Part shown: positions 1 to 64,000 of the stretch, in pieces
How positions within the stretch are numbered: position 1 is the stretch's first letter
Layout of the letters: each line of letters opens with the position of its first letter
Assembly: GCA_014871385.1 (NCBI GenBank)
Contig: CM026429.1
Span: 17,340,751 to 17,404,750, forward strand
DNA length: 64,000 bases
Reading direction: 5' to 3'
Origin: Ceratodon purpureus
Taxonomy: Eukaryota > Streptophyta > Bryopsida > Pseudoditrichales > Ditrichaceae
The notes under the pieces: model-generated
What the model was told of the DNA's origin: nothing
The model's input: the letters and a program-made list of their open reading frames with translations, nothing else
Databases searched by the model: none
Made by a program: the position numbers and the translations under genes

Positions 1-659
1 ACAACGGCGCTCTTTGTTGATTTGTTGTTCATCTCTACCTGCTCTTCTATTAAGCTACTAATCTCTGCTTTAGAGTCTTTGTAGTCTCCAACTTTCACTG
101 AATGATCATGTGTTCCTATGTGAATACAAGCTCTAGTCTGATTCGCTTTGCTCACTACGTAATAAATCTTAGCCTCGCATGTAGCTACACATGATGGAGG
201 TTCTTTACATACCTTGCACACTAGCGTGGAGTCAGATGGAGGAGGCTGATCCATGAGAAAAGCTTGGAGGGTACACCCTTCAAACTTAGTCTTGTTAACC
301 TTGAAGATCTTGGGAACACGCTTCAGGAAGTCACACTCCTTGTTGCTGCAACGCAGCCATCCGACGCAGGTGGAACTTCGAAAAGAGAGTCCGAAGTCGT
401 TTTTGATGTTTGTTGTGATGGTCTTGGTCCACAAGTGTCCGTCGTATCGTTTGTCCATTCCCTGCATTGACTTGGCGGCAAGCTTAGAGGATCCTGCAGC
501 AGCTGGAGGCAACTCAAAAAGAATCGGACCATCAAACTTCGCAGGCAAGTACTCAACTCTCTCGTGTCTAATAGTGGAATAGTCTATCTTCTTCAGAATG
601 TTCTTTGACCCACGCGCCTTTGCAAGATGTTGAAGGAGCGGAACAATGCTAACTGTGAC
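1..659 (-). CDS. Cys/His-rich domain protein, edge-truncated
   Basis: An open frame enters from the left edge and stays open for about 219 codons on the minus strand. It contains a conserved-looking Cys/His region: a Trp-Leu-Arg-Cys-Ser-Asn-x-x-x-Cys piece, then Cys-Lys-Val-Cys, later Cys-Val-Ala-Thr-Cys and a terminal Thr-His-Asp-His. The spacing of cysteines followed by H-x-H recalls the WRKY-GCM1/FLYWCH-type zinc modules found at the N-terminus of Mutator-like transposases, but I cannot name the family. It is in the same frame as the reading frame at 663-1284, separated only by one TAG codon (660-662), so both are probably one gene. The rest lies outside the window. It could be a DNA-transposon protein or a protein derived from one. 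Confidence 0.55.
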
Positions 660-1284
660 CTAGGACAATGGAGGAGAGACATTGGAAGGAGGAGCTTCAA
701 CGTGGACCTTAGGCACCAACTTGACGGGACTGACTTCGTCATCAGAAGAGAGAGATATGACGGACGGAGGAGGAGGTTTCTCTACATCTGAAGTCTCGGT
801 ACCAGGCTCGACTTTGACCTTGACATCACGAGGTAAGGGAGTCTGAATTGTGCAAGTAGAAGAGCGACGGGGGGTGAGGATCTCAGTGGATGCAGCCATC
901 AGAGAATCAGTAAGACCATAGACTCTATAGGATCCGGGGAAAAGTCTCCACTGCAACATATTGTTCTCATCTCTCACTGAAGGTTGCCCGAGGGTGTGGG
1001 TAACCTCGGCAGTAACGTCATCAAAGATCTCCTCCTCTATACTGATGGAATCCTCACGGAAATGGAATCTGAGACTCAGGCGAAGAGACGACACTGTAGC
1101 TAGACCATCATCATCTACGCGAAACCTAAGAGGGATTCCCATGCCTTGGGCGTACAGACAGACCATCCCCATGTTTGCAGGCAACTCAATCGTACTAGTG
1201 GAAGAAGGGAGAAGAGTGAGTGTACTAGCGAAGCGATATCGCGTCAGCAAAGTGAGAGGAACGATGCATCGTTGTTGATTATTT
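660..1284 (-). pseudogene. N-terminal part of the same gene, with SUMO-type motifs
   Basis: The open frame runs from about 1283 to a TAG at 660-662 and then continues in frame off the left edge. No ATG lies near its 5' end; the first methionines are near residue 30, so an upstream exon or a non-AUG start is possible. The C-terminal third holds a VKVE tetrapeptide, which fits the SUMO acceptor consensus (hydrophobic-K-x-E). It is followed by VISLSSDDE, a hydrophobic core plus acidic/serine run typical of SUMO-interacting motifs. The function is not recognised. The gene is head to head with the long plus-strand gene that starts at 1937. The single TAG makes this copy look interrupted unless it is spliced out or read through. 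Confidence 0.45.
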
Positions 1285-1936
1285 TATTCAAGTTGGAAGG
1301 TCCATGTGGACGACTAGGTAATGATTCATTCTGTTACGTAACGAATGTATGATTTAAGAGAGACGGCGCTAACTAATTAGAATGGAACTTTTTGCAGGCC
1401 CAAGTATACGAGGTAGGATTTTTTAGAACTGCGCATTAAATATTTGAATCGTGGAACAGATTCTATTTGTTCTGAAGTTTGGTAAGATTAGATTGAGCCG
1501 TCTTTTAAATTCTACATTTAAAACAATGAATATAAAAAGGAGCATGTATTGAAGCGTGTAATTTAAATCTTTTAATTTATAGGATGCTTGGATCTCTTCC
1601 TTTTATGTGAAGGTTGATATTTTAAACTTTACTTCAATATAGAATTTGCCAGGCCTTCTGTGATGGGGTATCCATGGTCCTCATGTTTATTATAGTCTTG
1701 ATTTAATTGATGTACCAATTGATTTTAATTGTATTTATATATACATCAACTTTAATTCAAAATGAAATTATCTTAAGATTCACCAGGTATAGCTAGTGGA
1801 TGATTCTTGTAAGTGGGTACTATTATCTAGTCATGAAGCGTTGTTGAGAAATGGTTTGCTTATGGACTATATAAGCAGAGCTCGAGTTTTATTGAGTCCT
1901 TTATTGTGAGGAGGGTTATTAGGTTACTTAGACACA
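1285..1936. promoter_or_regulatory. Divergent intergenic promoter region with TATA box
   Basis: This AT-rich stretch separates the minus-strand gene (1-1284) from the plus-strand gene (1937-8335). A clear TATATAA lies at 1868-1874, about 65 bp before the first ATG (1937) of the plus-strand gene, which is a plausible core-promoter distance. I found no comparable TATA box for the minus-strand gene. The head-to-head layout would allow shared control (inference). Confidence 0.5.
1868..1874 (+). promoter_or_regulatory. TATA box
   Basis: TATATAA followed by a GC-containing leader, about 65 bp upstream of the first ATG of the multi-exon gene. Confidence 0.55.
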
Positions 1937-2579
1937 TGAAGGAGAGTGGAGGGCCTACTCCCTCGACTTTTGTTAATGAGAAGCGAAGAAAGAAACGATG
2001 TTCCATAGATTTTACGGACAGGAGAGCGAGGAAGAGGAAAGCATCAAGTAGGAAGGTAGATACAAAACCGAACCTTCTCAGGGCACCACTGAAGGTTAGA
2101 GGAGCAGGGCTGCCTTTGGCTCAGAAATTTTGTAGCATTCATAAACTCATACTCGAGTCCATTTTGGAGATAAAAGATGAGGTTTTAGAGGACACTTTAT
2201 TAGAGCCTCAGGAGCCAGAGTTTATAAGTAGCGCGGAGAAACGAAAAGAGATGACGGAAGCAGGAGGATTCAATTCATGTCAGACTCTGGAGAGACCACA
2301 ACCTTCTTTCGGTTTTAAGGACTCGTAAGCAAGGGAGACGAATTCACAATCGGGAGGCAATTCTAATTCGGAGGTAGTAAATTTCGTGCTTTACTGTTCT
2401 GAGTTTGTCCATTTATGTTTGCTTTAGTGGAATAACTTTATAAATTCAAAACAGTGCATGTGCTGCGTGATCTATTTTTTACCGGTGAAGCTTTTAATGG
2501 CGCATCAGTCGTAGTTCAATTTTGTGTGAATGGACCCCAAAATCTTATTCTTGTCAACCTCTTTATTCTTTGTAAAGAG

Positions 2580-3096
2580 AGACGGCTGGATTAGCGTTGA
2601 GCAAGAGGTTAAAGGTGCAAGGAGAGCAATAGTGGATATAGGCGAGGATTCCGAAAGAGAGACATTGAGAGCCGTGGCTCGTAGAGTTGGGCGAGAAATT
2701 ATGGAGGCGGTCGAAGGTGGGGAGGCGATTGCTTTGGGGGGCGATGCAAGGCGGGCGGGGAGAGGGGACCCCGGAAGTCCTACTGAGACTAGTGGGGAGG
2801 ATGTTGATTCCCTCGATACTCCGGTAGGTCCGTCGGAAGAAGATATGGATGAGGGGTCGGCCCGAGGTAGAGGTCGAGGGTCCGAGGTGGGGGGTCAAGG
2901 GAGGGGGAAAGGTCGAGGGGGGAAAGGTCGAGGGGGGAGAGGAAAGCCTTCTTCACAAGCCGCATTTCAACATACACTCGCGGCTACGGAAGGGGAGGAG
3001 ACTGTGAAGAGGATGGAGGGGCGTGGAGAGGAGCATCTGGAGGAGGAGATGGCGAGCGACCAAGGCGGATCGGACCGCACCGCACCGACGAAGGAG
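2580..3096 (+). other. Exon coding a Gly/Arg-rich (RGG-like) region
   Basis: This exon of the methyltransferase-like gene is strongly purine-rich and GC-rich, unlike its neighbours. It starts after an AG at 2578-2579 and completes the split serine codon left at 2324. It ends at GAG before GTAAGC at 3097, in phase 0. It codes acidic stretches and a run of R-G-R-G-R-G and G-K-G-R-G-G units of the kind that bind RNA or nucleic acid. The helical first 50 residues (near G-E-D-S-E-R-E-T-L-R) only faintly recall the start of GTP cyclohydrolase I, and I do not rely on that. The GC-rich stretch continues to 3530 inside the following intron. Confidence 0.45.
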
Positions 3097-3841
3097 GTAA
3101 GCATTCGGGTGGGGGATTTGGGGTTGTTTCTGTTACTGCTATACTTAAGATGATGCTTGAAGATGCGGACCGAGAGGAACTGAGTGAGGAGGATAAGGGA
3201 GAGAAGGTGAGAGCCGTGTGGGAGGTGGAGAGGGATCGGGTCGCGGTCGAGGGGTTTAAGGTTGGGGGAGAGGGGTATACGATGCGGACCGCGAGGGCAG
3301 ATTGTGTGGGAGTGCCTCTGCAGGCGAGGTGCGAGGCGGGGCAAGGCGCAGTGGAGATGTTGAGGAGATCAGATTGAGGTTGCGGCCCACTTGCGGGATT
3401 TTGAGCAGTGGTTCCAGGGGAGGCAAGGCAGCCAGGGGCGCATTCGGAGCCGACACTCCCCCACAAGAAGGGGGAGGATGTGGGGGAGGGGATGCGTGGG
3501 GATCAGATATGGGGGCTGAGATATAGAAAATAGGAGTTGTTTAAGAATGATCCATATTCTTAGGGGAATGGTTTATTTAGATTTCAACTTTTTTTTTTCT
3601 TCTTGTTGCTTGATGTTCTCTGTTGAATTCTTATAATTTGTATACCCTTTGTATTGTAGGAGGTCACAGAGCAATTCATCGCAAGTGACTCTGATGGCCC
3701 AACTCCAGCAGAAACTGAGGTGATTTAATTTAATTTTCCTTCTGTATTGAACAGAGCATAGTATATTGAAATTCCATAATGTCCATCAGTTCCGCGATCT
3801 CAGTGATCAATGTTTCCGACCTCTTGGATTCATTTGATCAG

Positions 3842-4024
3842 CCCTATTGTAGGTGTGACTTAGAAAACCCTACAGGTTTAGATAGTGGACCTCTCGAGGT
3901 CCACTCTCCTCAGTACATGCCTACTTCTCCTGTCTACGAGCCTACATCCCCGGGCTATATGCCTACTTCTCCACGACTTGGTACCCCGCCGATGTCTCCA
4001 CCTTCTCCTTCCTCGCCTATTAGA
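3842..4024 (+). other. Exon with RNA polymerase II CTD-like heptads
   Basis: A phase-0 cassette between CAG (3839-3841) and a GTGAGG donor (4025), sitting between the exons 3660-3719 and 4324-4907. It codes three consecutive heptads: YMPTSPV, YEPTSPG and YMPTSPR. These match the Y-S-P-T-S-P-S pattern of the largest RNA polymerase II subunit at the Y, P, T, S and P positions. A further T-P-P-M-S-P-P-S-P tail follows. The frame stays open to 4168 if the donor is not used, so a short alternative product starting at ATG 3779 (129 aa) is also possible. Confidence 0.5.
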
Positions 4025-7000
4025 GTGAGGAGGCCAGCCCATGTTGTCTTCGCCCTCTCGGCGATATTGCCATGCCTTGTCCAACAGACCAGGCGATTTT
4101 GGAGGAGGCGTAGTTATTGGAACTATAGACAGGCTAGGGAGTATTATAGTCGTGCACCACGCGCATAGTGGCCTGTGCACTACTTATTTCTGCTGCTGAT
4201 GATTGGGTTTACAAAAGAGATGTATCAGTATGAGAAGAAATTCTTCTATTCTTCTTTATACTATTTGATTTGCTTACGATCCTTGTCTTGGAATCAAGTC
4301 TGAATACGTATGACCTTTGACAGGTAACTCAAACACAGGATCAGTTGCCAGTGCCATCTTGTCCTATTGATTTGACGAATGCAGTGGACAGTGAATTGGG
4401 ACATAGGAAACAGCTCAAAATGGACTCTATTGGCGTCATCAACGACCTCCGAATACTCCCAAAGACGAAGTCCCGTATCCTAGTTCCCCTTTGCAGGATG
4501 CTCTCAATGGCAAGAGTGCGACCTGTAGGAGAAATGGGAGTTCAACATTTGGAGCGAGAGTTTGTCAATGGATATAGAGATGGAGACCGGGTCATGTACA
4601 ATTTCATGTACAACCACGAAGAGAAGACAGCCGATGTCACTGAGGAGATCAAGGCTGACTAGAGCCCTTGTTGGCAAAAAGTGAATGATGTTTTCGAAGG
4701 TGACCTATTGGCCGATTCTGATTGGAAGGAATTCTCTGGGAAGATGTTCTATGTCTGGGAAGGTAACCATTGCCTTGCCGCATGGTACAGACATATCAAC
4801 AATCATCATAGCGAAGATCCAGCGTGGCACATCTCCGTGCATTGCATTGTTCTTGACCCACGCGCTCATGTGGGAAACCTTCTTCATGCCATGCACGACA
4901 TCAAATGGTAAGAATTTTATCCCTATTTTATGTCCCCACTTCTTTAAAGCTGCTTGAACTTGCACTTCACGCCTTTAATTAACTACCATCTTTTCGAGCA
5001 GGTCTACAGAAAATGATCACGTGAAGAGTAATCTTCTGGTAAAACTTTTTCGTATTCGCTCTTTTGGTGTGATGAAATTGGAGGAATTCAAGGATCTGCT
5101 CACAGCGGAGGAGTACCAATTGTTTTTGAATCACAAACCATCAATTCCTGGATGGTTTACTTTGCCAACCAAAGTCTTTATCGCATTTCTATATCGTGTA
5201 AGCACTTCTTCCCCCCCCCCCCCCTCACGCTTCTAAATGACATGATTTGCCCTGCTCTGTACACTCATAAGTTGATAATTTTATTTCCCAGAGAGAAATC
5301 GTGGCTGCTTCTGACGAAGCTGCCTAGATCTACAAGGAGAAAACACCCATTCCAGAGCAAACTGCGGCAGGTGTTTGGGATGCCATGTCTGCCGCTTCAA
5401 CCAGCATGGTCGACACCATTAAGAAGGACTTCACCAAGTACCTGGCCATTGCCAATCCCAAAAACGGTGATGACTTCCTTGCGGAGGTGAGTTTCTTGAC
5501 ATTTCTACTTTAGTTGTTCGATAAGTACTTAAAAAATCTAATCTTCCCGTTCATGAAATGTTCATTTCCCAGATCAATCGGCATTACAGTGATTTTGCCA
5601 AGCCGGAGATGACAGTGGAGAAGCTTCAGAAGATTGTTCCTGCAGCTGTTGATGCCAAATTCAAAGCGCATTGGCTAAGGTGGTGGAACTCTTCACCAAG
5701 TGCATGACAATCTTACAGATTTCTGCCCCAAGAATTTAAGGAGGCCGACCTCGACCCCTGGTTGAACAAGGCAACATTTTGGGCTGGGGTATAGTTCCTT
5801 CAAACTTCGTAATAATCACTATAACCACTTCTTCTTTGTCCCATGTCAATGTTTACCTCAATGAATTTACCTTTGTGTTGGAGGTGGAGGATGCTGTTAC
5901 CCGGGAGTTTGATGACATTTGTAAGACCGAGAACCTTATCAACAAGTGGAAGTCCTTTCCGGGAGTGTTGCGGCCCGACGCATATGTAGAGAGTTGGCGT
6001 ATTCTCCTTTGGGAAAAGGCATTCCCCTCATTTCTTGGTACCCGCGCAGATAAGGCTTTCGATAAGAAGTCTGATTTTTCCAATTTTCCGGGAGCTGCAA
6101 ATGTTGTCAAGCGTGTGACATACCGGTATGACATTTCTGATCTATGTCTTCGTATCTTATTTCCTTTTTGCTTTTATACAATGTCAATAAAATGATTCTG
6201 ATCTATGGCAGTTGAACTTCATTAGGTACTTCAAGAGAGAGCTGCTTTCAAAAGGTGCAATTGCCACTGAGAAGTTCCCCCGGTACTTCGCCGCGTGAAT
6301 TCAGAAAGGCTCTAATCAGTGTATCTATACTCCTCTGCAGTTGAAGAGGTACAAATCGTCGCACCTAGAAGCTGGTTGTTGGTACCTGGATTGCATTCGA
6401 GGTTTCGTTATTGAGTCCAAAGCGGAGCTCAAATCTGAGCTTGATGGAGGATCTTCGGCTGTTGAGGTTTCTGGAGACGGTTCAGATGAGGTCGAAGGCC
6501 TGCAGGATCAATCATCTACACCTCCACCGAAGAGAGCGAGAGCGCGGCGACTGCGAACTCTGGGATCGAAGTCCCAGGCCTCACAGGATACTGGTGGAAA
6601 GTCTTCCGCACCAGGGAAGGAGGCACCCAACGCTTCTCCATCTGCAGACGTCCCAATACCAACTTCGACCACTACGAATGCGCCTTCATCCATTAGTGCT
6701 TCTGAGATCACCAGAAGTCTCATTGAGCAGAGGAAGGCAAAACTCTTTCCTCAAACCACTTCTTCCGCTGGAGGTTTGATTTCCACACATGTTTCCGTCT
6801 TCAACTCATCTGTGGATTCAATGTTGCGACCGAATAAGAGATTGGAGATAACAGGTGGCCACCCAGATTGGATCAAGACTCAAGACTTTATTCGCAAGGT
6901 ATGTTCCGTTCTTTAGACATTTCTTGGATACATCCACCTCTACTCATTTTATAGTTTCTAACTCTGCTTTCTTGTTTCCTCAAGTTTAGAGCAGGCCGCC

Positions 7001-8630
7001 AAAACATAGTTCCAGACCGATGCAAACAAGAGAACCATCTGGGAGTCGACTTGATCATTGCCCACATCCCTGAGAATCTTCCCGTCCCTTCCGTTTCCGA
7101 TCCTCCCACGAGTATTCCGCCTTGGAACTCTCGCTATAAGGATTATGTGTACGACATCTTCCATTTTGCAGAACAGTACTTGCAGAAAGATGGTGCCCTC
7201 TGCCTCATCTACAATAGTGATCAGAAGCTGGCTAAGGATATCAAGGAAGAAGCTGAGGGTGGTGACTTCGTGCTTTACAAGGACTGGTGGGGCGTCAATG
7301 TACTTGGCCTGACTTCTCATACAAACCCCGAGAACTTGGTAATTTCATCAAAACATTTCCTTCTCTTTACTTAGTGATAACCCTTCTTCTCATTTATACT
7401 CACTAGTTTTGCTTGACTGCAAACTATTCGGTTCTGGATTCGCGTCTACGTTCGTGGTGACAGTGAGCCATCTAATTTCTCCTTCTAAAGGAAGAAATCC
7501 CAGTTGGTACATGGGGTCCTCAACATTACCGAAAGTGATGCCATTTTCAACTAGACCGATGCGGAGTCGCAACAAATGAATGGGGACATTCCGTGGAGAG
7601 GGCCAAGGGAGAAAACCGATGAGATGATGCAGAGCATAATTGGAGAGCTTTTGAAGCCTGGAGACATAGTCCTCGACTGGAATGCCGGAACAGGTAACTA
7701 TTCATACATATGTCTGCTTCATTTTTCCTCTCATTTTTTCCACAGTTTCTAATTTCTTCGTTACTCTCCGAGTTTCAGGGGCTTCCATCAAGGCTTGCCA
7801 GGCTATTGGTCGTCACATTCTAGCTTTTGAGGGTGACGAAGCCATATTCAACGCCATTCTCAAACCGTACATGGCTAGACCACCTCCCATGGGCTCTCCT
7901 AAACATCCTAGGCCGGCAGCAGCAGAGGAAGCGCCTCCAAAGAGAGCAAGACCTGATAAGTGGTTTAAGTCTTTTATTATTTGTGCAATTTATTCAAGCA
8001 TTGCTTCTCTTTGCAACTCTACGTACTCGATCTAACCACTATCGGTTTTCTATTGCAGAGTAGTTGCGGCAACACCGCCACGTGGGCCAAGAGCCGTGTC
8101 CACTCCATCGTGGCGTCTTCATTCCAGCCCGATTCAGCCTTTTATACTTCCGGACTATGCAGAGGGCTTAGCACAAGCGCTTCAATCTGGAGCCCTTACA
8201 TATGTTCCTAGTCGGCCAACTACTTTTGATCCCAGGGCCCTTATATTCGTCGATGACGAGGCGGTAGAAGGAGATTCGGAGTCATCTAGTTCTGAGAGTG
8301 GAATATTTCAGAGTTCGTGTACAAAAATGGACTAGCAGAAACCAAGATGTATACCATCGTCTACTCCATTGCAAACCACTTAAAGTATTCATGATTCTCA
8401 TTTCCATTTTATATTCGTGTATGTAAAGATCTACAATTGCAAGACTTTTTAGCTCTCAATTCTTATGTGTTCGAAATGAAAACCACTTCGGTTTTGAATT
8501 TTTTTTGTTTGCAAATTATATCCAGGACACTACACAACACTAACGTGAACAACTGAAATGCTCAAAATATATAGAATGCTGTAATTACTTTATTTGTCAT
8601 TTAACAACATTTCACATTGCCATATCCATG

Positions 8631-9194
8631 TTATCTATTCTTGGGAGGGATCCAGATACCATCTCTCGGAGAAATTTTCTCTCCTTCCGGCATATCCAAG
8701 ACCTGATTTCCACTGGCCGATAGCAATGACCTCAACTGATCTAACTCAATGCAACTAAGTTCTCCAAGGGACTCTGTCTCTAACCTCTCGTTGTAAATTG
8801 GATTTGCAAATTTCCAAGAACTCCTAAAAACACTTCAGTTGATGTTGAACCGATTAACTTCGTATTCGTCCTTCGGATTCCAATGGCCATCCTCGTATGA
8901 AAAGATATCCCACCTTGCTAGCCGAAGGCATGCGTATTCAGGACTGCTGTCAATCTCACGCTTCCAAAGCTTTAACACAGCACGAGCGTTCTCGACGTCT
9001 TCAAACGTGATTACTGTCGAAGGAGTCCAACCCTGCGTTGCACTACTACCTATATGATCTCAAGGGTTAGGCCCATCCGCCATCCGCTTAAGCAAATCCT
9101 GTAAAATCGTTTCACAAGCAACGACCTCAAATGAATCGCCCATACCTTCAAACAACTGCCTAGCAAGTACAAGGTTAAGTTCTGCAGAAATCAT
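8631..9194 (-). pseudogene. Broken paralogue of the minus-strand gene at 31137-31778
   Basis: From ATG 9194 to TAA 8631 there are 188 codons in one frame, interrupted by two in-frame TGA codons (9062-9060 and about 8840). The C-terminal part reads L-G-E-L-S then a leucine-rich helix and L-D-M-P-E-G. It lines up with the intact protein at 31137-31778, which has P-L-S-E-L-S, the same helix and L-M-G-P-P-P-G. Both also share a W-[ST] motif followed by a charged helix. The gene lies tail to tail with the methyltransferase-like gene ending at 8335. No known domain was recognised. The similarity is weak but collinear. Confidence 0.45.
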
Positions 9195-9997
9195 TCAGCT
9201 AATACAACGTCAAGGACGTCTGCTAAGGTTTATATAGATCGTTGCTCGACACTTAAGCTAGCAATGGTCTTATCTATAGACAGAGAATTCTTCGACGAAG
9301 ACAAGCACTCTGACTTGGTATACATCTTGGTTTCAGCAGCTCCATTATTGTACACGAACTCAGAATTATTTCACGAAGTTTTAAGACCATTTATTTTTAT
9401 GCTTCTTTCGCATTTTTTTTTCCTATAATTATCTATTCAAAATTTACTGTTGTGATAAAAAACATGATGCTGGAATACTCGTATGTAGATCCGATCTAGG
9501 ACCAAATCTAAAGGATTAAATGCATGACGTCATCATGACATCAGCCCTAATTTGTACTTCAAAAAACAAACTTAAGAAATTCTTACCAAAGATAATCCTG
9601 AATTCTACGGAATTATACTCCTTAACTAAAATAAGTAACAAAATCATGCCTTATTTTAGTAACTTTCCATGGTTATAGGGTCTACTTTGCTTTTGAAAAT
9701 TTGGCTAATTGTCAAAATTCTGTGCTCTCCATTCTGTGCTCTCCGCTCTCCGCTCACATACAAACTTTCCCCACGTTACTGGCACCACGGTGGCACGAGT
9801 GCGAGCACGTCAAAAAGTACGCGGGCATGCCCCATTTTTTTCTCTCACGTGCCGCTTACACGCCCTTTTCTAGACCTGTTTTTGCACGTAATGAAGGGAC
9901 ATGTCATTGCTAGGACAATTTTTTTACAAGCGTCGGACTTTTCAAGGATTTGTTTACGAGAGGCATTTACGCTACTAGCAGGATGTGATCCAATCGT
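9195..9997. other. AT-rich gap, no gene seen
   Basis: No coding signal was found here. The 3' part (about 9660-9780) carries a CT-rich segment with repeated TGTGCTCTCC/CGCTCTCCGCTC pieces, which resembles a segment at 33110-33260. Confidence 0.4.
9660..9780. repeat. Dispersed repeat, copy 1
   Basis: The stretch has a GGTTATAGG...TTTGAAAA lead, then AAAATTCTGTGCTCT, CTGTGCTCTCCGCTC, CGCTCACA and TTTCCCCA. The same order of pieces occurs at 33110-33260. Class unknown; perhaps a leader of a dispersed element. Confidence 0.35.
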
Positions 9998-10710
9998 GTG
10001 AGTTTGCCTTTGGTGTTTTGGAACACCAAAGTTTATATCAGGAATGAACAAGAGTGGATGGATTGGAGAATGCATCTGTCGAGGTCAATGTCAACGGTGG
10101 TATGGAAAGACAAAAAAATGGTACTTCTTCTATCCAGTCATGACCAATCTACAACACCACCTTGTAAAGTTGTTTGCCAATCCAAACCATACCACGTCGG
10201 AATGGAGCAACTCGGGACGACATCCCGACATCAACCATGCATCTAGATTACTCCACTTACATGAGAGGAATTGATGTCGCCGACCATCTTCATGCTTCAT
10301 ATTGCATTCAAAACCGGTCGCACTAATGGTGGCATCGTATTTTCTTTTTTTTGCTAGACATGACCATTGTGAATATGTTTCTGGTGTACGTTGACAAATA
10401 TAAAAGTACTAGACCGGTTCGTAAACATGTTATACATTTACAATTTCAAACGGAATTGTGTGAGGCTTTATTGAGCAATTGGAATGAACACAAACGTCAT
10501 GAGATTGTAGCCACTCTTCCAGCTTAAGGATTATGTTTTCTAATCTATTCAAGCAAGAAAAAATCATGTTTTGTTTGCAATAAGGACAAAACGAGCTTCG
10601 GGAAAAAGCCGCATTATTGTTGTCCTTCATGCAGTAACATACATATGTGTGTTATAAATGCTACCTGTTACAAGAAATACTACATGGAACTTCGCTGTTG
10701 GAGGCTTGAG
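9998..10710 (+). mobile_element. PiggyBac-like transposase remnant (C-terminal half)
   Basis: Three collinear pieces resemble the DDE_Tnp_1_7 family. The first (9998-10246) reads W-K-D-K-K-M-V-L-L-L-S, matching the family's W-x-D-x-x-x-V-x-x-L-S-T strand. The second (about 10259-10485) has M-R-G-I-D-V-A-D, then W-W-H-R-I-F and L-L-D-M-T-I-V-N. The third (about 10565-10706) is a zinc-ribbon-like end: C-x2-C, then C-C-P-S-C, then C-x5-T-C-Y-K-K-Y. At least one stop (TAA between S-H and W-W) and two frame changes show it is decayed. No N-terminal half, terminal repeats or TTAA duplication could be recognised. Confidence 0.6.
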
Positions 10711-12003
10711 AATGTAAGTATTAGAAATTTTTTTGTTTTAATTTTTTCCTAATTTTTTTAGAGTTCTTCAATTTCTCCTTTTGTAGTTTTTACAATTATT
10801 TGGTTACCTGTAGCTTCATAGTAATGTGTTCATTTATCCACTTAGGGTTTATTTTATGTTTTATACATACATGACATTAGACTCCTAGAGTCTTCTAAAG
10901 AAAAAAAATTCCTAAAATTTGTCTTTGCTGTGTTGGAACTCGGGAGGGCAATGTGTTCGAGGAGCTCAAATTTGGAGTTTTTATATTTACTCACAGCCAT
11001 GTTTTTTTGGAATAAAGACGCAATTGAGACCCATGAGGATCGGGGAGGTAACTGAATAAGGGTGCTTAGGTGGCACTACAATTTGCCACCAATGAGGATT
11101 TTACAAAGGCTTTGAACAGGCGGGTCCCCGTGGAGGAGGTGGTTGAGGGAGTGCGGAGGCAGTTGAACTGCGAAAGGCGAGGGACTTGGCGAAGTCTGCA
11201 GCTATCGGGGGCGGGGATTCTACAATTGTTGAGGGCGGGGAATAGGGGGGTGAGGTCGGCAATGTCAGTGGGATGGATAGGTCTGAAAGTGAGGGCGGGA
11301 GAGTGAGTGTCGCAGTGGAGCCTGGGTCTGGTGTTGCAATGGAGTCTAAATCTGGTGTTGCAATAGAGGTCGAGGGATGAGTAAGGGGAAAGAGAGGGAG
11401 GGCATAGGGGCGAAAGAGAGGGAATGTAGAAGGCGGGCGAGGGAGTAGAGTGTGCAGAAGACCATGGGGGTGGGGTGGGAGGTCCATTACAAGGCCTCCA
11501 CACCCTACTCCTTTGAAATTTGTATTTAAAATCATTATTTTATATATAGTGTGTGTATTTTTTATTTTTTTTATTTTGAAAATTTTATAAACTTGAAGTT
11601 TATATAAAGAGCCATTTACCGTCTGTATCATAGATTTTAGGAAAATTGAATTTTCTAAAACTTGGGAAGCAATTACAATGGATTTATTGTAGAATCACTA
11701 CTTTTTCTTTTTCTTCTTTCCCGCCAATGTTTCAATCTATTTTTACAACTTTTTTAAATACACATGTACTTGACATGGTCTTACTTTTGAATATGGAAAA
11801 CTCTCAAACAAGGAAGTCAAGAAATTTTACTCCACAAGCGGTCAGAACTTCGTAATTGTCTTGGGCAATTCCAAGAAAAAATTTAAAAAAATTACATCAA
11901 ATGGTATTATGATTTATCTTCTAATTCGTGTGGTCAAAAATTCTAAAAAAAATTTTACACATTTTGAATATCATACACTATAAGATCCTATGGTTGAATT
12001 TCC

Positions 12004-12005
<2 letters not shown>

Positions 12006-12063
<58 letters not shown>
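12006..12063. repeat. Poly-A tract
   Basis: An uninterrupted A run of about 58 nt, followed by CAAACAAAC. It could be a simple repeat or the tail of an old retroposed sequence; nothing upstream identifies one. Confidence 0.8.
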
Positions 12064-12065
<2 letters not shown>

Positions 12066-13771
12066 AAACAAACGTTCTTTAGAAAAATAGCAGATTGAGA
12101 GACTTTTGGGATAGAAATTGTCAAGAAATTTTTGGAGTTAAAACAAATCAAATTGATTTTTAAAATATTATAATATTTTCATACAAGGTAATCTATTTTA
12201 TTATAAATTGGAGTGTTTTAAAAAATTATATTATTGTTTTAAAAAATATATAATCAAAAAATTAATTGAATTATTATTTACACAAATTGGATTGTTGAGA
12301 CAAAGATTATATTATTTTATATAAATTAGATAATTTTGAATCAAATTATATCATTTTGGCATATTTTAAATTATTGAGATAAATTAGACTATTTTTACAT
12401 AACTTCAATTGTTATGACATAAATTTGAATACTTAAGGACAAATTAGAATGCTTTAACACAAATTAGATTGTTTTCAGAAAAATTCAAATATTAAGATAT
12501 AAATTACAATATTGAGACTAGAATCTAGATTGAATTACCAAGAGAGAAATTGGGCTATTGGAACATATCCTAGTTCATATCAGATTGGATTGGATTATTT
12601 GGATTTCATTGAGAAGAAAATAATATGTTTTCAATTTATTTTTTTCAAAAACAGAAAAGAATACAATCCCTAAACATTTGGAGATCATTTCAATTGACGA
12701 CTTCTACAATCCTTGAAATGCATATTAAAAATAAAACATTATTAATCATTTTTGAACATGATTAATACATTCAAATTACCCTATGGTTGCTTCCATATTT
12801 TAAGTGAAGTGACCGGCTCAGAAAGCACATGCACCCCAGCAATGCAATTTTTGGTGGATCTTGAGCATGCCGTCAAATTTTAGGGATAGGCTCTCTCTCT
12901 CAGATATGGAAATCATTAGCTTCGCTTTAATCGACATGAACAAAGCCTATCCTAGCATATCTTGGTTAGGTGATTTCAATTCAGTTCTCAAATTCATTAG
13001 CCCGAAACTCTAAAGTCTCAACGAGTTGCCACAAAATCACATTATCTGACAAACTAGAAGACATAAAAGTATGAATTATGAGTTATGCAAAATAGTGGGA
13101 GCATTTTCTGTGAACACATGATAGAAATCATCCAATTTTCCATAGGCATGAGCAAAACACTTCTCTCGAGGCTAGAGGGGAGCACCATTAAGTTTCGTGG
13201 TGTATTTTTTAATTGAGGTGTGGGGGACTAGAATAAAGAAATTTTCTCCCTTTGAGGACCAAAATTGAGTATTTTTCTCGCCGTTCAACTAGCCTCTCTG
13301 TGCGGCCTCCGGTTGAAACCATGTTTAATCAAGAAGCAGCTCAAATCTCAACTGGATGGCCCTGCACGGCTCCCCCCCCCCCCCCCCCCCCCCCTAACAT
13401 ATGATGTAGTTTCTTAGATGTTGTTCCATATTAGATTTATTGTAGATTGATGTTTTAGGATTTATTTCATATGCAATGTCAGTTGCATATGCTTATGCAA
13501 AAACTCCTCATGATGAATTGTCTAGTTGTTGCAAATTGTTTGCATGTTCATTGTGAAATGTTATAAAAGGCATAAATAGTTGGATTTTTTTAATTATGTC
13601 ATGTGGTAACAATGAGTTTTGTTGTTTTTGGGAATCATAAATTATAGCTAAATAATTTATATTATTTGATTGCAAAAAAGCAAGAATCCAATAGTTTCCA
13701 TTTATAAACAAATGTTGAAGATGTATTCTTGTGTATTTAAATCTTCTATGTAATGTAGCATAAGAATGTTC

Positions 13772-13779
13772 ATTATAAC
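13772..13779. repeat. Left 8-bp target duplication of the hAT-like element
   Basis: ATTATAAC immediately before the element end; partner GTTATAAC at 18003-18010. Confidence 0.6.
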
Positions 13780-14440
13780 CAAGGTTTTCAAATTAAACGT
13801 CCGACTTGGCTTTGGATGTCCCAATCGGACGTCCTCCGTCGCGGACGTGGCGTCCCCGACGCTCCAGAATTACGTTGCGCTAAGAATTTCCAGACCCCAC
13901 TTGTGGAGGGAGGGGGGGGGGGGGGGGTAAATTTTTTTCGACCGTCCAATCGATCGATTCCGCAACAAGGAAGGCCGCCAGGTCGCCGCCGACGGCAACC
14001 ACTCCGATCTGAAAACCACGATGCAGCTGCTTCGGGCGATCGTAGGCCATTAGATCGGAGCGGCCACCGACCGCCGTTCGATCCCTGGCCGTCCTTGGGG
14101 GCCGACCGCGGGATCGGCCCGTTTGTGGCCGCTTCGATCCGTTCGCCACGATCGAGCCGCGGCAGTCGCATCGTGGGCGCTCGATTCCGCCGGCCGTCGA
14201 GGGCTATTAGATTTGGCGGCCGTCAGCCGTCGGCCCGCCTAGGCCATCCGCGGCAACGGCCACCATTTCAAAAAAAAAAACCCGCAGAACTTATAATGTC
14301 TATTACTTCGTCAAAATGGGTCCGAATTGGGTTTATGAGGTGTTTTTTGGCATCTAAGTTTCCTGTAGATGCCATAAACATCTCATAAGTCTGATTTGGA
14401 AAAGTTTTGAAGAAGTTACGGCAATCTGAAGATTTTGGAG
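13780..14440 (+). repeat. Left inverted arm of the hAT-like element
   Basis: The GC-rich part is followed by a GGCATCTAAGTTTCCTGTAG and AAGTTTTGAAGAAGTTACGG segment, which recurs inverted at 17380-18002. A second, diverged copy of the inner segment follows in tandem at about 14450-14580, on this side only. Confidence 0.6.
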
Positions 14441-17379
14441 CGCCTCAAAGCTTAGATTGTCCATAACTTTTTCATAACGTGTCCGAATAGGGCTTATGAG
14501 ATGTTTTGGCATCTACGTTCCCTGTAGATGCTAGAAAACATCTCATAAGTGCAATTTGGACAAGTTTTGAAGAAGATACGGGGCGATGAAGTTTCGATTA
14601 CGTGCATAGATACTCAGGCCATTTTTCGTCTCCTTTCCGAGGGGAACGGCCGCTGCTTCTACTTGTACCCTTCCCTCTTCGTTCTCTCACTAACTTCCTT
14701 TCCTCTTTCACTCGCTTCCCTTCCTCACACCCTCCTTCGTTGGCAAAAGCAAAGTAGTCCTATAACTTCCATTTATGGACATGTAGTATTCTATATGCAG
14801 TCCAAATGAGGAAGTTTCTGACATATGCATTAGTTGGCTGAAGAATGTCCAAAAGATTCTATGAGGAGTTGGATCTTATCTATCTTGGGGGGATATAATG
14901 GGAACAGTTTTAAAATTTTCTACTTAATAGTTCCGAGTTTAAGTTTTTTGTTGACGTTCAAAAATGGTAGTGGAAAATTTAGTTATAGGAGAGAATTAAA
15001 GGAAAGAAAATTGGATGGGGGAGGGAGCAGAGGGTGGTAAATAGAGAGTATGAATCAGGAATGGAACATTGGAATTAAATAAGGGATAAACTTGGAATTT
15101 AAAAATGAATTTAAATGGAAGGATTTCGAAGGTAAGTTGTAGAGGAGGCAACATTTAGAAATTAGAATTCAAATCAAATTAGATAGAGGTTGAAATTGTG
15201 TGAAGGAGGTTGGAGGACACATTCATTAGAATTGAACATTGTAAATTTGAATTAGAAGTCGAAGATGGTGGACAAAAATTTCATTATAAGTGATAAAGGA
15301 CAGGAATTTAAATACAACAAATTTTAGCTCTAATAATAAATAAAGAAATTAGTTAATTAAAAACCAAGCCATATGACAAGGGTGGATGTTTAATTTAGAA
15401 AGGTGGGTGAATTTTGAAGGTTCGGGAGTTGACATTAAGAGAAATGTTTCTTTCTTTTAGAGTTTAACAAATCTCATCGATTTTTCATTCTGAGATTTAT
15501 GAATTTTTTTCCATCTTGAAGGTGATTCAAAATCATTATTTTTATGGATGAAGGACATAACATGTGGAATCTAAATGTGGAAATACAAACACATACTGCA
15601 TAGCCAAAAAAATATCTATTATGATTAAACAACTCATTTCTTTAAAATCATTAGCATTCATATTAATATTCCATTCTTACTATTCTATTGTTCTGGATTC
15701 CAGCTAATGTAAAGAATAGAGTATCACTACAGAATGCTTCTATAAAAAATACGAAGAATCAATGGATAATTTATATTTGTTTATTTATTTATTTAAGTAT
15801 TTATTTATTTTGTATTCTTCCATTAATTTCCCATTCTATCTTTTATTTTTATATTTTTTCCATTTGCCTTCCATTCTATCTTCGATTCTTCTTATTTTTT
15901 TTATTATACCATTTTTCCATTCTATCCTCTTAATTTATTTTTATTACACTATTTTTCCATTCTATCTTCTCTTTAGTTTTCTACTATGACATTATTCTTC
16001 CATTTTATCTTATCATTTTCCTATTCTTCCATTCCTCTCCCATCATTTATTTATTGATTTAACACTCCTCTAATTTGTCTCACATTCTATCTTTTTATGT
16101 TTAATTATCGGAGGAAAGGAAAAAAAAAAAAAAAAAAAAAAAGATTACGGAATTATATCATGTACAAGACAATAATTAAAAAATTAGATAATTGAAATAA
16201 AATATAATATGACGGTAAATGAAAACATAACAAATAACCGCAAGATAGACAAACTACAATGGGAAAAGGTTTGAAGGAAATAGATGTGTACAGAGAAGAT
16301 AGATATCAAGGGAAAAAATAAAAAATAAAAAAACCACATGAGAGGTAATAATAAATCAAGAAGCTAATTAGAATAAAAAATCAAATAAAAAAATAAAAAA
16401 TAATTGAGAGTGGAAATGAGATACAAGAAGAAATGAAGAGTATGAAGTGAATAGAGAAAACCATGTCATGTTAATAACATTATGGCAAAAGAAGAAACTA
16501 AATAAAATATAGACTATCTTAGAAAGGAAAAAAAATTTAAAGATTAGAGGATTAGATAAAGCACTAGACAATAATTAGAAAATAATAAATTGAAATTACA
16601 TAGAATATGATGGTATTTGAAAACATAAGAAATAACCCCGAGATAAACAAACTACAATGGACATAATTTTGAATACCCAAGAAAGCAAGTAATTAGGAAA
16701 AGAGCGTTTCCAAGAAAAAAAAGATTTGTCTTGCAATATAAAATCAAAGCCAAAAACATACAAACTTATCATATTAATATAAGTGAAATCCATGTCGAGT
16801 ACTCCTTTAATTTTATTGCCTAACGAAATTATGTCTTCAAATGAAAGTACATAATTTTTTATTAGCTTCTCATTACCTTTTAAGTTGTAACCCCCCATTG
16901 TATACCTCCTTCTTCTATAGGCCCAAGGGCCATGATTTCATTCCCGAAACAAATGTATTCTTCCTTCTAGACATTGAGATTATATTTGCAAACCGTAGTA
17001 GAGCACCAAAAATTGAAGGACATAAATATCTCCTTCTGAAGTATACTCCAATATCAAGGCAGATCCCACACTCACGATTACATGATCTTTAGGACATTTC
17101 CCATGATTTCAGGGATATGTCAGAAATTTCCAGTTCGTTAATGATTTTGTTTTGAGAGTGTCCAGAAATGGAATTAATTTTGTTAAGGTTAGAAGAGGGG
17201 AGGAGGGGAGGAGGGGAGGGGAGGCGGGCTCTAGTGAAAACCCAAGAGAAGAGGGAAGGCCTTGCGAGCACCCCCCCCCCCTCCGGTCACTGACGACGGC
17301 CCCTCGGTCCTCGCAAACGGCCCCTCTTCGGCGACGCCCCCCCCCCCCCCCGACCCCGTCACCAGCCGACCCCTAAACT

Positions 17380-18002
17380 CACCGAAATCTTGAGGTTGCC
17401 GTAACTTCTTCAAAACTTGTCCAAATTGGACTTGTAAGATGTTTTTGGCATCCACAGGAAACTCAGATGCCAAAAACACCTCATAAGCCCAATTTGGACA
17501 AGTTTTGAAGAAGTTATGAACATTTTAAGATTCGGAGGGTTTTTTTTGAAATGGTGGCCGTCGCCACGGATGGCCTAGGTTGGCCTACGGCAGCCCAATC
17601 CAACGGCCCTCGACGGCCGCTAGAATTGAGCGGCCACGATGCGGCTGCTAGGGCCTGATCGTGGCCGACGGATCGGAGCGGCCGTGGATGGGTCGACCTC
17701 GTGGTCGCCGCTCTGATCCGACGGCCCACGATCGCTCGAAGCGACCGCATCGTGGCTGTTGGATCGGAGTGGCCGCCGTTGGTGGCGACCTTGCGGCCGT
17801 CCTCGCGATCCGAGGGCCGAGATGCGGTCGCGTCGCGGGATCGGCCGATCGGGCGGACCAAAAATGTTTAAACCCCCTAAATCCCGTTTCACCCCGGGGT
17901 TAAACCTGCTTTTGTGATTTTTTTTTTCAACTCACAGGACGTCTTGGAGCGCTTGCGGACGTCCGGACGTCCCGAACGACCTCGGACGTCGTGACAACCC
18001 TG
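17380..18002 (-). repeat. Right inverted arm of the hAT-like element
   Basis: Read on the minus strand it follows the same order as the left arm: terminal repeat, GC-rich block, poly-A junction, GGCATCTGAGTTTCCTGTGG, then AAGTTTTGAAGAAGTTACGG. Confidence 0.6.
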
Positions 18003-18010
18003 GTTATAAC
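18003..18010. repeat. Right 8-bp target duplication of the hAT-like element
   Basis: GTTATAAC directly after the element end; one mismatch to the left copy. Confidence 0.6.
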
Positions 18011-20360
18011 CTTGATGCTTTTGTTGATTTTCATACAATATTTGCATTCTTGCTCCCATATGTTCATTCAACCATCCTCATAAATTGAATAATGTGAGAT
18101 CGTGATGTAGTTTTAATTCAAATTTACTACATGTGAGTTGCTAGTAGTCTTTTGTTGTAAGTCTTCATTAGTAGGAAATGCTGTCACATACACCCACACC
18201 TACACTCAAAACCGCTCCTATGTACCCCAAACCTCTTTGGTGGACTCTGGGTCTCTTTGGTCTAAAAGTGCATTGCCAAAAGCTAAAACGAGCTGGTCCA
18301 TGTTTGGTTAGTCTACGATCCGATCCTACTATCTGTCTAGATCTAAACTTGTGGTTCACGTTATTGTAGTCAAATAAGAGCGCAAGATTAAATTTGAAAA
18401 TTTCTTACTGTGGACGGATGAGGACCAGATTACATATTCATCGACATGCGTCAGGTGAGTCCGAGATGGGTGTTTCTAACCGCATCAATTCCAAGTTATG
18501 AGACATTGATAACCAACATTGATGTTATTCAAGGGATGCAATTATTATCAAGTTTGGGTGCTTGGCGTATTAGGTAGAAGGCGGTTGGTATCTATGCCTA
18601 CAAAATCTTCATACTGATGTTGTGCGCATTGAAAATCCGAGTTGAAGTCCGGACAATTGTAGAAGATACATTGATTCATGTTCATATTGATGTCGAGGTT
18701 GTACATGTGTTTAGGACGTTCCAACGATACTTAGCCTTCATGTTCATGCTTAGCAATTATGTTGTGGATTGATGTTCATGTACAAGAGGGGTTTTGTGTA
18801 ACGACGCCTAGATTCTGTTATGAAGATATCTGGTTTTTGGTTCAATATTGAGATCCAAGATTAGGTATGATACCCATATAAGAATTTTATTATATTCCAT
18901 GGCTATAGCAGCGAATTAGAGCGTCTGGATTATTGCCAATTACAGTATCTGCAATTCTTCACGCTAATGAGAGCCCACTCATTTTGGGTGTATAATTGGG
19001 GCATTTTGTTGATATCTACGGTTTAGGCGCTTAATTGGAGCAAATGACCGAGAATGAATATGATGGCGAAATAAGACTGCAGTTCCAGCAATGTTGAATA
19101 TAGAGTATTTACTTCAAGGATATGCAACTCGTTCATGGCGTCCATTCTTATGGACCAAAATAGGTCACGATTTGCTTAACAAAAGGTAGTAATTTTTATG
19201 CACGAACTATGCTAAGTTCCTTATTACGAACTAGGTAACAAGTATCCTATTTACCATAAACTTGATGATCTAGTTTTCTTCACTATTGCCTCGTCCAACA
19301 CCCTGAATGGTTACCTATCCTTTATGTGAAGCAATCCACAGTCTGCCTTCAAAATGGAATGAATCTGTACCATCAACTCACCCCTCTTGCATAGATGCTT
19401 GAGCTTCTACGTCTTGGCTTTGAAGCTCCCACCGATTTCACCTTCCGCCACTACTACGTCTGGGAAGTCGAGGTGTAGAACATAGCATGGCTTGTCGCAT
19501 GTTATGGAATCGTCGAATATGCCCGATAACATCATTACACCGTGGCGGATGCGAGATACATCTGAAGATGCCAAATAACATTACTTGATGAAGTCACTGA
19601 CGTCACCATGATTTTAGATTAGTTGAAGGAAGACAAAAATGATATCCGAAGTAGGAGGGAGCCTGCAACCATGGTCCGCAGTGCCTCAATTTGTAGCAAC
19701 TTGGTGGAATTCAGGACTACGTTGCATCTAAACAATGACATGACAAATCTAACACAGTTGTAATGAAAGCAAACAATGATCCATGCCAACATAACATGAG
19801 GAATGTAGAGAACAAGGAAAGAGGAAACCATTGAAAGATGGTAAGTAAACTTCTAAGCTACTAGATTTGGCTATGCATGCATCCAATTCACCAACCTCTC
19901 CCTCTCCCTTTCCCTCTCCTCCTTATATAGATCCTAAACCTATCTAAATCTAGTTTCACAATTTTAAATCAATAATATGGAATGTTAAATTCTTTGTGTC
20001 TAAATTTCCTAGGCTTAGCTCATTGTCATGGTTAAAGGCATTCACGGATTCAACTTTTGCTATATAATACAATAAAATCATCTTCCTTTCACAGTCAAAC
20101 ACTATGTGTAAAATAATAAATTACTGAATATCATGCCAAAAAATGACAAAAAGAAAAAACTTTTTGTTTTCAAAAGCATAGACTTAGAATCTACTTATAC
20201 AAAGTTAATCTTTCTTTTACGGTAGAGGGACCTACAACCAATGAGATTGAAGCCCTTCTGCAAATGAAATGGCATAGGAGGTGTAACAAAAATATACAAA
20301 GATTGGACAGACGTAGAGAATATGAATCAAAAAAAGAACTTAAAAAGATAAGTAAATAAA
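18011..20360. other. Intergenic DNA, no gene recognised
   Basis: Only short open frames were seen. A stretch near 19385-19500 reads as a plausible protein piece (L-E-L-L-R-L-G-F-E-A-P) but is soon stopped and matches nothing I know. Confidence 0.4.
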
Positions 20361-20472
<112 letters not shown>

Positions 20473-20639
20473 ATTTTATTTTATAATTTTTATTTTGGAC
20501 GTGCATTAATTATTTTTTTGAATTTACAAGGTCCAAAAACTGTAAAGGCCATTGACTATTGAAAAGGTGCTTGTAAAATTGTCACTAATACAATGAGAGA
20601 TCAAGGATTAATAGGTCAATGGGACATTCACACCAAAAA

Positions 20640-20725
20640 TAGGGAGTGAGAAATTAGTTCCATATGATTGATTAATGGAAGTCTAGTTTCATCAATTGAT
20701 TAATGGAAGTCTAGTATCATCAATT
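20640..20725. repeat. Short tandem duplication
   Basis: GATTAATGGAAGTCTAGT followed by TTCATCAATT (or ATCATCAATT) occurs twice in a row. Nearby, TTCCCACTTGGCCTTA (about 20816) and its inverse TAAGGCCAAGTGGGAA (about 21198) form a short inverted pair, possibly the ends of a small degraded element. Confidence 0.45.
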
Positions 20726-20729
20726 GCTG

Positions 20730-22079
20730 GTTGGTCCGTCCGAGATACAATTCCCTTTAGTCCTTAGACCCTCTACCTTATTGAGAGCCATTAGCCATAC
20801 CAAGTTAAAGGTATGTTCCCACTTGGCCTTAGAGGGGGTCTTAAGAAGGGTGTTATCTCCATTAAAAAGTGTGTGTTCCCACCTACATGCTTTAGTAATT
20901 ACCAATCCTACATGGATGTCCACATGGCACACTTTCAAGAGTGGGTATTAGTTAATATTTAAGAAGACAAAAAAGCTTTGAGAAATAGTAGGCAATACTT
21001 ATGGGGCCACCAATATTGGCAAGATTCTCTAGTTTTCCTCTCATAAGAGTGGTCTTATGTATTGTCCCATTTGAGGGACCAGTACATAATCCCCTTCCTA
21101 TTGATAAGGCTTTACGAACCTCATTGATTACACCTTTTCCAAAAAGAAGGCATTACTCCCCAAATTGTGGAGTTGTTAAATTTTTAAGCATGCTCTTTGC
21201 TAAGGCCAAGTGGGAATGGGCCTTAAGCTGTGCAGCAAAAATGTTCAACCGACCGAAAAGAACAACGTGACACAGTGCAATGCAAAAGGCTTTCATCGGC
21301 AAGAAAAGGACACAATGGTCCCACACTCTCAGGACGTCAAAGTGTCCACTAAACGCTATCTCTGAGGGCCCTCAGATCACCCACAAAAGCATGCGATCAG
21401 AGCCAAAACGGCACGACACACCAGTAATTGAAATTCCACAAGCACTTCAGATGGTCCACTCCACAGAACAGATACAAGTGGGCAAACTCCAAAATGTGAC
21501 CCCACTGCGAACTTCGCGCAAGGCCATTTCTCATAGAGAATACATCAGCCATGAATTTATGCAATGTTAATGAGCAGCAGAATAATTTACAGCTACCCAT
21601 CAGTGATGATCGTCTCTCCGAGTTGGTTACGAAACGAGTTGCCGTTTCTACCACCAACATGTTCTTTTTGTCTCTCAACGAGTAACCTATGCTCTCCTCT
21701 CGAGAGATAACCTAAAGCCCTGAACGAAGACTCCAGGATATGATTGCATTAGCCCAAATTCAAACTGGGTACAGGACCATATGAAAGTAAAACTAATCAG
21801 GCTATTAATAAACCCGTGCATCTTTAAACAAGGTGAAAGGGAGATCTTTCAAACCGAGAGAGAAGCCTTGGTTCGACCCTTTAAGGTGTAACCCCCTACC
21901 AATGTAATTAACAAGAAGACCTAACTCCGCCAGAGTCGTCGACGCTATTACCATGGTTACATGAAGCCAAAGCGGTGCAGTCACAATGTGGGGCGGCCGA
22001 GTTAATTTTGGGAGCGGTCAATTCGAATTCAATAGAGATGACTTGAAGCATGATCAATCAAATCATTCTGCAAAATTGT
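20730..22079. other. Intergenic DNA downstream of the BPG2-like gene
   Basis: No gene could be supported. The segment next to 22080 is presumably the 3' untranslated region of the minus-strand GTPase gene. Confidence 0.35.
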
Positions 22080-24679
22080 TCAATATACCATCTCCTCCAT
22101 AGGTTTTGTCTGCTTGGGTTTTGGTTTCTGATCTTTCGACTTCTTGTTTCCTTTGCTGGGAGGAGACTTCACCGCCGTAAATCCGGGCTTCTCAAAGATC
22201 GCCGCCATGTCGTAGACCATGGCCTCATGAGTCGTCACAGCAACACCCTCGTATGTCCAAGCTTGCAGAATTGCAGTACCCTTCACGCCGATACCCACCC
22301 ACCCCAGGCCGGCTACCGCCACGTCCACAGAGCTGTGCTCCCAAGAATCTCCCGTCACCGTGACCCTCCTCGGTACCCACCGCCCTATCTCTGCAGCTCG
22401 CTCCTTGTCCGCTGGTGGCTGAGGAAACATGGAACCAGTATTATCAGCTCAAAGGAGAGCACAGTGCACGCATTCACTACACAAACCTAGCAGACCAGCT
22501 CATTCAGAGTACATATTCGGACAACCAAATATAACTTAACGCTCCAGAATAACATTTCCCATGAACACTATTCTTCTAGAGAAGGTACGAGTGGCAGGAA
22601 AACTAAAACATGATTCGCCTGATCACATCACCTCTCCGAGTTGAACAGAAAGGAGACACATACCTTCAATCGATCACCGAGGTGCTTCTCGAACAATTCC
22701 TCAGCCTTCTCTGATTTCCCCATGTGACACGGCAGCTGGGCAGACGCCCACACTGTTACGTAGATGCTCTCAGATGGGGCTTCCACCACGTCCAGTCTAA
22801 ATAGTCCTCCTACGTGCACCGAACTACCAATCTGTTTCAAGTCCAACATCCAACCCATTCACCACTTACATTGAGAGAAGAAAGTGCTGGGAACCCTACT
22901 AAACGATGGCAATCTTATTGAGAAACTACCGCAATTAACATGTGTTTGGGCCTTCAGATGTGGCAAGCAATGTGGCACAGGTGCAGCAACTCCTCCGCCT
23001 TTTTCCTATGCTAACTGCCTACATGGTTTAACCTATATGTGAAACAGGTTCGTAATTAAATATTAAAGGGGACGCAATACGCAATGATGACTCGATCTTA
23101 CCTTCACGCGGAACGTTCTCGGCTTCAGCTCCTTGCGCACTTCTACCAACTTTTGCTCCTCCCGATTCAGCTTCGTGCTCAGTTGGTGCGGGTGAATCAG
23201 GCCCGGAGTGTCGAACAGTCTTGCCCGAGCTGGCAAGATTCCTTCCAATTTCAGTACCCCAAGTGTAGTCCCCGGCACGGCTGCCTCCGTCAACGCCGTC
23301 TTCTTCCTCTTCTCTCCTGCGAACTTCGCCAATGAGTTGATCAGGGAAGACTTGCCGGCATTCTGTGCACCCACAACCCAGCAGTCTCCCCGAGGACCGG
23401 CCAGCTGCTTTATGTGCTCTGCCAGCTGCTCCACGCCCCATCCTTTGAACGCACTCACCAGGTGGACGCCCGCCACTCGGGTCACGCCCCCAGATTTCGA
23501 TCTCCGCCGAACCCATTGCTCCAGCCGGTTGGCAGATATCTGCTTTGGCAGCAGGTCGATCTTGTTCATCACCACTAACAGCCTCGGGGTGTTTCCGGCT
23601 TTGCCTTCCTGCCACGCCGAACCCAACTCTTCGTCGGCCTCTGCCAGCACTTCGGCGGCTTTTCGTGGAAACGAGCCATCAAAATCCGATCCGTCCACCA
23701 CCATCAGGACCACGGCTCGCCTTCCATACGCCTTCTTCAATCGTGTACCCACCACGCGCTCGAAGTCAAAATCGGGAAGCAGATTCTCCACGCTCTCATC
23801 CTTCACCTTTCCATAGTTTCGCAAAGCGTGACAGCGGGCGCACACCACAACTTTCTCTTCGTCTTCCTCTGCTGGGTCCTGCGCCCCATCTTTCTTTGGC
23901 CGATGCTTGCTGCTCAGTATCTCGGCCCAGGCATCCTTCCCTGCCTGCCTGTCACCCCCAACCTCGTTCCATTCCGTCGCAACGCTAAGTCGACTGTCGA
24001 TGTCCATAAGCTCTTCGTCATCTTCCTCATTCTCGTCAAGCGTAAAATCCGACTCGTCTAATTCAGCTCTTCCTTCGAACTCACCCATATTGGTCCCCAA
24101 TTCCTCCAGCTCATCCTCATCAAGTTCGACATCTTCCTCCAATTCATCGTCCGCCTTTCCCAGAATGGTGGGCATTCTGAAGTACCCCGGTCTACTCGGA
24201 TCCTTGTCTTGCATGTAAACCCCACAACCAGGACAAGCCAATTTTTCCAAGAACTTCTGCCGGCGTCTCTCAAAAGACGCATCGCTATCTACAGCTGAAC
24301 CCGGTTTCGAAAAATCTACTGTCCCGAGCTGCTTACTCCTATCACTAGCCCTAGCCCCGCCCTCTGAACTACTGCTAAACTTATGGGAGCCAGTGAATGG
24401 CCCACTGAAGGCAATCCTTGATGTCGGAGACGACCTAAACCTATCTGCAAAACCCAATGCAGTAGACACAACTGGGCTCTCAGCAAACTCACCATGTCCA
24501 AGTCCGAGCAAGCAATATTTGTAGCATTCCTGCCTCACGGATTTTCCCAAACGTGTGGAAGCATAGAACCTGATCATCCGGGAAGAAGGAGAGACGATAC
24601 CGCCCTGAGCCCATTGCAATGTCCTCGCAGCAGCGTGGCAGGACGTGCATCCCGACACTGTCCGAGCCAGGCAGGCCAT
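22080..24679 (-). CDS. BPG2: BPG2-like circularly permuted GTPase, plastid-type
   Basis: Three phase-0 exons on the minus strand: 24679-23102, 22831-22664 and 22418-22080 (stop TGA), about 694 aa. The first about 60 residues look like an organelle transit peptide. A split zinc site follows: C-P-G-C at about 149-152 and C-A-R-C at about 280-283, separated by a very acidic insertion. The GTPase motifs are in permuted order: G4 N-K-I-D (372-375), G5 S-A-F-K-G, G1 G-A-Q-N-A-G-K-S-S (437-445), G2 P-G-T-T and G3 D-T-P-G-L (490-494). This order and the flanking sequence fit the YqeH family, and within it BPG2 rather than NOA1. In Arabidopsis BPG2 is a chloroplast protein needed for plastid rRNA maturation and linked to brassinosteroid and light responses. 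The C-terminal exons carry the expected A-G-L-G-W domain. Confidence 0.9.
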
Positions 24680-25460
24680 GGCAGCTGACCGACCGAGACC
24701 GCCGAGAGGCTCCCGTACTCAAAGGGCCACGAGCGTTTCTCCGAGCTGGTGGCTCCAGGGTTCGAAGTCCTCAATCAAAGATTCGCACACTAGGACCACC
24801 GGCACCTCCACCCTCCCTGGCAGCAGAGTGAAGACAGAATTTGGGAAGCGCAGGGGCCGGGGCAGGGGCCGGGGCAGGGGCAGGAGCAGATGCACAGCTC
24901 TGCGCGAAGGGATGGTCGCTCGCTCATGCTTGTTCGCAATCCAGTCGTGGACCTCAGTCTCCGAATGCCCGGGGCGAGAGCTAAACCCTAAACCCTGAGC
25001 AGGACCAACCCTGCCCCTGGATAAGGCTCAGCTTGAACGATAATCATCACGTACGTCATGGTCATGGTCGCTTCCGTCGCATCCAGGCTCTGCTTGTTTT
25101 CGACTCACGGAGGTCCCGCCACCACAGCCTCAAGGTCATCGTCTTCTTCGCCTCCCACTCCTGCTGCATTTTTTATGCTGACGAGGTTCTTCCATTCCGA
25201 GAGGCGCTTCCCGTACAATGGGTCCCTTATATAGCGCCCCTCTAAACCAAATCTATCTTTTGACTGACCTAAAATTAGACATTGAAATTAGAAGTGCATT
25301 AAAATAAACGTGAGATATTTCTCAAGAAAAAAAAAATTGTAAAAATTTGACAAAGGTGAAATGTCCCATTGAAAATACCACATTTTCAAATTTTAGAGGG
25401 AGTACACCAAATCTTGCTTAAAAATGGAAAGATCCTTCCAACTCCCTCTAAATTTCAGAA
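24680..25460. other. Upstream region of the BPG2-like gene
   Basis: This GC-rich leader holds a tandem GGGGCCGGGGCA/GGGGCAGGGGCA tract at about 24852-24890. No TATA box was recognised on the minus strand. No other gene was seen. Confidence 0.4.
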
Positions 25461-25800
25461 ACCATGGCTTTCCCCCATGTATGTGTTTCTCGAAATTGGG
25501 TTGTCGGATCCAACAGCTCATTTTTGCCATCACCAACTTCCGGCGGAAATGAAAACCCGAACACTCCCCCTCCCGCTTGCCCTCTGGCCCCGCCAAATAA
25601 TCCCCCCCCCCCAATCCTACGATGCCGCGTGGCCCCTTCACCAAGCAACCCGGTCAGCACACATATGAGGACAAGGACGATGCTTTAAAAATCTAATATC
25701 AGGTTCAGAGTGTGAGCCACGGCCCCTGCCCTGCCCATGAGCCTATCCTCGAGCTCCAACCCCTTGTCTCGCATGATGACTCGCTTCAACTTGAAATTTA
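25461..25800 (+). repeat. Direct repeat, copy 1 (flanks SIM gene cluster)
   Basis: About 340 bp, nearly identical to 32318-32660 in the same orientation. It starts ACCATGGCTTTCCCCC, continues through GCCATCACCAACTTCCGGCG and GGCCCCGCCAAATAATCC, and ends TGACTCGCTTCAACTTGA. Weaker similarity continues beyond it: the ACTTA-GATTTAGTAACC segments at about 26160-26260 and 32870-32970 match. The repeat contains the first copy of the two-part motif (25469-25516). Confidence 0.8.
25469..25516 (+). promoter_or_regulatory. Two-part motif, copy 1
   Basis: TTTCCCCCATGTAT, then TGTCGGATCCAACAG starting 33 nt after the first T. Confidence 0.55.
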
Positions 25801-26660
25801 AAAATTTAATTTTACCACCCACCTGGGCTACACCCTACAGAGCAGCATAGCACCTGGGGTCGGAGGCCAGGATTTTTTTCATCTTGTATATTAGCATACT
25901 TGATTTGTACTTAACATTTTTAGTTTGCTCATGCTGATTTTTGAGTTTACCATCATGGCATGAGATTGTCAATTACCTTCTATAAATTACTGGCTTCATC
26001 TTCTACAAGAATGTCTTTTACAAAGCATCCTCTTAAACCAACTGTACATCTATGATTTGACAAAGGTATATTATCAAATAGATTATGGATAATCCACAAT
26101 ACCATCAAGCTTGGTTGGTGAATGTAGTTTAAACGAATTCATTTTATTTTATGATATGAATTGCTTATGAAGGTGCAGAATGTCTTATGCTTAGGTTGTG
26201 AAGTTCTTCTCAACTTACGATTTAGTAACCGTAGAGAACTTTCTAACATAGGTTATGATATGGTGGAGATGCATTTTAAATCTAGAATATCTTTGAAAAT
26301 AATTACAGAAGTTCTTCTTAATTTACGAGTTCATTTGAATATGTCATTTTCATGTCATTTTATCCCCATGTGCCTATGATTATTACTAAGTCGCTGCCAT
26401 GACAGTAAATGCAATTGTTGTTCAGCCAGAGAAAGTGACCATGATATCTTCTTGTAATCTACGTGAGCAAGTTCTCTATTAAACTTGACCGATACTCACA
26501 ATTACGGACCGTGGGAGAGTATCAATCCACGCTCAACGCATTGAAAGAAGCACATTCAAAAGCTAATTCTTAGCCTTCCAGTACATTCAGGAGCCATTCG
26601 AAATCTGCACATTCAGGAGCCAAGCCTGGGCGGGAATACGTCGAAGTCGGATACCAGCAT
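25801..26660. other. AT-rich spacer, no gene
   Basis: Nothing coding was recognised. It includes the diverged extension of the direct repeat (about 26160-26260). Confidence 0.4.
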
Positions 26661-26674
26661 GGTCTTGCAACGGG

Positions 26675-26722
26675 TTTCCCCCGTGTATGCCATGTCCAAA
26701 AAGCACTTGTCGGATCCGACAG
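26675..26722 (+). promoter_or_regulatory. Two-part motif, copy 2
   Basis: TTTCCCCCGTGTATG, then the perfect dyad TGTCGGATCCGACAG at 33 nt, about 450 bp upstream of the ATG at 27172. Downstream similarity (GTTCAAAGATGGGGGAA) is shared with copy 3 (GTTCCAAGATGGAGGAA). Confidence 0.6.
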
Positions 26723-26912
26723 TACTCTTGGGTGGAGTTCAAAGATGGGGGAATCCAAAAATAGCTGAACGGATCTGCCTGGTTGAATGGCTAGGTAGGT
26801 GTCTAGGTCGTCGATGTTGGTGAGTGGTTGCTAGGATTTACAGCGGCGGTGGCTCGCGGTGGAGCCTATCCTCGCAACAAAGGCTGCTCAGCAAATTTCG
26901 GAGGCTTTTTCC

Positions 26913-26987
26913 CTTGAACATCTCACCGAGCTCTCTCTCTTGAACATCTCACCGAGCTCTCTCTCTTGAACATCTCACCAAGCTCTC
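26913..26987 (+). repeat. Tandem repeat in the leader of the gene at 27172
   Basis: Three units of CTTGAACATCTCACCGAGCT plus CTCTCT, the last with one change. Confidence 0.75.
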
Positions 26988-27171
26988 ACACCTCTTACAC
27001 CGTCGCGAGCTCTCACACCTCACTATTCTTCCACTGTGCGCTCACACAAACAACAGCTTGCGGTCTCACATCTGTTTCCAAGCTTGTGCCGAACTCTCAC
27101 AACTCATTTTCAGATCTCATCAATCTTACCGAGAGCTCACTCTCATCGATTGTTAGTGTAGATCTTCCATC

Positions 27172-28311
27172 ATGGTCTTCACCCAAGCCCAACGCGCTGT
27201 GATGCAAGTGGAGCACCTTGAAGACGAGCAACACCTATCAAACTACAACTTTGCAGACGATCAAAATGCCAGGTACGTAATGCATAGACTCTTGTCCACT
27301 TATTGCAATAGAATGCATCACGAGTCTAGGCCGTGTGGCAGAGGTGGCTGCTTAGTGTGATCATTTTGGATCCTACTGTTTCTTTGCCAGCGGATTGCTC
27401 ATTATCTAGCTTCATGTAAATGATTGAGTTTATAGCCCATGACGAGGACCAGGAGGTAGAGTAGTAGAGAACAAGGAGAAGAGAGAGTGACAAAGAGATG
27501 AAAGTAGAGGAGAGAGGGTCAGGGAGTTCCGAGAGAAAGAGAAAGGGATAGGGAGATGCGAGTAGAGGAGAGAGGGTCAGGGAGTTCCAAGAGTGGAATA
27601 GGGGGTGTGATGGGGAGATAGGGAGAGGGAGTGCACGTTTTTGTTGAAAATTATTCTTAATTCTAATAGTCTGCAGGAGATCCGAGGAGCATCTTCTCGC
27701 ACTATAGGCGGCTGATGCTGATTTTGCCATTCGAGCGGCTTGCCTGGATTTCCAGCTTTTACCACCTCATGAAGAGCACGCAAGCAGGCATGTAGAGCAC
27801 ACCAGCAACCGCAAGACGAAGAAGCCAAGGTAAGACACTCAAATTCGAAAATTCTTTGTGAATAATGTTCAAATTGTCAACTTTTAAATTTTGACTGACT
27901 TATTTACTTTATTCTAATTGAATCAGAATCTCACTTGAGCCGGCATTCTCGGCAACATTGTCTCCAAAGGCTTTAGCGTTGCCTGAATATTCACCCGGAG
28001 AGGGTGAGATTACTGAATCCTCTAATGAGTCAGAGGATCTGAACTTTGTAGTTAATGGGTTGGATGGGAATACAGTTGCCTTTACTCTCTCGATGTTTGA
28101 AGGTGGTCTCCCCCCTTGGGCAGAAATGATGATTTCCAACAACTAGGCATGGATTGAGCTAGCTGATTGCCCAATCGTAGACCGAGAGACTGGAGACATG
28201 ACAGAATGGCTCGAGAGCGTTCGTGAAGACTCAGATTGCGTAGAGATACCTCCTCAAGCGGAGAATTCGGTTCATATAGTAATTTGGCTTAGCGATAGCG
28301 ACTCAGAGTAG
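27172..28311 (+). pseudogene. SIM-tailed accessory gene, interrupted copy
   Basis: Three exons with agreeing phases: 27172-27272 (ATG; donor GTACGT), 27677-27829 (donor GTAAGA) and 27927-28311 (stop TAG), 213 codons. The frame is broken by two in-frame TAG codons (27705-27707 and 28144-28146). The C-terminal exon resembles the protein at 30156-30590. Both have a D-x-[IL]-N-F-[FV]-V strand, then L-P-P-W or F-P-P-W, and both end in a hydrophobic-acidic tail, here VIWLSDSDSE. That tail looks like a SUMO-interacting motif. The function is otherwise unknown. AATAAA at 28415-28420 could serve polyadenylation. Confidence 0.5.
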
Positions 28312-29345
28312 TATACTAGGCTTTTCACCTTTTTGTTAGTATTATAGTCTAGTGTGTTCTATTTGTACTACATATATTTCTATGCATTCACATTATCTCA
28401 TGATTTTCATTATTAATAAATATATGTATATCTCCTATAGGTCTTTTCAAATACAAAGCGCTTCATTTAGTCTTTCTTAATGTTGTATGTTATTCATTAG
28501 GGGAAAAATGGGGTCACAGGAGGGCCTTGTAAGACAGCCCGGATTAGGTGAGCTTCCTGCCCGCTGACACTTCTCTGCGAAGTCTCATTGGTGGATATCC
28601 TGCCCGCTGACAACAAAATTCGCCCCGCTGACAACAGGATTCGCCCCGCTGACAACAGGATCCGGTACTGTCCAATGGGGTGACAACAGTGGGCACACAG
28701 TCGGTGACAGTGTCATTACTGCTTATATTGTTCAATGGGGGGGTGGGGTGGGGTGGGGTGGGGAAGGGAAGCGATTGGCTGGACCCTCCAAATGCCAACT
28801 GCTGGCACTGCTGGCAGCATTTGGCAACCTGCTGGCACCATTGGTGCGAGCAGTTAAAGTGCACGGGCATGGCAAAAATTCAGGCACATATTTCATGGAA
28901 AAGGCCCTTAGGAGACCCCAAACTTCCCCTAATGTGTATTGTTTTTGCAAACATATCTTCAAGTGCAATTGATCCAAAAAAACTAGACATCAAGAAAGTA
29001 AACTATTTCAAAATTAGTTATTGGATCGACAAAATATATATATGTATCTTAATCAATTTCAAAATAGGGCCGTTAGTTGAAGTCACTATTTACATATATT
29101 TCTTGGCATGTATTATAACATTCAATTTTTGCAACATAATTCAATCTATATTAACCATTAATATGGTTCCTATGTGTATAATAGAACAATCATCTATACA
29201 TTAATAAAAAGGTTGCGTTGAACCTTGGGCTACAACACAAGTTTAAAATCAAGCCGCTTGCTCATACACCCCCCTCCCAAGTGCTGGTCATCTTCTAAAA
29301 GTGGATATACACTGAACCCCAATACCTCAAGGGTCTCATATGTGC
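28312..29345. other. Spacer with tandem repeats
   Basis: It contains a 21-bp tandem repeat (28605-28665) and a G-rich GGTGGGGTGGG tract (28737-28765). No gene was supported. Confidence 0.4.
28605..28665. repeat. About 21-bp tandem repeat
   Basis: CCGCTGACAACA(A/G)(A/G)ATTCGCC is repeated about three times, with GCCCGCTGACA half-units upstream (from about 28558). Confidence 0.7.
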
Positions 29346-29393
29346 TTTCCCTCGTGCATCACCATTTGGAAAAAGGGCTGTCGGATCCGACAG
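29346..29393 (+). promoter_or_regulatory. Two-part motif, copy 3
   Basis: TTTCCCTCGTGCATC, then TGTCGGATCCGACAG at 33 nt. The dyad is extended to AAGGGCTGTCGG and its perfect inverse, so it could form a hairpin. Confidence 0.6.
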
Positions 29394-29572
29394 CCCTTTT
29401 AGTTCATGTTCCAAGATGGAGGAAACCTGAAATAGCTTGGCACGCTCGCCAGTGAGAACAAGCCGCTAATGCTTAGAGCTTAGGCTATAGGCTCTAGGTT
29501 CACACGAATTTACTAGCCCATTATGCATGGGGCTATTTACGAGGCAAACAACTTTGCTGCAATTGTAAGATG

Positions 29573-29619
29573 TTTCCCCCAAATTTAGCTTCCAAAAATC
29601 TAGCTGTCGGATCCGACAA
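29573..29619 (+). promoter_or_regulatory. Two-part motif, copy 4
   Basis: TTTCCCCCAAATTTA, then TGTCGGATCCGACAA at 32 nt. It lies about 215 bp upstream of the TATA box at 29832. Confidence 0.5.
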
Positions 29620-29831
29620 CAGATTTTGCATGGGCGTTGTCACTGGGGATACCATCTCCTTTACGTTGGCATAGGTAAGTTTTTTAATTGGTTTTGAAAT
29701 AAATTATTGATTCTTCAAATAAGATTTTTATGGTGAGTCATGTTCCAGTTGCTCATTATTCAAGTTATGTCCACAATGTCTTGGAACGATGGTTGTTGTG
29801 GGTTCCTAGTACCACAACCTTTCCCTACACC

Positions 29832-29839
29832 TATAAATA
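29832..29839 (+). promoter_or_regulatory. TATA box of the SIM gene at 30156
   Basis: TATAAATA preceded by CTACACC and followed by a CT-rich leader (CTCTTCCACTCCCTTC). It lies about 325 bp before the ATG, so a 5'-UTR intron (acceptor TTGTAACAG at the ATG) is likely. Confidence 0.65.
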
Positions 29840-30155
29840 CCGCTCTCTTCCACTCCCTTCACACATCTCTCTTCTTCTGAGTTGCACTTATCCCATTATG
29901 TTCCCTTTCTTCATTTTGTATTTTGTTTAGTGCTTTGCAACTTTGGAAACTCCTCCTTGTCTTCTCCCATATCTCGGTGTAAGGTCATTACATATAGTTA
30001 GAGTGATTTTTTGAATTTCTAATGTGTGAGCAATATTTTGGAGCTTGGCTTAGAGTAGCAGTTTGGCGTCTCAAACATGCATTATTTATCTCTAGTAAGG
30101 TTTTACTGAATTTGTTTCATTGCTGTAATAAATATATATGATCTTCTTGTAACAG

Positions 30156-30590
30156 ATGGCTGATCCTCTGTTGCCTAAGACACCATCGCCAAAGTGTTCT
30201 CAGCGTGCCACTAGAGACATGGCGACCTTACCTATGCCCAAGTCTCTCTTCCATGACAACACCGACGACCCTAGACCTCGTACTTCGGAAACCAAGCCAG
30301 AAGATACCATCAACTTCTTTGTTGTTGAAGGTCCCCGCCAGTCTGTCTTGTTTGAAGTAGAGAACTTGGATGATCCTTTTCCCCCTTGGCTTAACTCTTG
30401 GATGGCAAAGGACGTTACAGGAGACCAAACCGACATAGAGCTATGCCACTGCTATCCCGGACAGAATTCAAGCTCTGAAACAAGTGGATTCGGAGCTGTC
30501 GCGTGCACTGACAATGTGGAGGATGAAATTACCTCGACGCCGAAGTCAACACCTGAAGTCATCATACTCAGTGATGACGAGTCCGATTAA
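30156..30590 (+). CDS. SIM-tailed accessory protein, intact
   Basis: An open frame of 144 aa whose ATG directly follows a good acceptor (TTGTAACAG), with a TATA box at 29832 and AATAAA at 30742. The protein starts with a Thr-Pro/Ser-Pro segment. It contains N-F-F-V-V and F-P-P-W-L, shared with the broken copy at 27927-28311, and ends E-V-I-I-L-S-D-D-E-S-D. That ending is a textbook SUMO-interacting motif (hydrophobic core followed by serine/acidic residues). No catalytic domain was seen. It is tail to tail with the gene at 31137-31778. It might act as a small adaptor that binds SUMO-modified chromatin proteins (inference). Confidence 0.6.
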   Translation: MADPLLPKTPSPKCSQRATRDMATLPMPKSLFHDNTDDPRPRTSETKPEDTINFFVVEGPRQSVLFEVENLDDPFPPWLNSWMAKDVTGDQTDIELCHCYPGQNSSSETSGFGAVACTDNVEDEITSTPKSTPEVIILSDDESD

Positions 30591-30741
30591 ACTAAGTAGA
30601 GTTCCAACTTTCTTCTCTGTCATTCATAAGTAAGCGGCTATATAGGTTAGCGGTCTCTGAAGCAACTGCTAGGGGTACAAAGAATATGAGAGACAATATC
30701 CAACACAAGTTTTGTATCATGTACTCAAACTCCAATGCAAG

Positions 30742-30747
30742 AATAAA
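30742..30747 (+). terminator. Polyadenylation signal
   Basis: AATAAA about 150 bp after the stop of the SIM gene. Confidence 0.45.
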
Positions 30748-30850
30748 AACATTTATGATTTATATATACTATCTACGTTTGCTTCATCTCTTCTATTTTC
30801 AATTCTCATGTATACCTTGAACAAGGTGACTTCCAAGGTCTCACATGTGC

Positions 30851-30898
30851 TTTTCCCCGTGCATCAAAAGTCCCAAATATGGCTGTCGGATCCGAGGT
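30851..30898 (+). promoter_or_regulatory. Two-part motif, copy 5
   Basis: TTTTCCCCGTGCATC, then TGTCGGATCCGAGG at 33 nt. The right half of the dyad is degraded. The preceding GGTCTCACATGTGC matches the GGTCTCATATGTGC before copy 3. Confidence 0.5.
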
Positions 30899-31136
30899 TC
30901 AAACTTTGAGGAAATCGATAAATACCTCCACTAACAACAACCTCCGCAAATACAACTTATTTAAATCCGAATTTTATGTATAGTTGGAAACATTACAGCA
31001 TGAAGGATGCATCTTGCCTTTTGACCAGTTGCAAAATCTCCATACCTATCTCTTTAGCCAAGTATATCAAAATTGCCAAAGAGGCCATAGCACGAAAAAA
31101 AACAATGAGCAATTGAGCATCTCACAACGCAAAGCC

Positions 31137-31778
31137 CTACATCTTCTTACTCTGATCTAAAGGCTTCCCTAGAACTGCGTTCAAGTGAACCTTCTTTCGA
31201 ATAGGCCATTTCAAATCTCCGAGAGACACAAAAGTTGGAGCGTTGTATCGAGGACGAACGCTCCTTTCGTTTGAAGACGTCCCTGACCCAGTCGTCGAGG
31301 TCGCAGCAAGCGTGTACCCAGGTGGAGGCCCCATCAATTCGGCTGCATAGCTGTTGCGAAGATGGTCTCGCAGTAAAACCTTCTGTTGGAGAGACAACTC
31401 ACTAAGTGGAGTGTTTACCAGATCCTCGTCAATCTCAAACGGAATGTTGCGGTCAGTTGTGAACAATGTCAAAGCCTCTATCCAGAACCCGTATATCATA
31501 CTCGTACCCCACTCATCCTTCCTCTTCCTGGCATCCCGACTCTCCTTGCTAGCGACAACATATGCCGACCAAGCTGGCATGGTGTCAATCAAGCTCATCC
31601 ACTGCTCGTCCGTCTTGCACAAGTTCTCAACAAGGGTCATGTAGTCGTAGCCCCATTCGCGGCTTTCAATTAGTGATCGATTGATTTCCAGCATCAGATC
31701 CGGAAAGATTTCAAACATGGCCGCCTCTGGTGTCACCCACGGCTGGTTGAAGAGGTCACTCACAACCTCAACGTCCAT
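31137..31778 (-). CDS. Conserved accessory protein of unknown function
   Basis: An intact 213-aa frame with a normal ATG (31778). It is mostly helical and charged, with W-V-T-P near the start, then R-D-A-R-K-R-K-D-E-W, P-L-S-E-L-S and a final basic region. The C-terminal 55 residues after G-P-P-P-G are Ser/Thr-rich. No family was recognised. The broken gene at 8631-9194 is a diverged paralogue, and both are tail to tail with a plus-strand gene whose product has a SIM-like acidic tail. The repeated layout suggests they belong to one gene set or element. Confidence 0.6.
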   Translation of the reverse strand: MDVEVVSDLFNQPWVTPEAAMFEIFPDLMLEINRSLIESREWGYDYMTLVENLCKTDEQWMSLIDTMPAWSAYVVASKESRDARKRKDEWGTSMIYGFWIEALTLFTTDRNIPFEIDEDLVNTPLSELSLQQKVLLRDHLRNSYAAELMGPPPGYTLAATSTTGSGTSSNERSVRPRYNAPTFVSLGDLKWPIRKKVHLNAVLGKPLDQSKKM

Positions 31779-32317
31779 TTTGATAAAGAATAGAGGAATA
31801 CTGCCAACCTAGACAGAAATCTATTCTACCTAAACTCAATTGCGATGGGAGACCAAAGTGCCGTAGCTGATAAACAAGTTAGTACACTCCCTAAATCCTC
31901 CACCCATCCTCTTCCAGATATATGCAACATGGTCAGCCCTTGGAGAAGAAGCACTCCCCTTCACTCAAAGCATTTAATTTTGGTTCAATACTCAAGGATT
32001 CCCAGCCGAACTTGCACTTAATTATCAGTAAAATACATAATCATATCGAGCTTTTGATTCGGCCTCTTCCTCAAGACATTACGTCACAATTATTTCAAAA
32101 TCATTACAGTAATCAAAAAAGCTGGTTTCACTGTTTCCACACACTAGGATCTGTAGCATATTTTAAACAATTTAGGATAAAAGGAACCATGCTTCAAATT
32201 ACGAGAGATTCAAATATGGGTTCCCCATCATTCCATGGTTTGAATTGGTACCTAATCCTTACAAAATAATGAGTATCATTAGGGCATCAACCGGGGGCTT
32301 GGATATCACGGGGTAGC
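31779..32317. other. Upstream region of the gene at 31778
   Basis: This AT-rich presumptive promoter region holds no other gene that I can see. The direct repeat copy 2 begins at 32318. Confidence 0.35.
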
Positions 32318-32660
32318 ACCATGGCTTTCCCCCGTGTATGTGTTTCTCGAAATTGGGCTGTCGGATCCAACAGCTCATTTTTGCCATCACCAACTTCCGG
32401 CGGAAAGGGCCACCCGAACACTCTCCCTCCCAATGCCCCTAGGCCCCGCCAAATAATCCCCCCCCCCCCCATCCCCCCCATGCCGCGTGGCCCCTTCACC
32501 AAGCAACCCGGTCAGCACACATAAGAGGACGAGTACGATGCTTTTAAAATTTGGAATCAGGTTCAGAGTGTGAGCCAAGGCCCCTGCACTGCCCATGAGC
32601 CCATGCTCGAGCCCCAACCCCTTGTCTCGCATGATGACTCGCTTCAACTTGATATTTGAA
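32318..32660 (+). repeat. Direct repeat, copy 2
   Basis: The partner of 25461-25800, in the same orientation and offset by 6857 bp. It includes the C run in AATAATCCCCCC and the two-part motif. Confidence 0.8.
32326..32373 (+). promoter_or_regulatory. Two-part motif, copy 6
   Basis: TTTCCCCCGTGTATG, then TGTCGGATCCAACAG at 33 nt. Confidence 0.55.
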
Positions 32661-34337
32661 TTTGAAATTAACCAGGCAACAAATCTACAGTCCAGCTAAG
32701 AATATTTACTTGATGTTTGAAATTATTCTGTGAATTGATTTGGTCGTTTCTATTTTTCAAATTTGGGCCAAGTGTTCTACTTTTCCTTGGGCAGTTATCA
32801 TGAAAATTAGATATTCACCATCTTTAAGTTAGTTTATACGGCAGACAAATTGATCTATATAATATGAAATGAATTGCTTTTGAGATGAAGACTATCTTAT
32901 GATTAGGCTCTGAAATTCTACTCAACTTAGGATTTAGTAACCTGAGAAAACTATCTAACATAGGAATTTAGTATAAGGCCGCAAGGACAAAATTATGTAG
33001 AGACATTCTAGATATTTACCAGCATTTTTCTTCCAAAATTTTCTTTCAATCCCCGCCTGGATTTGATAAAACCGTAATACCTTGTGTGTCTAAAAGGGAA
33101 TATTTGTAACTAACCCGCATGTTTTTTCCACGGTCATAGACCACGGTCATAGGACATTTGAAAATTCCCCACAAATAAGGTTTCCGAAAAAATCTCAGCC
33201 GCCGGAAAATTCTCTGCTCTGGGCTCTGTGCTCACCGCTCTACGCTCGCACACCAGTTTTCCCCAGTCTCTCATCATTGAGGGATGAACTCTGTCACCGT
33301 CGATTGGATGTTTTTTGCTAGTTTTTTGGGAGTTTAAGAGGCAGGTTTAGGATTTCTTGTAATCATTCTACACTAGAGCAGGTAGAGTCAGGGAGATCTT
33401 AGAGCTGTTAGGCGGAGCTGCACCATTGTTTTGGGCTGTTTTGCCTTGATCTATACGATTGTAGACTCCTTTTATTTGTATTTGTATGGTTTAGTTGGAT
33501 TTCGTAGGACTTTGGTGGGTTCGTGAGGGCTTAGGGTTTATTGGTTAAATCCTCCCTTTACCAAGTCAAGAATGTAAAATTTCCATTGCACTCTCTACTC
33601 CTAGTACTAGATTTGAAAGCATTCATTACATGATTAAAGAAATTAATGAAATTAAAGAGTTGGCAAAGGTAAAGTAAACTTTGTTGTAAAAATTATAAGA
33701 GAAAATTTAGTCTTTGAAGTTTAAAATGAACAAAGTGTTTATTTCTTTCAACATTATGCTATTGCATGGTTCAATTATGAAAGTTTTTAAAGCAAAATAA
33801 GAGTCTAAAAGAAATTAACTTCAAGATACCACAGCAGTTTTGTTCAAAAATGATTCTAAAAATTAAAAAAACAAAAAAATTAAAAAATTATGAAGACAAA
33901 ATAATAGAAATAGAATATAATACTTTTTGTAATATTTTGTTATTTCTAAGCCATTTAAGGTCATTTTTATTGATTTCTTGCTAAAAAACAAAAATTAAGA
34001 AATTCAATTTTTGGAAAAGAAATCTTTTTTTTTCCGAAGAAATAAAATTCAATGAGTAGGTGGCAAACTTGCAATTGTGTTACGGTACTATTCTTAATGA
34101 GTAATTTATACTCTTCTATCCTAATTACACTCCAGCTAAAAAGTCTAGCTTTTTTCCAACATCAAAAACTAAATTAATCTTTTTCAAATTGAAAAACCAT
34201 CAAGTTTTGATAAACAAATTATATTACAGGAAAATTACTCCAAATCTTGAGAACAGAGTAAACTACTCTCTCTCCACCTTATGTTGAGATGTCACTCTGC
34301 GCTTGCCTAATTTGTGCCCAAATTAGGAGTACACGGC
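32661..34337. other. AT-rich intergenic DNA
   Basis: It contains the diverged extension of the direct repeat (32870-32970) and copy 2 of a dispersed CT-rich repeat (33110-33260). No gene was supported. Confidence 0.4.
33110..33260. repeat. Dispersed repeat, copy 2
   Basis: The pieces CGGTCATAGG, TTTGAAAA, AAAATTCTCTGCTCT, CTGTGCTCACCGCTC, CGCTCGCACA and TTTTCCCCA are in the same order as at 9660-9780. Confidence 0.35.
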
Positions 34338-35540
34338 TCACTGCCTCGAAGGTAAAGGTAGCAAGGCTCTTGCAGATCTCCACCCACCAAAACAAGCTTC
34401 AGGTTTCTGGGAGTCAATCACAGGTGATGTGTGGATCTCACCTTCCTGCCCCTTGACTTTTCTATCTGAGAACTCGTCGGCACTATCTTTCAGGTCCAGA
34501 ACACCACTAGTAGATCTTCTAGGCAACTTCACCAAATTCAGATCTATCAAAGGACAATTCAGTAAGGAAACAACAGTCAATCCCTTGGACATACCAAGGT
34601 CAGGCAACGCCAACAGATTAGTGCAACTACGCACATACAGATTCTCAAGTGCAGACAAACCCTTCAAGTTGTCCATTCTAGCCAAAAACTCACATCCAAA
34701 AACATCCAAAACCACCAACCTTGCCAAGTAACTCAAGTCTGGGATGCTTGTAATTCAGTCTCCACACAATATAGATACCAGAGGTGTCTCCGATATATCA
34801 CGCTAGATAAATCCTCCACACACATTCCACTCATATCCAAGTAATATAACGTTGATTTTGAACTAAACTGCAGTATTGTCTTCACGCTTCAACTATTCTA
34901 CGCACTGAACACCTTTAAACTTTCGGTAAAAATTGGCCAAATCTCCAAATTGCTCCTCAGTGTCTCTAGCGCTGGAAAATTATCAAGCCATAAGTGTAAG
35001 AGCTTGGTGAGGCCACTGCAATCGAGCACAAACCTTATCATGGTACCTGACATACTAATGTCCGTCAAATCCTTCATCATTGAGATCCATGAACGATCTC
35101 CGATGCTTGTGCCGGACAAGTCCAGATAAGTCAACCTAGTACACGCTTCGATCCCAAGCAGTTCTTCAAAATTCTTTCCACCCTTCAGTATAAGTTGTTG
35201 AAGACCAATCAAGTTGGCAAATTCGCTTATCGCCTTCAGCTTTGCCGCTCCTACCATTGCAAATTTCTTCAGGCACAGAAAATTCACCAATGAAGGGAAC
35301 TCTAGAAGAGAAGTACAAGCCCTCAATTTAATCTCCTCCAACTTGACCAGAGCTTCAAGGCCATCGAACCTCTCAAGGTTTTGGCAATCCAAGAAACATA
35401 ACGTTTTCAACTGTACTGCTTGATTCAGGTTGAGCAAAATGTCGGAACATGGAAACACAACTAACATCCGGATAGCACTGAAAGTGAGCGTAAACTTCCG
35501 TATTGTCACTAGGTTCCGAGTATCGTCCAGGGATTCAATA
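34338..35540 (-). pseudogene. NLR gene, distal leucine-rich repeats
   Basis: Two open pieces (34898-35509 and 34338-34736) code typical plant leucine-rich repeats, for example L-K-T-L-C-F-L-D-C-Q-N-L, L-T-Y-L-D-L-S-G-T-S-I and L-E-N-L-Y-V-R-S-C-T-N-L. They are separated by a frame change near 34750-34890. They continue the NLR fragment at 39033-40640 on the same strand, from which they are parted by a coding insertion. The end at 34338 after a Ser/Arg-rich tail may be the original C-terminus. Confidence 0.6.
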
Positions 35541-38500
35541 GTCCTTCACCAAGTAATTACTCACAATCATTCCGAGCCTTGCCACTCCTCGGATAGTGTT
35601 TCCGGAACGTATCTCTTCGACTCTCTCTCTCTATTACAGCAGGTGTTTCGTCCACAAACCCCAACATTTCGGAAAGGAGACCGCCTCACAACTGACTTAG
35701 AGCACTCTGGTCAGCAGATCACACAGACGACCACTTCCGATCCGTGAGACTACAATGACAAACCAATCCGGATCTGGGAGAACCAGGATCCGATTATCCC
35801 TAGGCGACCCGTGCCACGTTCCGAATCCCCCTCTCACTGAGTGCAGAACCTCTTCAGAAGTTCAGGGAGCCTGATCAAGTACCCCTCGATCCGCTTCGAC
35901 CCTAGCGACGGCTATTCCGCGTGAGGTTGGGTTGGGGATGGAAAGTGAGGCTTCACTCCTACGACAATCCCCTAAATCTTTCCGCTTGATCCCAGTACCA
36001 TTCCGATTCGGGTCTCGTCACAACTCCCATCACCTTCCTATCCGAGCTACAGCGGAACTCTCATATCCTTCCCGGATCATTCACACTTAACTGGAAACCA
36101 CGCACAGTACTTGCAAAAACACAAATACTTTACTGATAAGGAATATAGGGAGAAAACATGCAAAACAAAGACTCGGACTGCATCGCCTTCCCTGTTTAAG
36201 TAAGCAGGGGCTTCCACAAAAGCGGCGGCGCCGGAAGTTCAATCAAAAACCTTAATTCCTAATTATCTACCTAGAATCCTACTTTACGGTTAAACCGGAT
36301 CTACCCTGATCCGAAATCTACTCCTATAAATCCGGAAAGTGACTGACAGTTTCCGTCCGAGGAATCTGTCCCGTCTTCGTCTTCTTATGGCTCTCCTGCT
36401 CTGGGTCCTTCTCCTTCGACCGGGTCATCCGCGGCTCGGATCCTCTTGCCCTTGCTGCCTGCTCCGCCTGACGCCTAGCGCTCCGTTCCCCCTTTGACTC
36501 CTTCGACTTGGTCTCCAAGGAAAGCCGGGTAACGACCCGGGTCTTTGGAGACTTGGGAGACTTGGGCAACATCCTCGGAGGAGGGGTTCCGGATGTCGGG
36601 GTCCGAGTCTCAGTTCCGGCTGTCCCTACCGGGGAGCTAGCGTGAGTATCCGAGTCGGACCCGGAAATTGTAATTGGCCCCTTCTCCTCCGGTTCCTTCC
36701 TCTTCCTCAAAAACATCCGAGCACCTGAAAAGTCAGCAAAAGATTCCTCCACGGGTGTCCTGGTTGGTGTAGGAGTCACAGTCCCGGTCCGGGCTGTGGG
36801 TGAAGGGGTGAGTGCCCCCTCTTGAGTCACTCGGGTACGTCCGGTAGGTGAAATAGATTTCCTCCATTCCGCTCCAGCCACCTCCCCTTGGTGAACCGGA
36901 ATAATCACCGACGAATCTAGTGCTGGGGGAACAACCGGCTACACGGACCGGGTCACCTCTTCCGTAACCGTCTGCTCCTCGGATCGCCTGACAGTGACTG
37001 TAGTCCCCGTCACCTCTGCCTGTCCGGTGGGAATCGCGCAGCCTTGCTGAGCCGTACTGGCTGCGGGTGACGCCTCCTTGGCCTGAACTTCCCGGATCAG
37101 GTCCGCGATCGTCCGAGCCGGTGCGAAGATGTCCGAGTCAACCTCCATTTGCTCCTCAAACCGGAGGTTGCGCTCCATTGGGGTCCTGAACCCCGCACCG
37201 CGAGATTCCCCTACCACGGTCCGAGAGGGAGATCCGGGAAGTCTGGTTCCGACGCTGGGACTTCCGACACCCGGATTGAGCAACTTCCGAATCTCCTTCA
37301 GGATCTGGTTCATCGAGTGCTCGCATTTGGAAAGGATTGTGATAATCTTCTGCCTATTCTCCAATTGAGCCGGCTGCATCACATTCTTGTCGAACAACCT
37401 GGCCTTGTTGACTACATCACCCGGAACTCCCACCAACTTCTGGAGCTCACCCAAAGTCTCCTCCTGCTCAGCATGGAACTTACGGATCTCCTCGCTCTTC
37501 GTCGCCAGTTCCGAGGTAAGTTCCTTCAGCTAAAACTCCAATTGCTTCTTCTCGCTCCGAAGCTTCGGGGCGTCCTTCAAAAGCTCCACCTCTCGGATCA
37601 CCTCTTCCGGTAAACAGCCCCCTAGCGATGTGCAGACTCTCCGGAACAGCGTCTCAATCCGATCGTAAGAGGCCTGCGCCCGATGAGTTTCTTCCCTGAG
37701 TGCCCGGAACGGGTCAACCGGAAATCCTCGCTCGGAACTGACCTCCTTCCGTGTCGTATCATCTCGGGCCGTGGAGGGCTCCGCGTGCTGCGACGTAGCG
37801 CGTTCCGACCGTGACTTAGAATGGGCCTTCGTAGCGCTAGGATTCGGAAGGATCACCGTATCATCTTCCCCTTCCGTGGACGCCATATCCGAGGTGTCCC
37901 CGTGAGGTACGACATCAAACCCTGCCGCAACCTCCTGAAAGGTGAGGAGATTCTTCGCAATCGTATACCTCCCCTCCTCCTTATCCATCAGCAGCCTACT
38001 GGAATGGTATAGGTGGTAGAGAAAAGGGGCGATTGGGGTCGGCTTCTTTCCGATCGAGGGTACCAACTTCTGCACGGTTTTCGCTATGAGTGCAGCCCAA
38101 TTCACCGGACGCTGCTCCGTGTACGCTCCGAAGATGGTGTTCCCGACCGTGATGGTGACCTGTTCCGGTTTCAACGGATACAAGATCGGAACGAGGAAGG
38201 CTAGGACCTCCCTCTGTCTCCTATCCTTGGAGGCGTCTATCACGTATCCGTTGTTCTTATGGATCTTCCCGTGGAACCTATCCTGCACGTACTTATCCGT
38301 CCGGGTTGCCCAAAGGTGTCCGTTCTGTTCGAAGTCGTAAGTTTCCGCCCAATGTTCCGGACTCCACAGAGTGGGCTTGCCCCGGATTGTATTGTCCCAC
38401 CTATTATCCGGCCCCTCTAGGATTTCCGCCACCATCGCCTCATCCCTCAGCAACCAAGGTCGCGACAACAAACCCTCGCACCTCATCCGGGTGAGATCGT

Positions 38501-39040
38501 CAATCAACTCGTTCATCTCCGTCTCTCTCAGCGGAGTGGCGGGGCTGAGGATCTTACACTGAACGTGCAACATAGCTACGTCTCACTTCTCTCCCTTTGC
38601 GATCCGACAGCAAGAAACCCGGCAATCCAACTGCCAGTGAATCGGAAAAGACAAAACACCTCACCGCTCTTTCACTCTCTACTCCTAGTCCGCAAAAAGG
38701 AACTCCAAACCCTAACACTCCCGCCTATATACTCAGAGGGCCATAAACGCTGCGGCGACGCGTAATTGCAGCCGCTACCGTACCGAGCTCGGCATTATCC
38801 GAGCCATGATGACTTCCGCGTCGTTTCGGATCCCAAACGCGGTTATAGTAACGGTCAGTTCTCGGATCGTCAACCCGTTCCAAGTTTTCTCTTCCGAGTT
38901 TCCGAGATCAAGGTTCCGAGAATACTTCCTGCGTTAATTGTTTTAAGGTTTCTGGAGTATCCGGTTTGTGTTAACTCTTAATGCGGCTGGTGTCTAGCTA
39001 GTTTTTACCTAATTAACCAAAAAAATGAAAAATTAATGGA
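35541..39040 (-). mobile_element. Coding insertion within the NLR locus, transposon-like, broken
   Basis: A 3.5-kb block of different composition (rich in CCGGA/TCCGG) separates the two halves of the NLR gene; the edges are approximate. On the minus strand it carries one long frame (36324-38573, about 750 codons, with about two breaks). The first 200 residues have W-S-P-E-H-W-A-E, then V-N-W-A-A-L-I-A and P-I-A-P-F-L-Y-H-L-Y. They recall the putative plant transposon-protein domain found in repetitive plant ORFs. A coiled-coil region and a Pro/Thr/Ser- and Lys/Arg-rich tail follow. I found no reverse transcriptase, integrase, long terminal repeats or terminal inverted repeats, so the class is open. 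It is moderately old. Confidence 0.45.
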
Positions 39041-40640
39041 ATCCTAACTCCGGATGGGGCTCTTCCGGTTTATTCTGAGTTTCTCGGATCCCACACAAAA
39101 CCAGAGGAAGACATGATAAAACAAGAGTATCCAAGTTGGAGCTCCTAAAGAAATCTAGACACCCCTGGAGAGTCCGAGGCAACTTTGCTTCATCATGACC
39201 TAATACTAACACTTTCATCAACTCCATACGAGTTACATCAGGAAATTCTCTAAAGAACTCACACCAGATTAAGCTTCGGAGGTTTATAGCTCCTTCTAGA
39301 TTCACACTTGCCAATTCAGGGCAGCCGCATTCTACAAGAAACATTTTCAGGTTTTGCATGCCTGAAACATCTACACTCATCAAGTTTGGACAATCACGTA
39401 TCCAAAAGACTCTGCTTCCGAGCAAGTTGTGCATGACTTTACATCTATTATGATGTTAGACACTGCTTGGTTTTCGATGTGAAACCTTCCCTCGTGAACG
39501 AAACGTCCACGCCTACTTCCACAAAATAACCAACAGCTTGCATTGTACTGCAAACCTTTCTTTTCCACCTCCATTGTTGCAAACTCGCGATAAAGATCGT
39601 GAATATATATCTTCTTTTTGTCAACGTCATAAAACTCAATAAGAGAATTTGCAAGAAGAACTTTCACCTGCGCAAGACTAAGTCATCACATGAGATAGCA
39701 CTCCATCATCAAGATAAGAAGTTCCGTCAACAGCTGAGATACATTTGAAGTGTCAAATAAGCAAAGTGAAAGAATAATACATTTATTAAAAGAAATAATC
39801 ATGCATCAATGTCACGAGTCTCAACTTGCCTTGATATATCATCTCTCATGTTTTATCACTATATCCATATTAAGAACTAAACATCACCATCAAAGATAAG
39901 AAACTCACCATGTCGGAAATGACTCTTTCATCAATTCACCATACAAGCACCGCATTTGCCATTCCGCACTCAACACGTCTACACCATCGATATCATTGCT
40001 AGGGAACAATGCAACATCCAGAAGCAATTTCTGATACTCCAGATGTGTAGCATTATAGCTCGACCTTAGGATGGAAAATATCGGGTACATATCTTCATTC
40101 TTGTAATACTTGAAGTCGATTTGTATATTCTGCCACTCCTCCGGATATGGTCCAACTCGAGTACCCAACACTTTCAATGCAAGTGGGTGATATTCTTATG
40201 ATATCATGCCTTCTACTCTGAAATTACATCGCTCCACAAAACTCTCCATCGCCCTCTTTTGACCTTCTGTAGGACTCCCTAGATCACAACCGGCATGTTG
40301 GCTAAACAATGTCTGGGCTTCACCAGCAGATAACGCCGGAACCCTCATCGTCGCCATCTTTGGAATCTTGAGCTTATGCAACACGATATAGCTGCGCAAT
40401 GTAACCAAAATCAAACTTCCTTCTTTGAAAGGGAGGGTGAGAAACATTCTTACACCAACCTCCGTGGCAACCTGATCACCACCATGTCATTGCAGTTGAG
40501 GAATCAACATGCAACCCTTCTAAATGGTATATTGCACGCCTCCCTAAGATATCTACCAAGGGATGCTTTGGTCAACAAGCAATCACCACAAAGAAGTGCA
40601 TTGTACAAATTGTGCAAGATGGAAAGAACACTACCATGAC
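39033..40640 (-). pseudogene. NLR gene, NB-ARC and first leucine-rich repeats
   Basis: Minus-strand pieces show NB-ARC landmarks in order. At 40196-40447 there is E-G-S-L-I-L-V-T-L-R-S (RNBS-B-like), then A-L-S-A-G-E-A-Q-T-L-F and, after a TAA, H-P-L-A-L-K-V-L-G (the GLPLAL box, 40177). At 39380-39667 the winged-helix end I-H-D-L-Y-R-E (MHD-like) appears. At 39033-39434 leucine-rich repeats begin. An intron is likely between 39668 and 39905. The P-loop is not seen; the 40450-40640 stretch (Y-N-A-L-L-C-G-D-C-L) may be a remnant upstream of it. NLRs are cytoplasmic immune receptors. This copy is broken by at least one stop, a frame shift near 39430 and the insertion at 35541-39040. Confidence 0.65.
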
Positions 40641-43600
40641 CATATTCATTATTTTGAGACAATTTCAGAACTTTGAGACTTTTTGCCTACAATTTCAGCA
40701 ATAGTTTTGAGACAATTTGAACTTTTTTTTGACTTTCTAATTATAGGTTATCCTGGACTTGAGGATAATCTTTCCATATATAGTCAAAAAAATTCTGATA
40801 AATATAGAATCAATCAAGAAATCAATGAAAAATCTAAAGTCAAACATTAAATTGAGACTATGAAAAGTCTCAATTTAACGAATATGGTGTTTACCGCTTT
40901 AACGTACACGGCTATGACGGACAACTACAAGAAGAATAAAAAAAAGTCTGTGCGGTTTATCTTTTGTAAATTGTAATGACGACATTGAAATATGCATAAA
41001 GGCCACACAAAGGAAGTGGATGGTGTCAAGGCCGGAGGTTCTAAAGGTTTGGTTAGTTAAGCTAGAGACCAACTTAACTTGCAAAAAGATCCCACCTTTG
41101 GAAAAAATAGGCTTTAGACTAGGCCAACGGAAGGAGATTTCTTCAATAAGATGTTTTCAAGACCAACCATTAGTTGTGGGCTTATCAACTTACATGACTC
41201 TAGCATATATAGATGAATTTCCCACATGCAGATGAGGAAAGTATATCTACCTCAACAAGAAGGCCATGTCAACCAAGCATGCCAACAATTGTACATCAAC
41301 CATATCATTGTGCGCAAGTTCTGCATGCTTCTAGCCCGAGCATTTGGATGCATTGTTTCATTCAATTTGTGTACAACCTAAAGATCCAAAAATATCAGTT
41401 AACGATTTCATAGCTACTAGTATGCACCTGCCAACGTTTCAAGGAGATGGCAACAAAAGTTATTGGTAAGCATGGTCAGTGGGCCAAATGTAAGCATTTG
41501 TATTATTTTTAATTGTCATTTGTGGTTTATGTTTAGAATTTGATACATTCATATATGCAGCTAATTTTAGCTTCAACGAAGTGAATGGAATTTTTGAGAG
41601 TAGCTTATTAAAACACCTCTTGTTTTAGATTTTATTGACTTTATCAAAAATCCCATGTATCAAGCATTTGATTAAATTATGAAGTAGTGAGACTAAAAGG
41701 GCGACTACAAGATATTTGAAGTATCACTTTCCTTCTTGACCTCAAATGTGTACTTTAGTTTTTTTGTGATAATTTGTAAACCGTAAGTCTCTTATAGTTG
41801 CAGCAAACAAATTTCCACACTGTACGTTAACCCTTTAGTGCCCATACCAGTTTTCTAGACACTCACTTTTCAAAAGGTGTTTCTAAATGAATGTTATTTT
41901 TGCACAAATGGATTGCTCAAATAGAATGAGACCGTACTAAATTGAGCTTACTTCAATTTCACTTGTTTTGTTAAAAACTTATATAGATCCAACAGGTCAT
42001 TTACAAGATTATGATTTGTATTCGAAGTTATACTTGCATTGTCATTGAAAGTGTAGACAAGCCTCTCTCTGTTGAAAACCATTTCAAATTTTTAATTTTT
42101 TTTTTTTTTTTTTTTTTTTTTTGGTTTGTTTGTTTGTTTGTTTGTTTTTCTTCTTCTTCTGAAAACTTGGACGTCACTCGCAACTTCAGTACCTTGTCGT
42201 AACAATTTTCTATACCACCTTATGATGATTATTCAATTTTTCAAAGGAATTAAAGTCCATACATGAAGCTCGCATAGAGTTTCTGAAATAAATTTATACG
42301 TGAAAATATGAAAAGAGTTAATACAATGATCAAGATCCCAATATATAAACTCATTGAAGATGCACAAGAAAACACAATATGGAAGAAGAAAAAATCAAGA
42401 TTCAAACTTCCAAACACAAAGATTACTGCATAGTAGATATGTTGTATTTGTAAATATTTGGAGTATTTTGGTGTTTCGTACATAGGTATTTTGATAACTT
42501 CACAACTCCAAATGAAAGAATTCTTTTGCATTAGATGCACTTTGTTGACGCCATTGTCTGTTCTTTAACCCCTACAAGACAATTTGGCAAAATGGGGCTT
42601 TTTTGGAGTTTAGGCACATACTTGCAAATGCAATTTGAACTCAGATTTTATGAAAATTTTAATGAAAGTAGGCCTTGGTGAGAGCTTCGTGTCGGTATTT
42701 TTTATTCTCAATTCTAATGTCAGAGTGAAAAGTTATTCACCTCTGAACCACAAAAGCTCCTCCAAAGACAGTCAGTTAGCCAATGAGAATGACAGAGAAT
42801 GCAGCAAATTCTGCCCAAAACTGCCCAAAACTGCCCAAAAATACCAAAATCTGCCCAAAGACAAAACTTTGAAATTCCACCAAAAATTGAGATTTTAATA
42901 TTTTTCAAAAATAAAAATTTCTATGTATAGAAAAGGCAGTAGAGCATGTTCCCACCATTCGGATTTTTAATCCAATTTTTTTTCATATGCTATTTTTATT
43001 GTCAAAAAACAGCCTTTGTTTGTGAATTTCAACATATCCTTAGCGGAAAATGATTTTTTGGCAACCTTCCACAACTTTTTTGAATATGATTTTTTTAATA
43101 CAATTAGCTAACTCAGTCTCCTTTGATGTGCATCAAAACCGCTAAAATTCATAATGCAAAAAAATGGTTTTTTGGGCCTTCAAAACTCTGTTGTCCCCTT
43201 TTTGCGCAGGGAAAAAAAACTTGATTTTCAACTTCGAAGTTACGATCTTGCAATTGGTGAAGAATGAGTGTCTAAGATTTGATGGACATGTAGACAAAGA
43301 AATTAGCTACAAGATCTTACGGTTAGATGTACTAATTAAGACCCCAACTTAGCAAAATCCACCTTGATTTGAAGAGGGGCTGTTTTCAGGCAGTTTTGAT
43401 GAAAAATACCCTCAAAACTTTAAGGGTTAAACAACCAAGTTCAATTCACTATAGATGTAGAACTATATCAAAAAAACATCAAACAGTGACCACATATTGG
43501 TCATGTGAGCACTAATGGATTAATGTAGAATCTAAGTCATCCTCTTTTACGAAGTCTAAAAACTCTTGGAATCTCCACTCATGAAGTATGTCCTAAAAGC

Positions 43601-43720
43601 AACTTTGCAACAATTAGGTAGATAAATTTTCCATAGGAATATGTTCCAAAAGTTTCTATAAATATCAAAATGTTTTGCAAAGATTTGATGATTTAAATTT
43701 GTCTTGGACTCTGAAGTGTT
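40641..43720. other. AT-rich intergenic DNA
   Basis: No gene was recognised. It holds a T run at about 42097-42122 followed by (GTTT)n, and three units of AACTGCCCAAA at about 42812-42845. Confidence 0.45.
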
Positions 43721-44020
43721 TTGGATCTAAAATATCCAAAACTGCTCACTGCTCACCACTTACATAGTTGTTTCGTCCGTCTGGTGTGGGGCTGGGGGTG
43801 GGGTGTAACTTGGAAGTTGGAAGTTGGGAGCGGATCCAAAGGGGTAGAGCGGATCGTAAATTGTAATGCTCATCGCCAATGTTCATGGGGGCGTGGGTCG
43901 GCAGAAGTTGAAGTTGTACAGTACTGTACAGAAGCTGGAGTCAGAGGGTCGGGCCCTCGGGGAAAGAGAGTCCTGTCACAGTCAACGCCTTGCACCAAGA
44001 GCGACGCCCCCGCCCGCCTC

Positions 44021-44027
44021 TATATAG
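44021..44027 (+). promoter_or_regulatory. Candidate TATA box of the SCAR gene
   Basis: TATATAG in a GC-rich setting (CGCCCGCCTC before it). It lies about 1.35 kb upstream of the SCAR ATG, so the leader would be long and probably spliced. Confidence 0.4.
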
Positions 44028-45369
44028 AGCGACTCCCGACTCCCACTCGGCACTCGGCACTCTCAGAGCTCACTCTGGAGTCTGCACCCGGCGACTCAGT
44101 GTGTGGGCAGTGCCAGTGCCAGTGCCAGTGCCAGTGCCAGTGGGGTGTGTGTGTCCCTCCGGTTTCACCCACAAGCGGTGCTCTCCGACCGACCAGGCGC
44201 ACAGGACAGGCTCACAGCCATGCCCAATGACAATGCCAATGCCTCTGCCGCACTGCCACTGCTGCCCCCTCAATAAATGCCTGTCCAACCCCTTGACCTC
44301 TCCATCATGCTCCCTTACTCATGTAGGCTACTGCTCCCTCAGCGCTTCCTTTGAGGCTTCAGCCCTCCCCTCCCCTCCCCTCCCTTCCCCTCCCACTACT
44401 TCTCTTCTCCTGCTCCCTCGCAACCCTAGCTAGCCCTAACTCTTGCCCTCTCCCCCTCCTCTCTCAAATCCCCTGCTCTCCGTTTCATTTCTCTACACCC
44501 CTAACTCCCTATTCTTTCCTTCCTCTCAATCTCAGCAGCACTTCGTTGTGGAAACTCGGGAAAACTCCTGTTTTCCATCACTCGGGAAAACATCACTGCC
44601 TGTCACCCACTCTGCCACCCACCCACCATGTCCTCCACCACAGTCGCCCAGTGTTCGCATTAACTACCTCCGTCTGGCGCGCTCTTTCTCGCTCTCTGCC
44701 AAGCTCGTCCTAGGGCCCCCACACACGCTTCAGCCTTCAACTCCCCCCGCCCCTCGAGTTTACTTTGCCTACATACGGTAGCTCAGCTTGTGGAAGTCCT
44801 AGCATTGTTGACCAAAGTGTACTGCTGTAAGGAATCTGAATCCAAGGTCAATGCCGTGATGGACTTTTAGGCCTGCGTTCCTCTCACTCTCTTCTGTTGA
44901 GTTATGACTTATGAGTGCCTTCTAATCTTGTTGCATTCACTCTCCTTTGAGTTCCTGTGCACATCTTCTCCGAAAATGTGTTGATGGATTTTAGTTTTCG
45001 ACGATGGGATTTTACCTTTTCTCTCCGGGTTCAGCTAGGTATGAAATACAACAACGCTAGCGAGAGAGGGGGAGAGAAGAGGGTGGGGGATGATGACATC
45101 TCGTTTGTGTTCTGAGTATCCATTAAGAAAAGTTTCTAATCGAGTAGTGCACCTCTTAACTGAGTTGGAAGGTTTATTACTGAACGGCCGTGGATCCTGC
45201 AGGATTTTACCCTCTCCCATTGCTCGGAGCAGGAAAAGTGATGTTTACTCTAGAAATCTCTTGGGTCGGACAACGTGATTTCGAGAATGGTTACAGGCGA
45301 GATTCTTCCAAGGACTGAGCGAGCGGATTCGGAAATTTGAACTAACGACGATTGGGAGGTCGAGGAGAC
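44028..45369 (+). promoter_or_regulatory. Long CT-rich leader of the SCAR gene
   Basis: This pyrimidine-rich DNA (CCCTCCCCTCCC runs at about 44360-44395) between the candidate TATA box and the ATG is typical of plant 5' leaders. The open frames in it are low-complexity and I do not accept them as genes. Confidence 0.4.
44108..44142 (+). repeat. (TGCCAG)n hexamer repeat
   Basis: About five to six consecutive CAGTGC/TGCCAG units just downstream of the candidate TATA box. Confidence 0.85.
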
Positions 45370-48300
45370 ATGCCTCTCGTTAGGTATGAAGTGCAGTGCG
45401 AGCACACCTTGGCTAATCCGGAGTTGTTCCGCTCAGCTGCTCGCGATGATCCCGAGGGTCTGCTGGAGGGTGTGGCTGTGGCAGGACTTATTGGCATTGT
45501 TCGTCAGCTTGGGGATCTTGCTGAGTATGTACTCTATCCCTTCCGTTATTCTAATGTACTCTCAGAGTGTTACATTCTAGTTACTGGTTCATCGTGAAAC
45601 TCTCTCCTGTGATGTAACGAGTGTTCTTGCTCGGCAAGCAGCTATTCTGTCAGTTTCACTTCCATAGATGAAGTTAGTATATCACTATCATTTTGCAGTG
45701 TAACAGCCAATACCTCATCTGGACATTTGATGTGGCTTCCACGGTACTCAAAGTGACAGGCTGTGTGGAAGTCCCATTCCTTAACCGAGCTATTTATGTT
45801 TTTCACTACATTGTCTAAATGTGACAATAGAATGGGCTATCAAAGTCATAGATTTTCCTCTACGACAAGAAATCAAACACCATATTAGATATTCTTAATA
45901 CCAGCACCAAGGCAGCTAATAAGAAAAGCTATCCGCGCACTCCCTCATATCATCATGGCTAGACTGTAATCGCGATCGAATTCTAGTTCCAAGTTTTTCT
46001 TACTAGCAATGAACACTTCCCCCTTAGAAGCTGAAAATCTTGGAGTTGTGCGGACAGGTTTGCGGCAGAAATATTCCGTGACTTGCACAAGGAGTTAACG
46101 TCAGTAGGGGGACGGGCACATGATTTAACTGTAAGAGTGCAACAGCTGGAGACTGGACTTCCTGCCGTCGAAAAGACCTTGCTCTCAGAACCGAATCAGC
46201 TCCGCTTTGCTTACACCAATGGTACAGGCATCTTCCTACTTACATTTTATTATGTTTAGGCTAATTGTACGAAACTAGGCTGCCCTGCAAGCTAGCTTGT
46301 AGACAAATTTTAAGCTCCCATGTTTTTAACAATTCCTTTGGGACTCGTTTTACAAATGTCTTCATTCTTGGCGGACCGGGAAATTAGGTGCGGATTGGCA
46401 TGCAAGTATACGAAGTGATCAGAACCATTGCACCTCTGGGGAATTACCGCGCTTTGTCCGCAACTTCTATGAGGAATGTCGAGGACCACCTCGTCTTTTC
46501 CTTCTTGACAAGTATGCATCCTAACCGAGAGGTCGAGGTGTTTTCAGTTCATTACTACTTGTGTGTGTGTGGGGGGGGGGGGGGGGGGGGGGAGCTGCTT
46601 GATTCTCTATCGTGAAACATCTGATTTATTTATGACGTCAGGTGTGGTCCAGAACACCTCTGATCTGCTGATGTGTCAGAGTAATGCGTCCTTTCATTTA
46701 TCCTCCCTTTGTGGCTGGCCTTACTGTTTTTTCAGTAGTATCGTACGATTTGAGGGACCTGTATCATTGGTGGATAAGAGTTTGTTTACGATCACCTCTG
46801 TTATAAGATTCTAAATTTGTGTGCTTTGTGATGTCGGTGTCCGGATACAGATTCGACGTGGCGGGTTCAGGAGCATGCTTAAAGAGATACACGGATCCTT
46901 CTTTTTTTAAGCTGGAATGGGCCAGCTCTGAGCTTTTAAAGGCGCAACGAGCTCAACGTGATAAAAAAGCCCGGCGAGAGAAGGTATTTGATGTCTGTTT
47001 CTGTGCAGTTGATGACGCTCTGTATTTTTTACTGCGTTTGCAGGAGATCATTGTTAAACTATTCTTAGGCTCTACGATTTCTGCTCCTGTGCTGAGCTTG
47101 AAGAGCTCTTACCCTCCCCCTCCCACCCACTGCTTAAACCCGTCCTCTATCATATTGTACTTTACTGTGATTGCAGCGCAGTTTATGCATTCTAGCTGAT
47201 TTGTGTTACATGCTATTCACTTTTTATTCATTATGAATTCAGAAGAAGGGCAGGCGACGGAAGACTGGTCAGGCTATTGCTGCTATAAATCAGATCCCAG
47301 CCAGGTTTGCTTTTCTAGCGCTTTGATGGTTGGAAACGATCTGTCTGTGTGCTTATTTCTGAACCATTCCAGTGGTCAGACCTTCTAAATCCGAGTATAT
47401 TTGTACCATCTTGATGAGTCCGCTAAGTTATTGGATGTGCGGAGAGTAGTTTTGAGTCGCTCCCAAACTGCCGATTTTTTCTCTGACGTTGAGAAATCGC
47501 ATCCTTGTCTGCAAGCAGGGTGCGGTATGGTTCAGCCAGCTTAGACGATCTAGATAGCCTTTCACATCTCTTAGCCTCGACCCTGAAGGATGAAGTTGCT
47601 TCATCATCTTCTAACCAAGGTATAAACCATGGGGCTGGGACGCAAACACAAAGACGATCTAATCTTGGTCCGAGAGGTAAGATAAGTGGAGGTTCTTTGC
47701 CACCGTCCGGACCATCAGCGCCTCAAGCTGGAGGTGGGGCATCGAAGCCGCTAAAACTCAGTGCCAAGGATATCGAAGCTAATGTATCGGGAAAGTTTTA
47801 TCAGCCCAGTGAACCAGGGAGTGTCGCAGAGAGCATGGCAGGCAAAATTTCGAAGATCATTGAGATGGAGGACCGTAATGCTGTGCCTTCTGTTGGACTT
47901 ATTCCGAGAAATGTAGACCACAAATTAATCCTCAAGGATGCAAACGGGTCTAGAATGCCAGCCATAGACGTTGAGACGAAAGCGATAAACCGAGTCACTA
48001 AAAACGATCTCGAAGCAGCGGCGATGGCGCGTACGGGGAGAACTTCTCGAGGTATGTCAAGGAGTAATGTCTCAATGGATGATAGGGAGGGACCAAGGCC
48101 TGGCAACTCAAGAACTTCTCAAAGTAGTATGCCTGATGTTACATCAAGGAGCAATGCCTCATTAGATTCTCCAGACGCGGTGAATTTTGCAAATACTAGA
48201 GCGTCAGAAATGAGCATGTCTGATGTTCCATCAGAGCGGGACGCCTCTTTGGATGCCCAGGCGGTCGTGAGTTCTGGCGATTTGATGACAACATATAGTA

Positions 48301-51300
48301 GCTTCCCTGACAGTATAGGACATCCAGGTTTGCAAGGGAATTCGTCTAGGATAGGTTCAGTAGACGTTCGGGATTCAACGCAGTTGTCCGGAGACCTGTC
48401 GCGAAGCTCTGTGGTTGCCAAGGATACGCATGTTGCCGCAGCTGGATTATCAAAGCAGGATCCGGGAAGATATAGCAGAGGTGGCGACGGCTCCGCTAAT
48501 GCACCAACTTCATCTACATCCGAGGGTCTTTTGGTTGTTGAGAGCGTGAAAGAACAAGTTCATGGAACTTACGAAACTGGGGATTGGCATGGAGACTTTC
48601 ACCGCAGTCAAGGCTCACCCCACAGTCGCAAGCCATCCCAATATCATGCAGGGAAGCAGAGACAGAGTTTACTACAGAGTAATACTTATGCAAGTGAGGA
48701 TTCGCCGTTGTCAGCTTCAGGAGGCGAGTCTCCTTTCTATGATGGCCACCTACAGAGACTAGCAAACAATGCGGGGGACGTACCAAGTAGTTTGGTGGCG
48801 ACGGTTTACCAGCAACCGGATCTTCCACCTATTCGAATCGAGGAGGTACCCGTCTATGAGGAGGGATCGCACATGGTCTCAGTTTCAAGCGCAATAGTAT
48901 TATCTCAGTGCTCTTCACCAATAGAGGACATTCGACCCACTGCCTCAATGCTTTCTAGACTGTCATATTCTAGTGAGTTGGTTTCAGTGAGCAGTGGCTC
49001 GGAACCGGATTCTCCAGTTTCACCAAAATCTCCTGCCTTCAATGCGCTCTATTCTCCACCTGAGTTGCCTTCCAGAACCTCTGAGGATATGAGCGAATCT
49101 CCTCCTGGAATCTACATGGGGTCATATTCACGATCAGGACATCATTCCGGCCTCAGCAGTCCACGGTCGGAGATCCTCGTACTTTCTTCGTCTCCCAAAT
49201 CGCCATCTACATCAACTGCTCCAGTACCATGGACAGATGAAGGGGATCATGCAGGTCCTTTGCGTCCTCCTCCACCCCCTCCGATTTCCAATATCGTTTC
49301 TGAAAATCCTTCCCACTTTGGGAGTAGAGATGTAGCTAATTCAGCGAGATATCAACCCTACTCTTTGCCTTTTCCATCGTTGAATCCTTCTTCGGATCTT
49401 TCGACGAGTTTAGAGACGGATGGCATGCCTTCTCAATCAAAAGAAGGATCTAGTTGTGTTAGCAGTTTTGAAGAAAATGCGGAGAAGGTACATGCAGAGC
49501 CTTCCGGTCGGATTCCTGACAATTTAGACCTCCTACATGATTCAACCTCGAGCAGGGATTTGGGGCTTCATTTTGAGGCACCTTCTTCACATATTGAAGG
49601 AATTCAATCCCCTGTTGCAGATTTGAAAGCAGAGGAGCACTCTGGAAGCACTTCATTGACCCCTTCTGTCACAGAGTCATCGAGGTCATCCTCAGCATCT
49701 CCATTTGGACTCTCAGATTCAGCCACTACGCAGCCTTCACAGCTGAGGTTTGTCCACTCAGACCCTCAACCCATCCCGGAGTTGAGAACTGTGGATGTTC
49801 CCTCCAATGGAGCCACTTTTAATATCGATTCAGCATCTCCTCTAGTTGAAGAGTCAAAAGCAGGTTCTTTCTTTGAAGACCGTCAAGGCCCCTCGTCTAA
49901 TCTTGCTTTTACGGATTTTGTCAGATCCTCCTTGATTCTCCCGCCTCGTCCTTCAGATAGCCCTTCGTCTAGTGCCCATACAAGTCCACTTGGAAGCCCA
50001 AAACAGCGTTTTCAGCGCATTTTCCTTACCAATCCAACTTTACAGCCTACACCAAGCCCCCTTGGACAAGCTATGTCGAATGGTCCTTCTGCTTTTCCCG
50101 TGAATGATGAAGAAAGTGTGCCTTCAAGTCCCACAGGAAGTGTTATTATTAAAGATACACCAAGTCCACCAGGAAGCCCTGCATCAAATTACTCTGAGAG
50201 TGAGTCTGAGATTCATGAATTCCACCCTCCAGAAGATCAGCCCAAGAGCCCTGTGTCATCTTATTTAGTTGCGCATGCACTGGAGGACGTTGTTATTCAG
50301 GGGAAACCCAGCAGCGGCGAAATCAATGTACAGGAGGACCCCCGGTTTAAATCATCTCAGAGTCGTCCAACTAGTGTTGTGAGCGGACCTTCGAACTCTG
50401 CATCAAAAGAACTGGACCATGCTGCTTACAGTCTCCCTGAAGACCCTGCGGAGACCCCTGCATCATTTACTCCAGTGCACCATGATATCTCCCACGAGGT
50501 AAATCCATTCCTGGATGCTCAATTTTGTTGGTCATCTCTTTGAAACCATGTGTTTGCCTGCTCACGATTGCTACAAGAACCTGGATTGCACATTTGGTTA
50601 CTAAAAATTCAGATCACTTCTCTGTAAGTGAATATTTTGTGTATTCTCACGCTTCCATAAAATTTTATTCGTGGAACTCCAGGAAACAGCGTTACACGTT
50701 AGTCCACCGACAAGCCCGCTTCTAAATTCTGGCCCTACCAACCCACTCCACAGCACAGAAGTAGCCGCTCTTAGACCTGTATCAATCCTGTCAGGTCTTA
50801 AATCACAGAACAGCTCAGCATCGAATTCCCCACCAGAGTCTCCACCCAGGAAGGAATACCTTCCCGAAGATGACAGAGGTCTGTGTTTAGAGTTGAGAGG
50901 AAGATCGAAATCGGATTCAACCTTCAAGACTGGGATCAAACTGCCACTGGGTTCACCAGACCGATCTCCTTCTAATTCGCCCCCTACTTCTCCACCTAAG
51001 TTCTCGGATCAGGCTAGTTCGTTGAGATGGCGGAAGCGATCTGGTCCTGCTTCAACCAAGCCAGACTTCTCACTCCCACCGAACCTAGTCCCTAGGTCTG
51101 AGACTAGCTCTCCGCCTTGTTCACCTCCTCCACAATCAGACTCTCCTAAGCAATGGGATGAAAGGTCGGAGGTTTCAAGTAGTTCAAACTCGTCAGATTC
51201 TTCAGACTTGGCACAAGGGAATCAAAACGGAGCTGCGGGAGTATACCGTCTGTCAGATTCTCCTCTTCCTCTAGACTCGCCGACAATGTCGGAAGAGGGT

Positions 51301-52839
51301 GATCGTTCATCGGGGTCATCCTCCAGATCTGAATCCGATGTAGAGGATAATGATGCAGCCGGATATGAGGATGGGATCGTACAATCATCTACAGCAGAAT
51401 TAGCCCTGGAAAAGCCATCACATTCCTCTTCGGACAAGCCACAATTTGAGGTTCTCTCATCTGTACCAAGAAGCTCAAATGACGGTTACGAGCCTAGTGA
51501 GGCACAGTTTAGCTCCTCCACCTTTGAGTCCTCAACCGGACCTGTATTATCAAACTCACCCTCACAGGAGATTAGCATCCAACAAGCAACGCTCGGAAAT
51601 CGGAGAAATCTCCTTTCTAACCCTGAAACATTTGAGCCACCGCCACCTCCTCCAGCACCTGGATCCGCAGATACTCCTACGACCAAAGACGCATTGGCAG
51701 CTGCCATTGCACACCATGACTGGAATATGGTAAGAAAACCTGAACGCGTGTATGTATGTAGTAGAGCCTTTTTGAGGTTTCCTGAGATTGGAGGAGCAGT
51801 GGTTGGAAGATCGGGCATGCGGTGTTTAGGCTGTGTTAAACCGATTTTCGAGCCGTTTGTATGACCAAAGGAGAAGTTCAGTGTAATATTTTTAACGGAC
51901 TTGATTCCAGATGAAGGCGTTGACATTCAAGGACCCTGGCCATAGACCAGTTCCGCCCCCAGATGAGAGATCCATATTACTTGAGCAGATGAGAACTGAG
52001 GTGAGTCTCAATGTCAATAGGAATCAATTTTCGGAAGCATATTCCTTCGATGTAGAGTTTCTCGACTCAGCAGCAATGGGTTCATAGGTTTTACAAGAGC
52101 AGCATCTGATCGAGTGTGTGCTCTATTCTGCAGTCTTTCAGCCTGCACCGGACGGATGATAGCTTGGGAATGGCTGGTCACACAACCCGACCTTCAGCAA
52201 ATATCAATGTTGCTGCCATTCTGGAGAAAGCAAATGCTATTCGGCAGGTAATTTTGCACCTGCCATGACTTTAATTTGCGCGCCGTTCTGTTACGTACTA
52301 ATCGGGAACTCCGAATAGGAGTGAGCAGTTGTGATATCTTCGAGATGAATTCGCCACAACAGTGGGGTTCACACTTTGCTTTGCGATGGATTGTCTGGAC
52401 TTGGATTATTTAGAGTTGGAGGGTTGAAGAGAATCAGAAGGTAGCTGGAGGCCTTGTACTTGTTTGGGGAGTCACTTGGCTTACATTGCAACCAAGTTTT
52501 GTAATGTACTTTAAAGTCAAGCGTATTGCAATACTTGGCTGAAATTTCATTGTGATTATCTGAGATTTCTAACTTGAGTTGACAAGTTATGCAAAATAGT
52601 GAAGAGATGTTCTAAATTTACAAAAAGGGGTGTACAAAGCTTCAACTTCAACCAAGTTTTTGATCTCCTCCGAATCATGGATGATTGCAACGAAACAAGC
52701 AATGATTGAACTCTACTAATAGATTGAATTGCAGTTGGATGAAAATTGTGAGAAGCACTGATATTTCTACTCCTGATTATAGGCCTTTGTTGGAAGCGAT
52801 GATGAAGATGGCGATGAGGATGATTGGAGTGATTCCTGA
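45370..52839 (+). CDS. SCAR: SCAR/WAVE family actin-nucleation regulator
   Basis: Ten exons with consistent phases: 45370-45524, 46058-46221, 46388-46511, 46851-46983, 47243-47304, 47519-50498, 50683-51729, 51911-52000, 52134-52247 and 52783-52839 (TGA), about 1641 aa. The N-terminus M-P-L-V-R-Y-E-V and the next about 190 residues are the SCAR homology domain (L-G-D-L-A-E-F, then A-D-W-H, then C-R-G-P-P-R-L-F-L-L-D). That domain joins the NAP1/PIR121/ABI/BRK1 complex. A long, Ser/Pro-rich disordered middle follows, mostly in one 2980-nt exon. The C-terminus (about 1556-1641) has a WH2-type actin-binding helix (R-S-I-L-L-E-Q-M-R), a connector (A-A-I-L-E-K-A-N-A-I-R-Q-A-F) and the acidic end E-D-D-W-S-D-S. 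These bind G-actin and ARP2/3. The protein drives tip growth and cell shape downstream of ROP GTPases. It appears intact. Confidence 0.93.
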
Positions 52840-53420
52840 CTCCAAGTATATATCACAACAAGAAGGCACACTCTGTTCTGGGGTTCTTTTTCGCCTTTCG
52901 GCGTGAACCCTTTCTTTAAGATAGCGTCTACGACTTTGGAGGGGTCCTCTCTCTGGTAGTTGACAGAAGTTTTCCAGTGAGCACCGAAACGCAATGTAAC
53001 AAATCTTTGGAGATGTATGCTACAGCTGGAGCTACCTCCTTAAGAATTGCTCTGGGTCTGTCACCGAAAAACAGGCAAGCCTTTTGTTGTCCTGTAGGGC
53101 TGTTGTACTTATAGCTACGGTTGGACATGACAAGCTGGAGGGACGGCAAGAAGTTGGTGTTGCCAAGAGTCCAAGAGCAAGGGTTCTCAAGCGTTGCGGT
53201 TAGTGTAAAATTCAGTAGTATGTCCACACTTCATGTAACATTTATTTGTACTATTTTCACATTGACAATTCGAGGGTTGCAGAGAATGGGAAGCTTGCAT
53301 TGTGCATACGGCTGTATCAGTAAATGTGTACTTGTTGCTTTGTTTTGAAAGTCGAAGTGGTTGTGTATACAGCATGTTTAGAGAAGCTTCAGAGCTCTTC
53401 TTCTGAATAACTCTTTCTAC
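52840..53420 (+). other. Probable 3' untranslated region of SCAR
   Basis: Sequence after the stop codon without supportable coding. No clean AATAAA was seen; the end is a guess. Confidence 0.3.
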
Positions 53421-55342
53421 GGTTTAACCAAATTAAGCATTCAACAATTCACATTTGAATCTTCAACATGTTGCACACTTCTGCATCTAATGAAGCGTTT
53501 TTAAGCCATATCTTCTAATAGGCCTCCGGCCTTAGTGATGAGCGTATGATAACTTTCTAATTCCATGTTTTTTATAACGTGCATTTGAAGAGTAGTTGTT
53601 CTTGAGTGACTTTGTACTTTGGTGGTTGCAGGCTCAACATTCAACTTAAACCTTGAGTATCATGGTATCAAATTGATAAATTTGTAATAATGTCCAAAAG
53701 CAAATCATTTTATAAGGCCTTGTTTTCATAGTTGTGCACACATTAGGGTTCTTTGTAAACTCAATGCTTTACTTGGGTAAGTTCTGCATAGGCTTGTATT
53801 GGAGCACGTGGTCCAATAAGTGGTTGAGACATTGTGAAGTTGGAAAATGTCCTTTTAACGTTAAGATGAATGAGACATATGAAAAGGTGAGATAAGAAGT
53901 GGCAAATGGAGTTATAAATACTAGAACATTGGTAGATTGACCTTTGGCTTTGGCTCACAAAGTGCTAAGTTAGTAGAAATGTATCCCAAGTACATCAAAC
54001 TTAATACAAAAAATTAGTTAATTTTTGGTGGAGAACATTGGTGTAGAGATAATATTGTTTGGTGTAATTGGTCACATGATAGGCCTATTGTAGACATTTC
54101 AGATGGATTGTCTTTTCATTATGTGGTCCTACTAGCAAACTGGTTTTGTTTGATTCCATGTAGATCACAACAATTTTGTTGTTTTGCATATAAATTATTT
54201 TTGCTTTGTTTGGTAAATGTACAATGTCGACTTGGATGGATGAAGGTGGATTCACGTCATATTTGGCTTTGATGACACAACATATCAGTGAATATAGTCT
54301 TGTGTAAGGCGTATGGCGAAGGAACAAATGACTCTATCATGATAATGTGGTTGCGTGGGGAGAGTATAATGAGTGGGAGTTTGTATATTAGAAGAGTGAA
54401 ATGGAATGGGCAATGCTTATGGGACTTCTGGAGGTTGCTGGACAACCTTATAAGCCTCATTTAATTTCAACAAAACACCCAATTTCCACTTGAACAACAT
54501 AATGATTTCAAAGAACACGGCATTCTGGTATTATAGTAATAATAAATGCATTCTAGATTGTTTTTTCAGTTTTAATCCAGTGACACCAATTTGTCTTGTG
54601 TTGAATGGTGAGATATGAGTGGCAATGCAGAGTTTAGAGTCTAAAGTTGGCATCCGCCTAGTTCCAAATTAAAACTTACTTCTGACACCAAAGTCACCAT
54701 CCCAGAATAAATCAATTATTCATTGGCCGACGAAGTCACTATTAACAGCTCCGCCCAAATCCTTGCTCTTTCTCTCACGCACCCCATAGCTTAACACCAA
54801 AAAAATTCCTTGGCCAATCAGAAATCACAAGCTAAATAATTTGAACACCATTTGGATTTTTTGATATAAACCACCGGTGTACTTGAAGGTTGTTTCTACT
54901 AGTGGCTGTAAATATAAAATTTAATTTGATGATAAATATAAAATTTAATTTGAAGAACTGTTTAAGACCCTAAAGCATTAGAATGCCTTAGGGACGATAT
55001 ATCAGTAGATGATTTAGAGTACTTTGACTTAGAGCACGATTGAGTCCCCAACCAAGACCAACATTTATATGCATGCCATTGTTGTGGTATATCCATACAT
55101 ACATGCATTTACACGTACATTTGTAAATAGTACGCTTTTCTCTCGACCACATAATACACATTCATTTCATCCTCCCAACCTATGTGCACCATTCTCAGGC
55201 CATTTTTATACTTTTCCTACATGCACATACACAATAAAAAAAAACGGGAACTAACTACTTGACATACCTCCCCCCCTCCTCTCCTCAAATCCCTAAAGGT
55301 AGACTCCAAAAATTTAAAATTAAATAAAATTTATTTAAAAAA

Positions 55343-55348
<6 letters not shown>

Positions 55349-55415
<67 letters not shown>
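55349..55415. repeat. (TA)n microsatellite
   Basis: About 67 bp of pure TA. Confidence 0.9.
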
Positions 55416-55417
<2 letters not shown>

Positions 55418-56019
55418 TGTTAAAATAATATTCATGTGGAATTTCCAATTACTCCAACCCAAAATGGAAAGCTACTCAATTTTGAATACATATTTTCATA
55501 ATTATTTGATTTAAACCTAAATCTTAATACTACACAGTGATTGTGACAGTTAAAATACACATTAGCCTTTTAGGATAATGTATATATTCTTCGGCTGCCT
55601 TCCTCCTCTCCTTCCACCAAATAAAAATATGACTACAGTGAAAATGTGATAGTGATATGTGATATGAACAAAACTATGATTCGCGAATATGACTGGACAT
55701 TCTCCACGTATGTTCTCATTTTTTTCTTATAAAGGTATATAACCCTCCATTCCACTTTATACGGTAAAGCCGGATAATATGAATGCTAGTCACATTTTTG
55801 AATATGGCTGCCACCGACTATTTTGGCCTTGTAGAATATGATCGCCTGTAGTCGCCACTCATCTCCAGTTATAAATTATCCAATTTGTAGTATTGAAAAA
55901 AGAGCAAGAAATTTTTATTTTTTTAAAATTCAAAACAACAAAGGGCTTATCCAACATCTACGGCTCAATATTGAGTGGACATCTATGAAACTCTTCTTTA
56001 GTAATAAATTGTGTGCCCG

Positions 56020-56350
56020 AAGTCTACTTGACATGATATTGAGCATAGGGGATCTGTCTAAATCGCCCCATCAAGCGGTGGCTCGGAGGCCAGACTCGGG
56101 GGAGTGGGAAGGGGTGGGGGCAAATCTGTGCTTCTATTATTGGTTTGAGTGGGGGTCCTATTGATCTCAGAAGGACCTCCTTAGAATAATTCGGGGCTTG
56201 CGGCCCGAATCTATTAAAAAAAACCAAAAAAGAACCCTTAAACCCAAAACGGGGAGGGCCAGCAAAATGGAACCCAGTGAAGCTAGGCAACCGAACCAAC
56301 GGTTGCACCTCTCGATGGGAGAAATAAAGAGACCCAAGCATAGGTATGGA
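56020..56350. other. Compositionally distinct island, possible organelle-derived insert
   Basis: The island is higher in GC than its flanks and has open frames on both strands (56024-56386 minus, 120 aa). Phrases such as CTTGCGGCCCGAATCTATT look organellar in style, but I cannot match it to a specific mitochondrial or plastid gene. Confidence 0.25.
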
Positions 56351-59300
56351 TGTGTCTAAAATGAAAATAAAAATATAGGATACCATTATTCCTTAGCAAC
56401 AGCTTTCACTTCATTGGGATTTGCTCAAACTTCAATTCAAGTAATTGCTGACAATGTTCAAAGTCATTCTAGCTGAAGGCCGTGGCTTTATCTATGAATT
56501 TTCGCCCAAGAAAGCTTCCTTAAGTATTGTATGCTATTCAACTGCAATGGTATGAAGGAGGCCATTGACAACAAAAATCCAAAATCTACCAAGAAGTCGA
56601 AGTTATTTGAAGCTCAAACAACTTTCTTCTTAGAAGAAAAAGGTGTCATATCAATTCCCATTTTGACAATGAAATTTTGATAATCCAAAAGAACCTTCTT
56701 TGTTGGATTCATCATCGATATCCAACAAATTTCTACACTTAAAATTTTTATTTCCTTTAGTTTCCATGATGTTAGTAAAATTAAAAAGCTTAAAGTGACA
56801 TTTTGTTTCTTGTAAAAATAGGAGTAGAGGGATTGGAAGACATTTTTCTAACGATACATCAAAGGAAAGTTAGACAAAGTTTGCTTTATGTCTTGAGCAA
56901 TAGGTGGCTGGGCAATTTTGGACTTTTTTCGCATATATGCAGGTTTGAATTATAGTCTAATGTTTGTATTCATTCCACATGCCTCTAAATCGACCAATTT
57001 TGATGCGATTTTGGATTCAATTTCCTTTCATTTATCAAAGTATGTGTGATGATATCAATAATTATTAAAGGTGCCAATATCAACTACACATAAGAGATGC
57101 AACGAACATGACATCATGGCTTCCGACCAGACAACATATACATTGACACCAATCCAGAAGACATTGCCAATTGTTGTCATCATTGGTAGTAATGGAGATG
57201 ATTCTTGCAAATAGTACTAGAGATGATTCTTGCACCAGTGATTGTAAAGCAGATTTGGCAAAACCCTAGTAAGCTCTCCATTTGCATGGAAATCACTTTT
57301 TGCCCGAGTGAATCAAATTGACCAGACCTCCTTCCATCTTTGGATCACATTGCTTGGCCTTATCTTGCACCTCCTATTTGGGCAGCAACAAAGTGTCAAT
57401 CTTTCTTCTTTGATGAAGCAACAATATCAAACACTTTTGGTGAGGGTGTTCATTATAGCTCAACCCTCCCTCATTGCAATGGCAATCACATGTTGTTAGG
57501 CAAGACACGTATTTTAAGAGAAACATCTCCAAGATGTGGATAATCTACACATTTAGATCCAAAAATCCATCCACTGGTCCCACCTCACCAAACCAAATCT
57601 ATATGTGGGCATGAGATACTTCCAAATTCTACTATTGTTGCAACTTAATCCAAAGCAACACACCTTGAAGTTGTTGGAGAGCTTCACACACTATTCCATT
57701 TTAGTAGCAAGGTCCACACAAAATCCACAAGAGCAAAAACAAACCAGAACAACATGATAGATAACAACACAGAACAAAAGAGAAATGCATGAGTGCTCAG
57801 TAGTAAGGATCACAAGCAAGAATGTAAGATTTATAAATTCCATATCGCAGGCAAACAAGGACGTGAAGCACCAACTGTATTCATGAAGAATATCCACATA
57901 AATGAATTCAAGCCTCTACTTCACAATATTTCTGAATGTAGGAAGCACAATGTCTTTTGATAATAACAACAAATGAAAAGTAGGGCCATGCATTCAAGCC
58001 GGAATCAGCAAAATGACTCATCAAATTAAGCAATTTTAAATTATGCAAAATTTTATAAGGTGCTCAAAGGAGCAGTGATATGAGGTGCAACATTGTAGAG
58101 CAAATTTGAAGCACATAGACTGAGTAAGCAACGCATAAAGATGGTACAAACAGGGACCCTAAATGCTAAACACAAAAGCTTTGGCAAGGAAGTCATTTGT
58201 TGATCCGCATTAACTCCAACAACCTCAGGTGACAACGTGCCAAATATGAATACCTAAAATGTCCATCTCAGAAAAGCATGATGTGAATTTGAACAAAATT
58301 GTCACCATCTCGAGGTCTTTTTCATACTAATGAAGTAGTGCATGAGATTATTTGGTAAATTTGCTACAAATATCAGCTAATTGTGAAACGGTTGCTTTAC
58401 ACTGTAAGCTAGTTCAACTTCAAGAAAAGTGTTGTGTAGAACTTTCATGTAAGAGAGGCCTCTCATTTCAGCAAGTGCAAGTAACAATCATCCATCCAAA
58501 TTAAGTTTGCCTTGCTATAGCACTTCTAAAAGCATTTCAAAATGGTAAGTCATTTGACCATCATCAATCATATGCATAAGAAATGAATGGAGAAAATTAC
58601 TTAAAAACAACTTTCATCCAATCATATTTGATGCATTGAAAGTTCCAACGATTTAATTAAGTGAAATACCAGAATAAGTAGTTTGGAATGCTTAAGAACA
58701 TCCATTTAAATTGCCCACAATGGATTTCTAAACCATATTTTCTAAATGTCAAGTGGACTTTAAAAATTTTAAATATCATTTAAATATGAAGAATCTACTT
58801 CCAAACCTTCAAAAACATTCTTTTTGATAAAAGTCATCGAACTAAATTTTGGAGAATTCATGCTCAATTAACCTTCGCCTCAATACTTTTTATTAAAAGG
58901 AAATTAATATAATATTTCAGAGCTATATAAAAATACTAGTAATATTTTAATATCTCAAAATAACTGAAATATGTTCAAACTAAAATTTCCAAAAAACAAT
59001 TTCCATGTTTCAAATTACTAAGAATTACAAAATTGTCACTAATTTTTTTACTCTCAATATAAAAAAGACCATAAATCAGTGATATTCTACAATTTACAAT
59101 TCCCTCAGGGTTTCAAAGGTCTTTTAACTACTCCATTTGTTTCAAAAAAGACCATGGTTTCTGCAAAAACTTTGTTCCAGAATAAAACCATGGTTTCATT
59201 ATTACTTAGAGTAGTAGGTAAGTCTCAACTCTTGAATTCAAACAATGAACCGACACTTAGTAAGGTGACACCAATCCAGAGAATTTTGGAGCTTGATGTC

Positions 59301-60229
59301 GGGTGCATTTTGACATGATAAAGTAGCTTTAAAATGGCATAATGGTAAAAAATGGGTCACTTCTCTTAATCCCACTCCACCATTTTTTTGTAAAACAGGG
59401 AGTAATAACCTAAACTAATATCCTAAACATAGACTAATTTTGGCCAAAAATTATCAAAATTGGACATGCCTTTACATAGTGGGGAATTTTGTAGAAATTA
59501 TGTAAAACAACAATCAAATCATTTAAGAATGGACAATCATTTGATTTTTTTTAAGAACATGTTTAAGTGTCATGTGTCTACATATTGGAATTTGGAAATG
59601 ATTGTATCCATGGTTGCTTGAATCACTTACCAAACGCATAGTTGGGTACAACACATAATGAACAGACCATTTATTCCGTGTGTTGAATCCAACCACCGGT
59701 AATGGATTTGGTAGAAATTTAGCATGAGCAACAAAAGTAATGGACACAAATGTCCCACGAGACTTTTAGGAGTTAATGAAAGGTTTTACTGTAGAGAGTG
59801 CACAGTCGACTTCAAAAATACACAATCCCTTCTAATCAGGTCATGTAGGGTGGCAAATTTACAATCTGTATCACGATCACAATTACAATTAAGGACATGA
59901 TCTGCTAGCATCTAAGGCCGCTCCAACAATCAACCTGTAAAAAATTATTAACTGAATGACAATGTCTAGGTGACAACTTTCAGCATCTCTTACAATCCAA
60001 TTGCTTGATACTTTTCTATGCCTGTCCGCTGAATACATCTATGAGACTGCAATAGGGTACAACCGTACAAGGACCCTTGAAAATGGATGATGATACCGAC
60101 ATGCTACGTGCTAATTACAGCGAAACCTAAAGTTGCCAATAAAAACTTTGTACAAACACCTGAATGTATATGGACATAGGAGAGCGCCGTCTCCACCAAG
60201 ACTTTACAGTGATGCGCATCGGAAAAGGC

Positions 60230-62781
60230 TTACCCGCCAGTTGTTTCCAGTTTCCCAAATAAATCATGCAGTGCGCTGTACAAGGGTCCAGCTGCCCTAG
60301 GCCGTGGGACTGACCCTAACAAAATATCTGATGCAGTAAGGTAAGAATCTCCATAGAAATTTGCATTGGTGGCAGTACGAGTTGCCACCAAATTATACTC
60401 GAGTGAAATACCGACAAAGGCTCCTGCTTGGAACACCAACAAGCAATACATTAAGAACCATCTGTTTTGTCTCATCCTCAAAGCAAACTTAAATACAAGC
60501 AATAAGAACCGTTACTTTGGTATCCGCAACAGAGATATAAAGAGAAACATGAAAGATCTCTACCACTGTTCACTCACCTTTGCTACAACTGTAAGTGTAG
60601 CAAGTGGCTGCTCCCCGGTCCCCTGCACGGATGTCCGCCTCGGCAGCCCTACCAACAAGACCAGCAGCCGCACTAACACCAGCACCCATAGAGAAATGGA
60701 CACGACTACAGAATGCTTTCACATCTTTTACAGTTCGGAGCACTATAATGAAATCTGTGAGCTCGCCTCCAGCCTATTCATATCATTACAATCACCAAAT
60801 CAGGTGAACATCCAAGATAACCATGGGAAAGGAAGAGCACGAATAAACTCTCCCGGAATGATACGAGCAAGCGTTCCCTATCAAAACAAACTATTGCAAA
60901 TGTCAAATGAGAGAAGGTAAAGCCAAGATGAATTCAATTTAGGCTACAATATACAAATGCAGTAATTACGAAGTTTTATTTCACCTGAGGACCCCAGCCC
61001 AGTCCGCAGGAGGCTATAGCTGAAGGTGCAGACCAGGACCCATCAGCCTTGCGAGCGATAATCAACCCAGTGCCAAGCTTGTAAGTGACCATCATGCCAG
61101 CTTTCATGACAGTAAGAATGGCTAGACCCCTTGCTCCTTTCAACACTGCATCTGGTATTGACCTCTCTGGCTTCAATTTGCCAATCTGTACAGGGAAAAT
61201 ATTGCTGCCTCAAGAACTGCAAAACCTTGCTGCTTCCAGTACTGCAACTGAAGAAACACCGGCACAAAGCTTAACGAATTGTTCACCATAAATACCTTAT
61301 AATAAGCCCGCACAGTGTTTGTTGCCTTGTAAATCTCCTGCTCCATGGACAAACCGACAGGGCTGTTAAGCCAACCTCTCATACAGGTCGAGTCGGTCAC
61401 ATCATGTGTCGCCACCTACAAAATAGACCGAATATGCAGTTCATGAGATGCAGAGAAGCAGCATTTTCAACAAATATTACAACTACTATCAATACTTGTC
61501 AATCAGATGTCTCTGAAGTGCCAATTTCCCCGGAAGGTGCAACAAGAAATGACACAGAACACACCTGAGCAGCGTTGCTAACTCGATCGGCTAGGGTTCG
61601 CTGAATAGGTTCCAGCCTCTCAAAACATGTGTCACAAGTTCTCTGTGGATCTCGCTCCCGAAACTTTACTGGCAACAAGGACCTCCCAGAGGAGCACCTC
61701 CTGCAAAACAGACCCCCGCAGAACCGGCAGTGATGCCGGCCAACAGTGACCGGTCGAAAGTTGGCACCACATTGCGTGCACCCATACGAGGCACTATCAG
61801 GCATCCACTGTGGGGGCTCTGCTTCCAGAAGAGCTCTCAACGATCGAACGTCTTCTCCGCTAGACCCATGAAGAAGGGGTGGGGCACTGGGAATGTGACC
61901 ATGATTCCTCCAGGAATTGTCAGAATCTGATCTCTCAAGTATAGTGCTTCTTCCGGAATGGATTTGGCGCTCGAAAGGCCAATCAGACGAGGGATTATCG
62001 TCTTCTCCACGCACCCAACCACCAATTCCGGAAACCATGGATAGAGCTCCCCTCAAAACATTCCAAACGTTGACGTTAGGTGTTGGATTGGGTCCAGCCC
62101 ATCTTTCCTCATATTCACTACTACAGTAGCCCTGTTCGAAGTTATTGGTGCCGCTGGCTGTGGCATGCGCTCGTTCCTTGGCAGATGTAACTGCAATCCA
62201 TGGCCCAGTTTCCTCCGGCCAAGGCGGATCCGCGTGATGATTGACATCCCAGGCTTGGCCGTCATGGGGATGGTTGTAGGACAGAGCCAGGCGCTCCGAT
62301 TCTGGCGCCTTGTAGTGCACGGGTGATGCTGCGGTCGCAGCTGCTGCTTGCATGCGATCGATGGCGTCCCTCAAGTCCAAATTTAGGCATAAATTGACGT
62401 CGGCTTCGAAAGGTGTTCGACACAGCGGGCAGAGGGGCATGGCGGAGTGCGCCTGCACCTGCAGCAAAGAGGACATGACTACGATGTAGCGATGGAGCAA
62501 GGCAAGAGGAGTGACAATCACGGTGACGATGATCAAAAAATTGGGAAAGAGGGTGAAAGAAGGCAAACCCTAGAGAAGACGAGGTTGGGGAATTATACCT
62601 GTTGGAGGCAAACAAGGCAGCCGTTGTGGCCACAGGGGAGAGAGGCGGGGCCGCCGTAGGTGCCAAGGACCTCCATACACATGGAACAGGTGGGGACTTC
62701 ATCGTGCAGTGGTTGAGGCTGAGAGCGTTGGTACGATAGCAGCATGTCGGTGGGGATACGAAGGTGCGGGGGGCTGGCCAT
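60230..62781 (-). CDS. RING + FYVE + SYLF domain protein (CFS1-like)
   Basis: Six exons on the minus strand: 62781-62599, 62458-61565, 61415-61296, 61185-60985, 60773-60578 and 60423-60230 (TAA), about 595 aa. Residues 32-74 form a RING-like zinc site (C32, C35, C50, H52, C55, C58, C71, C74) split by the first intron. Around 285-350 lies a FYVE finger with W-M-P-D and R-H-H-C-R-F-C-G, which binds phosphatidylinositol 3-phosphate. The rest is a SYLF/Ysc84 domain (G-A-R-G-L-A-I-L-T-V, then S-C-S-K-G-A-F-V-G-I-S-L-E). Arabidopsis CFS1 is a FYVE/SYLF protein that acts at endosomes and in autophagy. The N-terminal RING could add ubiquitin-ligase activity (inference). The final TAA overlaps a GTAAGC donor-like site, so one more short exon cannot be excluded. 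Confidence 0.88.
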
Positions 62782-64000
62782 CCGGCCAAGGGGAGAGGAG
62801 ACGAGAGGAGATGAGGGGAGGGAAGGGGAGGGAAGGGGAGGGGAGGGGAGAGGGGAGGGGAGGGGAGTGGGCTAACAAGAGGAAGCCGGTGACGGCAGCG
62901 ACACAAGCGTCATTATGTTTAAGAAGAGCAAAAGCGAGATGCAGAGGGCGGGGGAGAGAGTGAGCATCGGAGCATGGCGATGGAAGAAGAAGTTGTAGGC
63001 ATTCGAAGAAAGAGAAAAGAAGGGAAGAGCAGCCTGAGAGAGAGAGAGAGAAAGAGGACGGCAGCGAATGCAAGGTGTGGTCCACGGCACCCTCCGGCTT
63101 TGCGAGCTTTGCAATCCAAGCATGAGATAAATTCGGTGACATCGCTCAGTTGCTCCGAAACCCCAACTTCACACGACGAACGTCCTGAGTCCTGACTTCT
63201 CACTACGTTACTAAGGTAGCAGCACCTATTTTCGCACACTTGGCTTACTATTTTGCGGTGATTAACAATAAGAAAAGACGAAGTTTCCCCCTTTTTAGGG
63301 TATTTATAAAGCACTTACAATAATAACTACAAATTTTAGGAGTGACCAATATAGGTTGACCTATAGCCGGACACCCTTTTACGGAATACTATATAGGTAA
63401 TTATAAGGTGATCCAATCTCCACTGGACCAAGAATCTGCGATGTTGGCCTTTAGGAGGAGGGGGGTCTGGAGATAGGTGCTTATACCATATTACTCACTA
63501 CTCATCTCCATCCTTGTCTTGCCCGGCCCCCGAATTACCCTTCACAATGTTCACATCTTAAATTCTTTTTTTGAGTTTAATTTTAAAGGATGTTGAAAAC
63601 GCCAAATACCTTTAAAAAATCAAAAAACGTATTTCTTTTAATAAATATTTTCAAGCATTTTTTACTACTTTCCTATAGAAGCCACTTTTCATGGTACTTT
63701 TTAATATTTTGAATACTTTTCGATACTCTTAATACTTTTCATTGCCAACGAATTGAGCACTTTTGTATACTTAAAACCCTTACTCCTTGTCCTACTACCA
63801 TATAAAATCTTCCTTCTACAGCAAGAATATGTTCCCATCAACTATTTCATGCTTTCATTTTCATATTTTGAGAGTCATCCGAACATAATATATTAGTCAC
63901 TTCAAAGGTTCATTCCTACTCTAATATAGAATTTAAGGAACTAACGACAAAGCAACGTTCAATGGCAATTTGAGTCCAAGGAGATTATGCTTAACCCTTA
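62782..64000. other. Upstream region of the RING/FYVE/SYLF gene and AT-rich right edge
   Basis: The first 420 bp are purine-rich on the plus strand, with GGGGAGGGGA tracts at about 62815-62870 and (GA)n at about 63038. This is pyrimidine-rich on the coding strand and typical of a plant leader. From 63250 the DNA is AT-rich with no gene seen. Confidence 0.4.

Follow-up and report, generated by a model that had tools for sequence, protein, structure and literature searches.

Baculovirus homologous regions (hr) consist of imperfect palindromes in repeated copies, each with a core of six conserved bases, carried in a large mobile genome. Mutator-like elements (MULEs) produce target-site duplications of 9–11 bp, and MULEs with tandem terminal inverted repeats (TIRs) exist (passages of PMC3310237). 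For Made1, the relevant section of PMC1784062 describes human microRNAs that derive from a folded and diced palindrome transcript. The inverted repeats described for auxin response factors (ARFs) in passages of PMC10690724 are IR7 and IR8 and, more weakly, IR5, IR6, and IR9.

Here, we report palindromes of Ceratodon purpureus that are very likely internal repeats of a 24- to 27-kb DNA transposon. The analyzed stretch of contig C9 (64,000 nt, hereafter the window) contains six motif copies, named c1 to c6. Full-text literature searches with the 14-nt dyad of the motif and with the joined terms Ceratodon, transposable element, Mutator, and sex chromosome found nothing, and among the matches listed for GGATCCGACA none was titled about such a repeat.

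The palindrome and its copies in the window

The first-pass annotation had described a two-part motif, a box followed at a fixed distance by a dyad. All six box positions (25469, 26675, 29346, 29573, 30851, and 32326) were confirmed, as was the box-to-dyad distance of 33 nt in five of the six copies and 32 nt in the copy at 29573, the dyads starting at 25502, 26708, 29379, 29605, 30884, and 32359. The sequence TGTCGGATCC is exact in all six copies and the full 14-nt dyad in three, its right half reading CCAACA at 25502 and 32359 and CCGAGG at 30884. The box TTTCCC(C/T)CGTG is present in three copies and deviates at 25469 (CATG), 29573 (CCAAA), and 30851 (TTTTCCCCGTG). With up to three mismatches allowed, the dyad had 12 matches in the window versus 1.75 expected, a number reached in 0 of 100 shuffles; six of these are c1 to c6, and six lie elsewhere in the window with 2–3 mismatches. 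The box alone had 10 matches versus 8.5 expected, with as many in 32 of 100 shuffles. No motif had been noticed elsewhere in the window, and a profile search likewise returned no further copy at E below 1. When the dyad was masked, a five-copy profile still retrieved the same six copies, and a profile of c2 and c3 retrieved c5 (E 2.5e-9), c6 (0.0028), and c1 (0.12) from the window and missed c4.

The reported motif is one half of an imperfect palindrome of ~80 bp, composed of the box, the dyad, and an inverted box that had been overlooked. Measured rightwards from the dyad centre, the outer edge of the inverted box lies at 40–41 nt in c1 (25469..25549, +41), c2 (26675..26754, +40), c3 (29346..29425, +40), c4 (29573..29651, +40), and c6 (32326..32406, +41), all on the plus strand, with 7, 7, 7, 6, and 7 of 8 letters matched, respectively. 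At random centres, the chance of at least 7 of 8 letters within 38–42 nt is P = 0.002. In c5 (30851..30914, plus strand), the right arm is ~16 nt shorter and the inverted box is found at 24 nt with 6 of 8 letters. The box-to-dyad spacing is kept within 1 nt on both sides in five of the six window copies. Among 284 profile copies, the left box is located at 40±1 nt in 241, the right inverted box in 207, and both in 171, compared to a frequency of 0.011 per side at random centres, these shares being biased upwards because the boxes belong to the profile that retrieved the copies.

Complete elements on C6 and the truncated copy on C9

The exact motif pattern had 85 matches in the genome and its reversed control none. 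The matches comprise 77 on C6 (110.5 Mb, 30.5% of the genome) in 15 groups, 2 on C7 in one group, and the 6 of the window on C9, also one group; C6 we take to be possibly a sex chromosome. Profile matches numbered 287 in 36 sequences, namely the window and 35 genome stretches, most of which had been picked for containing the motif. A stricter pattern gave no match in bacterial and archaeal contigs or in viral contigs, scans from which records of the source genome were possibly left out. The outcome that the first-pass annotation had named as refuting its reading was seen in part: exact matches turn up on three contigs (C6, C7, and C9). They do travel with the SIM-ending genes, but because one element carries both.

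Complete elements were identified on C6, R1 with 27,268 bp and R4 with 23,829 bp, both with inverted ends of ~55 bp (in R1, the two ends agree at 44 of 50 aligned bases). Both elements with both ends available, with target sites at C6:9827243 and C6:67916378, are flanked by perfect 10-bp target-site duplications (TGGCCCAGAA and TTCCAAACAA), within the 9–11 bp that characterize MULEs; the duplications are Mutator-like, and the ends look so. At up to three mismatches, 59 dyads lie inside R1 versus one in 2.7 kb of flank, and 24 inside R4 versus none in 3.2 kb of flank. In both elements, single palindromes are placed near either end, a few more form a short run that separates two ORFs, and others lie in a further 117-bp tandem array, which has about 46 units in the L010 stretch. 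The majority of the R1 dyads belong to the array, and four lie between two putative transposase-gene ORFs. The motif had also been suggested to form a structural end of a repeat family, which comes close: it is an internal palindrome of a large transposable element.

Several ORFs lie inside the element. No Pfam family scored above the cut-off in 10 ORF pieces of R1 (perhaps exons), a PDB sequence search with the largest piece gave no match, and the structure model was unusable (mean pLDDT 29.7), so that both the superfamily and the label "transposase" are tentative. Our impression is of a SWIM-like pattern in the ORF tpC and of zinc-ligand patterns in the ORF tpA. A relative of these ORFs was found in L041 and in the window's first 9.8 kb. 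These 19.5 kb contain no palindrome and a single chance-like dyad match with 3 mismatches; the palindromes are therefore not general to the wider family.

The window carries a left-truncated copy of the transposon (25461..33264, plus strand), consisting of the right ~6.9 kb of the element plus some sequence of its own, with three main blocks aligning to R1 20416-27268 at 86–91%. Its right end is exact at 33264 and common to six C6 copies with differing flanks. The right TIR (33210..33264, plus strand) ends with ...CACACCAGTTTTCCCC, and 33210-33259 matches, inverted, bases 6-55 of the R1 left end at 88%. The 28-nt terminus is identical in three C6 copies (L011, L027, and L033), with 1 mismatch in L017 and L028 and 2 in L029. 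The right-hand portion of one such element on C9 thus lies in the window, so that descent and co-transposition account for all six copies, for the spacing within them, and for their linkage to the SIM-ending genes.

The "SIM genes" of the window are cargo of this transposon. The last exon of cargo gene 1 (27928..28311, plus strand) has a SIM-like VIWLSDSDSE end past an in-frame TAG at 28144, and its first 72 codons match 10 of the C6 loci analyzed (nine full-length and one over 62 residues). Cargo gene 2 (30156..30590, plus strand), a 144-aa ORF ending with VIILSDDESD, has full-length matches of 81–89% in 6 of these C6 loci and one partial match. Cargo gene 3 (31137..31778, minus strand), a 213-aa ORF without a confident family, matches 3 of them end to end at 88–92% and 5 more piecewise; neither the window ORF (E<=0.01) nor the R1 copy (above cut-off) had a Pfam match. 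ARAGORN found no tRNA.

Function, folding, and passive spread

Selection had been proposed from the retained box and spacing, and the tests of this view disagreed. Box plus dyad was better kept than the rest, the linkers, in all eight pairs of old dispersed copies (Fisher p of 4.7e-5 for c3/c6, 3.2e-8 for c2/c6, and 0.0005–0.006 for the six other pairs), the dyad being the criterion by which the copies had been picked; the box alone was not significantly better kept in four of the eight. Selection did not show in the arrays, where conservation across 156 units was 0.854 for the dyad, 0.870 for the box, and 0.873 for other columns, or significantly in orthologous copies, which diverged by 8.2% in motif parts versus 11.9% in other noncoding sequence, with 23% of shifted controls as low. 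Such even decay of array columns, the nonsignificant orthologous difference, and the absence of the palindrome from the related L041 and window-start sequence would fit a palindrome without a role that unequal exchange and replication slippage multiplied within the element, its apparent conservation reflecting shared ancestry and copy picking. We regard this passive spread as a tentative possibility, against which stand the eight of eight dispersed pairs and the spacing retained on both sides. A serious, if less than even, chance is given to the palindromes being symmetric binding sites, past or present, for an element-encoded protein; the dimer site suggested by the first-pass annotation would then be one for a protein of the element rather than for a host factor. 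The palindromes may have multiplied inside the element via local and tandem duplication, the ORFs flanking the short run would be parts of the transposase gene, and the palindromes would serve, or have served, as symmetric sites for the transposase or an accessory factor. Unlikely in our view is a two-component selfish system, a giant transposon concentrated on a possible sex chromosome, in which the dense palindromic 117-bp satellite array cooperates with element proteins that end in SUMO-interaction motifs (SIMs); by binding the array, these proteins or a SUMO-linked complex would act in the silencing, segregation, replication, or movement of the element.

Neither a link of the motif to the 29832 TATA box nor one to promoters nearby was upheld, since the R1 dyads are mostly in the tandem array and four lie between ORFs; a host promoter role for the palindromes is unlikely. 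The same array location argues against a host cis-regulatory site over the SIM-gene cluster, such as an ARF inverted repeat of TGTCGG, which we consider very improbable. TGTCGG is the preferred ARF half-site (passages of PMC10690724), and by subtraction the c1 centre lies ~275 nt upstream of a TATA-like site at 25233 (minus strand) and the c4 centre ~221 nt upstream of the one at 29832 (plus strand). However, an IR7/8 site was rejected, because the TGTCNN half-sites are 2 nt apart here versus the 7–8 nt required. Folding of a transcribed palindrome into an RNA hairpin, then diced into small RNAs, is rather unlikely. Copies c2, c3, c4, and c6 outfolded arm-shuffled controls (mononucleotide z of -2.6 to -3.2; Stouffer -4.7 with dinucleotide shuffles), and own-arm folding ranked 2 of 24 in one test and 4 of 24 in another, whereas c1 (z -1.3) and c5 (z +0.9) had no folding advantage. 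In a set of 51 distinct copies, chimeric combinations of left and right arms reached -23.5, a better folding than the -20.5 of the true copies, and the linker-only z averaged -0.32 (negative in 29 of 51); the hairpin was thus rejected, as the result in four of the six window copies failed in the larger set, with no compensatory stem change. No Rfam family reached its gathering score in the window, and 25000–33500 had six sub-threshold matches (best E 0.015). A remnant of a conserved protein-coding exon (e.g., ..AFPR....AVGSDS..) is extremely improbable: the reading is open across box and dyad in several copies and the differences between c1 and c6 fall unequally on the three codon positions (10, 3, and 17), but ten contiguous bases are invariant, wobble positions included, and ten pairs of c2 to c6 lack clear codon periodicity, which led us to reject it. 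Single palindromes as MITEs were likewise rejected for want of a target-site duplication around them: direct repeats near the palindrome edges did not exceed 3 nt in any of the six window copies, and the 132-bp unit of c2, c3, and c5 had no flanking direct repeat of 4 nt or more in all three.

Overall, transposon-internal palindromic repeats, possibly binding sites for the element's own proteins, are the best explanation and probably the correct one. An apparent control motif of a gene cluster is thereby explained as transposon anatomy, and a DNA transposon of unusual size comes to light that carries genes of its own and internal arrays of a palindromic satellite and is concentrated on C6. If C6 is a sex chromosome, the element would provide a concrete origin of satellites and multi-copy genes there in a haploid plant. 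The C9 copy permits measuring the age and traffic of the element.

Comparison with known systems

The palindromes differ from baculovirus hr by their core (GGATCC here), their 117-bp unit, and their location in a plant transposon. Satellite-and-protein drive systems have a logic comparable to that of the proposed array and SIM-protein selfish system. Inverted repeats of auxin response elements likewise have facing TGTCGG half-sites, with a spacer of 7–8 nt compared to 2 nt here (passages of PMC10690724). Made1, an 80-bp near-palindrome with two 37-bp arms and a 6-bp centre as described in PMC1784062, is similar in size to the palindrome reported here; unlike Made1 and palindromic MITEs as portrayed there, the latter is conserved at its centre and ends and is part of a larger element. 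The giant element shares inverted termini, a target-site duplication within 9–11 bp (10 bp here), and extra ORFs with MULEs, whose TIRs are typically 100–500 bp, compared to ~55 bp here. It differs from them by dozens of internal palindromes and the 117-bp array, and no known transposase domain, MULE/MURA included, scored above the Pfam cut-off in its ORF pieces, which may be exons. The large barley MULE Hvu_Abermu has GGG...CCC ends, and the right end of the giant element is of the GGGG... type; at 8.2 kb, Hvu_Abermu is described as larger than other MULEs (passages of PMC9168764), whereas the element reported here extends over 24–27 kb.

A palindrome of about 80 bp in the window and the assembly

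The first-pass annotation had described a two-part motif, a TTTCCC(C/T)CGTG-type box followed by a dyad; its positions for six boxes and six dyads were all exact, as was the box-to-dyad spacing of 33 nt in five copies and 32 nt in one. The motif is real but only half of the feature, as an inverted box on the right, 40-41 nt from the dyad centre in c1-c4 and c6 and 24 nt in c5, had been missed. The repeat unit is an imperfect palindrome of ~80 bp, located at 25469-25549 (c1), 26675-26754 (c2), 29346-29425 (c3), 29573-29651 (c4), 30851-30914 (c5), and 32326-32406 (c6). A profile of the copies confirmed that the 64-kb window holds these six and none else at E < 1, and the same six were recovered with the dyad masked. 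A dyad-masked profile from c2 and c3 only matched c5, c6, and weakly c1, and missed c4. The dyad count was far over chance expectation, while the box alone was at chance level. Homology among c2, c3, and c5 extends past the palindrome, by ~40 nt to its left and ~12 nt to its right, and c1 and c6 are each part of a longer duplication (25461-26263 and 32318-32978).

Searching the 362.5-Mb, 151-contig assembly for the exact pattern TTTCCC-N(23-31)-TGTCGGATCC only, we obtained 85 matches, with 77 on contig C6 (110,524,308 bp), 2 on C7 (18.98 Mb), and 6 on C9 (17.57 Mb), the last being the window's own six copies, as the window spans C9:17340751-17404750; the reversed pattern gave no match in the same assembly. 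The C6 matches form 15 groups under a 50-kb gap rule, and 15 of 17 groups thus fall on 30.5% of the bases (binomial P 1.3e-6, ignoring a possibly higher general repeat content of C6). Contig sizes would be consistent with a male (V) Ceratodon purpureus assembly, the sex chromosomes of this moss being ~110 Mb. A review describes the sex chromosomes as its largest chromosomes and the genome as ~300 Mb (PMC9273592). A set of 35 stretches was retrieved, from the surroundings of the C6 and C7 matches and from the C9 flanks; as most were picked for holding the motif, their motif density does not represent a genome average. The window itself was taken as plant DNA because of its ORFs, which include a GTPase, LRR and FYVE domains.

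The giant element, its arrays and its cargo

Window positions 28932-33264 align over their whole length with two C6 copies at ~91-92% identity. Six C6 copies have the right edge seen at 33264 in the window, ...CGCTCTACGCTCGCACACCAGTTTTCCCC, their final 28 nt agreeing with 0-2 mismatches. Beyond this edge every copy, the window's included, continues into a different sequence, which marks a transposon end. The element's other end, GAGTGAAGCTAGCGTGCGAGCGTAGAGC, is an inverted counterpart of the right end (in R1, 44 of 50 aligned bases identical). Insertion produced perfect 10-bp target-site duplications in the two elements for which both ends were available, R1 (C6:9827243-9854510; 27,268 bp; TGGCCCAGAA) and R4 (C6:67916378-67940206; 23,829 bp; TTCCAAACAA). 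The copy in the window is the counterpart of R1 positions 20416-27268, with its left part cut off at 25461; a second copy of its right flank sequence was sought within the window and not found.

At a threshold of ≤3 mismatches, R1 contains 59 dyads versus one in 2.7 kb of flank, and R4 contains 24 versus none in 3.2 kb; the window outside the element has 6 chance-like matches. In R1 and R4, single dyads lie towards both element ends, and a short run in ~117-bp steps (four dyads in R1, seven in R4) lies between the ORFs tpA and tpB. A further array spans ~12.0-17.4 kb from the left end of R1 and comprises four units at 14.6-15.0 kb in R4. Tandem Repeats Finder reported a 117-bp unit with ~46 copies in one fetched stretch (L010) and 17.6 and 38.1 copies in another (L015). 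The copy at C6:16268813-16283010 (L015, L016) has two blocks with ~113 of the 117-bp units between them. Since R1 has ~45 and R4 has few, the arrays differ strongly in length among copies.

The genes of the previously annotated SIM-gene cluster belong to the transposon, having relatives at fetched C6 loci. The last exon of gene 1 (27928-28311, plus strand) has matches at ten such loci, gene 2 (30156-30590, plus) at seven, full length in six, and gene 3 (31137-31778, minus) has three full-length C6 matches and five more in pieces. Gene 2 ends in VIILSDDESD, a putative SIM. In the window, gene 1 carries an in-frame TAG at 28144, upstream of its SIM-like end; among the C6 copies, R1 at least has an open frame at the site of this stop. 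Divergence at codon positions 1, 2, and 3 (7.3, 6.5, and 9.1% in gene 2; 8.4, 5.4, and 6.0% in gene 3) shows no clear sign of protein constraint in these two genes.

The giant element seems to have a second relative, divergent from it, in window 1-9772 and the C9 sequence upstream (L041). Pieces of the tpA protein are encoded there with 34% identity at 3-1166 (minus) and with 51% identity in L041. Two other ORFs have relatives at 4405-4902 and 7045-7230, and a sequence resembling the right terminus ends at 9772 (6 mismatches in 28); a dyad search of this relative revealed no palindrome. A further tpB- and tpC-related fragment lies at 40480-41610 (plus; pieces 36-55% identical). The segments 20284-20540 and 55286-55486 are mutually inverted repeats, the former also nearly self-palindromic. 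Outside the element, 37883-39095 matches two C6 stretches, L032 (86%) and L028 (91%, 38802-39095), pointing to another repeat among the ORFs there.

Possible role of the palindrome

We tentatively prefer to read the palindromes as symmetric sites that a protein encoded by the element would bind. The box and dyad are better conserved than the linker and flanks in all eight pairs of dispersed copies, which speaks against a palindrome without function; the box alone is significantly better conserved in only four of the eight. Among 284 located copies (287 profile hits minus three without a locatable dyad), a box stands at 40±1 nt on the left in 241, on the right in 207, and on both sides in 171, and among 51 distinct copies in 38, 35, and 25, respectively, shares that are biased upwards because the profile used for the search included the boxes. 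The 51 distinct copies give a near-perfect palindrome as their consensus. The dispersed-pair conservation, box positions, and consensus together suggest constraint on the palindrome in the element's past.

Selection within arrays was not detected, as 156 units (two of 158 were left out for poor fit) decay evenly, with values of 0.854 for the dyad, 0.870 for the box, and 0.873 for other columns. Between orthologous copies, compared for all but c2, which has no orthologue, motif parts diverge by 8.2% versus 11.9% elsewhere, and 23% of shifted controls are equally low. Both results favor a palindrome without function, a possibility that we rate only slightly below binding sites for an element-encoded protein. 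A small-RNA role and a host role rank behind these two readings. RNA folding was promising in four of the six window copies. With the 51 copies, arm-swapped chimeras gave better folding than the true sequences (-23.5 vs -20.5 kcal/mol), which leaves a hairpin maintained by compensatory change unsupported.

Comparison with Mutator-like elements

The ORFs tpA, tpB, and tpC are putative transposase parts, judging from their position and relatives elsewhere. A Pfam scan of 10 ORF pieces gave no family above the cut-off, the largest piece had no PDB sequence match, and the AlphaFold model was unusable (mean pLDDT 29.7). Mutator-like elements are described as having a 9-11 bp duplication (PMC3310237), and Hvu_Abermu (8.2 kb, GGG...CCC ends) as being larger than other MULEs (PMC9168764). 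The giant element is similar in its 10-bp duplication and GGGG-type right terminus but differs in its short TIR. Because of this short TIR, together with the Pfam, PDB, and AlphaFold results, we describe it not as a MULE but as resembling Mutator-like elements in its ends and duplications.

Follow-up and report, generated by a model that had tools for sequence, protein, structure and literature searches.

Mutator-like elements are characterized by a MULE/IS256-type transposase, a SWIM and/or GCM/FLYWCH-type zinc domain and target duplications of 8-11 bp, while terminal repeats may be present or absent. VANC proteins are encoded by VANDAL transposable elements of Arabidopsis, bind a short motif in noncoding regions of the element and remove silencing marks (PMC5735166, PMC10398659). 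These motifs often lie in tandem repeats of the noncoding regions, and that of VANC21 has nine bases, YAGTATTAY (PMC5735166, PMC10398659). When we searched the literature for transposon-encoded palindromic sites in Mutator elements, the VANC paper was among the matches listed. Subterminal repeats of Spm/CACTA elements, which are restricted to the element ends, are bound by TnpA. The KorB/ParB operators of IncP plasmids and the EBNA1 and papillomavirus E2 sites are dispersed palindromes, placed in promoters and arrays and read by one dimeric protein encoded on the same replicon. Finally, a DNA transposon lineage, Lanisha, has been named by Maumus, McDaniel and Carey, who are said to be the authors of the Ceratodon genome. 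It is described as a cut-and-paste superfamily similar to EnSpm, with C(2)C and H(3-4)H motifs between the second D and the last E (PMC12730594).

Here, we analyzed a 64,000-nucleotide stretch of Ceratodon purpureus DNA (the window) that contains repeated copies of a mirror-symmetric site of ~80 bp, composed of a box, an A-tract, the 14-bp palindrome TGTCGGATCCGACA, a T-tract and a second box. Like the VANC motifs, this short core recurs in noncoding parts of a likely Mutator-type element and in tandem repeats, outlasts the diverging sequence around it and is highly element-specific. The differences are that the VANC21 motif has nine bases, whereas the core here is a 14-bp palindrome within a symmetric site of 80 bp whose outer boxes are fixed, and that no VANC-type protein was found among the element proteins scanned. 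As in Spm/CACTA, the sites are repeated, element-specific and partly arranged as inverted pairs, but they are internal, intergenic and in putative introns rather than confined to the ends. Dispersed palindromes in promoters and arrays are shared with KorB/ParB, EBNA1 and E2, although those belong to plasmids or viruses and ours are chromosomal copies in a plant. With Lanisha, known here by description only, the element has in common that it is a DNA transposon lineage; Lanisha is described as EnSpm-similar, whereas the structure model of the transposase here is nearest to the IS256-family-like ISCth4 transposase, which suggests a Mutator/IS256-like enzyme. A Foldseek search with this transposase returned nothing at E 0.001. 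In a literature text search, the 14-mer core occurred in no paper, and its inner 12-mer only in works unrelated by title.

A preliminary description of the window had reported six copies of a box followed by a dyad, and all six were found at the positions it gave (boxes at 25469, 26675, 29346, 29573, 30851 and 32326), with 33, 33, 33, 32, 33 and 33 nt, in that order, from box start to core start. It had called the motif two-part; however, five of the six cores (25502, 26708, 29379, 29605 and 32359) carry on their right side a mirrored box of the TTCC, TTTCC or TATCC type in the -33 register, and the site is therefore symmetric. Site 1 (25469-25548) has its left box at 25469-25479, the core TGTCGGATCCAACA at 25502-25515 and its right box at ~25539-25548, while site 6 (32326-32405) has the core TGTCGGATCCAACA at 32359-32372 between boxes at 32326-32336 and ~32396-32405. 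Sites 2 (26675-26754), 3 (29346-29425) and 4 (29573-29651) have exact cores at 26708-26721, 29379-29392 and 29605-29618, left boxes at 26675-26685, at 29346-29356 and from 29573 (32 nt), and right boxes at ~26745-26754, ~29416-29425 and ~29642-29651, respectively. Site 5 (30851-30897) is half-degenerate, with a left box at 30851-30861 and a core at 30884-30897 that has two mismatches and a decayed right arm (TGTCGGATCCGAGG); it lacks a right box.

The six copies do not all stand as independent. Positions 25461-25817 and 32318-32674 are a single duplicated segment (89% identity over 359 nt) that includes sites 1 and 6, core 25502 being the duplicate of core 32359, and the flanks of sites 3 and 5 (boxes 29346 and 30851) are 79% identical over 67 nt. 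The statement that the window holds no further copy was correct for cores with at most one mismatch, but hundreds of cores exist genome-wide. With up to three mismatches allowed, the dyad pattern matched the window 19 times, a number that none of 100 shuffles attained (mean, 2.38). The box on its own gave 28 matches against 29.58 expected; because it is not above chance alone, what matters is box, dyad and spacing jointly. Matches to the element gene families F9, F11, F8 and F6 make up the initial 8 kb of the window, but no core with at most one mismatch occurs there, and the element segment at 5.4-9.4 kb of another locus (L036) has no core either, so some segments of the element lack the site.

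To describe the architecture, we took 162 dyads from the window together with 40 fetched loci (at most one core mismatch, or two if GGATCC was intact) and used the identity of their flanks to form 22 clusters (<55% ungapped between clusters). The base profile of the 44 half-sites showed the 14-bp core, an A-tract (-9 to -6) and, at about -31 to -25, a box rich in C/G; on both flanks of the core, the box starts 33 nt out and the A-tract lies 6-9 nt out. In leave-one-out tests on 19 clusters, 18 of 38 half-sites had the box optimum at precisely -33 (0.76 expected), and control registers in the same flanks reached at most 4 of 38. For the A-tract, 20 of 38 half-sites had their optimum no more than 1 nt off its register (1.8 expected), control registers having been run for the box only. 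Three of the 22 clusters (window 39082, L033 8263 and L010 1460), whose cores have two mismatches and the last of which also overlaps a neighbor, were dropped beforehand, and window 30884, likewise with two mismatches, was retained. The clusters may have a remote common ancestry, yet this should have kept other registers too, and those were not kept. Left-right identity within one copy exceeded that between copies weakly for the box (reached by 58 of 2000 shuffles) and not at all for the A-tract (641 of 2000), which argues that the symmetry belongs to a shared site and not to a local inverted duplication. CpG decay was considered as a sign of selection and dropped, the flank CpG observed/expected ratio being 0.86.

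The whole genome (362.5 Mb, 151 contigs) was then searched. Searched as an exact 15-mer, the core had 312 forward and 279 reverse matches, and its reversed control had none. When the gap from TTTCCCNCGTG to TGTCGGATCC was left free over 19-25, all 13 matches had a gap of 22, which puts the start of the core 33 nt from that of the box. TTTCCC followed by the core at a gap of 12-42 (18-48 nt start to start) gave 92 matches (reversed control, 0), and the spacing was 32-33 nt in 72 of the 86 outside the window, or in 24 of 31 when one match was taken per 20-kb cluster. For a second box, TCGGCG, 26 of 36 matches kept this register, which here means a distance of 31 nt. The TTTCCC-type box was found chiefly on contig C6 (81 of the 86 matches outside the window), and matches there recurred at 116-117-nt steps and near-multiples. 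This register, kept genome-wide in a symmetric site, fits the earlier suggestion of selection on box and spacing. The symmetry is also consistent with a predicted dimer site that has further contacts. One ordinary repeat with freely varying spacing had been named as the contrary case; copies are indeed scattered, but they have varied flanks, a single register and shared element genes.

The loci read were sampled from the first 100 listed places of the 591 exact matches, on contigs C1-C4, and 39 of the 40 contained a core with at most one mismatch. In 38 of these 39 dyad loci, gene families of a single multi-copy element are present as well, each supported from another locus; because these loci also served to define the families, the count shows that they share a context but does not amount to an annotation made independently. 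The remaining locus, L011, adjoins both L010 and L012 and consists mostly of a nested insertion that appears gypsy-like by eye. The carrier is likely a giant Mutator-like transposon family. Its ends were not found in the sampled loci, and a left break of similarity in L009 was rejected as an element end, other copies running past it. Among the element proteins scanned, which represent part of the element's genes, none had a Pfam or NCBIfam match above cut-off, and no Pfam match was found in that set to DUF1985, which we take to be the VANC-type protein domain. The two proteins above cut-off in one Pfam scan came from the neighboring GTPase and LRR genes.

The tightest gene link is with family F0. 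In the window, an F0 gene (31137-31778, minus strand; a 213-aa ORF with relatives ~66% identical) has core 32359 ~580 nt upstream of its ATG. Leaving the dyad aside, we searched the genome with the F0 protein, scoring 150 matches of 182 candidates, and examined the 26 that lie where cores were listed (C1-C3, and C4 up to 4.26 Mb). An exact core was located 146-217 nt upstream in 21 of these 26 copies (chance expectation, 0.0005 per gene), a count to which the younger subfamily contributes many nearly identical copies, which are thus not independent. Of the five without a core, one was a fragment, two were decayed and two were nearly full length, one of the latter with an inner stop. In the older subfamily, ~80% identical, the exact core was present in four of the six copies of the sampled range. 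F0 and F1 are read divergently, and at typical loci the core is situated in the spacer between them. When the F0/F1 spacer was compared between two F0 subfamilies, the core was kept at 14 of 14 positions while the rest fell to 44-47% identity, and in a stepwise scan of L012 against L020, windows of at least 75% occurred only at the core; as these spacers come from dyad-selected loci, the footprint is to be read together with the unbiased F0 count.

Family F2 is represented in the window by a 144-aa ORF (30156-30590, plus strand), with cores 29605 and 29379 located 551 and 777 nt upstream. A TATA-like box, TATAAATA (29833-29840, plus strand), lies between site 4 and this gene, and the TATA-like scan gave no fixed core-to-TATA distance. 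Core 30884 of site 5 is situated between the 3' ends of the convergent F2 and F0 genes. The F2 protein ends in VIILSDDESD, a SUMO-interaction-like stretch that we presume to be a SIM (SUMO-interaction motif-like). The remnant of a second SIM-type gene (27172-28314, plus strand), with several exons by eye and an in-frame TAG near 28141, has core 26708 ~460 nt upstream of its first ATG; its piece at 27922-28143 had no family match in a Pfam scan. The preliminary description had tied the site to this SIM-gene cluster, and the six window copies are indeed there, but the site belongs to a high-copy element. F2 had 164 genome matches (query, an L018 member), and among the matches listed, 7 of the 33 copies in the sampled range had an exact core within 2.5 kb upstream. 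The link between the SIM gene and the site is thus weak. One-mismatch cores would add some SIM-family links, for example at L018, L042 and L047.

The most likely interpretation, drawn by analogy, is that the site resembles an operator, as a protein target within a giant transposon, and that it parallels the VANC targets of VANDAL elements. A long palindrome whose outer contacts are symmetric and keep their distance is what a dimer or tetramer needs, and the site would accordingly be bound by protein. An element-encoded dimeric or tetrameric protein might dock on the 80-bp site through the core and the symmetric outer boxes, and the docked protein would open or activate the element genes, keeping them switched on. 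Because the placing in divergent spacers and arrays and the tie to one element resemble VANC targets, the reader is most likely an element-encoded activator or anti-silencing protein; judged from VANC in VANDAL, the effect would be anti-silencing or activation rather than repression. We give roughly even chances to this reading as a whole, that is, to an ~80-bp site of a likely giant Mutator-like transposon, recognized by a predicted dimer or tetramer that is probably element-encoded and opens or activates element genes.

An unlikely alternative is that the transposase itself binds the site. Its structure model contains a GCM-like stretch, and such a GCM/WRKY-like zinc stretch could read the half-site, with the dispersed copies serving transposition more than gene control, as Spm/CACTA subterminal repeats do. 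Evidence to the contrary comes from cores in internal spacers and putative introns, and from their fixed place upstream of F0. It is rather doubtful that the site is instead a host transcription-factor site captured by the element to drive its genes. The palindrome does lie in a divergent promoter region in many copies, and its half-site, TGTCGG, presumably resembles auxin-response elements; however, 38 of the 39 sampled dyad loci are element loci, the last being contiguous with two of them, and an 80-bp register would be unusually long for a shared host site.

The core also recurs in tandem arrays. Two of these, built from unrelated units of 149-150 nt that contain the core or a version of it with one mismatch (in the second array, TGTAGGATCCGACA), were found in L010 (8.3 and 26.6 copies) and L037 (6.6 and 7.6 copies). 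On either side of them are open frames of a gene that has a DGNHR motif and a part resembling N6_N4_Mtase (E 0.0031, below cut-off), and they are probably situated within an intron of this DGNHR/methylase-like gene. It is conceivable, albeit improbable, that the transposon runs a plasmid-like system of global control and identity, in which one element-encoded protein (zinc-domain or ParB/methylase-like) would read the 80-bp operator in gene promoters and in the nucleosome-sized 149-nt intronic arrays, marking every copy as 'self' against host silencing. A ParB/KorB-like operator, whose palindrome would be read by the DGNHR and methylase-like protein so as to mark, group or partition element DNA, is very improbable. 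The palindromic sites in promoters and arrays, the position of the arrays between exons of the DGNHR gene, the motif and the methylase-like match are in its favor, but the structure model of the DGNHR exon (mean pLDDT 35.8) was unusable for a ParB fold, no ParB family match was obtained among the element proteins scanned with Pfam and NCBIfam, and the window's own copy of the gene has no core nearby. Most improbable, and already disfavored, is a passive repeat, the core surviving from a single ancestral repeat that the element carried along without selection: many copies are recent duplicates, as are window sites 1 and 6, but core, box and register persist where the flanks have lost similarity, and two unrelated array units have the core and a 149-150-nt period in common.

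If the reader of the site is encoded by the element, as the comparison with VANC suggests, this would be a plant system besides the Arabidopsis VANDALs, here in a moss, in which a transposon has a sequence-specific regulon of its own. As the site is long, symmetric and of fixed register, its reader should be easily found by DAP-seq. This would allow direct tests of the way in which giant transposons control many genes together and avoid being silenced, also on the sex chromosome, which is rich in repeats.

The six dyad sites clustered in the window were bordered on both sides by apparent host genes. On one side lies a GTPase gene (23063-24679, minus strand; MMR_HSR1, E 6.1e-10), which we take to be BPG2/YqeH-like, and on the other a leucine-rich-repeat gene (34341-35545, minus strand; LRR_4, E 1e-09 for 34901-35509).

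The element, likely a giant Mutator-like transposon family, carries a gene for a transposase-like protein, found at 4646-6829 of the sampled locus L009. The N-terminus of this protein (residues 1-92) is predicted to form a ubiquitin-like domain. The same element also codes for proteins with ends resembling SUMO-interaction stretches.

Another element gene joins a DGNHR part, ParB-like by eye, to an N6_N4_Mtase-like part in which the DPPY-type motif takes the form D[IVL]P[ED]. This gene was observed at L009 8471-9193, L010 5819-7393 and L045 4188-5828, and in pieces at 4321-7713 of the window, where the DGNHR stretch contains an in-frame stop. The element gene family F11 (window 3809-4162, plus strand; L010 8961-9452; L036 8939-9388) encodes repeats like YMPTSPVYEPTSP, which look similar to the heptads at the C-terminus of RNA polymerase II; comparison with the Pfam Rpb1 repeat gave an E of 0.075, a match too weak to pass the cut-off.

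A gypsy-like insertion was flanked on each side by a repeat of ~3.5 kb (L011 1562-5077 and L012 1042-4557), with 99.97% identity between the two places. This repeat contains a 629-aa frame of family F10, and a related frame in the window (36375-38579, minus strand) matched another F10 member at 71%.

At locus L016 (contig C1, 28999400-29001000), a core palindrome lies ~0.5 kb from the contig end, and the stretch there is 99.4% identical to L027 (contig C3, 24568300-24570500). Two variant cores, TCTCGGATCCGAGA, occur at L033 8263 and 8305, spaced 42 nt apart, with both arms altered and the palindrome still perfect. Outside the window, 81 of the 86 TTTCCC-type sites were located on contig C6, which is at least 107 Mb long and may be the sex chromosome.
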